This document shows, in pieces, positions 1 to 64,000 of a stretch of 64,000 nucleotides of DNA. The first letter of the stretch is position 1. Each line of letters begins with the position of its first letter. The notes beneath the pieces were generated by a model. That model had not been told where the DNA came from and ran no database searches. It saw only the letters and a list, made by a program, of their open reading frames with translations. This stretch comes from Platycnemis pennipes (Eukaryota > Arthropoda > Insecta > Odonata > Platycnemididae). The stretch is taken from the NCBI GenBank assembly GCA_933228895.1, contig OW121852.1, positions 127,033,544-127,097,543 on the forward strand, read 5' to 3'. The position numbers and the translations under genes were made by a program.

Positions 1-480
1 GTCTTAATTTCAACCTACCTTCTGACAATGATTCCCAATTTAATTCATTTAATAGACTCGTTACGCTAATAAGGTTATCATACCGTCCCTTCACAAATCT
101 TGCCGATCTTCGCTGCACAGTTCAAGTTCGTTATTTAGACCGATTTTGTAGGGATCCCATACACTGGCAGCATATTCTAAATAACGTCTTACAAGGAAAA
201 AGTAGCTGATTTCTCGTATATGATCGTCACATTTACCCAGTGCTCTTTTGACGAATGCCAGTTTACGATTCGCTTGACCCATTATTTCACGTATCTGTTT
301 ACCCCAGGAAAGATCATGTGTCAGTCTTATTCCAAGATATTTAATGGATTCCATGTTTGTTAATTCATTATTACTTATTGTGTAAGTGCTAAGAGGAGAG
401 CTATTCTTTTTCCAAAAATTCATTACAAGACATTTTTTAAAGTTTAATTCTAACTGCCATATCGCGTATCATTTGACAGA
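1..480 (-). pseudogene. CR1-like LINE (family A) reverse-transcriptase C-terminal fragment
   Basis: On the minus strand 423-91 reads the thumb/C-terminal region of a CR1/jockey-type reverse transcriptase. It includes a KYLGIRLTHDLSWGKQIREI stretch and a YLEYAASVWDPY stretch typical of this region. A one-base deletion near 118, relative to the sister copy at 46500, shifts the frame in the QRRSARF region. The same deletion is in copy 2 near 52013, so it predates the duplication. A WQLELNF-like stretch continues past 423 before decaying. The 3' end lies left of the window. This is a dead, 5'-truncated element. Confidence 0.85.
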
Positions 481-509
481 AATCGACTGTCTGTTCGCCA
501 TTTGTGTTC

Positions 510-725
510 ATTATCGGTCAACAATTCTAGGATTTGTTTGACGCTGCCCTCTACTCGATTCTTCTATCGGCCAACCTCTTCATAATGACGTAATTCTTCT
601 CTTTTACATCGATCGTCACACGTTCCATGTACCTCATACGAATCCTGCTTTTTCCATTCTTCCCGTTTACTTTTCCCTCGACTATTATCAACATCAGGCC
701 ATCGTGTCTTAAGATACCCTGACGG
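510..725 (-). pseudogene. RTE-like LINE 3' terminal fragment
   Basis: Read on the minus strand this matches the 3' end of the element at 49830-50750: KTRWPD, then a charged segment, then a methionine-tyrosine stretch, and an untranslated end with shared CTCTTCATAATGACGTAATT-type sequence. Only the last ~70 codons and the tail remain, so there is no catalytic part. Copy 2 has the same fragment at about 52410-52620. The clade call rests on general likeness to RTE/BovB C-termini. Confidence 0.6.
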
Positions 726-1764
726 TTTCAAACACAGCCCCCAGACGGATTGTGGGATTTAGACCACCGCTGTATACAACTACTGTAAACAAGGTAGTAA
801 GAATGTACATACTGGAGGACGTATGTCAGCCGATTTGAGAAGAGGGCGGCCATCCTGGATGGTTCGGGCATAAGTGCCTGCTACTAGCGATTCCCGTACC
901 CATGTATTTTTGCACCCAGTATAATTTAGACAATTAAGAAGATAAGCAAATGCATTATAGACGTCAAAGAAACCGAAGAAAGTCAGCAAACAAATGCCAA
1001 ACATTTATTTTAAATCTGAATTCCAACCTGATTTACTTAGAAAGCTATTTGCGGGATAAATATCCTAAAGGAAATCAATAGACAACGCTGAGATGTAACT
1101 TGTGTCCCATTCCAATGTTACTTATGTTTACATAGACACAATTTCAATAATGGGCGTAGACAGAACACAATATTTTGTACGGAGTAGGTGGCTGATCTGT
1201 TGCATGGATGCAGTGCAGTTGCATGTAGATCTTGTTAGTGTGTCTTATTTGCGTGTAAATTCTGTGTTTGGTGATATTACCCCTGCCATACACCCTCGCT
1301 ATGGCTAGTAGGGTATTAAATACATGTACATACATATGTATATTGTGGGTGTACTGTAGGTATCAGAAATAATGTTACTTTTAAAGTATAATGTTTTCCT
1401 CTGTTTTAATACTTTTGTAATCCACATAATTCGCGTAGAGCTTGAAAATTTAAAAGCAATCCACCAATAATTCACCTAAGTAAAACCTAATTAGCACATT
1501 ACAATACCTACAAATTTGTGTAGATGGTAACTGAAGCCAAGGAAGCGAGGCTAATTCTCAACGACAACATAGGTTTTTGAGCATTTATAAGGTTATTTAG
1601 GAAGTTTAAGAAGATTTTGGGTATACGACACAGTCTCGGGCAAAACTTTGTGCAAGTTATTCATAGCAGTGTTGATACCTTTTCTCCTACCAAGATTTTA
1701 GGCCTCCGCGACAGACTTCGTGATGCCGGTTTATTCGGTCGGTCGGGGCTCAATCTACTTTCAC
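726..1764. other. Intergenic DNA with a minus-strand ORF kept in both copies
   Basis: A minus-strand ORF (1004-780) has an almost identical counterpart at 52901-52680, where it runs on into the RTE-like fragment without a stop. I recognise no family in it, and near-identity is expected from the young duplication alone. A decayed plus-strand LINE 3' tail (CCTGCCATACACCCTCGCTA type) is at 1270-1316. The rest shows nothing coding. Confidence 0.4.
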
Positions 1765-1985
1765 ACGATCTACATCTACACGATACCCTGCAAGCCACCG
1801 CGAGGGTGTGTGGCAGGGGGTGAAGATCACCAAGCATGCACTACCGACATGCAAAAAAGTAATTATAGGGTCTCATGCAACTACATTGTTAGTACATAAT
1901 GTATTTAAGGGATTAATACATGCATCATGCACTACAGACTACTCTAAAATATTTCTCCTACTTAAACCTTTGGTACAGATTCACG
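1765..1985 (-). repeat. CR1-like LINE (family B) 3' end fragment
   Basis: Starts with the CTACATCTACACGATACCCT tail on the plus strand (3' end of a minus-strand element). The family-B 3' UTR follows, with GGCAGGGGGTGAAGATCACC, a second motif TCATGCAACTACATTG, and a CATGCATCATGCACTACAG region. It is truncated before the reverse-transcriptase reading frame. The corresponding piece in copy 2 (53648-53935) carries an extra 71-bp tandem duplication. Confidence 0.8.
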
Positions 1986-2891
1986 CTCTTGAAGAGATAC
2001 GAGGATTTGGTGCCTATATTACTACCATTTTCACATAGGTACTCCTTTCGGCGATATTCCACGTTTATCGGTAACTAGAGTCATTCCGGAGAGAGGCCAA
2101 TTTTTAGTGAAGTTTGGCACATAATTAACATGTGTCTGCTTGCATTAATTTCTTGTTGGCCTGTTAAGGAAATGTTTACATCAGTTTTTTTCCCTCGGTA
2201 GCAGTAAATACGCGTGCATAGCAAGAGGGTTATAAATTAATTTACTCCACGATTGGTAAGTCCGCTTTTTAAACGATTGGCCACCGGGGGTTTTGCAGTG
2301 AGTTTCACGACTTCCATCCGCATTGTTGGATTCGTAAAAGTTTTTATCCTAGTATAAATTTGCATTTTTTGTATCTCGTAGAGATCTTTGAAGTATCTCA
2401 GCTCCAGACGTTTCCGTGCAGTTGGAGGCATACTATCTATCGCTCGTAAATGCTTCTGTTAAGTAATTTAAATCGTGTCCTCTGGATTTCGTTAAATTAA
2501 TCCACTCAGGGGTTTTGAAAGAATTGGAATGTTATCGCCTTGTTTGCTGTATTTTACCACTCCTTCACTCAATGATGCCCAACAAGTTAGAAGAATTTTT
2601 AACAGCTTAAATGAAACAGCTAAATTGAGACAGGAATTTATAGGACGTAGTATGCAATAAAAAATTTAGTTCGATTTCCGCTATGCTTTCGAAATTTTTT
2701 TCTATCTGGTTAGAATTTGATAACTAACATTCAAGTGCAAATGAACTGGAAGTAATGTCACTCCTTATTATTACAAAAACTTTATTTTTAATGATTGTAG
2801 ATTTCTCTTGTTCCAGTACCATCAAATTGTAAATTAAACTCAGCCTAGCATTTTTATATGTTCGCCTTTAATGTATTCTCCATTCTCATCT
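1986..2891. other. AT-rich intergenic DNA
   Basis: No gene, RNA or transposon end is recognisable. Bases 2080-2290 differ from copy 2 (54030-54260) much more than the flanks do, including small indels. From about 2300 onward the copies are again almost identical. Confidence 0.5.
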
Positions 2892-3217
2892 ATCTACATC
2901 TACATAATACCCTGCAAGCCACCATAAAGGTGTGTGGCAGGGGGTGAACTCTCACCAAACATGCACTACATATCATGCATAAAAAAGGGATTAGTACTTG
3001 TATAGGTACTGTTCAAAACTACGCTATTTAAAAAAAGATAAAAATAGCATAACATACATGCAAAAACATGCCGCTAGTTGGGTTAGCTATAAGTCCTTAT
3101 ACCAACATGCAGCTACCAATGTTATCCATTGCTACACTCGTACTGGATATATTTACCGTTATTCATATCCCTAATAGTACGAGGAAAAAAGGACATTTTG
3201 AATCTGTCAGTTCGGCA
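2892..3217 (-). repeat. CR1-like LINE (family A) 3' end
   Basis: The tail CTACATCTACATAATACCCT begins at about 2892. It is followed by the family-A 3' UTR (GGCAGGGGGTGAACTCTCAC) and the last ORF codons: on the minus strand CRTDRFKMSFFPRTIRD-like, then MNNGKYIQYE-like. It is 5'-truncated at about 3217, right after the TGCCGAACTGACAGATTC motif read on the minus strand. Copy 2 has the same truncated insertion at 54861-55186. Confidence 0.85.
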
Positions 3218-3592
3218 ACATTGCATTATTTAGAGAGATTAGTGAATTTTAAGAGCGTCTAGATGTTTATGAGTTCATTATTTCTGCAGATATGTGTTCT
3301 CTTTAGGAAGAAGGGGCACGGGAAAGAAAAGAATTCGTCGGAATTCAAAACCGTTTAAAAGAACCGGAACAGACTAAGAAGATTGCTAAATAATATTTAA
3401 CTTGGCAGCTATTGTAATTAACAATATTGTAACGTAAACTCAGTATGCTTAGACAGATGTTCGTGAATAACGTCTTATCCACTCTATTTACAACGGATAT
3501 AATATATGAAACAATATTAGTATTTCCTTCGCTCACTTTTGCATTGTTTTGACGGCACGTTAACTTAATTAGAATTTTTTCTATCGTTGCAG
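3218..3592. other. AT-rich DNA upstream of a possible splice acceptor
   Basis: Nothing coding is supported. The stretch ends in a pyrimidine-rich run and CGTTGCAG at 3585-3592, a good 3' splice-site match. A 105-residue minus-strand ORF overlapping 3345-3662 has no recognisable features and looks accidental. Confidence 0.4.
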
Positions 3593-3746
3593 GAATTATA
3601 GCAGAGCTACGTTTCCAAGTGGCTTCCCGGAAGGTGACCTGGTTAGGGTGAGGAATCTTCACTGGTGCCCGAAACAGATGAAGAGGGAGCAGTTACAAGA
3701 GGAGGAAAAACATTGGTTTGCTCTTGGCTTTGTACTCCTCATGTAA
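3593..3746 (+). CDS. Possible terminal exon, 50 codons, family unknown
   Basis: An acceptor-like CTATCGTTGCAG is followed by an open frame (phase 2 entry, codons from 3594) that ends with TAA at 3744-3746. The peptide contains FPSGFPEGDLVRVRNLHW and then a very acidic/basic QLQEEEKHW stretch. Copy 2 (55562-55715) keeps the frame with one Tyr/Cys change. I recognise no domain. Against it: no upstream partner exon is identified, and conservation between recent duplicates proves little. Confidence 0.25.
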
Positions 3747-3763
3747 AACGGACTTTATTTCAG

Positions 3764-3780
3764 GTTCAACGACCTATAAG
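3764..3780 (+). other. 17-nt block between splice-like signals, differing between copies
   Basis: TTTATTTCAG (acceptor-like) precedes and GTAATA (donor-like) follows this 17-nt block. Copy 2 has the same flanks around 55733-55749, but four of the inner bases differ, while neighbouring hundreds of bases are almost identical. It could be a micro-exon or a chance juxtaposition. Confidence 0.2.
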
Positions 3781-3810
3781 GTAATAAAAGTGTGTATGAA
3801 TATGGGTAAG

Positions 3811-4000
3811 ATATGTATTCATGAATACATATTTGGTTTTTTGTATTTCTCATAGGAGCGGTTAGCTCCTAAAATGTGAGGTAATTTGGTATATCAAGCT
3901 TGATTAATGGTGTAACTATTGTACTTACTCTGGTAACATGGAGGACCGGTCCTCCAACTATAGGGTATGTGGCCACATGCCCATTCTAGTGAGTCGACTC
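3811..4000. other. Cluster of six perfect palindromes/hairpins
   Basis: Within 190 bp lie six dyads. They are a 22-bp perfect palindrome at 3811-3832 centred on TTCATGAA, a 7-bp stem with 5-nt loop at 3853-3871 (TAGGAGC/GCTCCTA), and a 12-bp palindrome at 3893-3904 (ATCAAGCTTGAT). The others are a 16-bp palindrome at 3940-3955 (GGAGGACCGGTCCTCC), a 12-bp palindrome at 3967-3978 (ATGTGGCCACAT) and a 10-bp palindrome at 3991-4000 (GAGTCGACTC). All six are intact in copy 2 (about 55780-55970). They immediately precede the tandem array. Function is unknown; dimeric protein sites or RNA stem-loops are possibilities. Confidence 0.75.
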
Positions 4001-4196
4001 TAGGCAGGAATATAATTGCTTACTGTGGTCTATATGTCATGTGATATCCTGTGCGTTTTGTAATTTGGTTTTTAATTGTGTAATACCCGCCTGTGCCTAT
4101 TTTTACATGTTGTGATGCATGTCTTTAATGAATACTTTTATTTTTATGCTGTCTTTCTATGATTCTTTCACAGTTAAGCTGACGGTATCTCCTTAG
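4001..4196 (+). other. Lead-in to the array, ending in a splice-acceptor-like site
   Basis: T-rich DNA ending in a branch-like GCTGAC and TATCTCCTTAG at 4196. This 3' splice-site-like end differs from those inside the array, where the branch motif is TACTAAC. It would be the first intron of a spliced array. Confidence 0.35.
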
Positions 4197-7100
4197 GTTT
4201 CACCACAACGCCCCGGCCTGCCAGAGTGTAGGGTATGTAGTCAGTTTCTAATATTTTGAAACAAAGGCCCTTCTGGCCCATCGTAACGGTAAGATATATA
4301 GGGTATGCGTTTAGCTTATATTACTATTTTGTGGATGCGAAGTTTGCTCTAGTTTTCAATCTCAAAAAATGTGGATTTGGATCGCCAGTTACGAAGTGCA
4401 TCCAAGTTACTTCGTTTCTGAGTGACCATTCCTCGCATTTTTTAAATGCACTTTCGGCTATCTCCATTAAATGTGAGCAACTTGGCATTCAATATTTTTT
4501 TTGTCTATGTGTACTAACCCGCTCTCTCCTTAGGTATCACCACAACGCCCCGGCCTGCCAGAGTGTAGGGTATGTAGTCAGTTTCTAATATTTTGAAACA
4601 AAGGCCCTTCTGGCCCAACGTAATGGTAGGATATTTAGGGTATGCGTTTAGCTTATATTACTATTTTGTGGATGCGAAGTTTGCTCTAGTTTTCTATCTC
4701 AAAAGTCATGGATTTAGATCGCCAGTTACGAATTGCATCAATGTGACTTCGTTTCTGAGTGACCATTCCTCGCATTTTATTAAAATGCACTTTTGGCTCT
4801 CTGCATTAAATGTGAGCAACTTGGCATTCAATGGTTTGTTTTTTTTGACTTTTATGTGTACTAACCCGCTCTCTCCTTAGGTTTCACCACAACGCCCCGG
4901 CCTGCCAGAGTGTAGGGTATGTAGTCAGTTTCTAATGTTCTGAAACAAAGGCCCTTCTGGCCCATCGTAACGGTAGGATATTTAGGGTATGCATTTAACT
5001 TATATTACTATTTTGTGGATGCGAAGTTTGCTCTAGTTTTCAATCTCAAAAAATGTGGATTTGGATCGCCAGTTACGAAGTGCATCCAAGTTACTTCGTT
5101 TCTGAGAGACCATTCCTCGCATTTTATTAAAATGCACTTTCGGCTATCTCCATTAAATGTGAGCAACTTGGCATTCAATATTTTGTTTTTTTTGTCTTTT
5201 ATGTGTACTAACCCGCTCTCTCCTTAGGTATCACCACAACGCCCCGGCCTGTCAGAGTGTAGGGTATGTAGTCAGTTTCTAATATTTTGAAACAAAGGCC
5301 CTTCTGGCCCATCGTAACGGTAGGATATTTAGGGTATGCGTTTAGCTTATATTACTATATTATGGATGCGAAGTTTGCTCTAGTTTTCAATCTCAAAAGT
5401 CATGGATTTGGATCGCCAGTAACGAAGTGCATCCAAGTTACTTCGTTTCTGAGTGACCATTCCTCGCATTTTATTAAAATGCACTTTCGGCTATCTCCAT
5501 TAAATGTGAGCAACTTGGCATTCAATATTTTGTTTTTTTGTCCATTATGTGTACTAACCCGCTCTGTCCTTAGGTATCACCACAACGCCCCGGCCTGTCA
5601 GAGTGTAGGGTATGTAGTCAGTTTCTAATATTTTGAAACAAAGGCCCTTCTGGCCCATCGTAACGGTAGGATATATAGGGTATGCGTTTAGCTTATATTA
5701 CTATTTTGTGGATGCGAAGTTTGCTCTAGTTTTCAATCTCAAAAAATGTGGATTTGGATCGCCAGTTACGAAGTGCATCCAAGTTACTTCGTTTCTGAGT
5801 GACCATTCCTCGCATTTTTTAAATGCACTTTCGGCTATCTCCATTAAATGTGAGCAACTTGGCATTCAATATTTTGTTTTTTTTTGTCTTTTATGTGTAC
5901 TAACCCGCTCTGTCCTTAGGTATCACCACAACGCCCCGGCCTGTCAGAGTGTAGGGTATGTAGTCAGTTTCTAATATTTTGAAACAAAGGCCCTTCTGGC
6001 CCATCGTAACGGTAGGATATTTAGGGTATGCGTTTAGCTTATATTACTATTTTGTGGATGCGAAGTTTGCTCTAGTTTTCAATCTCAAAAAATGTGGATT
6101 TGGATCGCCAGTTACGAAGTGCATCCAAGTTACTTCGTTTCTGAGTGACCATTCCTCGCATTTTTTAAATGCACTTTCGGCTATCTCCATTAAATGTGAG
6201 CAACTTGGCATTCAATATTTTGTTTTTTTTGTCTTTTATGTGTACTAACCCGCTCTGTCCTTAGGTATCACCACAACGCCCCGGCCTGCCAGAGTGTAGG
6301 GTATGTAGTCAGTTTCTAATATTTTGAAACAAAGGCCCTTCTGGCCCATCGTAACGGTAGGATATTTAGGGTATGCGTTTAGCTTATATTACTATTTTGT
6401 GGATGCGAAGTTTGCTCTAGTTTTCTATCTCAAAAATCATGGATTTAGATCGCCAGTTACGAATTGCATCAATGTGACTTCGTTTCTGAGTGACCATTCC
6501 TCGCATTTTATTAAAATGCACTTTTGGCTCTCTGCATTAAATGCGAGCAACTTGGCATTCAATGGTTTGTTTTTTTTGACTTTTATGTGTACTAACCCGC
6601 TCTCTCCTTAGGTTTCACCACAACGCCCCGGCCTGCCAGAGTGTAGGGTATGTAGTCAGTTTCTAATGTTCTGAAACAAAGGCCCTTCTGGCCCATCGTA
6701 ACGGTAGGATATTTAGGGTATGCATTTAACTTATATTACTATTTTGTGGATGCGAAGTTTGCTCTAGTTTTCAATCTCAAAAAATGTGGATTTGGATCGC
6801 CAGTTACGAAGTGCATCCAAGTTACTTCGTTTCTGAGTGACCATTCCTCGCATTTTATTAAAATGCACTTTCGGCTATCTCCATTAAATGTGAGCAACTT
6901 GGCATTCAATATTTTGTTTTTTTTTGTCTTTTATGTGTACTAACCCGCTCTCTCCTTAGGTATCACCACAACGCCCCGGCCTGTCAGAGTGTAGGGTATG
7001 TAGTCAGTTTCTAATATTTTGAAACAAAGGCCCTTCTGGCCCATCGTAACGGTAGGATATTTAGGGTATGCGTTTAGCTTATATTACTATTTTGTGGATG

Positions 7101-9754
7101 CGAAGTTTGCTCTAGTTTTCAATCTCAAAAAATGTGGATTTGGATCGCCAGTTACGAAGTGCATCCAAGTTACTTCGATTCTGAGTGACCATTCCTCGCA
7201 TTTTTTAAATGCACTTTCGGCTATCTCCATTAAATGTGAGCAACTTGGCATTCAATATTTTGTTTTTTTTGTCTTTTATGTGTACTAACCCGCTCTGTCC
7301 TTAGGTATCACCACAACGCCCCGGCCTGTCAGAGTGTAGGGTATGTAGTCAGTTTCTAATATTTTGAAACAAAGGCCCTTCTGGCCCATCGTAACGGTAG
7401 GATATTTAGGGTATGCGTTTAGCTTATATTACTATTTTGTGGATGCGAAGTTTGCTCTAGTTTTCAATCTCAAAAAATGTGGATTTGGATCGCCAGTTAC
7501 GAAGTGCATCCAAGTTACTTCGTTTCTGAGTGACCATTCCTCGCATTTTTTAAATGCACTTTCGGCTATCTCCATTAAATGTGAGCAACTTGGCATTCAA
7601 TATTTTGTTTTTTTTTGTCTTTTATGTGTACTAACCGGCTCTGTCCTTAGGTATCACCACAACGCCCCGGCCTGTCAGAGTGTAGGGTATGTAGTCAGTT
7701 TCTAATATTTTGAAACGAAGGCCCTTCTGGCCCATCGTAACGGTAGGATATTTAGGGTATGCGTTTAGCTTATATTACTATTTTGTGGATGCGAAGTTTG
7801 CTCTAGTTTTCAATCTCAAAAAATGTGGATTTGGATCGCCAGTTACGAAGTGCATCCAAGTTACTTCGTTTCTGAGTGACCATTCCTCGCATTTTTTAAA
7901 TGCACTTTCGGCTATCTCCATTAAATGTGAGCAACTTGGCATTCAATATTTTGTTTTTTTTTGTCTTTTATGTGTACTAACCCGCTCTGTCCTTAGGTAT
8001 CACCACAACGCCCCGGCCTGTCAGAGTGTAGGGTATGTAGTCAGTTTCTAATATTTTGAAACAAAGGCCCTTCTGGCCCATCGTAACGGTAGGATATTTA
8101 GGGTATGCGTTTAGCTTATATTACTATTTTGTGGATGCGGAGTTTGCTCTAGTTTTCAATCTCAAAAAATGTGGATTTGGATCGCCAGTTACGAAGTGCA
8201 TCCAAGTTACTTCGTTTCTGAGTGACCATTCCTCGCATTTTTTAAATGCACTTTCGGCTATCTCCATTAAATGTGAGCAACTTGGCATTCAATATTTTGT
8301 TTTTTTTGTCTTTTATGTGTACTAACCCGCTCTGTCCTTAGGTATCACCACAACGCCCCGGCCTGCCAGAGTGTAGGGTATGTAGTCAGTTTCTAATATT
8401 TTGAAACAAAGGCCCTTCTGGCCCATCGTAACGGTAGGATATTTAGGGTATGCGTTTAGCTTATATTACTATTTTGTGGATGCGAAGTTTGCTCTAGTTT
8501 TCTATCTCAAAAATCATGGATTTAGATCGCCAGTTACGAATTGCATCAATGTGACTTCGTTTCTGAGTGACCATTCCTCGCATTTTATTAAAATGCACTT
8601 TTGGCTCTCTGCATTAAATGCGAGCAACTTGGCATTCAATGGTTTGTTTTTTTTGACTTTTATGTGTACTAACCCGCTCTCTCCTTAGGTTTCACCACAA
8701 CGCCCCGGCCTGCCAGAGTGTAGGGTATGTAGTCAGTTTCTAATGTTCTGAAACAAAGGCCCTTCTGGCCCATCGTAACGGTAGGATATTTAGGGTATGC
8801 ATTTAACTTATATTACTATTTTGTGGATGCGAAGTTTGCTCTAGTTTTCAATCTCAAAAAATGTGGATTTGGATCGCCAGTTACGAAGTGCATCCAAGTT
8901 ACTTCGTTTCTGAGTGACCATTCCTCGCATTTTATTAAAATGCACTTTCGGCTATCTCCATTAAATGTGAGCAACTTGGCATTCAATATTTTGTTTTTTT
9001 TTGTCTTTTATGTGTACTAACCCGCTCTCTCCTTAGGTATCACCACAACGCCCCGGCCTGTCAGAGTGTAGGGTATGTAGTCAGTTTCTAATATTTTGAA
9101 ACAAAGGCCCTTCTGGCCCATCGTAACGGTAGGATATTTAGGGTATGCGTTTAGCTTATATTACTATTTTGTGGATGCGAAGTTTGCTCTAGTTTTCAAT
9201 CTCAAAAAATGTGGATTTGGATCGCCAGTTACGAAGTGCATCCAAGTTACTTCGTTTCTGAGTGACCATTCCTCGCATTTTTTAAATGCACTTTCGGCTA
9301 TCTCCATTAAATGTGAGCAACTTGGCATTCAATATTTTGTTTTTTTTGTCTTTTATGTGTACTAACCCGCTCTGTCCTTAGGTATCACCACAACGCCCCG
9401 GCCTGCCAGAGTGTAGGGTATGTAATCAGTTTCTAATATTTTGAAACAAAGGCCCTTCTGGCCCATCGTAACGGTAGGATATTTAGGGTATGCGTTTAGC
9501 TTATATTACTATTTTGTGGATGCGAAGTTTGCTCTAGTTTTCAATCTCAAAAAATGTGGATTTGGATCGCCAGTTACGAAGTGCATCCAAGTTACTTCGT
9601 TTCTGAGTGACCATTCCTCGCATTTTTTAAATGCACTTTCGGCTATCTCCATTAAATGTGAGCAACTTGGCATTCAATATTTTTTTTGTCTATGTGTACT
9701 AACCCGCTCTCTCCTTAGGTATCACCACAACGCCCCGGCCTGCCAGAGTGTAGG
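4197..9754 (+). other. 17 candidate 36-nt micro-exons in the array
   Basis: Blocks of exactly 36 nt start at 4197, 4534, 4881, 5228, 5574, 5920, 6265, 6612, 6959, 7305, 7651, 7997, 8342, 8689, 9036, 9382 and 9719. All but the first are preceded by TACTAAC, a CCGCTCTCTCCTTAG-type tract and AG. All are followed by GTATGT. The branch adenosine lies about 16 nt before the AG. The blocks are GC-rich in AT-rich surroundings. Being 12 codons long they are phase-symmetric: joined in series they read either VSPQRPGLPECR repeats or YHHNAPACQSVG repeats without stops, while the third frame has a TAG. Only two positions vary, GTA/GTT and CCA/TCA. Splicing itself is inferred. Alternatively the block is a conserved protein-binding box of a satellite. 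Confidence 0.55.
6324..9095 (+). repeat. Higher-order repeat inside the array
   Basis: The B-C monomer pair at 6324-7018 is essentially repeated at 8401-9095, 2077 bp (six monomers) later. It shares private variants such as AAAAATCATGG and AAATGCGAGC that the B monomer at 4593 lacks. The earlier B at 4593 lies 1731 bp (five monomers) before 6324. The array therefore grew by unequal exchange of multi-monomer blocks. Confidence 0.85.
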
Positions 9755-9778
9755 GTATGTAGTCAGTTTCTAATATTT

Positions 9779-10240
9779 TCATTAACATCGTCAGGGACGT
9801 GAAGTGAGTGTAGTGCAGTGCAGTGCAGTGTAAGTGACGAAGAAAGTGTTTTGTGTTAACGTGAGTGTCGTGTCAATTTGGTGTAATTCAGTGTGGTGTA
9901 AATCAGTGTTGTGTAAGTGGTAGCCGCTTTCAACGGTTGGTGTGCATCATGTGGACCAGAGAGACTCTAGTGTATTGAATATAATGTAAATATGTGCCTG
10001 TGTATTTTTTGCTCCTTTTTCTACCTACCCTTCCAATAGCTACGCCGGCTCAGCAGAAAAAAGGGAGAGAGAGCAGCCACGACTACCAGGGACTTCTTTG
10101 GCGTGTATGTGAGTTTGTCGATTGTCTTTTGTTTATTTTTAATTGTTTATTTTTATTCTATATATGCTTAGGAAATGTGTTTATAATCTCTTTACGATGA
10201 ATATGCTTTTTATATTCTCTATACGTTATGTTTTCCTTAG
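9779..10240 (+). other. GTG-rich stretch after the array with splice-like signals
   Basis: Begins with CATTAACATCGTCAG, acceptor-like, then a run with GTGCAGTGCAGTG. Copy 1 has more CAGTG units than copy 2. It contains several GTGAGT/GTAAGT strings. A second candidate exon, bounded by CCCTTCCAATAG before about 10040 and GTATGTGAG after about 10104, differs in frame from copy 2 by one A in an A-run. No protein is recognisable. Confidence 0.3.
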
Positions 10241-10690
10241 CACATATAGTGAGTAGGGTTTTTCATATCGGTCGTTTGTCCCGGGTCAATCCAGGTTTTT
10301 AGTCGTTGAACTCCGGTTCTGCCATGTGCACTGGCTCTTAGTTTTTCACTTAGGCAGGAATCACACTCTTAGCGCCATTATGCGCATTCAATCCATTTAT
10401 ATTTTCATATTATTCCCTGTTTTTATTCTCAGTATTTTGCTTTGTGTACCGGCTCTTAGTGTTTTTAACTAGGCAGGGATCCTACTGTTCAGCACTTATA
10501 GTGTGTAGGGGTTGGCTTATCTGTCATTTGACCCGGGTCAATCCCGGTTTGGCATTTGAACTACAGTTTTGCCGTGTCCACTGGCTCTTAGTTTTTGATT
10601 TAGGTAGGACTCACATTCTTAGCGCCATTATGCGCTACCATTCTATTTATATCTTAAGATTGTTCCGTTGTTCACGTATTTGTCACTGAT
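10241..10690 (+). repeat. Diverged ~252-bp tandem repeat
   Basis: CACATATAGTGAGTAGGG at 10241 recurs as CACTTATAGTGTGTAGGGG at 10493. Both are followed by CCCGGGTCAATCC, a TGTGCACTGGCTCTTAG-type motif, TTAGGCAGGAATCAC-type sequence and CTTAGCGCCATTATGCGC. A partial third unit (GTACCGGCTCTTAG) lies between them at about 10445. Copy 2 carries the same at 58682-59118. Confidence 0.85.
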
Positions 10691-11699
10691 AATTTGATTT
10701 ATTTTTTATGGTTAATTTTACCTTATTTTAATGTTTCTTTAATTAATGTATTTATTACAGGTTTTCCTCAATTTATTGTATTTTCTTTTGCAGGTGTATG
10801 TGTGAATGCAATTTTTGAGTTTTTTTATTGGAGAATGAATGATGATGAACAGGGTCAGCGCCGATAGGTATGCGAATGAAATAGGTAGGATTAGGGAATT
10901 TAGCAGTATATTTAGTTTAGAGGGTGGGTGGATTTTAGATTGGGAGGATAGGGTTTAATATGGTATATCCTTAGTTTTTAGTCCGCTTGATCTCGTCGCG
11001 TCTTGCCCTGGCCCTGGGAGTGAATGCGTGGAATAGGCCTCTGCGCAGCCCGGAGGGGAACGCAGGGGGAAACGCCACGTTAAATAAAGGTTAACGAGCC
11101 GGTGGCGCGACCTCTTGGGTTCGGCATGGAATAGCGCCTGTGTGTATGTGGTTATGCGTGTGAGAATGATCTAATAAGCATAAAAAGCACCATTCTAGCG
11201 AAACGTAAAACTTTTGTTACTACACTCATTTTGCGTGTTTATTTTTTCATGGTTTTACAATCGTATAAGATAGTGGCAGGTGCAGAGATATAGTTTTATT
11301 TCTGCCAGGAAGAGACTATTATGTAAATACTGGCCTCAGAAACCCGTCCAGTATTCCTTCATGGAGAGGGAATTTTCAGTACATGACTATTAGGCAATAT
11401 TGACCACCCTCTCAAGGCTTATAAACATACCCTCGCTCTGCTTACAAAAATGTTCATTCTTGCAATATTTTTTTTCTCATGTCATGCTTCCCACCGACTT
11501 CTCCCGACGACTCCGATATTTCTTTGCCTCAAATTTTGCTTCTTTTTCCTATCCATTTTATGTTTACTTTTACTAAATACTCTACGCTTCGCTTCCGTTT
11601 TAATATTTGTATGTCTTCATTTATTTCACGGCTTTCAATTTTTTCTTTGTTTACATTTTATTCCAAGCTTTTTTTTACCAATACCAACTTTACCAACTT
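10691..11699. other. Gene-free DNA with a GC-rich block
   Basis: Acceptor-like TTCTTTTGCAG precedes about 10794. A GC-rich block at 10975-11130 contains an AATAAAGG string and is nearly identical in copy 2. A GCGAAACG motif at about 11198 lies near CTAATAA, which is reminiscent of the hammerhead-like motifs elsewhere but too degenerate to call. The long frame starting at 11479 is only meaningful from about 11700. Confidence 0.4.
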
Positions 11700-11973
11700 T
11701 AATCGAGTTTGCCAAGATAATATTTATGCAAAAATAAAGAGTTATGATAGTAAACCGATGAACTGGATAGAAAATAACCTTTCTGATAGAAAATTAACTG
11801 TAAAAATTCTTGATCAATGCAGTGGAATGAAAACAATCAAATCAGGAGTTCCTCAGGGTTCAATATTAGGACCAAATCTGTTCCTTATATATGACATTGT
11901 TAAGCACATTAGAAACGGCAAGATTTTTATGTATGCAGACAACATTGTGACAACTTCTTTGAAAGCAAATTAA
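11700..11973 (+). pseudogene. Jockey/CR1-like reverse-transcriptase palm fragment
   Basis: Plus-strand translation gives a WIENNLSDRK-type segment, then SGVPQGSILGP (RT motif around the template grip), LFLIYDI and YADN. The last replaces the catalytic F/YADD, so its second aspartate is Asn. The upstream sequence is low-complexity and not recognisable as RT, and the 3' half is missing. Copy 2 (about 60120-60410) has an additional stop after the LSD segment and the same YADN. Dead element. Confidence 0.8.
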
Positions 11974-14900
11974 TAAAAATATTGTATGATATTTTATTAT
12001 ATATTATTATATGTATATTATTGTATATTTTATTGTATTTTAAACTCATGAGATGATGAATATCGTAATCTATGTATCATTCTTCTCATCCAATTTCAGA
12101 GTTATCAATATTTTGCTGTGCATTACTGTACACCTAATGAAAAAGTTTTTACGATATAAAATATACCTCATTGTAACTTTGTAATTTGCTGTAAAATTTG
12201 TAAGTTGCTGTAAAATAAATGTTTCCGTAAAAAAATTGATAAAGTGATTTCCACGATCATTGATTTATACACTAACACCAAACGAAATACTAAATTATAA
12301 CATTTCCTATTGTTTTATTAAATACTTTTGCCATGACGACGTAAATGGCTATAAAAAGTTTATTATCATTTCAAACTGTGCATATGTTATCTACTTACAT
12401 CCAAAAAAATGGCTTTCTTCTTTTTCTTTAAACTGCACATATATACTAAATGTACGGTAACATTTGGCAGGATTTCTTAGATGATGAAGTGTCGTATTTA
12501 TTCAATTGCTTGGCTCTCACTTCGGAGACGTAATTTACGAGCTATAAGATAAAGATCATGAAATTACAAATATATGTATGGAAATTTTTCCCTTCTTCGC
12601 ATGACGGTTTTGTTTTTCACACTAGGATTTTAAGGAAATGTCCACCCTTATTTCATCTGGAAAAACAATGTTCCATTTACAATGATTTTCATGGAATCAT
12701 GCTTATTTTTATACTGAAGAATGTTCTTTACAATTTACAATAACTGTTATATGATCGAGTTAATTCCAAATATTCTATTGAAAATAATTTTTTAATGTCT
12801 TAGGTCTACTTATTAAATTACCTTTTTTATGCAATTATTCAGTGTTATTGGTGATAAAGTACGCATTTTTATATTGTGGCTCATGAATATATTTATGAAT
12901 GACATATTACATGTTTATTGTTTTATATTATTGTAGTGAAGTTATGCAAACTATACGATGACATCAACATCTGGCTAATGCTTTTAAATTAATACTGTGA
13001 AATTTTTCACGTGGTATTATTGGATTCTGAAAATAAAATAATAATTCAATTCCATACATTTTACAAATTTATTCTTGTTTCTTGTTGTTGTTTGTTGTCT
13101 GAAATCGAAATTTCCACACGCAAGAAACATGGGTTGGAGTGGCTCATGAATATTTATTTACAAAAATTGAGATAAAAGACTTTTCTTAGAGCCCTTTCGT
13201 ACTCTAGTCTCTAAATTTGGATTTTCTGTTTGATATGGCGTCTTTTTATAGGAATTTTATGTCCACGCAGAATCTGCCTTCATCAGTATATTTGTCCATT
13301 ATTTTTTTCAAATCATATGGTCTCGGTGTCAAATCAACATACGTTGCCGTGGGGAAAGGGGGCGTCCATTAATCACGTTAGGTGATGCGAAGTGGGTCCG
13401 AGAAAAGTCTTGAAGCATCACCTTAGTGGTCTACAAGTGAATTATGTGCTTTTTTATCATCCAGGTGAACCTGCCCAGATCAAGTTGTTTATGTGTGTCG
13501 TTCAAGCACACTGACTTTGTCGTTTTTCATCAGACACTTCGTTATAATCCCTTCACATGTATGCTATAACAGTAATGCTTTACTTATCATCCCCTCTTTC
13601 ATTGAATGAGAATCAGATGTCCTAACCTGCGGTACCTTTCATTACTATCTAGGATCTTGATTTAATATCTTGGTTGTAGGAAGAAAAATGTGGATTATTT
13701 TTTCAAACTACTTATTACATTCTGAAATGTTTTTTTCTCCCCTACATATTTTGTATCGTGTTTTTTATTGTGTTTGCACTTTGTGGTGTATTACTTACTG
13801 TTTTAATATACAATAATGTGTAACATGTTGTAGATTATGTATAAATAAATCTTTAGTTTACTCAATCTCATAATATTACATATGTAATAATTTAATGTAT
13901 ACTGTATGTATAATATAGCCATAATATATGTGTATTGATGTGGCTGCAATGACTTGAAACAATCGTACTAATAAAAAGATAAATTATGTTTGTGTTTTTT
14001 TCATGAACACGATTTATTTAATTTTTCCTCGAAATGTGTTTTCTCATTCCTTTGTGAATGGCAAAAATGTCTGAAATGTTTATCAGTATTCTTTTCTGAT
14101 ATTGGCATTTCAGGAATTGTTTTCTTTGGGTCTAAATTTTGTTCTAACAGCTATTTTATAATTCGATAATTGGTTTGGAATAAAGACATTGACCTAGAAA
14201 CTTAATTTTAATCTACAATAAGCTTACATTAGCTATAATTCTTTTTTATTTTTTTCATTATTTATGTGAAAGGATGCCTTTGTTACAAACATATTTTAAG
14301 TTATATGATTTTATTTTTTTATTTTTTATTAATTACTCTTGTTTTTCATTTATGGTATGCTCAGCTGATTTTTAATATTCTGACCAAATTGATTTTTTTA
14401 TCTAAGACTATTCGGTAATTTTTCCGGAATAATAATAGTTTCTTAATGTACTAAGAGGGAGTTGAAAGTGTGAAACTGCTTTATTTGTATGCATGAGAAA
14501 TTGTTAGATAGCCAATATCATTTAAACTACAATAACAACAGTTATTTCTACATTCCAATCTTTGTCTCAGGAGTTGCTGATAGTGTAAACTTGTGAATAT
14601 AGCAATGAAGTGTGAAATCTTCTGCGAATTTAAGTGGATAATCTTTGGATTTAGTAAAATGTTTTAAATTGCTTCCGATAAGAATTCATTGACTCTGGGG
14701 ATTCGTTGTAACGTATACCTTTTCAACTAAACATATCTTGATGTATTCTACATTACTACTAATATATTTATGTGAGTTAAAAACGTTATAAACTCCTGTA
14801 TTTATACGGAGGACTGCCTGCCTGTATTTTTGCATATATTCTATTGTATCGGTATCATAGTCAGAAAACCTGACAAACAACACTCTCGACACTAAACGGA

Positions 14901-15546
14901 GTTGCAACGAAAATCAACACTGCAAATATTTTTCAAGAAATGAATAAGAATGGAATAAACCACAAAGACAGTTTCCAGTGTTTGATTGGCTTGTCAAAAC
15001 AAAAAACGATCAAGGCCTCTATCACCACAGCATCGAATTTGGCAAAGTAACTGAAAGAGTAACTTTTGACGTAAAAGTTACTTTTTTAACCTTAACATAA
15101 ATCAGTTACTTTTTTAGAAAAGTAACTTTCAAATTTACCTAGATACTTTTCACATAGATTACTTTAACTTTATTCAATTAATTTTTTTCGGTCACGTTCC
15201 CAACTATGATCGGTAAATACATAACACCCAATGTATTCGGATTTCATTTTATGTTTGCTTTAAGGTAGTAATTAGTTGTTTGGATGTTAATTGTATTCCT
15301 GCAATTCTTTCTATTACTGTTTGCTTTTACACAATTTTTTTCTCAATTGATTCCTAATATTCCTTTTAATGTGGCATGCAGTGAAAAACAGCGAGACTAT
15401 TTTAAATAAATTATAATGACTGAGACCATATTTTTATAAAAAGAAGCATATCATGAGTTATGCTTGCCGACTTACTTCGCAAGAATTAAAAATAACTTAA
15501 CAGTGGATTATTCAGGAATCTCTGTATCATCATTTTTGGTTCGTCT
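11974..15546. other. AT-rich gene-free DNA
   Basis: No supported gene. It includes TAT/ATT-rich runs near 11985-12040. At 15045-15170 there is a cluster of AGTAACTTTT and its reverse complement AAAAGTTACT in several orientations, which looks like a MITE terminus or foldback remnant. The short ORFs here are all unrecognisable. Copy 2 equivalent is 60411-64000. Confidence 0.5.
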
Positions 15547-15699
15547 TTAGAATTGTATTTCAGCATTTTTGATGAATTAAATCTTTATTTTCAGTTATTG
15601 CCCTTACTCTGTGTTATATTTTATTTATCGAGTATTTGTTTCTTTTATCTACATGTATCACATACTTATTAATGCGTAGGTAATGTATGTATACAGCGT

Positions 15700-15895
15700 T
15701 TGACTATGCACACCGAGCGTTGATCCACGTTTACTTGGCTACGTCGAATGTGTTGCGTGAATTGCAGTTCTATTTTCATAACAAGAAACAATAGCATTTC
15801 AACAACGCTGATGTGCAGTGATTTTCATGACATTGCCATTATGAAAAAATAGCAAATATTTACTCAAAGGTTCATAAATATATGGTTTTCTTTAA
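15700..15895 (+). repeat. Diverged direct repeat, first unit
   Basis: The GAGCGTTGATCCA landmark followed by a TACGTCG motif, a GTGAATTG motif, CTGATGTG and GTGATTTT(C/T) recurs in the same order at 16800-17010. The two differ at perhaps a third of positions. Family unknown. Confidence 0.65.
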
Positions 15896-16799
15896 TTTTT
15901 GACACTTTAGTCGCCAAGGTGGAGTCAACGCAAACGATAATTTTACTATTTTAGCCCGAAAATGTTTTTATGAAAGTCATGGGCGAATATATGCAAACAC
16001 ACTGCTTTATTACTTAAGGTGTTACTTATAAACAGTCTTTCACTCTTTGCTGTACATCCTCGCGGTTGCTGTACTTGTGGTACATGGTAATTGCCAATGG
16101 TAATTGGAATTTTCAACTTTTTACACTTCGTTCTGGAATTGATGAACTTAGGAGTTTTATAGTGGTCATGATGAAAGAACATACCCTTAATTGGAAAAAA
16201 TATTCTTAGCAGTACCAATCACTTTTTTATCCATTTTTATATTTCTTTTTTTATACTTCTTGCACGCTGGATGGGGTCGTCTCCCATATTTTTTGTTGCC
16301 GAATGCGATAGAGTTTGAAGAAGAAAAAGACGCGTATTTTTCCGTTTTTTGATACGTCAATTATTTCTCCAGTTATGAGCGGCGGAAACTAATCTTTTTA
16401 ACCCTTTCGGAAAAGTGGGCGTGGTGCAACCTCTGACGTATATCGATTTCGTCCAATCACAACTGAGACAGCGACGCTACTTCGTCTTATCGCAATGAGG
16501 GAGACAGAGCTGACTCTGCCAAAAGCGCGATTGTGACAGCATCTGTGCGAGCAGACCTTCCGAGAATCCACCTCCATTCCCTTCCCTTCCCCTAAAAGCA
16601 GTCAAGGACGGGAGGAAAATGACGTCAATGATATCAAAGCAGCTTTTTCGGTGGGCATCGCCTGTTGCTTATTTTAATTTTTGATCTGAGTGAATGGTTG
16701 TGGTAAGAAGATTAATTTTTTCACTGAAATTCTTTCTTCGTTTCAATCTAACGATTTCGTGTACAAAATTGCGATTTTGGTTCCAAGTAAACGCATTGT
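15896..16799. other. Gene-free stretch with a CCAAT/CRE-bearing island
   Basis: At 16430-16640 the sequence is GC-richer, with CCAATCAC and a TGACGTCA (CRE) near 16620. It could be a promoter, but no initiator, ORF or splice pair can be tied to it. A 90-codon minus-strand ORF at 16218-15946 is unrecognisable. Confidence 0.25.
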
Positions 16800-17010
16800 T
16801 TGTGTGTTCGACAATCAAAGCCGAGCGTTGATCCATTTTTACAGGGATACGTCGCAGATGTGATGTGAATTGAAGATCTATTTTAATATCAAGTTTTTAT
16901 CACAAAATTACGTGTAGGATAGGATGTTACAATGCTGATGTGAAATGATTTTTTTCTGAAATATTAATAGTAAAAAATATTCATCCAAAATTCATTAATG
17001 CCTCTTCTAC
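16800..17010 (+). repeat. Diverged direct repeat, second unit
   Basis: Partner of 15700-15895 (shared CCGAGCGTTGATCCA and following landmarks). Probably two insertions of one unknown repeat. Confidence 0.65.
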
Positions 17011-17465
17011 ACGTCCGCCTGCACTCAGCGTACTTGGCTCAGCCTGAACGTTGAGCCACCTTCCTTTCTACACGAAGCACTTTAATCGACGCTTCGTCAT
17101 CTGGTGCCGAAGTTTACAAATGACATTGTAAACACTCAACATGACTGGCATAGAAAATTATTGAGAGAATGAGATCATTCTACTGGTATATTATCACTTT
17201 CTATTACCTTCGGTACTTTCCGGAACCTTTTCCCCGTTTCCTTCCATTGGGTTGAGAATCTTATTTATCCAAGTTTTAAATAGCAAGCGCGTTTTCGCGC
17301 CACACGAGTTGTTTAATCCGAACAAAAACAAAGCGTATTACTTAAGTTGGGGTCCCGAGGCTTGCTGAGCCTACCCCTCGGCTGAACAATGGTGGCGCCT
17401 CTACACGGTGGGATCAGCCGTTATGTCGGCTGATCTGGGCCGCTCATCCTAGCGTGTAGAGCTAG
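16996..17465. mobile_element. Possible MITE remnant with CTACACG ends
   Basis: CTTCTACACG near the left edge and CGTGTAGAG near the right edge are inverted. Extra CTACACG strings occur inside, and the region is GC-richer than its flanks. No exact target duplication is visible. Weak call. Confidence 0.25.
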
Positions 17466-18096
17466 CATAACCCATGTTTCTCCTGTTTTTGTTATTTGAG
17501 CACCATGACGACGAAAATAATTAAGAATTGACTTTGGGTGCTTTCGATTTGCGGCTACAGCTGACGATAGACGGCGGTCGCCACGCTGCGATGCTTTCGA
17601 TTTTGCTGGATCGCCGGTAACGGTGGCTCTCTGCTCTGAGGAGAGCCGAACAGATGAAAATCTGTTGGCGTAATATGACGTGACGTAAAACAATGCATCA
17701 AGAAATGAAGATTTATTAGGCGTATTTGTTCAGATCCCAGATCAATATTTTTTTGTAAACTCCCAGACCAGGTATTCTACGGAATTTATCAATCAGAACC
17801 CCAAATATACTGCATGTCATTCCACTAACATGCGAAAAAATTACTAAAATCAACCACAGTACCTTATACCGAGCAAAATTGGTGAATTGCATGGCTGATT
17901 CGAACTTTACCGGACGATTCCCTTCGTTGCTACTTTCTTATTAACCATCTAATTCCCTGAAATGACTGCGAATGCGCGAAAAGCCGGTGCCAGCTGTGTT
18001 TCATTTCATTTGCATCCTGACGATCGACGGCCCCTGCGTTCGATAATCGGCTATCGACGCACCTAAATGAAAAGCACCCGTAGCAGTCAACTGTTA
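17466..18096. other. Intergenic DNA
   Basis: The minus-strand ORF 17693-17421 and smaller frames have no recognisable motif. A GTAGCAGTCAACTG string at 18070-18090 resembles the Harbinger-like terminal repeats just downstream. Confidence 0.35.
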
Positions 18097-19044
18097 AGGT
18101 GCGTTTACACGTAGCAGTTGACTGCTATGACAGTCAACTGCTAACAACTCCACTCGCATGTGTAAATAGTAACTGCGATGCGAGTTCAGGTCGATACTGG
18201 ACACATGTCGAACACTATCGATCCACGTTCGAGCTATTAGCAAAGTTGAAGCTCGTCTACTTTCCAGCTACTTTCTACATTTTTCGTTTTCCCGCAATAA
18301 TCTCGCGGAACCGCTTTTGCTGTTTTCCTGGAACCCTGAAGTGCCGCGACACATCGGCCACTGGAGTAGTGACTACAGTTCTCTTTTAATAAATCCTAGG
18401 CTAATCCTAGAGTTCCCCTTTAATAAATCCTAATTCTCTTGGCTCTGCCGCATATTTCCAGGATGTCTACCCCACGATAAATCTTTAGTGATTGTTACAC
18501 CTAAGTACTTTAAGGCGCGTTTACACGTAGCAGTTGACCGCCATGACAGTCAACTGCTAACAACTGTTAACCCCTACTCGCATGTGTAAATAACAACTGC
18601 GATGCGAGTTCAGGTCGATACAGGACACATGTTGAACACTATCGATCCACGTTCGAGCTATTGGCAAAGTTGAAGTTCGTCTACTTTCCAGCGGAAATGT
18701 ATCCAACACAATCGCCAACGTAAAGCAATACACGACGGATTTTGGATATGATAACAAGGATTTCCCTTCCCAAAAGAGGAGATTCTACTCTTTAAAGAAT
18801 GGAACAAAAGAAATCGTCGATGGAATTTATTGCTTCATGAATTTAATGAAAATTTAAGCGAAATTCACTATTGAAATCTAACGCTTTTTATATGTTGTGG
18901 CAACGCCTAAATAGCGGCTATAAGCTGCATAGAAGTTAACGCAGACGCATCATAGCAGTAGCGATATAGATACATCGCGCATCTCGCGACTGTCATAGCA
19001 GTCAACTGCTACATGTAAACGCTGCTTTACGTGTAAACGCTGTT
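18097..19044 (+). mobile_element. Older PIF/Harbinger-like MITE, interrupted
   Basis: Left end AGGTGCGTTTACACGTAGCA is preceded by TTA (18094-18096). The right end, with the inverted ACGTGTAAACGC, is followed by TTA (19045-19047). Its right terminus has been split by the younger copy at 18513-19026. The first ~170 bp match that younger copy closely, then diverge at the CTACTTTCCAGC motif. TTA target duplications and this kind of terminus fit PIF/Harbinger; no transposase is present. Confidence 0.65.
18513..19026 (+). mobile_element. PIF/Harbinger-like MITE nested in a relative
   Basis: 514 bp, starting AGGCGCGTTTACACG and ending GTAAACGCTGCT. Terminal inverted repeats of ~40 bp include GTAGCAGTTGAC/GTCAACTGCTAC. 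It is flanked on both sides by TTA (18510-18512 and 19027-19029). It sits just inside the right end of the older copy 18097-19044. Non-autonomous. Confidence 0.8.
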
Positions 19045-19149
19045 TTACAACCAGCGCAATCGATCCCAAAATAAAAAGAAAAATCGAGGATTGGGATCGA
19101 GCTGCATGTTCGAGAGTTGGTTAAGTTGGTGTTATTTATTCGCCTTGTG

Positions 19150-19830
19150 TCTATTAGTTGCTAATTATGTTGTCTCAAGTTGTTTTATAGTATTTAAGTC
19201 AAGTTTATTTAAGTTTGTTTGTTTACTGTTGCTTCAAGGCTACATTGTTGTTTGTAAGAGTGAAAGAGGGTTAACTAATAAAGAAGTGAGCTTAGAGGTA
19301 AGTCACTTAAAAGAACAATTGCTTACGCTAAACATGGTTGCATACGTGAAATAATGGATAATTAGTAAATGCCGCCAACCTAGGTCTTACGTTATTGAGG
19401 ACGAACAAGGAGGCAAGTATAATAGAAACATAATACATATTTCCTCTAACGGACAGAAACCTGTCCTAAAAGCTAATTTATCAAATGTATAGAACTGGAA
19501 TATGTTGCATTCAAATATGTTGTACTTGTGTGTGTGCAGGAGTGTATCAGAGGTTTTAGATATTTGTTCTTGAGTCTTCAAGATAAAAAGGAGAGATGTA
19601 CGATTCATGGATGATCCCTTTGTTGTAAAAGAGGAAGATGTTGTGCATTCGACTTATCCCTATTAATTGTTAATTAAGTTGTTAATAGCATTTTAGCTAA
19701 TTTGGTCCATTTAAGTTTCTTTATTTATTTGTTTACTATTGCTTCTTGGATACATTGCTGTTTGTTGGAGTGAAGGAGGGTTCAGTATTATAGGAATGAA
19801 CTTATAGGCAAATCACTTAAGAATAAATAC
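19150..19830 (+). repeat. Pair of diverged direct repeats, ~505 bp apart
   Basis: 19150-19340 and 19655-19830 share, in order, a TTAATT-rich start, TTTGTTTACTRTTGCTTC, TACATTGYTGTTTGT, GAGTGAARGAGGGTT and AAATCACTTAA-like ends. The ORF over the first unit (19091-19354) is not kept in the second, so coding is unlikely. Confidence 0.65.
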
Positions 19831-20673
19831 TTAAACAAAAAGGAGGGCGTAAAATTGTTTCCCAAATGCAAGGATTTGGACGCGGGAGGCTTGCAGCATA
19901 TAAATATTCCGAGCTCTTGAGATCTTGACGGACGACCGTCTCGTATTGAGGTCTGGGGCCGTAGGGACAATATAACGACACCGCGCGAAGAGATATGATT
20001 TTTAATATCCGAATAATAGCCGATCCCATCTGGTCGAATTGCAATCGGTGCTGCTTTTTACCGCTATTGTTTTCCAATATTTTTATGCCGCCGAATCTTA
20101 CTTGTTCCTCGCCATTTGGGGTCAATTCTGATATTTACTTATATAGCAATATCATGTAGATATGACTGAATAACCTCGTCAAGGTTTGCACCATAAAAAA
20201 ACAATGGGAAACAATATTTGGTTGCTGCGAGGTGAACTTTAGATTACGAAGCCATGGTTGAAATCAATGCATCCAATCCTGAATGTGATCATAGTGATTG
20301 GATAATCTACAAAATACTTTTTCGAAAAGTGTTTCTTTTGTTCCTCGAAAGGTAATTCCTTACGTCTCCAAAAACTGGACGATAGAAGGTAAGCGTTTCA
20401 GAAGTTGGTTCCAATGTTCAGTTGCAGCATGTATAATACTTACATTTCCCTTGACAATCGTTTCATGCGAAAGTATTCGCAAGGACAGTTCGCGCCAAAA
20501 TTGACAATTTTTTACATGAATAAGAGAATTATCATATGCCTTTTCTTCCTCTTGTCTTTCTTGAAAAAAATCTATTTAATTTGAGGGCTTGTCGGGGCCT
20601 CGTAGTTCGCTTTCAACTTGGTCCGGGTCTGCGTTTCACACATCTAATTTTAATTGAAAAGTTTTTTTTTCAG
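19831..20673. other. Intergenic or intronic DNA
   Basis: Short unrecognised frames only. It ends in a T-rich run and CAG at 20671-20673, the acceptor of the candidate exon that follows. If that exon is real, part of this stretch is intron. Confidence 0.35.
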
Positions 20674-20754
20674 CTAAAGGTCCAATTCCCGGAAGATGAC
20701 CTACCACCCCCTGCCAAGCGCCCTCGAGGCGGTTCGCCTTTAAGAGTAATATGA
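20674..20754 (+). CDS. Candidate terminal coding exon with nuclear-localisation-like motif
   Basis: GTTTTTTTTTCAG is followed by an 81-nt frame in phase 0 ending in TGA. Its 26 residues include an acidic-to-proline stretch FPEDDLPPP followed by AKRPRGGSP, a basic patch of the monopartite nuclear-localisation type. The exon is GC-rich, while the preceding intron-like DNA is AT-rich. No upstream exon could be found, and I do not recognise the protein. A CR1-like LINE has inserted only ~80 bp downstream. It could be the 3' end of a host nuclear-protein gene or a chance frame. Confidence 0.4.
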   Translation, partial: LKVQFPEDDLPPPAKRPRGGSPLRVI

Positions 20755-20834
20755 ATACATAGATCTATTCATCGCCTCGACATAAAATATCCTGATATGA
20801 TTGTATAAAGGATTCTGTTATGATTTTGGGGTAA

Positions 20835-21777
20835 ACACATACGTGAAATAATGGGTCAAGCTAATCATAAACTGGGATTCATCAAAAGAGTACTTGGCAA
20901 ATATGACGATCATGTACGAGAAATCAGCTACTTTTCCCTTGTTAGACCTCATTTGAAATATGCTGCCAGTGTATAGGATCCCTACGAAATCGGTCTACAT
21001 AATGAACTTGAACGTGTGCAGCGAAGATCGGCAAGATTTGTAAAGGGACGGTACGATGACTATATTAGCGTAACCAGTCAATTAAATGAATTAAATTGGG
21101 AATAATTGTCAGATCGTGGTTGAAATTTAGATTTAATCTCTTAAATAAATTCTAGGATAATATTGATCCACTGATTGACGTTAAAAATATTTTGCGTACT
21201 CCAACTTACTGTGGTAAAGTGGACCATAATCACAAAATTAGAGAAATTGATTGCCGAACTGACAGATTCAAAATATGAACGACGGTAAATATATCCAATT
21301 TGATCAATTGATAGCATACGTAGTTGCATGTTGGTATCAGGACTTTCAGCTAACCCAACTAGCAACATTATACTGCATGCTTGCCTTGCTATTGTTATCT
21401 TTAAAAAATAAAGTTTGGGCTACTACGTAGGATATTTCAAGCCTGCTGCGTAAACCGCAGTGAAATTCACGTTAATTGCCATGAACAAAAATTCACCTGG
21501 ACCGGGGATCGAACCACAGACCTTGGATTTTCCGGGCCATTGCGCAGACCACTACGCTACCCAGGATCCTTCATTCTGCGCAGAGGTCCGGAAAGCCAAA
21601 GGTCCGTGGTTCGATTCCCGGTCCAGGTGAAATTTTCTCATGGCAATTAATGTGAATTTACACTCGTATATTATTACTAATATTTTAATGCATGGATAGC
21701 GCGCCTTTTTTGTGAGAATTCACCCCCTGTCGCACACTTTTATGGCGGCTTGCAGGGTATTATGTAGATGTAGATGA
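20835..21777 (+). pseudogene. CR1-like LINE (family A), 3' part, with SINE pair inserted
   Basis: Translation shows IMGQANHKLGFIKRVLGKYD-like, HLKYAASV followed by a stop in place of Trp, ERVQRRSARFVKGRYDD, then further stops. The 3' UTR resumes after an inserted SINE pair (21461-21664). It ends with CACACTTTTATGGCGGCTTG and GGGTATTATGTAGATGTAGATG at 21777. Truncated at the 5' end and non-functional. Confidence 0.85.
21461..21664. mobile_element. Head-to-head pair of tRNA-derived SINEs
   Basis: The left copy lies on the minus strand (about 21568-21461). Read that way it has box A-like TAGCGTAGTGGTC and box B-like GGTTCGATCCC. The right copy (21575-21661) is plus-strand, truncated before box A, with GGTTCGATTCCC. 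Both end with the shared CATGGCAATTAATGTGAA-type 3' body, so the pair forms an inverted repeat with arms of ~85 bp. A third copy is at 30902-31009. These are SINEs, not functional tRNA genes. Confidence 0.8.
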
Positions 21778-22189
21778 ATGCTGATTGCAGCTGATAACTT
21801 CCCGTAATTTCCAATCCCTGTCAATAGGATCGAGGCTGATTTCCATTTAGCACGTTACGAACATGAGTTCGCACTGTTGTGTTTCTTTATTCATCGGCAC
21901 CCGACTCAAACCTCTGAGAAAAAGAACGCTCTTCAACAAAACACTCGAAGTCTTCTGAATGAATTTCTCCCGCTCCCACAGTCTCCCCGATAGCAGCTCG
22001 CCCGCGCTCAGTGGAGAAAAGAATAACCTCCTTTCCCTTCCGTTGATGTATGCCCCAACCCCAGCCGAGTCGGAAACACGTCATCACCGCCTCCTTGTAT
22101 TCATTTCCAATCCATTCAGATGCCCTTGACCGCGCATCCATCTTCCCGAAATCGTCGAGTGCTGCTGCCCTCTCTATCCTGGTTTCCGG
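21778..22189. other. GC-richer stretch with an unrecognised minus-strand ORF
   Basis: On the minus strand 22261-21887 is open for 124 codons starting with ATG. It has a WGWGIHQRKGKEVILFS segment and an acidic C-terminus. GC content is well above the surroundings. No domain is recognised, and its start overlaps the LINE fragment on the other strand. Confidence 0.25.
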
Positions 22190-22790
22190 TTTCGGCGTTA
22201 ATTTTACCGCAATTTGACTACGCCGATACAGTTTATCAAGATCTAGCACAAAAACTGTCACTAAAACTTCAACGCTCTCTAAATGCTTGCATCAGGTTCA
22301 TTTTCAATCTACAGGTATCAGATCACATCACCCAATACATAAATGAACTTAGTTTGTTAAAACTTAGTTACAAACGACAACTTCACACCCTCTACGAATG
22401 AAAAAGACTGGCAATTTTCCACAAGAATAAGGTTTTTTACTCGACCAGTTTCGGTGTAAAACACCATATTCTTGTGGAAAATTGCCAGTCTTTTTCATTC
22501 GTTATGATATTCCACCAAATCAAGACTGAAACAACTACCTTTATTCACACCCTCTCTCTTCTTTATCAAATTCTGAACTCTAAAACGCCTCCTTACCTCT
22601 TTGAAGAATTCAAGAAGCTGAAAAATGTCCATGAATCCAATACGCGAGGAAATCATAAGCTGGTAATACCTCTCCAACGGACTACTATCTTCAATAAATC
22701 ATTCATTGTCACTGCATGTCAAGAATGGAATAAACTTCCCTTATCCTTAAGAAACTCTCCATAACTTACATCTTTTAAAAGGGCGCTACA
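22190..22790 (+). pseudogene. LINE ORF2 C-terminal fragment interrupted by an insertion
   Basis: The frame reads a DYADTVYQDL and QRSLNACIRFIF region, is broken at 22393, and resumes at 22556 with LLYQILNSKTPPYL. The end resembles the conserved tail of many R1/jockey-type ORF2 proteins (WNKLPLSLRN, then SFKRALHKSLL after a stop). Removing the 150-bp insert and one 12-bp direct repeat restores the frame exactly. The clade is not resolved. Confidence 0.75.
22394..22543 (-). mobile_element. 150-bp palindromic insertion with hammerhead-like core
   Basis: Flanked by 12-bp direct repeats TTCACACCCTCT (22382-22393, 22544-22555). It has perfect 35-bp inverted arms at 22395-22429 and 22467-22501 around a 37-nt spacer. 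On the minus strand the spacer reads GGTGTTTTACACC (a stem), then GAAAC, then TGGTC. This is the second half of a hammerhead ribozyme as found in Penelope-like elements, but the CUGANGA core is replaced. Type of element inferred. Confidence 0.6.
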
Positions 22791-23238
22791 TAAATCACTT
22801 CTCAAAGTTCAGCAGATGAGTCACATGAGCATTACACGTCACGGGCACTCTCTCAATGCATATGATAGATTGGAACACGAATGCCAAGGTAAACGGAGCA
22901 CATTCAACACCATGTTGATGCATCATATCATGTTTGTTTTTGTTTAGTAATTGTTCCTTAATACCCTTTTAATTTTTTTCCTTTTTTTTCACTTCATCTT
23001 TTGTAATTTTTCTTTTCGTTAATTTTATATTTTATCTAGTAATTTTCCTATGTACATCCTATTATATTTGAGTTAATCTTAAAAACTAGCTTTACTGTCA
23101 GTAGGATTTCGCAGGTTTTTCACACACCCCTTCTTGTGTGGGTGTTTTCCTGCAGTGGGTTTGTGCGTAAAGGATGTAAGCATAATATTCCTCACGTTTT
23201 TCCCACATTGTAGATTCTTTCACACACCATTTGATATG
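22791..23238. other. AT-rich flank
   Basis: The remains of the LINE 3' region grade into T-rich DNA. No gene. The last four bases, TATG, are the left target-site duplication of the transposon that follows. Confidence 0.5.
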
Positions 23239-24590
23239 TGGGTCATTCCATACCATTTCACCAGATTTAAAAAAAAGTTGTTGCAGCACCATTTCAGAAA
23301 AAATTCAAATTTAACACACTTACTACTACATGTCTGTAAGGCTCAAAACCAATTTTTGTTAATTTTTTTTCCATGACCTCAAGGACTTACAGGGCCGCGA
23401 AGGTCACAGCGTACTGTAAAAATGACACTTTCAGCGAGTATCGGTAATTAGAGTTACTCGGAAACTACAGGTTGTAGTAGAATGGTTCCAATACCATTTT
23501 GATGGTCATAAATAGAGCTTTCATTTGAAATATTTTTAATAACCTTACTATTTAACATCTATGAGAATGATGAGTACAAAGTTTTGATACAAAATGCTGT
23601 TTTTTACAACTTTTGCTATTTATTTTCTTATAGAAGGGTTGTGATCACAAGGTCTATATTTTGGTTATAGTATATTTGGGTACCATAGTAAATGTGTGTA
23701 AGAATAAAGTTGTGTGTTTGTTAAGCCTTTAGCTGCTACAAGCTTCCGCAAATAGGAAAAATTGAAAATTTACCATTTTCGGGCCCCTGTATCTCTGGTG
23801 GGGGACTTATTAAAAATTTGAAATTTTCAGTACAATAAGCTATGATCCTATTAAGAATGCACTAAAAATTTGGAGAATGTCTTTTTGCTCGTTTGGAAGT
23901 TACACCAAACTGAATTTTCAAAAAATGTTCTCTCGCTCACCTTGTAGGAGCAATGTATAGATTGTTGCATATAATTAAATGTTGCTAGAAATAAGTCCAA
24001 TTTTGATTGATAACTTACAAACCAGTTACTTATTCATTGTGTTGGTAGTTGTAGATTTCATGTATCATTTTGAATAAAAATGTCTTAAGCAGAATTTTGG
24101 CAAACTATTAAGCCTCCATTGGTTTTTCCACTGAAATTGCTCTATGATTGCTCTGTTACCAGTAGGCTGATAGGAAAACAATCTTAAACATTAGTGTCGT
24201 TTACACCTACTGTTTTTGAACAATATCCCAAAAGAATTATGGTAGTGATTTATGTAGGTAGCTTCAGGGAATTGTCTGATGCCCCTATTTCTCTGCCTAA
24301 AGTGGCACCTTCTGCCTTAAAGTGCCTTCTGATTGGTTCTCGGAACAAGTGACCTTCTCCATGGAAAGAGCTACACACGGAAAAGGTCCTTGTGATGGTA
24401 TAGGAGGAACTGTTAAATGTTTAGTGTCTAAAGCCAGTTTACAGAGAACAAAAGACAGTCAAATTTTGACTCCATGTTTTTAATTTAGCAATGCTAATAT
24501 TCATGGCATAACATTTAAGAAGCAATGAGATCACAGGGGTAGAACATGGTTGAGTGATTGGTTTGAAAATGCCTTAAGGATTCCTAACAC

Positions 24591-24991
24591 TTGAGAAAAA
24601 CACTGCTTTATTCTGATTGCTTGCATAATATAAAATGCTTTGTAACATCTAATTCAAATAACGGCGAAGAAGTCCAAATAGCAATACTCAAATCCAACAC
24701 ACAACTTAGTATCAAGGTAAATTATTATGTGGCATTATTTATGACTCAAAGTGGTAGCTTGGAGTTGTTGAAAGCATAGACATCAATGAAGGGGACAACT
24801 TTGTGCACTTCTTCCATCCTTCAGGACCTAACGCATCATTCAAATTATCAAAAAAATACAAGGCGTGGGTACTTAATGAAAATATAATAAGGGTTCTTCT
24901 TCAGCTCGAATTATCAACACAAACTGGTCAAGTGCATAATATTACGGAACAGCTGACCCAAGAACATTCTTATATGTTGACAAAGAAGTAG
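24591..24991 (+). pseudogene. Possible transposase relic in the large-TIR element
   Basis: Two broken frames occur here. The second has VHFFHPSGPNASF followed by a KAWVLNENIIRVLL segment, a pattern I associate loosely with C-termini of some transposon-derived proteins (hydrophobic-HP-GP-SF, then a W-V and a hydrophobic helix). Several stops are present. Identification is tentative. Confidence 0.25.
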
Positions 24992-25148
24992 GCACTCATT
25001 TAGCCTTTATTATGCGAACAACCTAAATAGTGATATTGTCATAATGGTAGCATGCTGATAGCAATTCTACAGCAAGTCCAGTGGAAAAACAATTGAAAAT
25101 AAATAGTTTGCCTACGTTTCAATGTCCGCTTACATATTTTGTTCTTAG

Positions 25149-25758
25149 CAGGCACATAGCCAGGCGCTGGGGAGGGGGGGATGGCTCTGTGGCTTCAGCC
25201 CTCCCCCGAAATATTTTCCCAATAATGTTGTTGTTCTAATTTTAAGTGGCCATGGTACTCTGGATTACACTGCGTATAATTCAAGTGTTAAGTGTCTTGA
25301 AATGTGATCACTAGTTTGATGCATGTGTGTGGTTGATACAGTCAAGGCCATTTATAACGAATTTGAGGGGTCCGAATATTTACTTTGTAATAACTGAACT
25401 TCGTTATATGTGGATCAGTTTTTCCGAGCTTCTCTTTGATGGGTAATAGCCTTCACTTGGTTATAACTGGAACATGGTCTAATATAAGTGGGCTTCACTG
25501 TAGTTGTTCTTTTCAATCTGATATGTTTGAACTATGTTCTGTGGCCGGTCAAATTAATGCTTCATAACAGGGTAAACAGTGAACTTTACCAGTGAGAAAA
25601 GATAGGAATAGCCACTGTGAAAGTAAATACAAAGCACTGAAAATTGAGGGAAGAGAGTTTTAACATGTCGGCACCGAACGGGCAAAGTTGATTTGTTTCA
25701 AGTTATGCAACACTAGACTTAGCCCCCCCCCCAAAGTAAATTTCTGGCTACGTGCCTA
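25149..25758 (+). mobile_element. hAT-like MITE nested in the large-TIR transposon
   Basis: 610 bp with ends CAGGCACATAGCCAG and CTGGCTACGTGCCTA (inverted, two mismatches). Flanking 8-mers are GTTCTTAG and CTTCTTAT, identical at the central six. The G-run after the left end and the C-run before the right end mirror each other. 8-bp duplications and a CAGG start fit hAT. It interrupts the right arm of 23239-26578 and itself contains 25339-25500. Confidence 0.75.
25339..25500 (+). mobile_element. pogo/Tigger-like MITE nested in the hAT-like MITE
   Basis: 162 bp bounded by CAGTCAAGGCC and GGCTTCACTG, with TA on both sides (25337-25338, 25501-25502). The interior carries TTATAACGAA- and TTCGTTATATG-type strings often found in pogo-like MITEs. 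It is the third layer of nesting here. Confidence 0.75.
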
Positions 25759-26587
25759 CTTCTTATTGGAACTGAAATATACAACTTTCAAGGCACTAGT
25801 TTGATAGTATTGTTATAACTATTATTTGAATTTATTTCTGGCAACATTTAATTATATGTAACAATCTATACATTGCTTTTACAAGGTGAGCGAGAGAAAA
25901 TTTTTTGAAAATTCAGTTTGATGCAACATCCAAACGAGCCAAAACACATACTCCAAATTTGAGGTGCATTCTTAATATGATCATAGCTTATCGTACTGAA
26001 AATTTCAAATTTTTAATAAGTCCCCCACCAGAGATACAGGGGCCCGAAAATGGTAAATTTTCAATTTTTCCTATTTGCGGAAGCTTGTAGCAGCTAAAGG
26101 CTTAACAAACACACAACTTTATTCTTACACCCATTTACTATAATACCCAAATATACTATAACAAAAATATAGACCTTGTGATCACAACCCTTCTATAAGA
26201 AAATAAATAGCAAAAGTTGTAAAAAACAGCATTTTGTATCAAAACTTTGTACTCATCGTTCTCATAGATGTTACATAGTAAGGTTATTAAAAATATTTCA
26301 AATGAAAGCTCTATTTATGACCATCAAAATGGTATTGGAACCATTCTACTACAACCTGTAGTTTCCGAGTAACTCTAATTACCGATACTCGCTGAAAGTG
26401 TCATTTTTACAGTACGCTGTGACCTTCGCGGCCCTGTAAGTCCTTGAGGTCATGGAAAAAAAATTAACAAAAATTGGTTTTGAGCCTTACAGACATGTAG
26501 TAGTAAGTGTGTTAAATTTGAATTTTTTCTGAAATGGTGCTGCAACAAGTATTCGGTGAATTGGCATGGAATGACCCATATGCTATC

Positions 26588-27045
26588 CATTCATATTGGA
26601 AATATTTACCGCTATTCATATCCCTAATTGTACGAGGATAAAAGGACATTTTGAATCTGTCAGTGCGGCAGCCAATTTCTGTAATTTAGTCATTATGGTC
26701 CAGTCTACCATAGTAAGTTGGGGTTCGCAAAATATTTTTAACGTCATAACTAAAAATATTATCTTGGAATGTATTTAGGAGATTAAGTCAAAATTTCGAC
26801 CTGCGATCTGACAAAGATTACCATTTTAATTCACTTATAAGACTGGTTACGCTAATTTAGTTATCGTACCGTCCCTTTACAAATGTTGCCGATCATCGCT
26901 GCACACGTTCAAGCTCGTCAATTAGACCGATTTAGTATGGATCCCATACACTGGCAGCGTATTCCAAATGAGGTCTAACTTAGAAAAAGTAGCTAATTTC
27001 TCGTACATGATCGTCAATTAAATTTTCCCAGTGCTCTTGGAATGG
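26588..27045 (-). pseudogene. CR1-like LINE (family A) fragment
   Basis: Minus-strand match to the family-A C-terminus (CRTDSFKM-like, NILRTPTYYG-like, RRSATFVKG-like), with stops and frameshifts. Its 3' end abuts the transposon at 26578. The 5' side fades at about 27045 into an unrecognised stretch. Confidence 0.7.
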
Positions 27046-27345
27046 TGGAGATGGGGAGAGTTAGATACGGATGCGGTGGCAACCAAATTTATATCAGAGC
27101 AAAACGAACAAAAAACTGCTGTGGGGCGCTTAAGATGACCGAAGATAATACGCAAGAAAAAGGAACCATGGATGGTATTCATAACAGCTAGAACGTGGTA
27201 GGGCAGGGCATAGAATCATAAGTGAAAATAAATGTTGGCTGGGAAACTTTTATTTACGATATTATGGATATTAAAACAAACCTTAAATCGGCAGAGTATT
27301 CATGATCACATTAATGATTATTTCTGTAGTTTAGGTCCTTTTCTG
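27046..27345. other. Unassigned DNA, possibly LINE-derived
   Basis: Contains a RKKEPWM-like reading on the plus strand that could come from a LINE upstream of the RT domain. Too short and broken to call. Confidence 0.2.
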
Positions 27346-27672
27346 AAATGAAAAATATTTAACTTATGGCCGATTAAAAATGGATTACGTACCTACCCGC
27401 CTTTATTAAAATATATGCAGTACGGGAACTGATCCTTTGAGTAGTTCATCTACATAATAATATCCTTCAGGCTACCATAAAGGTTTGTGGTATGGGGTAC
27501 TCACACACCAAGCATTTATTTACATATCATGCATAGAAAAGGATTAATAATAAAGGATTAATAATTGTTACTTATTATTGTTATGTTATTAGTGGTTCAT
27601 CCCATTTTTAGCCCTGAAGAAGGAAAAATACAATTTCCGAAACTTCGGCCATAAGTTAAATATTTTTCATTT
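27346..27672 (+). mobile_element. Inverted-repeat element with hammerhead-ribozyme-like motif
   Basis: Perfect 27-bp inverted arms lie at 27346-27372 and 27646-27672. Just before the right arm, on the plus strand, is CTGAAGA (27614-27620), a GGAAA/TTTCC stem and GAAAC (27639-27643), the conserved CUGANGA-stem II-GAAA arrangement. One extra base follows the first core, and the UH cleavage dinucleotide is degenerate. A family-A LINE tail on the minus strand (27450-27545) lies inside. Fits a Penelope-like or retrozyme relic. Confidence 0.5.
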
Positions 27673-27799
27673 TTAAAAAAGTACAAAAACTCCCGAAAAA
27701 TCATCCAAATATTTAATAAAAAAAAGGCATTGAATTCAACTTACCAATTAATGATTATAAACTTCCCTATTCGCAATCATATCCAAAGAACACAAAACA

Positions 27800-29265
27800 T
27801 AATTCCAAGCTCAAAGGGAAAGGAATAAGTAATAATTGGTTCCGGAGTTATCTGACTGGAAGAACGCAGTACGTGAAAATTCACGATTGTTGTAGCCAAA
27901 ATACGTCTCTTTTTTTGTGGAGTCCCACAGGACTCGGTCCTTGGGCCTATACTGTTTCTCATATATGTAAATAATTTTAATTCTGGTATATTTCATGGTA
28001 AATTAACATCTTTTGCGGACAATACAGCGTTAGTTTATGCATCGAGTAATATGTGTGATCTTTACTCAAAAGTACAGAGTGATCTTGATAGAATAAAATT
28101 TTGGTTCAGCATGAACAAATTAGTATTAAGTGAAAAAAAACAAAATATGTTGTATTTAATTTAAAAAGTAAACATTTTGAACAACAGTATATTTACTATA
28201 GATGTCTCATGTGTAAAAATGAAAGAAACTGCTCTATATGTTTTCAAATTGTGCACGCTAGTTTTATAAAATATCTTGGTATAATAATAGATGAAAATAT
28301 CACCTGGAGATTGCATGTCAACAAACTAAAATCTGATGTTCTCTATCTTAAGAAAATTCTTTATCTTACGATATTTATGTCATTAACAGTTGTTCGTTCG
28401 GTATATTGCGCTCTGGTTGATTCAAGGTTGCAATACGGCATTTCTTTGTTGGGGAGGAGCCTATATTACCAATATTAAGCCTCTGCAGATTGCCCAAAAG
28501 AAGCTCATTAGAGTGATATTCACACAGCCAAACACTCAGCACTCGTTACCTTTATTCCAAACGTTTGATGTGCTACCACTAAGGTATCTATTTGTTTTTA
28601 AGGTGCTCAAGATATTTTATATTCGTGGTGGAAACAGAACGAAGCCAACCGAATACTCTCTGGTAAATTGAGGTCAAAAAAAGATATTTCGATGTTAGGT
28701 TTAGGTACTGTAATACCTAAACCCAGTAATGAAGCATTCAAACAAACATATGTATATCTGGCACCAAAGTTGTTCTGCTCCCTTCCGGTCGAACTGTGGA
28801 AACAGAAGTCCACGGCTATATTTATGGGCAAAATAAAAGAATGGTTGTTATCCAAGAATAATAATTTGTAATAAATTTCGATGAAGTGGAAAAGCTATTA
28901 AAAGCTGTTGTGTGATCTCGGTGGTTTAAAATATGTACTTTTTTTGTATATAGATTGTTAAATTGTTTCATTTTTATTCTGTCTGTACTGTTATATTGTT
29001 CATTACTGTTCTGTACTGTTATATTTCATTGATTTTAACACAATTTTTGAATATACAAAGTGTTTATTAGCCACTAGATATAATACTTGTATAGATTGGC
29101 ACCAGCCGCTGCTTGCAATTGTTGATGATGTTAACCCCAACACAGGTTATCCTCTGGGGTACCTATATTACCCTCTAAATTGAAGTTTTTTGTATTATTT
29201 GTATTTGTATGTTTTATTTTTTCTCAGAGGTGGAATAAAAATTATTATTATTATTAATATAGATT
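27800..29265 (+). pseudogene. Jockey/L2-like LINE, 5'-truncated
   Basis: Plus-strand readings in order are NNWFRSYLTGRTQYV, GVPQDSVLGPILFLIYVNNF (after a frameshift), SFADNTALVY (catalytic FADD changed to FADN), a DRIKFWFSMNKLVLSEKK segment and KYLGIIIDENITW. A SLPVELWKQKSTAIF segment ends the ORF at 28871. The 3' UTR ends in AATAAAAATTATTATTATTA near 29265, a microsatellite-type LINE tail. Several frameshifts make it inactive. Confidence 0.85.
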
Positions 29266-30080
29266 AGGATAACTCTATCAAAGTCTAGCCAATTACTATT
29301 ATGATAACAATGAAATAGAACGAGCTGAAATCGAAAAGCGACGGCCAAAAGACAAAAAGTGATTATTTTTTTAGTCCGAACATTGAAACTTCGTATGACG
29401 ATTCCACATTGATTGTTTCATTTTGCTTGAAATTGTATACTGCCCGGGATCTCACGCGTTAACAATTTACGATTGATCGATATTCGCGAAAGTCGACCTC
29501 CTATATTTTTCCTGATAAAGTATGATGCTCCTTGAATGATAGTGCTTTGTAAATAGTGATGCGATACTGTAGAAAATTACATCGCCTTTCATTACGTTTA
29601 ACTTTCGGGATTAAATTTTAATATTTACGACAGATACAGTACTTTGTAAGACCGTATTTTCAGTCATTTTTTTGGTCTTAATGCAGGTAATAGTTGAATG
29701 CGACAAATACTTGCTTATATCACGATATTATAAAACGCATTAAGATTTATAATGCTGTCATAACTTCTGTGACCGGTTGCGACTCCGAAAGCAAAAAATG
29801 AATTTTCGGTTGCGCGGTGTAGCCCGCCCCTGACCGCCGGCAACCAGGAATACTCTGTCGAGGCTTGAATTCTGTTTTTCTATGGATTCACAAACTTCGC
29901 TCTGGTTATTTTCACGGTCTACCAATTGAAAAGAATCTCCATAGATGTTTTATGATGAGAACATATGGGTATCGATTCTTTTGATACGATATAGACCACG
30001 GATGCCAACGTAAGTGGATGAAAGACCTTTTTTTTCCTGGAGCGATCCGGAATCGAACGCGCATATTTGATGAACACATT
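29266..30080. other. Intergenic DNA
   Basis: No supported gene. A GC-rich patch at 29770-29870 has no ORF. A CGTTCGATTCCGG-type box B-like string on the minus strand near 30042-30060 may be a SINE scrap. Confidence 0.4.
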
Positions 30081-30358
30081 CATCTACATAATACCCAGCA
30101 AGCCACCATAAACGTGTGTGGCAGGGGGTGAATTCTCACCAAACATGCACCACATATCATGCATAAAAAAGGATTAGTATTCATATACTGTTCTAAAACT
30201 CACTATTTAAAAAAAGATAAAAATAGCAAAGCAAAAATGCAAAAATATGCTATTAGTTGGGGAAGTTTCAACTCCTTATACCAACATGCAGCTACCAATG
30301 TTATCCATTGCTACACTCGTATTGGATTAATTTAATTCATTTAATATACTGGTTACGC
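30081..30358 (-). repeat. CR1-like LINE (family A) 3' end with internal deletion
   Basis: Tail CATCTACATAATACCCAGCA, then the 3' UTR and last codons. The sequence jumps at about 30329 from the TACACTCGTATTGGAT region straight to a TTTAATTCATTTAATA segment that normally lies several hundred bases further along. It stops at GGTTACGC, where the tRNA-like sequence begins. Confidence 0.8.
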
Positions 30359-30425
30359 AGGGATGAGAACACGAGACCCTTCGATCAGCAGCCAAGCGCT
30401 CTACCCACTAGGCTACCACACTCCC
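30359..30425 (-). repeat. tRNA-like sequence, probably SINE head
   Basis: On the minus strand it reads GTGGTAGCCTAGTGGGTAGA (box A-like), GCGCTTGGCT, and later GTGTTCTCATCCC, a weakened box B. This is a tRNA-derived unit but unlike the 21461 SINE family. It is not a functional tRNA: no acceptor-stem pairing is evident. Confidence 0.5.
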
Positions 30426-30544
30426 CTTCTGTTGGCCACACTGTTGTGATTGTTGCTTCCTCTATTACCAGAAACCCGTGTGCGTGTCTCGCTGTGATGC
30501 TAAGTCATCGCTTGTCAGCCATTGAGAATGGAGCTCCCGCGGGA

Positions 30545-30866
30545 CACCAAATGCGAAGTTCACGCAGTCGTTTGTTTTATGAACGCCAAAAGGTTTTGAA
30601 CCGATCGAATTTCATCGCCAGATGACGGAAGTGTATGAAGAGTCGTGCACGACTGTCAAAACAGCTGAGACCAAGCCATACTCACGCGAGTGGCCTCTTC
30701 GCCCAAATCGAGAAAAATTAAAAAAAAAAAAAAAACACAGTCTGCCGGCATGGTCATAGCAACTGTGTTTTTGGATGGAAAGGGAGTATTTTTGGTCGAC
30801 TTTATGTCTACTGGGACGCTTCGTTGTGTTGCCATCCTTGATGGACCGCGAGGGCAAAACATCTAG
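30545..30866 (+). pseudogene. Mariner transposase remnant, internally deleted
   Basis: Broken plus-strand pieces match mariner transposase in order. The N-terminal part reads EVHAVVCFMNAK, then (shifted) PIEFHRQMTEVYEES. After a long A-run, 30748-30866 reads MVIATVFLDGKGVFLVDFM, ending in a stop. The FLD there corresponds to the FWD that carries the second catalytic aspartate. Most of the protein between is deleted. Dead copy. Confidence 0.75.
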
Positions 30867-30901
30867 TACCTTGAATCTCGGTGAAATTGCCATGCGAATT
30901 T

Positions 30902-31009
30902 GGGATCCTGGGTAGCGTAGTGGTCTGCGCAGTGGCCCGGAAAGTTAAAGTCCTGTGTTTGATTCCCGTTCCGGGTGTTTTTTTTTCGCATGGCAAATAA
31001 TGTGAAGGT
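30902..31009 (+). mobile_element. tRNA-derived SINE
   Basis: Same family as the pair at 21461-21664. It begins GGGATCCTGGGTAGCGTAGT, box A-like, followed by GTTTGATTCCC (box B), a short T-run and the CATGGCAAATAATGTGAA body. It lies directly after the mariner relic. Confidence 0.75.
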
Positions 31010-32924
31010 AGCGATTGTTTGACCTATTAAAGGTGAGAAAAACGCTTTTGATAAAAAAGATCACTGTAACGTTTCTTTCAAAGATAAATTTTTGAAATTG
31101 ATAGAAAACTCATAAAACATTCTTCTTTATATATTCAGTTAAAGTTTGGATAAATAATTTGAGGGGTTTTTGAGAAATAAATTGTTAATTTGGCGTAATT
31201 GTTGAACACGTAAAAACCGACACTTTTTCCATTCAAAATTTAATATAAGCATTTAATAATGAAAGAAAAATTGTATTACAATAGAGGTAGAATTAAAGGA
31301 CAAAAAATATGATTTGATTCATTTTCTGTTGTTATTTTATTTACTTCATAAAAATCATTCAAACTCGAGTGTATATAATATTTTGGTCAACAATTGATGC
31401 GTTATATATTTTTCTCGTGTCCATGACTATTTGCAATCCAGAAAGTAACCTCCTCAGAAAATGTTTAATCACTCGTTTCAATATCCTCCTTGCTAGAAAG
31501 AAATGTTCCTTACCAGCATCTGCACGGAGGAGTTGTGTTTGTGGACAGGCTGCTGGAAAATCGAGGAGGCAAATTTGACAGACATGAACTCGTTTGAATG
31601 ACTCTCAATGACAAAAAATCATTGCTGTAAAAATCAGTCCATGGATTGAAAAACGTGAGAACGGACAGGTTGTAGGTCTTTCCAGTGAAATGACTCCGCG
31701 AAAAGGCATCAAGTTCCTGCCAGATTTTGACGTCTGCTTAATTTGCCAATTAGCCACAATCATCCCTTTGCCTTAAAAAATAAATTATGGAGACTGAGTT
31801 GAAGTCTGAAGCTGCAACAGCTGTGAGTTAACTAACTTTGTCTCTGACAATATAGAAGCACAAGCGAGGTATCAGGGGAACAAATGAAATTAGATTCATA
31901 AGTGGTACTTCTGCCATCACTATAACGTATGCGTATGGGAAAATACATTCAACTCTTTGCGAAAGAGTGATCTGAGTTGTTTCCTGATACATGCTGTTCA
32001 CTAATGTAATATTTTAATGATTTTAGCTTTCTGCCTTTCTAGATTAGCTTTGTATCTATATTGATGATAAGCAACGTTCCTCAGAATAACAATGTAATAT
32101 TTCACAAAATGTAAAGCAAAAGAAACGCAAAGAATAGAATTTTCTCCCTCTCATGCGACTAATAAATCATTTTTGGTAACCCAGTCGTTGTCATTTGTCT
32201 TTGAAACTAAGAACTTTGATTATATTGAGTGGAATATCATCTGCATAAGAATGTTTCTGAAAATCCATAAGATGTAGTCATACTAAACAAATTAGCAATC
32301 ATGAAAATGATGGCTTCCTGCTTATGCTAAATTATCATATTTATTCTGAAATTTTTGAGTTGAAGTTATACGCACTTAGCAGGAACTCATAATTGTGGTA
32401 CCCCTATCATTTGTCTTGTATTTGTCTTCAGGTTTAAGATTGTGTCTTATGTTACCATATAGCCGCAGCAGTTGGTGTATACATGCTTTGGTTATACCAT
32501 AACATATAGGTAGGAATAGAATGTATGTAATATACTCTTTGGCGTGAGGCAGAGAGTGAAACGCCACCAAATTAGCTGATAGGTTTAAAATTAGATAAAC
32601 CATATAATATTGAAGGCATATGGCATGTGTGACTAGAGATTTAGAATCTGCAGAGGAATTTTATCTTCACTCATGCTTTGAATATACATTTACATTCCCA
32701 TTCCCATCAATTGTACACTGGAAGTCGCAGATGAAATCGGTTTGAAGAGCTTCTTTTCGAACAAACCTCAGGGGACCTGCATTACATCCACCTGTTCAGT
32801 GGTCACTTCTGCAATAATATATACATCTACATAATACCCTTAACTTGACGCTGGAGTAAAGGACCTTCGCATTAATATATTCTGGAATTATTACATTATA
32901 TTATATTAGTATTCTGGAATTGAT
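31010..32924. other. Gene-free AT-rich DNA
   Basis: No recognised gene or repeat except a short LINE tail (CATCTACATAATACCCTTAA) near 32822-32842. Unrecognised short frames at 31369-31578 and 32603-32376 are not supported. Confidence 0.5.
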
Positions 32925-34275
32925 GATATTCCTGCAGAACTAATAAAAAATTCAGGAGAGAAGAAATTAACCCATCTTTACAAGACCACCTCCGACATGA
33001 ACTCAACAAGAGGAATACCCAGGGACTTAGTCAAAAACATCATCATTCCTATTCCCAAAAAGAATTTTTAAGAAGAAGAATATTTTAGCATCATAATACT
33101 GAAAACACATGCATCGAATATATTGACAAGGATCATCTACAAATGAATAGAACGAAAAGCAGAGGAGTTCCTGGATGAAGATCAATTTGGATTCAGAAAA
33201 ATAAGGGTACAAGAGAGACAATATTGGCCCTTAGGCTGCTCATAGAGAAGAGAATGGAGAAGAACAAGCCGACGTTCATTGCATTTGTGGATTTAGAGAA
33301 GGCTTTGACAATGTGGATTGGGATTCAATGCTTGGAATTCTGAAAGGAATTGGAGTGTCCTACAACGATCGAAGAATTATCAAGAGTTTGTATAAAAACC
33401 AAGTAGTGGTGATAAAATCTGGACCCAGCTGTGAATAGGCAAGAATAAGGAAAGAAGTGAGACAAGTCTCCCGTAAGACAGTCTCCCGTAATTTTTAATG
33501 CTTACATCGAGAGAGCCATCAATGAAATCAAAGAGAAGACTTCTGGAGTGACTATCCACGGAGAAAAAATAAGCATGCTGCGATTCGCTGATGACATAGC
33601 ACTCATAGCAGATACAGAGAGGGATCTGAACAAGATTCTAGTAACCATGGAAAGGACAATGGCCAGATATCAGCCGAAGATCAATAAAAAGAAGACTAAT
33701 ATATTGGTGTGCAGCAAGAAAGAAGAGGCCAAAACCAATGTCAAACTAGGAAAACAAAAACTGGAAGAGGAGAAAGAGTTCTGTTACCTTGGAAGCCGAG
33801 TAGCCAATGACGGACGAAGCAAAAAAGAACTAGTCAGTAGAATAGCCCAGGCAAAGAGGGTATTCTATCAAAAGAAGAATCTACTTACCGCTGGAAATAC
33901 AAGCGTAGAAGCAAGGAAACAATTCATCAGAACGTACATCTGGAGCGTGTTCCTCTATGGCAGTGAAGCATGGACGATGACAGCAGCGGAAAAGAAAAGG
34001 GTGGAAGCATTCAAAATGTGGTGCCACAGAAGAATGATGAAAACAAATGGATCGACCGAGTAAATGACGAGGAAGTTCTAAGAAGAGTGGGAGAAAAGAA
34101 AAGTCTTCTGATTACCCTAAGAAGAAGACGGGAGAACATGATATGCTACAATATGAGACATGATAGCCTGATGAAGACAATCGTTGAGGGGTAAGTGGAA
34201 GGGAAGAATGGCAAAGGAAGGCCTCGTGTAAGATATATGGAACAAGTGATAAAGGATGTGAAAGACAAGTACTAT
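32925..34275 (+). pseudogene. RTE-like LINE reverse transcriptase, decayed
   Basis: In order, with frameshifts and stops, it shows GIDDIPAELIKN, DEDQFGFRK, FIAFVDLEKAFDNVDWDS (RT motif A), a degenerate GVRQG region replaced by a small duplication (AGTCTCCCGTAA twice), and ISMLRFADDIALIADTE (intact catalytic FADD). Then come YLGSRVANDGRSKKE, YIWSVFLYGSEAWTM and FKMWCHRRMM. The 33548-34063 frame is open for 171 codons. Likeness to BovB/RTE C-termini suggests the clade. At about 34270 it passes directly into a family-B 3' end. Confidence 0.85.
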
Positions 34276-34505
34276 AAGAGAACAGAATAGACAGTATAGC
34301 AAAGGGTTGGGTAGGTGAAATATTTTAGAGTAGTCTGTAGTGCATGATGCATGTATTAATCCCTTAAATACTATAGATACTAACAAACTAGTTGCATGAG
34401 ACCCTATAGTTGCTTGTTTCCATGTTAATAGTTCATGCTCGGTGATCTTCACCCCCTGCTACACACCCTCGCGGTGGCTTGCAGGGTATCGTGTAGATGT
34501 AGATG
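34262..34505 (+). repeat. CR1-like LINE (family B) 3' end fused to the RTE-like LINE
   Basis: From TACTATAAGAGAACAGAATA on, the sequence is the family-B 3' UTR (compare 36751-37006). It includes the GATCTTCACCCCCTGC and GGTGGCTTGCAGGGTATCG motifs and ends GTGTAGATGTAGATGA. There is no gap or flank between it and the RTE-like ORF, so the join looks like a template switch at short homology. Confidence 0.8.
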
Positions 34506-34745
34506 AAAGAGAATTACCTAAATATGAAGAGATTAACCGATAGAAGTACTCAGTGGAGAGAAATGCGTAAAACCTATCTGAGTGTTGATGACGTATGTTG
34601 ATAATGACATAATACCCAATGAGCCACTGCAGGCATGCATGGCAGGGGGTGTAGATTTTTTATAGGTAAGGAGTAATTTACAAGGTACACTTTACATTGG
34701 TTTTCTTCTGCAATATTTTATTCTCATTTTTATTTAGTTCGTAAT
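34506..34745. other. Short LINE-tail scrap and AT-rich DNA
   Basis: 34608-34652 is a decayed minus-strand tail (CATAATACCCAATGAGCCAC, GGCAGGGGGTG). Nothing else. Confidence 0.5.
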
Positions 34746-35054
34746 ATGCTGGATATTTTTCGCCTGAGAGCTTGTAATAGTATGAGAGAAAATATCTGGG
34801 TCACATTCAATCTAAATTGTCGTCAATACTTGACATCTATGCAGTTCTTGAGTTACTCCAAAATGACGGAAGACTGTTTATTCTCAAGTTACAATGCTTA
34901 CAAAATAATGAATATAAAGAAAATAGCATTTAATTTTATCTCGAACGAAAATGTTCACGTTGTTAGAATATATTTACGAAATTGGTCGTATCCGGGAGTC
35001 TTTACCGTTCGGAATTACATACCTTGGTATATTCGAGATCTATTTCGCGTTTGA
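34746..35054 (+). CDS. Unrecognised 102-codon ORF
   Basis: ATG-started frame ending TGA at 35052-35054. It is rich in Asn, Tyr and Phe, with a NWSYPGVFTVRNYIPWYIRD segment near the end. No domain is recognised. Upstream lies a TTTTTATTTAG acceptor-like end. In AT-rich DNA a frame of this length is uncommon but not rare, so it may be chance. Confidence 0.2.
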   Translation: MLDIFRLRACNSMRENIWVTFNLNCRQYLTSMQFLSYSKMTEDCLFSSYNAYKIMNIKKIAFNFISNENVHVVRIYLRNWSYPGVFTVRNYIPWYIRDLFRV

Positions 35055-35468
35055 CTCCTCCGTCGTGAATGGAAGGACTGTAAGGGTGTGCTACGATGCG
35101 TAGGTATTTCATAGCAGTCTCTCGCTTCATTCGTACGAGGCTGTAACTGCTGTTCGGACCGCTGAGAAGGCATTACGAAAAATTTTCCTTTGTCTGTGCT
35201 TGAGGAAGTTTCGCAGGGAACTTATTCATGGGGTGTAGTACTATTTGTTCAAATATTTGGAGTCCGGAGATAAAGTGCAAGTAGTATGTGTTGTGGAGTT
35301 GATTATTGAGGTGTTTGAATCCCTGTTTACAGTGCTGCGTAACTAGTTGTTGTCCGTGGCGTGTATGTGTGTCTGAAAAAGTATTCCCCTTGTATGGTAT
35401 CGTGCATTAGTTATCGTGCATGGGTGCTTGTGTAAGTGTGTGCAAATCTACGTGTTATACAGTTATCA

Positions 35469-35540
35469 GTTGCGAGCGAGTTTCCTGAAATTCTTCATTC
35501 GTCAACCGTGATTAAATCCGAATCTGCCGGTATAATTAGG
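35469..35540 (+). promoter_or_regulatory. Possible initiator and 5' noncoding exon
   Basis: ATCAGTTG fits an arthropod initiator (TCAGTY) at 35467-35472. 72 nt later TTAGG is followed by GTAAGTAAC at 35541, a consensus donor. No TATA box or clear downstream element is present, and no linked coding exon is found. Confidence 0.25.
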
Positions 35541-35945
35541 GTAAGTAACGCTCCCTCACAGAGAGAGAGTTTTTTTAACTGACTCATCCACATTAATCTT
35601 ATACCTGGTTCAGTAATAGGTTGCCTGTAAAGAGGTTTGTCGTTTCCTCACTTCTGGCTTCTTCCCTCTCGCTTGCGAAGAAGTGCTGGGCCCCATTTCG
35701 AAGTGGCCGGCATTAAACCCGGGTCTTCGCGTCTGAGCGTCCACCGCCGAAATCGTCGACTGACACTAATCTTTATCCCAATGAGTTCTTCGAACTTTGG
35801 AGGTCGAGCGATGACCCTTCTTCGCTCAGCTGGTCGACCAAGAGCCTTCGAGCTGAATTCCGTTGCATTTGCTTCACGAGATACGAACGTTTATTGCCGA
35901 TTGTGCAGCATGATCCAAGCCCCAAATCGAGGAAAAATAGCATTT
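35541..35945. other. GC-richer stretch, no gene
   Basis: A minus-strand GGTTTAATGCC within 35700-35740 could be a worn SINE box B. The 139-codon plus-strand frame beginning 35637 runs into LINE sequence and is not considered real. Confidence 0.25.
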
Positions 35946-37006
35946 AGCATACATCTACATCAACACGATACCCTGCGAGCCACCGCGAGGGTAGTAGTTG
36001 GTAGTAACCTTAGACTTTTTGCAGACGATGCGGTAGTGTATATGGGGTATATCTAAAGAAGAAGACAGGTAATCGCTTAGCAAGGATTTAGATGCAATTC
36101 AAGAGTGGTGCGACAAATGGCAGTTAGAACTCAACCTTAAAAAGTGTGTAGCTATCAATTTTTGGAGGAGGAATAATTCGATAGAGCGATCCTATAGAAT
36201 AAATAACACGAAGATCGAAAACGTAGAAACCTTATATATTAAAAATAGCTTATATATTTAGGTGTAACAATCACTAAAGATTTATCGTGGGGTAGACACA
36301 TCCGGGAAATATGCGGCCGAGCGAAGAGAAAGCTAGGATTTATAAAAAGAGTACTTGGGAAATGTGATGAGAAGACAAAAGAGCGATGCTACTTTTCACT
36401 AGTTAGGCCCCACCTTGAGTATGCAGCCAGTGTATGGGATCCTAATGAATTAGGTTTGATGAGAGAACTAGACAGTGTGCAGCGTAGAGCAGCTAGGTTC
36501 GCCAAAAGGTGTTACGATAGGTTGAGTAGTGTATCAGAATTAATACAAGAATTAGGGTGGGAATCATTATCAGAGCGTAGGTTAAAGTTCAGATTAAATC
36601 TATTAGAGAAATTTCAATCGGATAGCTTTACTGAAGATGTTAGGCACATATTAAAAACACCAGCGTATTATGCTAGATTCGACCAGATAAATAAGATTAG
36701 AGAGATAGATTGTCGTACAGATAGATTCAAAATGGCATTTTTCCCCCGTACTATAAGAGAACAGAATAGGCAGCATAGGAAAGGGATAGTTAGGGGAAAT
36801 ATTCTAGAGTACTATGTAGTGCATGATGCATGACTTACCCCCTTAAATACTGTAGACTATATACGACCGTGCTGTAGACACTAACAATCAAGTTGCATGA
36901 GACAATATAGTTGCTAGTTTGCATGTTAGTAGTGCATGCCTGGTGATCTTCACCCCCTGCCACACACCCTCGCGGTGGCTTGCAGGGTATCGTATAGATT
37001 TAGATG
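35946..37006 (+). pseudogene. CR1-like LINE (family B), best RT copy, with inverted tail scrap
   Basis: 35946-35992 is a family-B tail on the minus strand. From ~35995 the plus strand reads LRLFADDAVVY (intact FADD), DAIQEWCDKWQLELNLKKC, DLSWGRHIREICGRAKRKL, LVRPHLEYAASVWDPNEL, DSVQRRAARFAKRCYDRL and TDRFKMAFFPRTIRE, ending near 36833. There is a stop after GYI and a local duplication around 36235-36260. The 3' UTR ends GGTATCGTATAGATTTAGATG at about 37006. Confidence 0.85.
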
Positions 37007-37009
37007 TAG

Positions 37010-37110
37010 AAGAGGTGTGTGGCAGGGGGTGAAGATCACCAAGCATGCACTACCGACATGCAAACAAGCAACTACAGAGTCTCATGCAAATACAATTTTT
37101 ATATCACAAT
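37010..37110 (-). repeat. CR1-like LINE (family B) 3' UTR scrap
   Basis: GAGGTGTGTGGCAGGGGGTG and the following ATCACCAAGCATGCACTACC match the family-B tail in the opposite orientation to the element ending at 37006, four bases away. Confidence 0.7.
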
Positions 37111-37524
37111 GAAATTCCCATTGTTATATCTTGTGCTTATCATTATATATTGATCTTTAATATGTTATTATTGTTATTATATTTTTCTAAAATTATTCTT
37201 TGAGCCTCAATCAGTGAATCGTTAGTAGCTCTGTATTTCAAACCATATGGAGATGCATCCTTGGCCAACCAACGGCATCCTTATGGTGTGAACTCAAAAA
37301 TTGCAACTGAAAACACTACTCCTGATCGCATGTATATTCTATTTCTGCAAATAGTATATGCATACAAATACATGTTACCCATGACTGAGGAATAAGGCAT
37401 TATGCATAATTTTTTCCCTGATACGTGGAATAAGTTTTTCCGTTGCAGGTTGCTTTTCATTCGTCATTTTTGTCAAAATTACCTTGATGTGCTGTAATCT
37501 CTTTAGTGTCGATATATCTGTATC
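37111..37524. other. AT-rich DNA
   Basis: TTATTATT-type runs near 37130-37190; no gene. Confidence 0.5.
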
Positions 37525-37745
37525 TACATAGTACCCTGTAAGGCACCCAAGAGGTGCGTGGCAGGGGATGAATATTCACCATACATGCGAAGCCTATCAT
37601 AAATATTAGTATCGGCTTTATAGGCGAAATGTAACACTTGAGAAAATAAGTTTCAAATAGCAGGGCAAGTAAGCTTAAACGTGGTTATAGTTGAGATAGC
37701 TGAAAGTCTTTATACCAACATACGGTTTCTAGGTTACCTATTTTT
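37525..37745 (-). repeat. Old CR1-like LINE (family A-like) 3' end
   Basis: CTACATAGTACCCTGTAAGG, GGCAGGGGATGAATATTCAC and, further, a TATACCAACATAC landmark correspond to family A but with many more changes than the other copies. Older insertion. Confidence 0.65.
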
Positions 37746-37979
37746 AAAATTGTGTATATATTATTGCTTCGATGTAAATTTTTTAATATGCCATTGTAGG
37801 TAAGCGTCAGCGAAGTAACTCAAGATATTTTATAGAATTTTTAGTATCACCAGGGACTACGAGGATTGTATAACTAGGCTAATTTTACAAAACGAACGGT
37901 TTCAGGGGTAATTGAGTGAAAAATTTCTATGATGTAAAGAAAAAATAAACTGCGAATTCCACTGAAATAATTCACTCAC
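37746..37979. other. Intergenic DNA leading to the hammerhead-like motif
   Basis: No gene. Sequence just before the motif (CTGAAATAATTCACTCACG) is probably part of the same small element. Confidence 0.35.
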
Positions 37980-38012
37980 GACCCGGGTTTCGACAATGTA
38001 TGCCATCATCAG
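37980..38012 (-). ncRNA. Hammerhead-ribozyme-like motif
   Basis: Minus strand: CTGATGA (38012-38006), one extra U, stem GGCA/TGTC with a 5-nt loop, then GAA, the 8-bp palindrome ACCCGGGT and C. That gives CUGANGA, stem II, GAAA, a palindromic minimal stem III and the U-C cleavage site. A self-complementary stem III is typical of the dimer-acting hammerheads described in Penelope-like elements. Stem I pairing is poor here, so activity is doubtful. Confidence 0.5.
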
Positions 38013-38042
38013 GCTTCCTAATGATGTCACATGATGATGATA

Positions 38043-38642
38043 CTCATTTGGAATATGCTGCCAGTGCATGGGATCACTACGAAATCGGTCTAAATAATGA
38101 ACTTTAAGGTGTGCAGCGAGGATCGGAAAGATTTGTAAAGGGACGGTATGATAACCTTACTAGCGTAACCAGTCTTTTAAATGAATTAAATCGGGAATCA
38201 TTGTCAGATCGCAGGTTGAAATTCAGAATTAATCTCTAAAACAAATTCAAAGACAATATTTTCAGTGATGACGTTAAAAATATTTCGCGAACGCCAACTT
38301 ACTAAGGCAGACTGGACCATAATCACAAAATTAGAGACATCAATTGTCGAACTGACAGATTCAAAATGTCATTTTTTCCTCGTACAATTGGGGACATGAA
38401 CAACGGTAAATATATCCAATACGATTAGCTGCATGTTGGTATAAGGACTTGAAGCTAACCCAACTAACAGCATGTTTTTGCATGTTCGCTATACTATTTT
38501 TATCTTTTTTAAATAGTGAAGTTTAGAACAGTATATAAATACTAATCCTTTTTTATGCATGATATGTAGTGCATGTTTGGTGAGAATTCCACCCCTGCCA
38601 CACACCTTTATGGTGGCTTGCAGGGTATTATGTAGATGTAGA
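38043..38642 (+). pseudogene. CR1-like LINE (family A), 3' part
   Basis: Starts abruptly in a HLEYAASAWDHYEIG-like reading and continues VQRGSERFVKGRYDNL and CRTDRFKMSFFPRTIGDMN. The 3' UTR ends CACACCTTTATGGTGGCTTG and TATTATGTAGATGTAGATG. Frameshifted. Its tail lies inside the first unit of the tandem duplication below. Confidence 0.85.
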
Positions 38643-39369
38643 TGTCACAAATCGTGGAAACCTGGATCGTGAGTATATTATTTCTGTGGTTTTCGTAAGT
38701 TTTATGTTTTCTATCTACGCTAATCTTGCCACGAAGTGCCGATTAGAAGAAGGGAATGTCTGCGACAAGTACTGTGAATATCATAGTATGTTGTAAGCGA
38801 TGAAAAGTATTTGAATTTAAGGGATGTAAGTGAGACTTCTCCTCGAAGAAGTTGTCCTAAACATCATCGGTAATTTAAAAATAGAATAAAGGAAAATGGC
38901 ATGGTAGCTAAACTCATTACCGACTTTACTATTCATGCTAATTACTTTTCATATCAGTTATTCTTCAAACTGTTTTACGCCTTTTGTTCGCCCTGCAGGA
39001 TATTATGTAGATGTAGATATCTCAAATGGTGGAAACCCGGATCGTAGGTGAATAATTTCTGTGGTTTTCGCTACGCTAGTTTTTCTATCTGGGCTAATTT
39101 TGCCACGAAGCGCCGTGTAGAGGAAGGGAAGATCTACGACAAGTACTGTAAATGTCAAAGCATGTTGTGAGCGATGAAAAGTATTTGAATTTAATCGATG
39201 TAAATGAGACTTCTCCTCGAAGATGTTGTCCTAAACATCATCGGTAATTTAAAAATAGAATAAAGGAAAATGGCATGGTAGCTAAACTCATTACCGACTT
39301 TACTATTCATGCTAATTACTTTTCATATCAGTTATTCTTCAAACTGTTTTACGCCTTTTGTTCGCCCTG
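38626..39369 (+). repeat. 375-bp tandem duplication with uneven identity
   Basis: Unit 1 is 38626-39000 and unit 2 is 39001-39369, both beginning with the LINE tail TATTATGTAGATGTAGAT. The first halves differ at many sites. From about TTGTCCTAAACATCATCGG to the end the units look identical. This suggests that the right halves were homogenised by conversion after duplication. Confidence 0.9.
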
Positions 39370-40189
39370 CAAAGGAAATAAGATTGCCGCAAAGTGGTTT
39401 ATTGAAATGAATCCGTATTCTTCTTCGTTAAGGTAAAATTTCAAGATTGATACTCCTTACGGCTTGGCTATCTGAGTGTCGTGGGTTCCAATCCCGCTTT
39501 CAGCATTGCCTTAGGCTTAAGCTTAGGTGTATGTAAGGTTAGACCTGAAATGTTTTAGGACATAAAAACTTAATTCTACCATTTTCACGACCATTATATC
39601 AATGTTTGACTCTTATCTCTGGCGTCAAAATATTTTTTTTTATTTTTACACTTCTTAACGCACGAATAATTTCCCATTACATGAAGCATGATTTGGTTCA
39701 TCGGTGTCTGGGTAACGTGCTGATTGTGACGTCAATGAAGAGTCAATTAGGTCAAGGTGTGCATCACTCCGTTGCTTCGTTGGGCGGGAATTTTCAAGGA
39801 CTGACTTAAGATTCCGCGCTTACTCACCCCTCCCCCCCTTCATCCAATGCTTGACCCATATTTGTCTACTAAAGCGGAAAAATTATGCCTGCCGGTCAAG
39901 TAATGCTCGGCCACCTCTTCTTAATTATGGTGAGTGACGACATGAATCCGTTCAACGCCAGCCAGAGTTAAAGTGTTCCTTTTCCTGGAAACAGTGGTCA
40001 AAAGACGTTCGAGTCTCAGTTGCCTCACTTTAAAATTCAGACTTGAAGGGTATTTTTCGCTTCCCTTCGGGGACCATCATCTCCCACCTAAATTATATGC
40101 CTAACAGAGAATGGATTAATAATGCTTGAATCTCAACACAGCGGAGACTATAAAGTACCAATGTCATAAATGGAATAGGGTAGCTCTTA
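39370..40189. other. Gene-free DNA with a tRNA-like scrap
   Basis: 39460-39515 contains GTCGTGGGTTCCAATCCCG, a box B-like string preceded by GGCTTGGCTATCTGAG, perhaps another SINE head. TGACGTCA occurs near 39728. No ORF is supported. Confidence 0.3.
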
Positions 40190-40765
40190 AGTCAGCCTTT
40201 ACGCTACGTGTATGGGATCCTTATGAATTAGGTTTGATCAAAGAACTAAACAGTGTGCAGCGTAGAGGAGCTAGGTTCGTTAAAAGGTGTTACGATACCT
40301 TGAGTAGTGTTTCAGAATTAATAAGAGAATTAGGATGGGAATCATTAGCAGAGCGTAGGTTAAAGTACAAATTAAATCTATTAGAGAAATTTCAATCGGA
40401 TAGCTCTACTGAAGATGTTAGGCACATATTAAAAACACAAGCGTATTATGCTAGATTCGACCAGATAAATAAGATTAGAGAGAAAGATTGTCGTACTGAT
40501 AGATTGAAATGGCATTTTTTCCCCGTACTATAAGAGAAAATAATAGGCAACATAGAAAAGGGATAGGTATGGGTAATATTTTAGAGTAGTCTGTAGTGCA
40601 TGATTCATGTATTAACCCCTTAAATACTATAGATACAAACAATCTAGTTGCATGAGCCACTATAGTTGCTTGTTTGCATATTAGTAGTGCATGCTTGGTG
40701 ATCTTCACCCCCTGCCACACACCCTCGTGGTGGCTTGCAGGGTATCGTGTAGATGTAGATGTAGA
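40190..40765 (+). pseudogene. CR1-like LINE (family B), 3' part
   Basis: An ORF from about 40205 reads VWDPYELGLIKELNSVQRRG, ARFVKRCYDTLSSVSELIRE, ELGWESLAERRLKYKLNLLE and DCRTDRL, then shifts frame before the FFPRTI motif. The 3' UTR ends at GTGTAGATGTAGATGTAGAT. It is 5'-truncated and the final frame is broken. Confidence 0.85.
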
Positions 40766-41852
40766 TACCCGCTTGTCTCATCATAAGCTCCAGTAAAAAT
40801 GTTTAATCCAGCCAGCTACTACAATAGAATAGTGTGTAGTCATCATTTATCATGTTTATGCACGGGCATTACATTATTTTGCATGCTTTACAATGTAATA
40901 ATTAATTAATTACTGTAGTTACATGAAATTCTAACTTATCAATAACAATTAAATTTCTTGGTGTGCATTAAGAATTCAGAAACACAGTTCATGTGAATGA
41001 ATAACTAAACGTTTTGGAAATTGATAATTCATTATACCATCGCGAACTATTAGCATCAGTTGATTGTAAGTAGTGCATAGATGTACTGGTAATTTTGCAA
41101 GCCTGCATGGCAAGTAAGTTTAAATTTAACTCTTTTGATTTTAAGTGATGGTTCACCACCTGCTATACACCGTTACGGTGGCTTGCGGAGTATAATGTAC
41201 ATTATGTAGAGGAATGCTGGAATGATTTTACTTTTGACCAATAGAGGAGTTGGAGACAGGATTTTATAGTGACCGGAAAAACACATAACTTGATGAGACA
41301 AGTGGCAAATACACGCAAATTTATCGCAGCGGCCTCTAATAATCCAATTCCTTACGCGTCGAAATTGGTCCTGTTCTGACCTCAAAATATTACACCCCGA
41401 GGCTCGACAATGCTTTTTCTTAATGAATAATGCATCGGTCAATTATGCTCTCCATTCAATCTTTCTCCGCGTCACCGAATCCAGAAAATTCAATGCGACT
41501 CGGGTTTTATGCTTGACTGCTTCTATGGTTGTAGAATGGTATAGGGTGGCACGCAAGAGCCATGATTTCCTCGGCAAACTTGTCCTTGAATTATGCCTCG
41601 TGTGAATTCCCAGCGAGCTCTTTCGTGAATCCCCAATACTTTGAGAGATGATGCATAGACTTTTGTTTTTTAGTCACTCCCTGAAAAATGAGTTCGTGCT
41701 TTTGGTGAATCAAAACGATCTTTATTTCTGGAATTCAAATTTAAACCAGTTTGGCATTGGCAATATGCGTTGAAAGATTTGTGGTAATGTCATTTATCGC
41801 GAAATACTCCTGTCAAGCCCATCTGAAAGTAACTGGAAACCCTACCACTTTG
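40766..41852. other. Gene-free DNA
   Basis: A worn plus-strand LINE tail (CACCACCTGCTATACACCGT, GGTGGCTTGCGGAGTAT) lies at 41150-41205. The ORFs 41442-41173 (minus) and 41423-41605 (plus) are unrecognised. Confidence 0.45.
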
Positions 41853-42675
41853 ATCTACATCTACACGATACCCTACAAGACACCGCGAGGGTGTGTGGCA
41901 GAGGGTGAAGCACCAAGCATTCACTACTAACATGAAAACAAGCAACTATATTGTCTTATGCAACTTGATTGTCAGTATCTATAGTATTTAAGGGGTTAAT
42001 ACATGCATCATGCACAACAGACCACTCTAAAATATTTCCCTACCTATCCCTTTGCTATGCTGCCTATTCTGTTCTCTTATAGTTCGGGGGAAAAATGCCA
42101 TTTTGGATCTATCGGTACGACAATGTATCTCTCTAATCTTATTTATCTGGTCGAATATACACTGTAAAAAGTAGATCTGATTTTAAGGCACAAAAGCGAT
42201 CTGAATTTCAGATGCAACAATTTTAAGACAGGGTATGTTGAATTTCAGCAGTAATATCTTGTCTAAAAATAAGGCAGGTGAACGACTGAAAATCAGACCA
42301 TCCAGAATCCTGCTTCCTCTACTTCCTGCTTAACTGCTCCTGTACCAACCATCCATTTTCCTGCCTCTTCCGCACCTTGCATCCGTGTTCCTGCCTTAAA
42401 CCAGACAGCGCTTAAATTCAGATCGCACTGAAAATCAGATCAACTTTTTACAGTGTAGCATAATACGCTGGTGTTTTTAATATGTGCCTAACATCTTCAG
42501 TAAAGCTATCCGATTGAAATTTCTCTAATAGATTCAATCTGTACTTTAACCTACGCTCTGATAATGATTCCCACCTTAATTCTTTTATTAATTCTGAAAC
42601 GCTACTCAACCTATCGTAACATCTTTTAACGAACCTAGCTGCTCTACGCTGCACACTGTCTAGTTCTCTCTACTA
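41853..42675 (-). pseudogene. CR1-like LINE (family B) split by a MITE
   Basis: The 3' tail is at about 41853 (CTACATCTACACGATACCCT), the 3' UTR runs to about 42090, and the ORF end follows. It is interrupted at 42160-42455. The frame resumes with RRAARFVKRCYDRLSSVSEL on the minus strand up to about 42660. Removing the insert and one TA restores the expected TCGAA..TAGCATAATACGC sequence. Confidence 0.85.
42160..42455 (+). mobile_element. Tc1/mariner-type MITE
   Basis: 296 bp with 25-bp terminal inverted repeats, CACTGTAAAAAGTAGATCTG at the left and the inverse of CACTGTAAAAAGTTGATCTG at the right (one mismatch). TA lies on each side (42158-42159 and 42456-42457). No ORF. Confidence 0.9.
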
Positions 42676-42679
42676 TACT

Positions 42680-42835
42680 GTAGGTTTATAACCATCTAGC
42701 TGCACGTGACTTTATTATCTAGCATGTTTCCTTGAAGTATCTTGTTTACATGTCAATAGTGCATGTATGGCCATCTTCTCCCCCTGCCACACACCCTCGC
42801 GGTGGCTTGCAGGGCAATGCGTAGATACAGATGAA
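42680..42835 (+). repeat. CR1-like LINE (family B) 3' UTR, head-to-head with its neighbour
   Basis: GTGCATGTATGGCCATCTTC, CCCCCTGCCACACACCCTCG and GGTGGCTTGCAGGGCAATGC follow, ending GTAGATACAGATGAAC. It lies immediately beside the 5' end of the minus-strand copy. Confidence 0.75.
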
Positions 42836-43867
42836 CAACAATTGATATGACGTAGAAAATGTGCGACTCGTATCGTCAAGTATTGTACGAATGTAATAAG
42901 GTCCACGCCCACCAACTAGGCATCTTCTGTTAATGTGTTTCATTGGTGAAAATATAACCAATTAAGGAACAAATATTTTTGCTGCATTTAGTCTTTTCTC
43001 CTAACCGTAAGATTATTATTACACTATTACAATTTTCGTATCTCCACCTTGTCCATCAAACATTCACTCCTGTAATTTTTTTAAATCTCTCGATCCCGTG
43101 CTTGCCCTGTCTACAGCCTTCCATTATTTTCCCAATTTTTCCACCAACACTTCCTCACCATTTAACCTCATATATAACTCCCTACCAACCAACTCCTCTC
43201 TTCGCGTAATTCACATCTGGTAAGCGACCGATATTCCCAAGTTATTGGCCCTGACCCTGAGACCTAAAGTGAGATGGAATGTTTTCAGTTTTGGTGAAAC
43301 CCACGGCCTTCCAAGTTCACGAACGAAGCAATTCCTCACTTTAGTCTCTTGTTTACTTCGTGTGAGGCAAGAACACAATCCCGAACAGCTGATCAGCGGT
43401 GTGAAGTCCGTGCGAAAAAGCTTGGAGGCATTTCCGTCTTGCAACAAGAAGCTGCATTTCGTTTACTAGATGTTACTGCTTGTGCTTCGGTGAGTGATGA
43501 CGTCTCTAAGGTTGGCGATATAACATGTTGACAAATATCGCGAAGGCTAACTAACCCAGTGAAGATTTTGCTGCTCACTAAATCCTTCCTTCAACGAAGC
43601 CTGTCAGCAAATTGAAACTTCTCAAAATGTGTATACATCTCAATGCGTTCTCCAGCGTAATTTGTGAGATTATTAATGAACTACCGAGCAGTGTATCATT
43701 CACCAATACAACCACGCAAGTGAGTTATTCATAGTGGTACAGTTTTGTATATAACGTGATATGTGACTAAGTTGTGTTGTGACCTGTCCGAATCTTCGTG
43801 ATTACAAGTGCCGTGCCATGAAGAATTAACCGTAGGTTGTTGTTGTGAAGCTACCCTTGCTGTGATA
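42836..43867. other. Intergenic DNA with a pyrimidine-rich strand
   Basis: 43030-43205 is strongly C+T on the plus strand. 43230-43530 is GC-richer with overlapping frames in three phases and a GGTGAGTGATG donor-like string, but none reads as a known protein. Confidence 0.35.
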
Positions 43868-44692
43868 ATGGCAGAAAGGTTTTTTTCAAGAATTCCAGTT
43901 AAGGTAATCCATGGCTAGGTTTGATTCCATTTCCCATGTTTAAGTAAATACCACCGTCCAAATGTGATTTGCGTTGCTGAAGAATCCTGCGAACGGTGCC
44001 GAAGAATTTCGTTCGTACATTGCAGTAGAAAGGTTTCAATTAGCAGCTACTAATCTTTGTTTGCTATTCGAAGTAGATGCGAAATACTCGATACTTTCCA
44101 TTTATCCAGGAAACATCCAGAATGGTGTTTGGCAGGGGTTGCCGGCGGTATTATTGAAGAATTTCTTTCGCCTGATCGCTAACCACGGTTGAGGATAATG
44201 GTATTCCTATTTGAACGTCAATGGACATGTTGATCTGAAACTTTTGGTTGCATAATTATTTCAAAAATTGCAATAATTCTTCCGCAGCAATCGGAAATCA
44301 GGCCTCGGATGTCATTCAATTTTATGAGCTGGTGACCCCGAAAGAAAATATCTGAACAATTGCATAATGGTATAATTGTTGTTTGAAAACAATTTCTTTG
44401 CTTAAATATTTCAACGAAGGATATAGGTATTACAGGGAGATGATAATAACGTCTATTACATGTTGAGTCACTTTTCCCGCCGAAACAATTAGTGAACGGA
44501 AGTAATAGCAGATGGCGTCCTTAATTTTTTTGATAAACATTTTCGAAAACTAACCTTGCTGAAATTATTGGGAAATATTAATATCCGAAATGTATATTCA
44601 GCAAAATATTTAACAAGAGAATATTTAAATCCGCGATAATTATGAAGCGTTTTCCTAATTATTGATCACGACAACTTCTCATTGCACTTCGG
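43868..44692. other. Intergenic DNA
   Basis: Contains a short ATG frame (43868-43903) followed by GTAATC, and a 72-codon frame (43974-44192). Neither has a recognisable motif or a matching splice partner. Confidence 0.3.
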
Positions 44693-44796
44693 TGATTGGT
44701 CCGTTTCCGTTGACGTCATAACAGACCGAGACATTCACACATGTGATCAGACATTCATTCTTCAGTATTCGTCAGGACGCGGAGACGGGAGGCTGG
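44693..44796 (+). promoter_or_regulatory. Promoter candidate: CCAAT, CRE and initiator, with donor
   Basis: Inverted CCAAT (ATTGG) at 44693-44697, a perfect TGACGTCA at 44711-44718, and TTCAGTAT (initiator) with +1 at about 44764. A G-rich segment follows, then GCTGG and GTAAGTT at 44797. CCAAT and CRE sit ~70 and ~50 bp upstream of the initiator, a normal spacing. It would drive a 33-nt first exon followed by the exon at 45089. The reading frame of that exon stays open back to 44747 but without an ATG. Confidence 0.45.
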
Positions 44797-45088
44797 GTAA
44801 GTTATCAGTCCCAATTTGAGAACGTTGTACTCTAAGTCAGATTGGATTATTAGCTTTCATTGAGTTTGCAGTGACTTTTAAAGACATATTCGTCACTTAT
44901 TTTTCTCGATGTACGACTAATAGATATTTATTCCGAGAGATTGACCATATTCTGCACGACTTTGGTTTACTTAGAAGTTAACCACTGGATTTATCAAATG
45001 TTATTTTTTCTGTTTTTTGATGGAGATATGCAGCAAAAGTACAGTAATTACGGCGGTTCCATCACCTAATGGTATGCATTTATTACAG

Positions 45089-45207
45089 GAAGAAGTTTTT
45101 TGAGTTACGTGTTACGAAAGGGAGGATCTTCGTCAGCGATGGCGTCTGTCTTGGCGAGGGAAAACTGAGAAATCGAGAACTGGCTGCAAGGAACGCTCTA
45201 CAGGATG
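45089..45207 (+). CDS. Candidate internal exon, dsRNA-binding-domain-like
   Basis: 119 nt between TTTATTACAG and GTAAGT, entering in phase 2 and leaving in phase 1. The only fully open frame reads FELRVTKGRIFVSDGVCLGE, GKLRNRELAARNALQDG. The order of alternating hydrophobics, then G-x-G-x-G/K with a basic turn, then a helix with AARNAL fits the second half of a dsRBD (beta2-beta3-alpha2). The first half should lie in an upstream exon I did not find; the next exon is also not found. A LINE begins 740 bp downstream. Family name left open. Confidence 0.45.
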
Positions 45208-45944
45208 GTAAGTCTGCTTCAATTCTAATGTTCTTCCTGCACGGGTGTTCTCACATAAAGTTGTTCGTGTCTTCTTTTGCGATTCTGTTTCATCTGATCG
45301 ATGCCAAGTTGACCTCTGATACCGTCATTTTCGCGCCAAAAATCTCCAAGGAAAGTTTCTAGTCTTTATAATATTCTAGGATGATTCGTACATATTTTAG
45401 CTGTGTCCCAAACCTTGCCCATTTACGCTTTGTTCGTGATTGAACTCGGTTTTTCTTTGTCTCTGCTTGAAGATAGAATACTTCCTAGATGAAAATCTGA
45501 AACTGTTCATAAACTGAACTTCTCCAATGCATTCGCGCGTCTTCACTTTCTACCTTCTTCAAATTAATTTGATTTTTTAATACCTTAATTTCTTAACAGT
45601 TGATATAAATTGTATTAGTCTCGTGGTCCATCTTGTTGTCGAGCTCACTTTGATTTTCCAACACTGTGTGACGGATATTGCTGGAAATGCTTCACATTGA
45701 CCACGACTTCTAAAATAAAATATGTATCAAGTCACTTTACTCAGTTTTCATTTGAAAATAGCCAGGCTTCAGACGCCATTTGAAGATAGAAAGTGATGCA
45801 GCATTACCGATTTTTATCAATCTCTTTCGCTCGGGAGCAGCAGATACGGAGTGCCGTGTTCGCACTTGTTGGTACGGGATTATTAAAAGTATTTATGTTA
45901 AATAGGGAGAGTCCGCTATTAACAGCTTAGTCACTCGCTTCATC
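45208..45944. other. Putative intron / intergenic DNA
   Basis: Follows a consensus donor at 45208. AT-rich; no further exon recognised. Confidence 0.35.
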
Positions 45945-46745
45945 TAGATCTACATAATACCATGCAAGCCACCATAAAGGAGTATGGCAGGGAGTGAACT
46001 CTCACAAAACATGCACTACATATCATGCATAAAAAAGGATTAGTACTTGTATAGGTACTGTTCAAAACTACACTATTTCAAAAAGATGAAAATAGCAAAG
46101 CAAACATTCAAAAACATACTTTTAGTTGGGTTAGCTTCTAGTCCTTATACCAACATGCAGCTACCAATGTTATCCATTGCTACACTCGTACTGGATATAT
46201 TTACCGTTATTCATATCCCGAATAGTACGAGGAAAAAATGACATTTTGAATCTGTCAGTTCGGCAAACAATTTCTCTAATTTTGTGATCTTGGTCCAGTC
46301 TACCATGGTAAGTTGGGGTTCGCAAAATATTTTTAACATCATCACTGAAAATATGGTCATGGAATTTGTTTAAGAGATTAAGTCTTAATATCAACCTGCC
46401 TTCTGACAATGATTCCCAATTTAATTCATTTAAAAGACTGGTTACGCTAATAAGGTTATCATACCGTCCCTTCACAAATCTTGCCGATCTTCGCTGCACA
46501 CGTTCAAGTTCGTTATTTAGACCGATTTCGTAGGGATCCCATACACTGGCAGCATATTCCAAATGACGTCTTACAAGGGAAAAGTAGCTGATTTCTCGTG
46601 TATGATCGTCACATTAACCCAGTACTCTTTTGACGAATCCCAGTTTACGATTCACTTGACACATTATTTCACGTATGTGTTTACCCCAGGAAAGATCATG
46701 TGCCAGTCTTATTCCAAGATATTTAATTGATTGCAAGATAATTAA
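45945..46745 (-). pseudogene. CR1-like LINE (family A), long 3' part
   Basis: Tail CATCTAGATCTACATAATAC near 45945. An open minus-strand frame 46562-46170 reads YAASVWDPYEIGLNNELERV, RRSARFVKGRYDNLISVTSL, NELNWESLSEGRL and CRTDRFKMSFFPRTIRDMNN. Further 5' it is broken but still alignable to about 46745 (ITWG/LSWG region). This is the cleanest family-A C-terminus in the window. Confidence 0.9.
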
Positions 46746-48189
46746 CGCTTGGTTTTAAGTGAGTTTTTTTTAATTCCATCCACATTCTAGGGTTCGAAAT
46801 GTCTTGCATTTTTTTATTTCAGAGTATTTTTGATCTGAGGGTACATTTTAATTATTGCTTTTAAGGATAATTTCCCCACATTTATTCATATTGATGATTA
46901 GTTTGTCTTTCACGCCCTCTCACGTGAATGGAAGAAGACACTTAATGTCTTCAGTTGTTGATCAAGAACAAGTACAATTGGGAATATGCATGGAATTTGT
47001 TTCTCCTGTGTAGTTGATGTGAAATGATCTCACCAATTCAAATATATAGCCTGCATGTTTCATAAGCCAAACGCAAAGATTATTATACGCTATTTAAAGT
47101 GTACCCGAACATTTACGAAAGCCAAGCCGAACATTGACCTGAAGCGCCTTCAGACGTTACTCAAAGGTATTAGATGCATTTTGCTGCGGAAACGGACGTT
47201 TATTCTAGAAGAAAAATAAGTAAATATATTGTTTCGGTGTTTTTAGTCGTTTCTTAATCGTAACGATGGTTTTAAGGGGATTTGAAAAGCACGATCGGAA
47301 CAATTTGCTCTTGGTTGACTTTCTTTATGGATGTTGATCTTTCTCAAAAATAAACAGCGATTGCTTTGCAGAGATACATGTAGTGAAAACAATTAAGGCA
47401 ATATACAGGTATTGTACAATTTAAAAACGATTTTCTCGTTAGATCCATGGTAATACATTCGATTTTTGCATTAAGTGAACGAGATAAATGTATACGTTTT
47501 CGCCAAGTATTCATTAAATAACTTACAACTTATACCTCAACTTACAAGAGATAAACAACGCCCTTAGTGATACCGTGCCGTGTCGTCATGCGATGATGTC
47601 GTGTTTTTAAGCTGCTGGAAATAATTTTTAAAACATTAATATCTTTGTAACATAGCTCCAGCAAAAATTTCGCCAAGCATTTAGGCCAATAAAATTCTCA
47701 TTCCAAGTGTTTAAAAAAAAAGTGCAAGTTCCCAATTCACTTGACTTTCTACCTACTGCGTTCATGTTCAGAATATTTTGATGAATTACTATTCATTGAT
47801 GTGGTTATTCGTCGATTTGCATTGAGGAGGAGTGCATTGCAGGAGTGGTAATATTTACTTAGGACTGTATTCATTTCTAAATCAGAATTTTAGTATTCTT
47901 TTGGTCGTAAATACTTCATGTAGCTGAGTAAGTATAGATTGAATTTCGTACCCCATTATCAAAATGGAAATAACTGTGTCATTTGTGGTAATTACAATGA
48001 TGATTTATACATTATCGGCATTTGCTTGGATTTTCAACTCTGTTTTAGCATTGTTTTCACTCGAGAACGTAAGGTATTTGGCAGTATGATTGGACGATTA
48101 GGTTGATTAAGTATCTTGTGTCCTTGGCATAAAATAGTTCATCTACGGGGTATTAGGAAAAAAGCAAAGCGAGCATGCAATATCATGCT
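46746..48189. other. Gene-free AT-rich DNA
   Basis: No supported gene, RNA or mobile-element end. Confidence 0.5.
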
Positions 48190-48740
48190 AATTTATTTAG
48201 GAGATTAAGACTATATTTCAACCTGCGACCTGACAATGATCCCCATTTTAATTCATTTAATAGACTGCTTATGCTAATTTAGGTAGTAATCATGCGTTTA
48301 CAAATCTTGCCGATCTTCGCTGTTCACACGTTGAAGTTCATAATTTAACCCTAAATTGTAAGGATCCCATATGCTAACAGCGTATTCCAAATGCGGTCTA
48401 GCATGGGAAAAGTAGCTGATTTCTCGTACATGATCGTCACATTCCCCAGTACTGTTTTGATGAATTCCAGTTTACGATTAGCTTGACCCATTACTTCAAG
48501 TATGTGTTTACCCCATGAAAGATCATATGTCAGTCCTATTCCAAGATATTTAATTTCGATTGTTAATTCATTATTACTTATTTTCTAAATGCTGGAAGGA
48601 GAACTATTCTTTTTCCAAAGATTCATGTCTACACAGTTAAAGAAATTTAGTTTGAACTGGGATGTATCACACCATTTTTCAATCACTTGTGTAACGTCAT
48701 TTAAATATTCCATATCGTTTGGGCATATATTTACCTGTAC
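48190..48740 (-). pseudogene. CR1-like LINE (family A) fragment without 3' tail
   Basis: Minus-strand matches to the C-terminal RT region: the SARFVN-like, SVWDPY-like and GKHILEVMGQANRKLEFI-like stretches, then a WFKNW/DVTQVIEKWC-like reading near 48660-48700. It has an extra base in the ACACGTTGAAG region and many substitutions. The 3' end is missing. Confidence 0.75.
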
Positions 48741-49073
48741 AATATTCTGCAAAAATAATTTTTTAGTGCTTCATAGTTTTATAGTTTTCCGGTATGATAC
48801 GAATTCATTGTTTTAAAACTTAGTTTCATGTGATAGGTGAGATTGTAGAACCAATACACGTTTATCCAATGTAATTGATAGATTTCATTTGCTGTCTGTG
48901 CTACTCATTTACATAATTTTGTCCGCGTCATGGACTTTCTAATGTGAATATACATTTGATTATAATTAAAGAACACATTATTTTTTAATTGTATTTGGTA
49001 GAGAATATAGGTATATTTATTTCAGATATTACAGGAAATTTTTTCACGACCACACTGCACGCGGAATAAGCCA
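48741..49073. other. AT-rich DNA
   Basis: Nothing recognisable. Confidence 0.5.
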
Positions 49074-49500
49074 TATATCTAACTCTACGTAACACCGTGT
49101 GAGCCACAACGAGGGTGTGTGGCAGGGTGTGAAGATCACCATACATGCACTATTGACATGCAAATAGGATATTTAATGGATACATACTAGATAATAGGGT
49201 CACATGCAACTAGATGGTTAATATCTACGAAATAAGAAAGGGATTATTGGTTGTTATTACATGCATCATGCACTAACAACTACTCTGATTATATTTCACG
49301 TACCTATCCCTTTGCTACGCTGCCTATTGTTCTCTCTTATGGTACGCGGGAAAATGGACATTTTAAATCTATCGGTACGACGGTATCTCTCTAACCTTGT
49401 TAATCTGATCAAACGTAGCATAATATGCAGGGGTTTTTAATTTATATCTAACATCATCTGTGAAGAAATCGGTTTCGAATTTATTTAAAAGGTTTAACCT
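49074..49500 (-). repeat. CR1-like LINE (family B) 3' end
   Basis: CTCTACGTAACACCGTGTGA, GGGTGTGTGGCAGGGTGTGA, then 3' UTR and the last codons (minus: FKMSIFPRTIRE-like). It is broken after ATCATCTGTGAAGAAATC. More diverged than the 36000 copy. Confidence 0.75.
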
Positions 49501-49829
49501 ATTTGTCGCACTTCCTCATTCTTTCGTTTTTAAATTTTGTGCTGATTATTGATTGTAAAGATCAGTTTGATAGCCTGGTGATTCAAGGGAAGATTAAGGG
49601 ATATTTAGCTGGTCCGTTTGTATTGCAATAATTTTCAGCTGTTGTTGAATCACCGGTGAGCATTGCCAGGCCATGTAGTCCAATAACAGAATCTTAAAGC
49701 GTGCTTTGAACACAATAACAAAGAAATTTAATTGATTTCCAACCTACTGCGTGTTAGTTCTGATTCTTTTGGTCCTTTGTTATACAATGGTTATTGTAGG
49801 AAGTATAACACATTCATTATTTTAATACA
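49501..49829. other. AT-rich DNA
   Basis: Nothing recognisable. Confidence 0.5.
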
Positions 49830-50750
49830 TTTCCTCATCATCATCGTTGGCCGATAATCCTAGGATTGGTATGACGCAGCCCTCCACTTGATGCTTTCAT
49901 CTGTCAACCTCTTCATATTAACGTAATTCCTCTCTTGTACATGCTTCACAGGTTGTTCCACATATATCTCATTGGAGGCCTACCTTTTAGACAATGTTCC
50001 CATTTACTTTTCTCTCGATGATTATCTTGATCAGGCCATCGTGTCTTAGGATATGGCCGATTCAGTTGCCCTGTCTTCATTTTGGATTTTTCAGCAGACA
50101 TCTCTTCCATCCCACTCTTCTTAGGACTTCTCCATTTGTCACGCGGTCGATCCATTTTATCTTCATCATTCTTCGATAGCAACACATTTCGAATGCTTCC
50201 ACCCTTTTCTTCTCCGCTGCTGTCATCGTCCATGACTCACTTCCGTAAAGAAACAGGTTCCAGACGTAAGTTCTGTTGAATTATTTCCTTACTTTTACAT
50301 ATGAATTTTCAACTTTAAACAGATTTTTATTTTGGCAGAATGCCCTCTTCGCCTGGGCTATTCTACTTACTATGTATTTCTTTCTTGCGTCGCCCATCGT
50401 TCGTTATTGGCCTCCCAGATGACAGAACTCTTTCACCTCTTCAAGTTTTTGTTTTCCTAGTTTCACATTTGTATTGCCCTCTTGTCTCTTGTTGCAAGCC
50501 AATATCGTAGTTAACTCAGCATGCTAATTTTTTCTCCGTGGATATTCACTCCAGAAGACTGCTCTTTGATTTCATTGATGGCTCTCTCGTTGTAAGTATT
50601 AAAAATTATGGGAGACAGTTCACAGCCTTGTCTCACTCCTTTCCTTATTCTTGCTTTTTCACAGCTGTGTCCATATTTTATCACAGCCACTTGCTTTTTA
50701 TACGAAATGTGGATAATTTTTCGGTCATTGTAAGACACTCCTATTCATTT
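49830..50750 (-). pseudogene. RTE-like LINE, 3' half
   Basis: On the minus strand: KKQVAVIKYGHSCEKARIRK, GVRQGCELSPIIFN (intact RT motif B region), NGVNIHGEKISML ending in a stop where FADD should begin, a deletion of the palm and thumb start, then YVWNLFLYGSESWTMTAAEK-like and FRMCCYRRMM-like regions. The end contains RDKWRSPKKS, KTRWPDQDN and the 3' terminus with TCATCATCATCGTTGGCCG. Same family as 32925-34275 and the fragments at 510 and 52410. Confidence 0.8.
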
Positions 50751-51501
50751 CACTTATGCATTTAAAATATTATTTTATTTATTTTATCTATACATCGTGC
50801 ATGATAAATATTTTGTCATAATGACAACACTAATCAAAATATTTTTAGCTGATTGGCACTGCTTCTTTAGCCAGACAATCAGCATCCGTCAAGTTCAGTC
50901 TTGACATTTTGTTCGTACACGGAATGATGATGGAATTTACACGGTAATGATGCGGTTACCTTTCATAAAATAAGGTATTACAATGATTGCTCATGTAATA
51001 CCTTAAAAAAGGTATTGTTATTTTTATTATACATGAACTTGACGCGGTAAAAATTTAAGTACTTAAGTTGGAATTCATAATGCATGTCACATGATGAACG
51101 CAAGTAGCTGAATATAGATATCGTCTTTTTGATATTATTTAAATTTGCGTTTTTGCCGTGACCTTTCGTTATTTGGAAACTTCAAGACATGTTCAGTTGA
51201 GAATGCAGGCTCAATTTTAGTGTATCTAATCTTAATTCACATATATTTATCTCCTGTGCAATCAAGTTTGCTTCATCATTTTTTTCATTTTCATCATCAG
51301 TTTTTTCGTTCATTATTTTGCTATACATTTACTTCGGCGTCCATAAATGAGACTCACATTGAATCTTAGTATCTACAGCACTAAACAGTGTTATTCAAAG
51401 TATAACGTGTGTTTCGTATTGTTTGGTTGAGTGGTTTCATTGCCTGTGTTGGAATGGGTGTGGTGTTGTTGAGAAAGTTCAATGAGTGAAGGAGACGTCA
51501 T
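50751..51501. other. AT-rich DNA
   Basis: No supported gene. Short plus-strand frames are unrecognised. Confidence 0.5.
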
Positions 51502-52400
51502 ATCTACATAATACCCTGCAAGCCACCATAAAGGTATGTGGCAGGGGGTGAACTCTCACCAAACGTGCACTGCATATCGTGCATACAATTTGTAATTAAA
51601 CATTTAAATAGCGATGCATACATGCAAAAGCATGCTGTTAGTTGGGTTAGCTTTAAGTCCTTATACCAACATGCAGCTACCAATGTTATCCATTGCTACA
51701 CTCGTACTGGATATATTTACCGTTATTCATATCCCTAATAGTACGAGAAAAAAAGGACATTTTGAATCTGTCAGTTCGGCAAACAATTTCTCTAATTTTG
51801 TGATTATCGTCCAGTCTACCATAGTAAGTTGGGGTCCGCAAAATATTTTTAACACCATCACTGAAAATATGGTCTTGGAATTTGTTTAAGAGATTAAGTC
51901 TTAATTTCAACCTACCTTCTGACAATGATTCCCAATTTAATTCATTTAATAGACTCGTTACGCTAATAAGGTTATCATACCGTCCCTTCACAAATCTTGC
52001 CGATCTTCGCTGCACAGTTCAAGTTCGTTATTTAGACCGATTTCGTAGGGATCGCATACACTGGCAGCATATTCCAAATAACGTCTTACAAGGGAAAAGT
52101 AGCTGATTTCTCGTATATGGTCGTCACATTTACCCAGTGCTCTTTTGACGAATGCCAGTTTACGATTCGCTTGACTCATTATTTCACGTATCTGTTTACC
52201 CCAGGAAAGATCATGTGTCAGTCTTATTCCAAGATATTTAATGGATTCCATGTTTGTTAATTCATTATTATTTATTGTGTAAGTGCTACGAGGAGAGCTA
52301 TTCTTTTTCCAAAAATTCATTACAAGACATTTTTTAAAGTTTAATTCTAACTGCCATATCGCGTATCATTTGACAGAAATCGACTGTCTGTTCGCCATTT
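51502..52400 (-). pseudogene. CR1-like LINE (family A), copy spanning into duplication copy 2
   Basis: Tail CTACATAATACCCTGCAAGC at about 51503, 3' UTR, then the frame 52015-51686 (RRSARFVKGRYDNLISVTSL to TIRDMNNGKYIQ). After the shared one-base deletion near 52013 a second frame follows, 52320-51988 (MESIKYLGIRLTHDLSWGKQ, REISYFSLVRRYLEYAASV). It continues 5' as WQLELNF to ~52370. It shows what the truncated element at 1-480 looks like beyond the window edge. Confidence 0.9.
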
Positions 52401-52409
52401 GTGTTCATT

Positions 52410-52620
52410 ATCGGTCAACAATTCTAGTACTTGTTTGACGCTGCCCTCTACTCGATTCTTCTATCGGCCAACCTCTTCATAATGACGTAATTCTTCTCTT
52501 TTACATCGATCGTCACATGTTCCATGTACCTCATACGAATCCTGCTTTTTCCATTCTTCCCGTTTACTTTTCCCTCGACTATTATCTTCATCAGGCCATC
52601 GTGTCTTAAGATATCCTGAC
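52410..52620 (-). pseudogene. RTE-like LINE 3' fragment (copy 2)
   Basis: Duplicate of 510-725. Here KTRWPDEDNSRGKSKREEWK is in frame with the upstream ORF to 52901. Copy 1 has ATCAACATC for ATCTTCATC, a codon-level change. Confidence 0.6.
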
Positions 52621-53647
52621 GGTTTCAAACACAGCCCCCAGACGGGTTGTGGGATATAGACCACCGCTGTATACAACTGCTGTAAACAATGTAGTAAGAA
52701 TGTACATACTGGAGGACGTATGTCAGCCGATTTGAGAAGAGGGCGGCCATCCTGGATGGTTCGGGCATAAGTGCCTGCTACTAGCGATTCCCGTACCCAT
52801 GTATTTTTGCACCCAGTATAATTTAGACAATTAAGAAGATAAGCAAATGCATTATAGACGTCAAAGAAACCGAAGAAAGTCAGCAAACAAATGCCAAACA
52901 TTTATTTTAAATCTGAATTCCAACCTGATTTACTTAGAAAGCTATTTTCGGGATAAATATCCTAAAGGAAATCAATAGACAACGCTGAGATGTAACTTGT
53001 GTCCCATTCCAATGTTATTTATGTTTACATAGACACAATTTCAATAATGGGCGTAGACAGAACACAATATTTTGTACGGAGTAGGTGGCTGATCTGTTGC
53101 ATGGCTGCAGTGCAGTTGCATGTAGATCTTGTTAGTGTGTCTTATTTGCGTGTAAATTCTGTGTTTGGTGATATTACCCCTGCCATACACCCTCGCTATG
53201 GCTAGTAGGCTATTAAATACATGTACATGTATATTGTGGGTGTACTGTAGGTATCATAAATAATGTTACTTTTAAAGTATAATGTTTTCCTCTGTTTTAA
53301 TACTTTTGTAATCCACATAATTCGCGTAGAGCTTGAAAATTTAAAAGCAATCCACCAATAATTCACCTAAGTAAAACCTAATTAGTACATTACAATACCT
53401 ACAAATTTGTGCAGATGGTAACTGAAGCCAAGGAAGCGAGGCTAATTCTCAACGACAACATAGGTTTTTGAGCATTTATAAGGTTATTTAGGAAGTTTAA
53501 GAAGATTTTGGGTATACGACACAGTCTCGGGCAAAACTTTGTGCAAGTTATTCATAGCAGTGTTGATACCTTTTCTCCTACCAAGATTTTAGGCTTCCGC
53601 GACAGACTTCGTGATGCCGGTTTATTCGGTCGGTCGGGACTCACACC

Positions 53648-53935
53648 ATCTACATCTGCACGATACCCTGCAAGCCACCGCGAGGGTGTGTGGCAGGGGG
53701 TGAAGATCACCAAGCATGCACTACCGACATGCAAAAAAGCAATTATAGGGTCTCATGCAACTACATTGTTAGTACAAAATGTATTTAAGGGATTAATACA
53801 TGCATCAAAGCAATTATAGGGTCTCATGCAACTACATTGTTAGTACAAAATGTATTTAAGGGATTAATACATGCATCATGCACTACAGCCTACTCTAAAA
53901 TATTTCTCCTACCTATCCCCTTGGTACAGATTCAC
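53648..53935 (-). repeat. CR1-like LINE (family B) 3' end with 71-bp tandem duplication
   Basis: Matches 1765-1985 but contains two tandem 71-bp units, 53736-53806 and 53807-53877, each starting AAAGCAATTATAGGGTCTCA and ending ATGCATC. Copy 1 has one unit, so the event postdates the large duplication (or marks one haplotype). Confidence 0.9.
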
Positions 53936-54860
53936 GCTCTTGAAGAGATACGAGAATTTAGTGCCTATATTACTACTATTTTCACATAGGTTCTCCTTTC
54001 GGCGATATTCCACGTTTATCGGTGACTCGAGTCCATTCCGGAGAAAGGCCAATTTTTAGTGACGTTTGGCACATGATTCTCCCATATAAATAACCTGTGT
54101 CTGCTTGCATTAATTTCTTGTTGGCCTGTGAAGGAAACGTTTACATCAGTATTTTTCCCCTCGGTAGCAGTAAATACCCGTGCATAGCAAGAGGGTAATA
54201 AATTAATTTACTCCACGATTGATAGGTCCGCCTTTTTTTTATAAAATTGGCCATCGGGGTTTTGCAGTGAGTTTCACGACTTCCATCCGCATTGTCGGAT
54301 TCGTAAAAGTTTTTATCCTAGTATAAATTTGCATTTTTTGTATCTCGTAGAGATCTTTGAAGTATCTCAGCTCCAGACGTTTCCGTGCAGTTGGAGGCAT
54401 ACTATCTATCGCTCGTAAATGCTTCTGTTAAGTAATTTAAATCGTGTCCTCTGGATTTCGTTAAATTAATCCACTCAGGGGTTTTGAAAGAATTGGAATG
54501 TTATCGCCTTGTTTGCTGTATTTTACCACTCCTTCACTCAATGATGCCCAACAAGTTAGAAGAATTTTTAACAGCTTAAATGAAACAGCTAAATTGAGAC
54601 AGGAATTTATAGGACGTAGTGTGCAATAAAAAATTTAGTTCGATTTCCGCTATGCTTTCGAAATTTTTTTCTCTCTGGTTAGAATTTGATAATTAACATT
54701 CAAGTGCAAATGAACTGGAAGTAATGTCACTCCTTATTATTACAAAAACTTTATTTTGAATGATTGTAGATTTCTCTTGTTCCAGTACCATCAAATTGTA
54801 AATTAAACTCAGCCTAGCATTTTTATATGTTCGCCTTTAATGTATTCTCCATTCTCATCT
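53936..54860. other. AT-rich DNA (copy 2)
   Basis: Counterpart of 1986-2891. No gene. Bases 54030-54260 are unusually different from copy 1. Confidence 0.5.
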
Positions 54861-55186
54861 ATCTACATCTACATAATACCCTGCAAGCCACCATAAAGGT
54901 GTGTGGCAGGGGGTGAACTCTCACCAAACATGCACTACATATCATGCATAAAAAAGGGATTAGTACTTGTATAGGTACTGTTCAAAACTACGCTATTTAA
55001 AAAAAGATAAAAATAGCATAACATACATGCAAAAACATGCCGTTAGTTGGGTTAGCTATAAGTCCTTATACCAACATGCAGCTACCAATGTTATCCATTG
55101 CTACACTCGTACTGGATATATTTACCGTTATTCATATCCCTAATAGTACGAGGAAAAAAGGACATTTTGAATCTGTCAGTTCGGCA
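54861..55186 (-). repeat. CR1-like LINE (family A) 3' end (copy 2)
   Basis: Duplicate of 2892-3217, nearly identical. Confidence 0.85.
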
Positions 55187-55561
55187 ACATTGCATTATTT
55201 AGAGAGATTAGTGAATTTTAAGAGCGTCTAGATGTTTATGAGTTCATTATTTCTGCAGATATGTGTTCTCTTTAGGAAGAAGGGGCACGGGAAAGAAAAG
55301 AATTCGTCGGAATTCAAAACCGTTTAAAAGAACCGGAACAGACTCAGAAGATTGCTAAATAATATTTAACTTGGCAGCTATAGTAATTAACAATATTGTA
55401 ACGTAAACTCAGTATGCTTAGACAGATGTTCGTGAATAACGTCTTATCCACTCTATTTACAACGGATATAATATATGAAACAATATTTGTATTTCCTTCG
55501 CTCACTTTTGCATTGTTTTGACGGCACGTTAACTTAATTAGAATTTTTTCTATCGTTGCAG

Positions 55562-55715
55562 GAATTGTAGCAGAGCTACGTTTCCAAGTGGCTTCCCGGA
55601 AGGTGACCTGGTTAGGGTGAGGAATCTTCACTGGTGCCCGAAACAGATGAAGAGGGAGCAGTTACAAGAGGAGGAAAAACATTGGTTTGCTCTTGGCTTT
55701 GTACTCCTCATGTAA
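55562..55715 (+). CDS. Possible terminal exon (copy 2)
   Basis: Counterpart of 3593-3746, frame intact, second codon Cys instead of Tyr. Same doubts apply. Confidence 0.25.
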
Positions 55716-55779
55716 AACTGACTTTATTTCAGGTTCAGGGACCATTAAGGTAATAAAAGTGTGTATGAATATGGGTAAG

Positions 55780-55970
55780 ATATGTATTCATGAATACATA
55801 TTGTGTTTTTTGTATTTCTCATAGGAGCGGTTAGCTCCTAAAATGTGAGGTAATTTGGTATATCAAGCTTGATTAATGGTGTAACTATTGTACTTAATCT
55901 GGTAACATGGAGGACCGGTCCTCCAACTATAGGGTATGTGGCCACATGCCCATTCTAGTGAGTCGACTCT
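55780..55970. other. Palindrome cluster (copy 2)
   Basis: All six palindromes of 3811-4000 are present unchanged, including the 22-bp one around TTCATGAA and GGAGGACCGGTCCTCC. Confidence 0.75.
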
Positions 55971-56164
55971 AGGCAGGAATATAATTGCTTACTGTGGTCT
56001 ATATGTCATGTGATATCCTGTGTGTTTTGTAATTTGGTTTTTATTGTGTAATACCCGCCTGTGCCTATTTTTACATGTTGTGATGCATGTCTTTAATGAA
56101 TACTTTTATTTTTATGCTGTCTTTCTATGATTCTTTCACAGTTAAGCTGACGGTATCTCCTTAG

Positions 56165-58219
56165 GTTTCACCACAACGCCCCGGCCTGTCAGAGTGTAGG
56201 GTATGTAGTCAGTTTCTAATATCTTGAAACAAAGGCCCTTCTGGCCCATCGTAACGGCAGGATATTTAGGAAATAAGTTTAGCTATTAGTGTTATTTTGC
56301 GAATGCGAAGTTTGCTCTAGTTTTCAATCTCAAAAAATGTGGATTTGAATCGCCAGTTACGAAGTGCATCAAAGTTACTTCGTTTCTGAGTGACCATTCC
56401 ACGCATTATTTTAAATGTACTTTCGGCTATCTACATTAAATATGAGCAACTTGGCATTCAATATTTTTTTTTGTCTATGTGTACTAACCCGCTCTCTCCT
56501 TAGGTATCACCACAACGCCCCGGCCTGTCAGAGTGTAGGGTATGTAGTCAGTTTCTAATATTTTGAAACAAAGGCCCTTCTGGCCCATCGTAACGGTAGG
56601 ATATTTAGGGTATGCGTTTAGCTTATATTACTATTTTGTGGATGCGAAGTTTGCTCTAGTTTTCAATCTCAAAAAATGTGGAATCGCCAGTTACGAAGTG
56701 CATCCAAGTTACTTCGTTTCTGAGTTACCATTCCTCGCATTATTTTAAATGCACTTTCGGCTATCTACATTAAATATGAGCAACTTGGCATTCAATATTT
56801 TGTTTTTTTTTGTCTTTTATGTGTACTAACCCGCTCTCTCCTTAGGTATCACCACAACGCCCCGGCCTGTCAGAGTGTAGGGTATGTAGTGAGTTCCTAA
56901 TATCTTGAAACAAAGGCCCTTCTGGCACATCGTAACGGTAGGATATTTAGGGTATGCGTTTAGCTATTAGTGTTATTTTGCGAATGCGAAGTTTGCTCTA
57001 GTTTTCAATCTCAAAAAATGTGGATTTGGATCGCCAGTTACGAAGTGCATCAAAGTTACTTCGTTTTTGAGTGACCATTCCTCGCATTTTTTTAAAAGGC
57101 ACTTTCGGCTATCTCCATTAAATGTGAGCAACTTGGCATTCAATATTTTGTTGTTTTTTTTTTGTCTTTTATGTGTACTAACCCGCTCTCTCCTTAGGTT
57201 TCACCACAACGCCCCGGCCTGTCAGAGTGTAGGGTATGTAGTCAGTTCCTAATATCTTGAAACAAAGGCCCTTCTGGCTCATCGTAACGGTAGGATATTT
57301 AGGGTATGCGTTTAGCTATTAGAGCTATTTTGTGGATGCGAAGTTTGCTCTTGTTTTCAATCTCAAAAAATGTGGATTTGGATCGCCAGTTACGAAGTGC
57401 ATCCAAGTTACTTTGTTTCTGAGTGACCATTCCTCGCATTTTATTAAAATGCACTTTCGGCTATCTCCATTAAATGTGAGCAACTTGGCATTCAATATTT
57501 TGTTTTTTTTTGTCTTTTATGTGTACTAACCCGCTCTGTCCTTAGGTATCACCACAACGCCCCGGCCTGTCAGAGTGTAGGGTATGTAGTCAGTTTCTAA
57601 TGTTTTGAAACAAAGGCCCTTCTGGCCCACCGTAACGGCAGGATATTTAGGAAATGCGTTTAGCTATTAGTGTTATTTTGCGAATGCGAAGTTTGCTCTA
57701 GTTTTCAATCTCAAAAGTCATGGATTTGGATCGCCAGCTACGAAGTGCATCCAGGTGACTTCGTTTCTGAGTGACCATTCCTCTCATTATTTAAATTGCA
57801 CTTTCGGCTATCTTCATTAAATGTGAGCAACTTGGCATTCAATATTTTGTTTTTTTGTCTTTTATGTGTACTAACCCGCTCTCTCCTTAGGTTTCACCAC
57901 AACGCCCCGGCCTGTCAGAGTGTAGGGTATGTAGTCAGTCCTAAAATCTTGAAACAAAGGCCCTTCTGGCCCATCGTAACGGCAGGATATTTAGGGTATG
58001 CGTTTAGCTTATATTACTATATTATGGATGCGAAGTTTGCTCTAGTTTTCAATCTCAAAAGTCGTGGATTTGGATCGCCAGTTACGAAGTGCATCCAAGT
58101 TACTTCGTTTCTGAGTGAACATTCCTCGCATTTTATTAAAATGCACTTTCGGCTATCTTCATTAAATGTGAGCAACTTGGCATTCAATATTTTGTTTTTT
58201 TGTCTATTAACCCGCTCTC
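56165..58219 (+). repeat. Tandem array of 6 ~346-bp monomers with 36-nt blocks (copy 2)
   Basis: Monomer landmarks fall at 56224, 56563, 56905, 57257, 57605 and 57949. The 36-nt blocks start at 56165, 56504, 56846, 57199, 57546 and 57891. The five inner blocks follow TACTAAC and CTCTCTCCTTAG-type tracts; all six precede GTATGT. Monomers here are more unlike one another than in copy 1 (for example TTAGCTATTAGTGTTATTTT variants). Even so, the blocks show only the same two variable positions. The last acceptor is destroyed: CTCCTTGTGAATCACCACAT fuses a truncated block to the downstream flank. Confidence 0.95.
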
Positions 58220-58681
58220 TCCTTGTGAATCACCACATCGTCAGGGACGTGAAGTGTGTGCAGTGCAGTGTAAGTGACGAAAAAAGTGCTTTGTGTGAAC
58301 GTGAGTGTCGTGTCAGTGTGGTGTAATTCAGTGTGGTGTAAATCAGTGTTGTGTAAGTGGTAGCCGCTTTCAACGGTTGGTGTGCATCATGTGAACCAGA
58401 GAGACTCTAGTGTATTGAATATAATGTAAATATGTGCCTGTGTATTTTTTGCTCCTTTTTCTACCTACCCTTCCAATAGCTACGCCGGCTCAGCGGAAAA
58501 AAAGGGAGAGAGAGCAGCCACGACTACCAGGGACTTCTTTGGCGTGTATGTGAGTTTGTCGATTGTCTTTTGTTTATTTTTAATTGTTTATTTTTATTCT
58601 ATATATGTTTAGGAAATGTGTTTATAATCTCTATACGATGAATATGCTTTTTATATTCTCTATACGTTATGTTTTCCTTAG
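58220..58681 (+). other. GTG-rich flank (copy 2)
   Basis: Counterpart of 9779-10240 with fewer CAGTG units and one extra A in the A-run of the candidate exon near 58500. Confidence 0.3.
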
Positions 58682-59118
58682 CACATACAGTGAGTAGGGT
58701 TTTGCATATCGGTCGTTTGTCCCGGGTCAATCCAGGTTTGGTCGTTGAACTCCGGTTTTGCCATGTGCACTGGCTCTTAGTTTTTCACTTAGGTAGGAAT
58801 CACACTCTTAGCGCCATTATGCGCATTCATACCTTTTATATTTTCATATTATTCCCTGTTTTTACTCTCAGTATTTTGCTTTGTGTACCGGCTCTTAGTG
58901 TTTTTAACTAGGCAGGGATTTTACTGTTCAGCACTTATAGTGTGTAGGGGTTGGCTTATCTGTCATTTGACCCGGGTCAATCCCGGTTTGGCATTTGAAC
59001 TACTGTTTTGCCGTGTCCACTGGCTCTTAGTTTTTGATTTAGGTAGGACTCACATTCTTAGCGCTATTATGCGCTACCATTCTATTTATATCTTAAGATT
59101 ATTCCGTTGTTCACGTAT
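58682..59118 (+). repeat. ~250-bp diverged tandem repeat (copy 2)
   Basis: Units begin at about 58682 and 58932, matching 10241 and 10493. Confidence 0.85.
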
Positions 59119-60119
59119 TTGTCACTGATAATTTGATTTATTTTTATGGTTAATTTTACCTTATTTTAATGTGTCTTTAATTAATGTATTTATTACAGGT
59201 TTTCCTCAATTTATTGTATTTTCTTTTGCAGGTGTATGTGTGAATGGTATTTTTGAGTTTTTTTATTGGAGAATGAATGATGATGAACAGGGTCAGCGCC
59301 GATAGGTATGCGAATGAAATAGGTAGGATTAGGGAATTTAGCAGTATATTTAGTTTAGAGGGTGGGTGGATTTTAGATTGGGAGGATAGGGTTTAATATC
59401 GTATATGCTTAGTTTTTAGTCCGCTTGATCTCGTCGCGTCTTGCCCTGGCCCTGGGAGTGAATGCGTGGAATAGGCCTCTGCGCAGCCCGGAGGGGAACG
59501 CAGGGGGAAACGCCACGTTAAATAAAGGTTAACGAGCCGGTGGCGCGACCTCTTGGGTTCGGCATGGAATAGCGCCTGTGTGTATGTGGTTATGCGTGTG
59601 AGAATGATCTAATAAGCATAAAAAGCACCATTCTAGCGAAACGTAAAACTTTTGTTGCTACACTCATTTTGCGTGTTTATGCTTTCATGGTTTTACAATC
59701 GTATAAGATAGTGGCAGGTGCAGAGATATAGTTTTTTTCTGCCAGGAAGAGACTATTATGTAAATACTGGCCTCAGAAACCCGTCCACTATTCCTTCATG
59801 GAGAGGGAATTTTCAGTACATGACTATTAGGCAATATTGACCACCCTCCCAAGGCTTATAACGATGCCCTCGTTTTGCTTACAAAAATGTTCATTCTTGC
59901 AATATTTCTTTTCTCACCGACTTCTCCCGACGACTCCGATATTTCTTTGCCTCAAATTTTGCTTCTTTTTCCTATCCATTTTATGTTTACTTTTATTAAC
60001 TACTCTACGCTTCGCTTCTGTTTTAATATTTGCATGTCTTCATTTATTTCACGGCTTTCAATTTTTTCTTTGTTTACATTTTATTCCAAGCTTTTTTTTT
60101 ACCAATGCCAACTTTACCA
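59119..60119. other. Gene-free DNA with GC-rich block (copy 2)
   Basis: Counterpart of 10691-11699; the GC-rich block (about 59415-59560) is essentially unchanged. Confidence 0.4.
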
Positions 60120-60410
60120 ACTTTAATCGAGTTTGCCAAGATAATATTTATGCAAAAATAAATAGTTATGATGGTAAAACGATGAACTGGATAGAATATA
60201 ACCTTTCTGATTGAAAATTAACTCTAAAAATTCTTGATCATTGCAGTGGAATGAAAACAATCAAATCAGGAGTTTCTCAAGGTTCAATATTAGGACCATA
60301 TCTGTTCCTTATATGTATATGACATTGTTAAGCACATTAGAAACGGAGAGATTTTTATGTATGCAGACAACATTGTGACAACTTCTTTGAAAGCAAATTT
60401 AAAAAAATAT
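60120..60410 (+). pseudogene. Jockey/CR1-like RT fragment (copy 2)
   Basis: Duplicate of 11700-11973 with a stop after the NLSD segment, GVSQGSILGP for GVPQGSILGP, a small insertion after LFLI, and the same YADN. Confidence 0.8.
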
Positions 60411-63400
60411 TGTATGATATTTTATTATATATTATTATATATTATTGTATATTTTATTGTATTTTAAACTCATGAGATGATGAATATCGTAATCTATGTA
60501 TCATTCTTCTCATCCAATTACAGAGTTATCAATATTTTGCTGTGCATTACTGTACACCTTATGAAAAAGTTTTTACGATATAAAATATACCTCATTGTAA
60601 CTTTGTAATTTGCTGTAAAATTTGTAAGTTGCTGTAAAATAAATGTTTCCGTAAAAAAATTGATAAAGTGATTTCCACGATCATTGATTTATACACTAAC
60701 ACCAAACGAAATACTAAATTATAACATTTCCTATTGTTTTATTAAATACTTTTGCCATGACGACGTAAATGGCTATAAAAAGTTTATTATCATTTAAAAC
60801 TGTGCAAATGTTATCTACTTACATCCAAAAAAAATGGCTTTGTTCTTTTTCTTTAAACTGCACATATATGTACTAAATGTACGGTAACACTTGGCAGGAT
60901 TTCTTAGATGATGAAGTGTCGTATTTTTTTCAATTGCTTCGCTCTCACTTCGGAGACGTAATTTACGAGCTATAAGATAACGATCATGAAATTACAAATA
61001 TATGTATGGAAATTTTTCCCTTCTTCGCATGATGGTTTTGTTTTTCACACTAGGATTTTAAGGAAATGTCCACCCTTATTTCATCTGGAAAAACAATGTT
61101 CCATTTACAATGATTTTCATGGAATCATGCTTATTTTTATACTGAAGAATATTATTTACAATTTACAATACTGTTATATGATCGAGTTAATTCCAAATAT
61201 TCTATTGAAAATAATTTTTTAATGTCTTAGGGCTACTTATTAAATTACCTTTTTTATGTAATTATTCAGTGTTATTGGTGATAAAGTACGCATACGTTTA
61301 TATTGTGGCTGATGAATATATTTATGAATGACATATTACGTGTTTATTGTTTTATATTATTGTAGTGAAATTATGCAAATTATACGATGACATCATCATC
61401 TGGCTACTTTTTTAAAGTTAATACTGTCATTTTTTCACGTGGTATTATTGGATTCTGAAATAAATTGGTAATTCAATTCCATACATTTTACAAATGTATT
61501 CTTGTTTCTTGTTGTTGTGTGTAGTCTGAAATCGAAATTTCCACACGCAAGAAAAATGGATTGAAGTGACTCATGAATATTAATTTATAAAAATTGAGAT
61601 AAAAGACCTAAGAAAAGAGTTATTTTAGAGCCTTTTCTTACTCTAGTCTTTGCATTTGGATTTTCTGTTTGCCATGGCGTCGTTTTATAGGAAATATATC
61701 TCCACGCATAATATATCTCCGCCTTCATCAGTATATTCGTCCATTATTTTTTTTCAAATCATATGGTCTCGGTTTCAAATCAACATACGTTGCCGTGGGG
61801 TAAGGGAGCGTCCATTAATCACGTTAGGTGATGCGAAGTGGGTCCGTGACAAGTAGTGAAGCATCAGCTTAGTGGCCTACAAGTGAATTACGTGCTTTTT
61901 TATCATCCAGGTGAACCCGCCCAGATCAAGTTGTTTATGTGTGTCGTTGAAGCACACTGACTTTGTCGTTTTTCATCAGACACTTCGTTATAATCCCTTC
62001 ACATGTATGCTATAACAGTAATGCTCTATTGATCACCCGCTCTTTTGTTAGATGAGAATCAAATGTCCTAACCTGCGGTACCTCTCATTACTATATAGGA
62101 TCTTGATTTAATAATATCTTGGTTGTAAGAAGGAAAATGTGGAGTATTTTTTTCAAACAATTTATTACATTCTAGACATGAAATGTTTTTTCTCCCCTGC
62201 ATATTTTGTATCGTGTTTTTTTACTGTGTTTGCACTTTGTGGTGTATTACTTACTGTTTTAATATACAATAATATGTAACATGTTGTAGATTATGTATAA
62301 ATAAATCTTTAGTTTAATCTCATAATATTACATATGTAATAATTTAATGTATAATGTATGTATAATATAGCCATAATATATGTGTATTGATGTGGCTGCA
62401 ATGACTTGAAACAGTCGTACTAATAAAAAGATAAATTATGTTTGTGTTTTTTCATGAACACGATTTATTTAGTTTTTCCTCGAAATGTGTTTTCTCATTC
62501 CATTGTGAATGGCCAAAATGCCTGACATGTTTATCAGTATTCTTTCGTGATATTGATTTTTCAGGGATACTTTTCCTTGGGTCTAAATTTCGTTGCTAAC
62601 AGGTATTTTATAATTGGATTATTGGTTTGGAATAAAGACATTGACCTTGAAACTCAATTTTAATCTACAATAAGCTTACATTAGCTATAATTCTTTTTTA
62701 TTTTTTTCATTATTTATGTGAAAGGATGCCTTTGTTACAAACATATTTTAAGTTATATGATTTTAATTTTTTTATTTTTTATTAATTACTCTTGTTTTTC
62801 ATTTATGGTATGCTCAGCTGACTTTTAATATTATGATCAAATTGATTTTTTTTATCTAAGACTATTCGGTAATTTTTCCGGAATAATAATAGTTTCTTAA
62901 TGTACTGAGAGGGAGTTGAAAGTATGAAACTGCTTTATTTGTATGCATGAGAAATTGTTAGATAGTCAATATCATTTAAAGTACAATAACAACAGTTATT
63001 TCTACATTCCAATCTTTGTCTCAGGAGTTACTGATAGTGAAAGCTTGTGAATATAGCAACGAAGTGTGAAACCTTCTGCTGATTTAAATGGATAATCTTT
63101 GAATTTAGTAAAATGTTTTAAATTGCTTCCGATAAGACTTCATGGACTCTGGGGATTCGTTGTAACGTATACCTTTTCAACTAAACATATCCTGATGTAT
63201 TCTAAATTACTACTAATATATTTATGTGAGTTAAAAACATTATAAACTCCTGTATTTATACGGAGGACTGCCTGCCTGTATTTTTGCATATATTCAATTG
63301 TATCGGTATCATAGTCAGAAAACCTGACAAACAACACTCTCGACATTAAACGGAGTTGCAACGAAAATCAACACTGCAAATATTTTTCAAGAAATGAATA

Positions 63401-64000
63401 AGAATGGAATAAACCACAAAGACAGTTTTCAGCGTTTGATTGGCTTGTCAAAACCAAAAACGATCAAGGCCTCTATCACCACAGCATCCAATTTGGCAAA
63501 GTTACTTAAAGAGTAACTTTTGACGTAAAAGTTACTTTTTTAACCTTAACATAAATCAGTTACTTTTCTAGAAAAGTAACTTTCAAATTTACCTAGATAC
63601 TTTTCACATAGATTACTTTAACTTTATTCAATTAATTTTTTTCGGTCACGTTCCCAACTATGATCGGTAAATACATAACACCCAATGTATTCGGATTTCA
63701 TTTTATGTTTGCTTAAAGGTAGTAATTAGTTGTTTGGATGTTAATTGTATTCCTGCAATTCTTTCTATTACTGTTTGCTTTTACACTTATTTTTTCTCAA
63801 TTGATTCCTAATATTCCTTTTAATGTGGCATGCAGTGAAAAACAGCGAGACTATTTTAAATAAATTATAATGACTGAGACCATATTTTTATAAAAAGAAG
63901 CATATCATGAGTTATGCTTGCCGACTCACTTCGCAAGAATTAAAAATAACTTAACAGTGGATTATTCAGGAATCTCTGTATCATCATTTTTGGTTCGTCT
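60411..64000. other. AT-rich gene-free DNA (copy 2)
   Basis: Counterpart of 11974-15546, clearly more diverged from it than the left part of the duplication is. The AGTAACTTTT cluster is retained near 63500-63620. No gene is supported. Confidence 0.5.

Follow-up and report, generated by a model that had tools for sequence, protein, structure and literature searches.

Repeated and very short exons in other systems

Among the closest described systems is mouse Dxz4, a CTCF-binding, 36-kb array on the mammalian X, in which the same 163-nt exon is spliced from each monomer, with a unique 5' exon, unique 3' exons, and ladders and exon skipping seen by RT-PCR (PMC3491370). The array discussed here lies in a window of 64 kb (the whole stretch of Platycnemis pennipes DNA that was analysed). 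It resembles Dxz4 in that one candidate exon, with AG before and GTATGT after it, occurs in 23 of 23 intact blocks; unlike the Dxz4 exon, whose length is not a multiple of three, the block has 36 nt within 346-bp monomers and two open frames, and its splicing is predicted (PMC3491370). An earlier note on this DNA had considered a satellite that serves as an exon cassette unusual. For one spliced exon per monomer this is tempered by Dxz4, which is a direct precedent (PMC3491370).

Other systems share single traits with this locus. The kringle IV-2 VNTR of LPA is coding and has a 5.6-kb unit with two exons of about 160 and 182 bp; it too is a tandem repeat of exon plus intron, and its copy number changes protein length, whereas here a single, putatively coding 36-nt exon occupies 346 bp (PMC11462820). 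In schistosome micro-exon genes the short exons are symmetric and measure 6 to 36 bp, a range that includes the present block, and skipping of these exons could vary the protein (PMC5825161). Nearly all of their products are secreted or anchored in the membrane, whereas MEDRSSNYR, the start of the frame A model presented below, shows by eye no hydrophobic leader, and the genes are not described in that account as arrays of one repeated exon (PMC5825161). In spider silk genes, exon and intron repeats are likewise kept similar within one locus, but those repeats are long (440 residues in the ensemble repeats of Flag) and the exon here makes up about a tenth of the monomer (PMC3522626). Aphid bicycle genes also have many microexons (about 17 exons on average), and nearly all of their internal exons start at codon position 2 (PMC9168663). 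In the block this corresponds to frame B, which terminates in TAG, and the candidate assignment to a bicycle-type gene was rejected for this mismatch in phase; bicycle genes are also not portrayed in that source as a tandem array of one exon (PMC9168663).

The array and its splice signals

A scan of the plus strand for 36-mers with at most 10 mismatches to the consensus recovered 23 blocks, 17 in copy 1 (starts 4197 to 9719) and 6 in copy 2 (starts 56165 to 57891; Table 1). Spacing from block to block inside the arrays is 337-352, with a monomer of about 346 bp, and Tandem Repeats Finder scores the two arrays at 10194 and 3377, respectively. Only 2 of the 36 block positions vary among the 23 blocks, namely position 3 (A/T) and position 25 (C/T). 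CCTTAG directly precedes and GTATGT directly follows the block in 23/23 cases. Frame A (GTA TCA...) and frame C (G TAT CAC...) are free of stops in every block, and a 36-nt block thus preserves phase at any copy number. These counts bear out the block numbers, the two variable positions, the flanking TAG and GTATGT, and the two open frames listed in the earlier note. Its description of the blocks as identical has to be changed to near-identical, and the TACTAAC motif that it placed before every block is present in 21 of 23, the exceptions being the first block of each array (4197 and 56165), where the sequence upstream is different and has AAGCTGAC instead. The six blocks given for copy 2 are the intact ones; a further, degraded seventh (...CTATTAACCCGCTCTCTCCTTGTGAATCACCACATCG...) has GT at 58225-58226 in place of the acceptor AG, and its block-like sequence is limited to about 58227-58237.

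Table 1. Array features and candidate exons in the window (scores from home-made matrices)
Feature	Position	Strand	Remarks
E55, upstream candidate exon	3593..3647	+	acceptor 7.4, donor 5.6
E109, upstream candidate exon	3856..3964	+	ends TATAGG, then GTATGT
Tandem array, copy 1	4188..9779	+	17 blocks, 16 full monomers of 337-348 bp
Block 1 (36-nt candidate exon)	4197..4232	+	weak acceptor (0.6), no TACTAAC, AAGCTGAC upstream
Block 2	4534..4569	+	first with TACTAAC
Blocks 3-17	starts 4881, 5228, 5574, 5920, 6265, 6612, 6960, 7305, 7651, 7997, 8342, 8689, 9037, 9382, 9719	+	pattern of block 2
Block 17, end of copy 1	9719..9754	+	followed by about 25 bp of monomer
E65, weaker downstream candidate exon	10040..10104	+	pyrimidine tract upstream, acceptor 2.5, donor 0.4
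E130, downstream candidate exon	10794..10923	+	acceptor 7.4, donor 4.1; no fully open frame
AATAAA	11083..11088	+	possible poly(A) signal, by eye
E55 in copy 2	55562..55616	+	
E109 in copy 2	55825..55933	+	
Tandem array, copy 2	56156..58240	+	intact blocks at 56165, 56504, 56846, 57198, 57546, 57891; degraded seventh
E65 in copy 2	58480..58545	+	66 nt
E130 in copy 2	59232..59361	+	

The combination of TACTAAC, acceptor, and donor is rare by chance. Under strict settings it was found in 0 of 2000 dinucleotide-shuffled monomers, compared with 24 of 2000 when any CTRAY branch point was accepted and 106 of 2000 with weak cut-offs. Across the real 64 kb, the strict set matches 20 of the 23 blocks (in copy 1, blocks 2-17 except that at 7651) and nothing else on either strand.

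Candidate exons, defined by signal only, flank the array on both sides. With home-made matrices that approximate splice sites, and cut-offs (acceptor ≥5, donor ≥4) fixed after the scores had been seen, the 2589 flanking bases contain three candidates on the plus strand (E55, E109, and E130, all within about 1.2 kb of the array) and none on the minus strand. The remaining 43716 bases of the 51.9-kb unit contain none on the plus and three on the minus strand. None of 400 shuffled flanks reached three candidates at these cut-offs; the observed count was reached in 3 of 400 at 4/4 and in 5 of 400 at 4/3, and at 3/3 the contrast is weaker (5 plus-strand candidates in 2589 bases versus 18 in 43716). 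E55, E109, and E130 also pass the signal scan in copy 2. A longer version of E55 (3592-3780) was replaced, as the acceptor is at 3593 and a donor at 3648 has the higher score; the 3' part of 3593-3780 is more diverged than the surrounding sequence.

Distribution of variation within the monomer

In 21 aligned monomers, variation is sparse in the region of the splice signals. A 69-column core that opens immediately upstream of TACTAAC and closes with GTATGTA has ends set by these signals and was chosen after column conservation had already been seen; with this limitation, 4 of its 69 columns are variable versus 68 of 276 elsewhere (Fisher p 1.7e-4), and parsimony places 11 steps in it versus 93 outside (p 0.008). 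The core has the lowest step count of the 348 circular 69-nt windows, a rank it shares with two adjacent starts. Taken by itself, the 36-nt block has 2 variable columns of 36, versus 70 of 309 (p 0.009), and 34 of 36 never vary. Counted in steps, the difference does not reach significance (7 of 104, p 0.14), because the two variable columns of the block change repeatedly. With 3 steps, the 36-nt windows that begin at columns 4-8 vary least; the window starting at the first base of the block has 7 steps, and one at column 136 has 5.

A predicted cassette of 36-nt exons

The signal statistics, the placement of variation in the monomer, and the same-strand candidate exons on both sides together support the proposal that the blocks are spliced exons, as the earlier note had supposed. 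From these sequence statistics, transcription and splicing of the array appear probable, and we regard the cassette model, whether coding or not, as likely, though well short of secure. Counting against it are the weak acceptor of block 1, the weak donor of E65, the divergence of the 3' part of the longer E55, and the weaker contrast at laxer cut-offs. The array would consist of an internal 36-nt exon and an intron of about 310 nt, tandemly multiplied by unequal exchange, and would sit inside a small plus-strand transcription unit with unique exons upstream (E55 and E109) and downstream (E130, perhaps also E65). Since a branch point, an acceptor, and a donor are present in almost all monomers, block would be joined to block, and any number of 36-nt units might be included or skipped with the phase unchanged. 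A change in array length, such as that from 17 to 6, would then alter the transcript in steps of 36 nt. The block-to-block junction expected from the model reads GTGTAGG/GTATCACC. A scan of both strands of the 64-kb window with five junction strings, at up to 5 mismatches, turned up no fossil spliced copies.

If spliced, the locus would be a compact natural test of the spliceosome on many near-identical, very short exons separated by near-identical introns, and sequential joining, the frequency of unit skipping, and the mapping of array length onto RNA length would become addressable. If it is also translated, the repeat number of a protein could be altered in one step of unequal exchange without damage to the frame. 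If it is not spliced, the array cautions that good splice signals can occur in satellites.

Alternative explanations and coding potential

The array might instead be a plain satellite, or a regulatory array (for example, of protein-binding sites) near a gene, in which the resemblance to splice sites is fortuitous or the motifs are not used. A conserved core is a common feature of arrays in general, and the monomer has other invariant stretches such as AGCAACTTGGCATTCAAT. However, the scarcity of comparable signal sets in shuffled monomers (0 of 2000 strict, 24 of 2000 loose), the position of the 69-nt stretch of lowest variation, which falls on the splice signals and block, and the clustering of same-strand exon candidates at both flanks argue against this explanation, which we consider unlikely but worth keeping in mind. 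Far less probable is an array of spliced-leader or snRNA-type genes, in which the block would be a leader exon followed by the donor, an Sm-like site (AATATTTTGA), and a hairpin. The tandem units do present a 36-nt exon followed by a donor, and a GGCC-cttct-GGCC hairpin appears in the predicted fold. Yet the Sm-like site, found in many monomers, is variable (AATGTTCTGA, AATATCTTGA, AAAATCTTGA), the folds are no better than those of shuffles (z 0.21 for 116 nt and -0.87 for 381 nt), Rfam gave no match for the window at the gathering threshold or for 761 array bases at E≤5, and the conserved part before the block resembles a 3' splice site. With a varying site, ordinary folding, and no Rfam match, this candidate was rejected. 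The monomer itself was also discarded as a gene: a stop-to-stop frame of 94-118 aa is present in 16 of 16 full copy 1 spacers, but the one spacer frame checked has no Pfam match, unit-length differences of 1-2 bp shift the frame, and the open spacer frames are taken as chance.

Within the preferred reading of a spliced cassette, coding of the array is possible and translation is less firmly indicated than splicing. Coding stays no more than a possibility in view of the frameshifted tail of copy 2, the open rival frame, and searches that gave no homologue. A substantial part of the probability given to splicing falls to a non-coding product, which may well be the outcome without being the expected one: a lncRNA, or the 5' untranslated region of a gene further right, carrying a varying number of 36-nt exons as in mouse Dxz4, its direct precedent (PMC3491370). 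The splice evidence counts equally for such a transcript; E109 and E130 lack a fully open frame, a 1-nt indel, along with one substitution, separates the two copies of E65, and protein searches gave no match. Against it stand, though not strongly, a block length that is a multiple of three, the two open frames, the 34 of 36 invariant columns, and an ATG in phase with frame A of the block. This ATG (3938, AACATGG) lies late in E109, which has stops in each frame. When the exons are joined in silico, frame A gives 242 codons, most of which (17 x 36 nt) would fall in symmetric exons of the schistosome size range, in the form MEDRSSNYR-(VSPQRPGL[P/S]ECR)17-tail; start and stop are present in both copies, and the tail is frameshifted in copy 2. 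The one-base insertion in E65 would make the tail of any protein differ between the copies. Frame C is the rival. In copy 1 it stays open through E55, the blocks, and E65 and on into the first part of E130, as it does in copy 2, where the tail is different, and it would encode ...IIAELRFQVASRKVTWLG-([Y/F]HHNAPACQSVG)n-YAGSAEKREREQPRLPGTSLACVCVNAIFEFFYWRMNDDEQGQRR from a start codon in an exon left of 3593. Four substitutions were compared by eye. In frame C the two in the block give Y/F and a synonymous change, the one in E55 gives I/V, and the one in E65 is synonymous; three of the four look milder than in frame A, and two adjacent ones in E130 lie outside this comparison. However, neither E55 nor the run of frame C within E109 shows a start codon, E109 would have to be skipped because of its stops in each frame, and the 1-nt indel in E65 shifts the copy 2 tail. 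Coding in frame C, also a part of the probability given to splicing, is quite improbable.

Splicing combined with coding in frame A is itself unlikely, but if the array is translated this frame is somewhat favoured, because the well-contexted ATG and the stop both lie within the model. The repeat peptide put forward earlier is no more than a possible product: the block and E55 both leave two frames open, the indel shifts the reading of the downstream exon from one copy to the other, and protein matches were lacking. One homologue search gave a best E of 0.36 among 7508 candidates, another gave 0 of 25 candidates at E≤10, and Pfam returned nothing at cut-off for the in silico frame. Exact 21-mers from the block had no match in viral and prokaryotic contig collections, which given their content carries little weight. 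The frame A product would be a basic protein of 242 aa with 17 repeats, and the P-form of the repeat has proline at each third residue (3, 6, 9). RVSPQRP and SPQR, carried by the repeat, resemble SH3-ligand and proline-directed kinase motifs, and as a guess the putative protein might act as an extended, multivalent scaffold of variable valency. Tentatively, and with considerable doubt, the locus may represent a short satellite whose monomer comprises a phase-symmetric 36-nt coding exon plus an intron, with the repeat number set by array length (17 versus 6) and exon skipping, giving a 12-residue repeat protein of freely variable valency, proline-rich in frame A. The peptide strings expected from a translated repeat are VSPQRPGLPECR or YHHNAPACQSVG.

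Duplication and history of the array

Positions 1-15546 match 51898-64000 in BLAST pieces of 95-98%, giving a unit of 51.9 kb, and the duplication extends past both ends of the window. It may be a real tandem duplication or two haplotypes joined by the assembler, which look the same within the window; judged by this match, the two arrays are the same locus, and the evidence comes from one locus in two versions. Recent unequal exchange is suggested by three pairs of copy 1 monomers at zero tree distance: two of the pairs lie six units apart (6265/8342 and 6612/8689) and one lies nine apart (5920/9037). The window also contains fragments of LINE-type reverse transcriptases, one of which (36249-36830) matches 93 proteins, among them one from a mussel at 33% identity.

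Splice Signals and Conservation of the Repeated Block

The array reported in the earlier note is real. A scan of the + strand of the window, allowing at most 10 mismatches to the 36-nt consensus, recovered 23 blocks (GC-rich candidate micro-exons, one per ~346-bp monomer), 17 in the array of copy 1 and 6 in that of copy 2, and all 23 are preceded by CCTTAG and followed by GTATGT. The blocks had been called identical; 2 of their 36 columns vary, and the two variable positions described are indeed the only ones. TACTAAC, said to precede each block, lies ~22 nt upstream of 21 of the 23, its place ahead of the first block in both arrays being taken by AAGCTGAC. The final (seventh) block of copy 2 is damaged, with GT where the acceptor AG belongs.

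Scored on home-made, approximate splice matrices, TACTAAC plus a fair acceptor and a donor were found around the block in the real monomer and in none of 2000 dinucleotide shuffles. When any CTRAY branch point was allowed, 24 of 2000 shuffles carried the signal set, and at weak cut-offs 106 of 2000. Across the 64 kb, the strict set occurs at 20 of the 23 blocks (exceptions 4197, 7651, and 56165) and nowhere else on the + strand or on the - strand. Judged from such signals, splicing of the blocks is favored over its absence.

Variation within the monomer was assessed in 21 monomers aligned from one block start to the next; the analysis omitted the last block of each array, which no intact block follows, and copy 2's final spacer. 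The stretch that begins just ahead of TACTAAC and runs to GTATGTA has 4 variable columns of 69, versus 68 of 276 elsewhere (columns with few gaps; Fisher p 1.7e-4). This 69-nt core, whose limits were chosen after column conservation was known and whose ends do track the splice signals, requires 11 parsimony steps versus 93 elsewhere (p 0.008), the fewest among 348 circular 69-nt windows, with two adjacent starts tying. In the block by itself, variable columns number 2 of 36 versus 70 of 309 elsewhere (p 0.009), but the step test on the 21 monomers gives no significant result (p 0.14). Variation is lowest in 36-nt windows that start 3–7 bases inside the block. Because the copies are related, they are non-independent trials, and these tests indicate constraint since expansion. 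Block columns 3 and 25 have changed repeatedly (4 and 3 steps, respectively), a pattern consistent with exchange between units.

Candidate Flanking Exons and Coding Potential

Candidate exons were sought as acceptor and donor pairs 18–260 nt apart. At cut-offs of 5 and 4 (5/4), the + strand of the window outside the arrays holds only E55, E109, and E130 (see table) and their copy 2 counterparts, and the - strand four pairs in two places. Within the 51.9-kb unit, the flanks (2589 bases) contain 3 candidates on + and 0 on - at 5/4, versus 0 and 3 in the other 43716 bases. A grid of cut-offs was run because the cut-offs had been chosen after the scores were seen: at 3/3 the flanks hold 5 on + and 2 on -, the remaining bases 18 and 15, and shuffled flanks matched the observed count in 0 (5/4), 3 (4/4), and 5 (4/3) of 400 cases.

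Features of the window and their positions
Feature	Position	Strand	Remarks
Tandem array, copy 1	4188-9779	+	~346-bp monomer
Tandem array, copy 2	56156-58201	+	~346-bp monomer
Candidate exon E55	3593-3647	+	passes 5/4; also in copy 2
Candidate exon E109	3856-3964	+	passes 5/4; also in copy 2
Weaker candidate exon E65	10040-10104	+	pyrimidine tract, poor donor
Candidate exon E130	10794-10923	+	passes 5/4; also in copy 2
Degenerate direct repeat	10239-10666		~80%, period ~250 bp; right of array 1; self comparison
Reverse transcriptase-type fragment	11425-11973		Pfam E 7.8e-6, below cut-off
Reverse transcriptase-type fragment	33461-34063		Pfam RVT_1, E 3.2e-14, above cut-off
Reverse transcriptase-type fragment	36249-36833		matches 93 proteins
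374-bp unit	38619-39371		two tandem copies, 90%
Perfect loopless palindrome, 22 bp	3811-3832		adjoins array, kept in copy 2
Perfect loopless palindrome, 18 bp	3939-3956		adjoins array, kept in copy 2; overlaps candidate start codon
Perfect loopless palindrome, 14 bp	10528-10541		adjoins array, kept in copy 2

We consider a spliced exon cassette as a whole fairly probable; spliced but non-coding blocks, or blocks coding in the second of their two open frames (frame C), are shares of that same estimate. The frames open in E55 are exactly the two open in the block. Joined in silico, E55, E109, the 17 blocks, E65, and E130 provide an ATG at 3938 (context AACATGG) followed by a frame of 242 codons, whose predicted product has a pI of 10 and contains 17 RxxPxxP and 17 SPxR/K strings. 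Upstream of this start lie two other ATG frames, one and two codons long, and in copy 2 the in-silico frame has 106 codons and a tail unlike that of copy 1 because of one extra base in E65. If E109 is omitted, frame C runs open in both copies from E55 until a stop codon within E130, with differing tails. Searched against 5.8 billion proteins, both repeat peptides drew no relative (7508 candidates; the best, at E 0.36, a 99-aa protein with VSPQRP once), and both protein models drew 25 candidates, none at E≤10. Pfam returned nothing at its cut-offs for the models, the best sub-threshold match being Cuticle_3 in frame C (16.6 bits versus 27.1 needed). Short near-perfect repeats are difficult in short-read assemblies, and for this reason the absence of protein relatives is weak evidence. 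The blocks may code for protein or be non-coding. Every full spacer of copy 1 (16 in number) carries an open stop-to-stop frame of 94–118 aa (SVSNILKQRPFWPIVTVGYLGYAF..., 4241-9773); considered as a gene, it was taken as chance, and length differences of 1–2 bp shift it.

An array of this kind already has a precedent. In PMC3491370, the mouse Dxz4 transcript comprises a unique exon, an identical 163-nt exon per monomer, and then unique exons, with RT-PCR ladders and exon skipping, a working precedent for one spliced exon per monomer. Other papers describe LPA KIV-2 as a coding VNTR comprising exons with introns (PMC11462820), symmetric exons of 6–36 bp in schistosome micro-exon genes (PMC5825161), introns kept similar within individual spider silk genes (PMC3522626), and many microexons in aphid bicycle genes, whose microexon phase, however, is impossible for the block (PMC9168663). 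Among the matches listed from the open-licence literature, no description of a satellite of microexons was found.

Origin and Genomic Surroundings

Stretches 1-15546 and 51898-64000 of the window form a direct repeat at least 12 kb long, its period being ~51.9 kb. BLAST matches the two stretches in pieces at 95–98%; from position 1 to 12.9 kb, array boundary excluded, 51 of 74 100-column segments (gaps counted as differences) have at least 97 matches, and between 12.9 and 14.2 kb the segments span 76 to 97. Since these stretches match, the two arrays are a single locus in two versions, with 17 versus 6 units. The repeat would be either a tandem duplication or two haplotypes placed end to end.

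One small exon and its intron may have been multiplied through unequal exchange. Because the exon length is a multiple of three, phase would stay intact under changes in array length and skipping. In the 21-monomer tree, two zero-distance pairs lie six units (2077 bp) apart (6265/8342 and 6612/8689) and one nine units apart, which suggests that the exchange process is recent. The two six-unit pairs hint that array 1 may contain a higher-order hexamer (about 2077 bp, 6265-9754); compared with itself ungapped at a shift of 2077, this stretch has 54 mismatches over 1413 bp, and the higher-order repeat is therefore imperfect or disturbed by small indels. We infer transcription and splicing of the array, and more weakly its translation.

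In a self comparison (E 1e-10; first 120 matches, extending past 40 kb; those <1500 bp within array 1 removed), repeat matches reach 3218 among the matches listed, and from there to about 11400 none was listed beyond the duplication, the arrays, and the degenerate repeat. By eye, motif TAGGCAGGAAT of the latter can also be found near position 4001, on the left side of the array. Many short repeated stretches are spread over the window, with LINE 3' ends recognized by eye, and 2 of 10 open frames tested with Pfam, those at 33461-34060 and 11425-11970, match reverse transcriptase. Palindromes of at least 14 bp number 14 in the window (10 with four duplicated pairs counted once), whereas 20 mononucleotide shuffles averaged 5.55 of this class and reached 10 at most.
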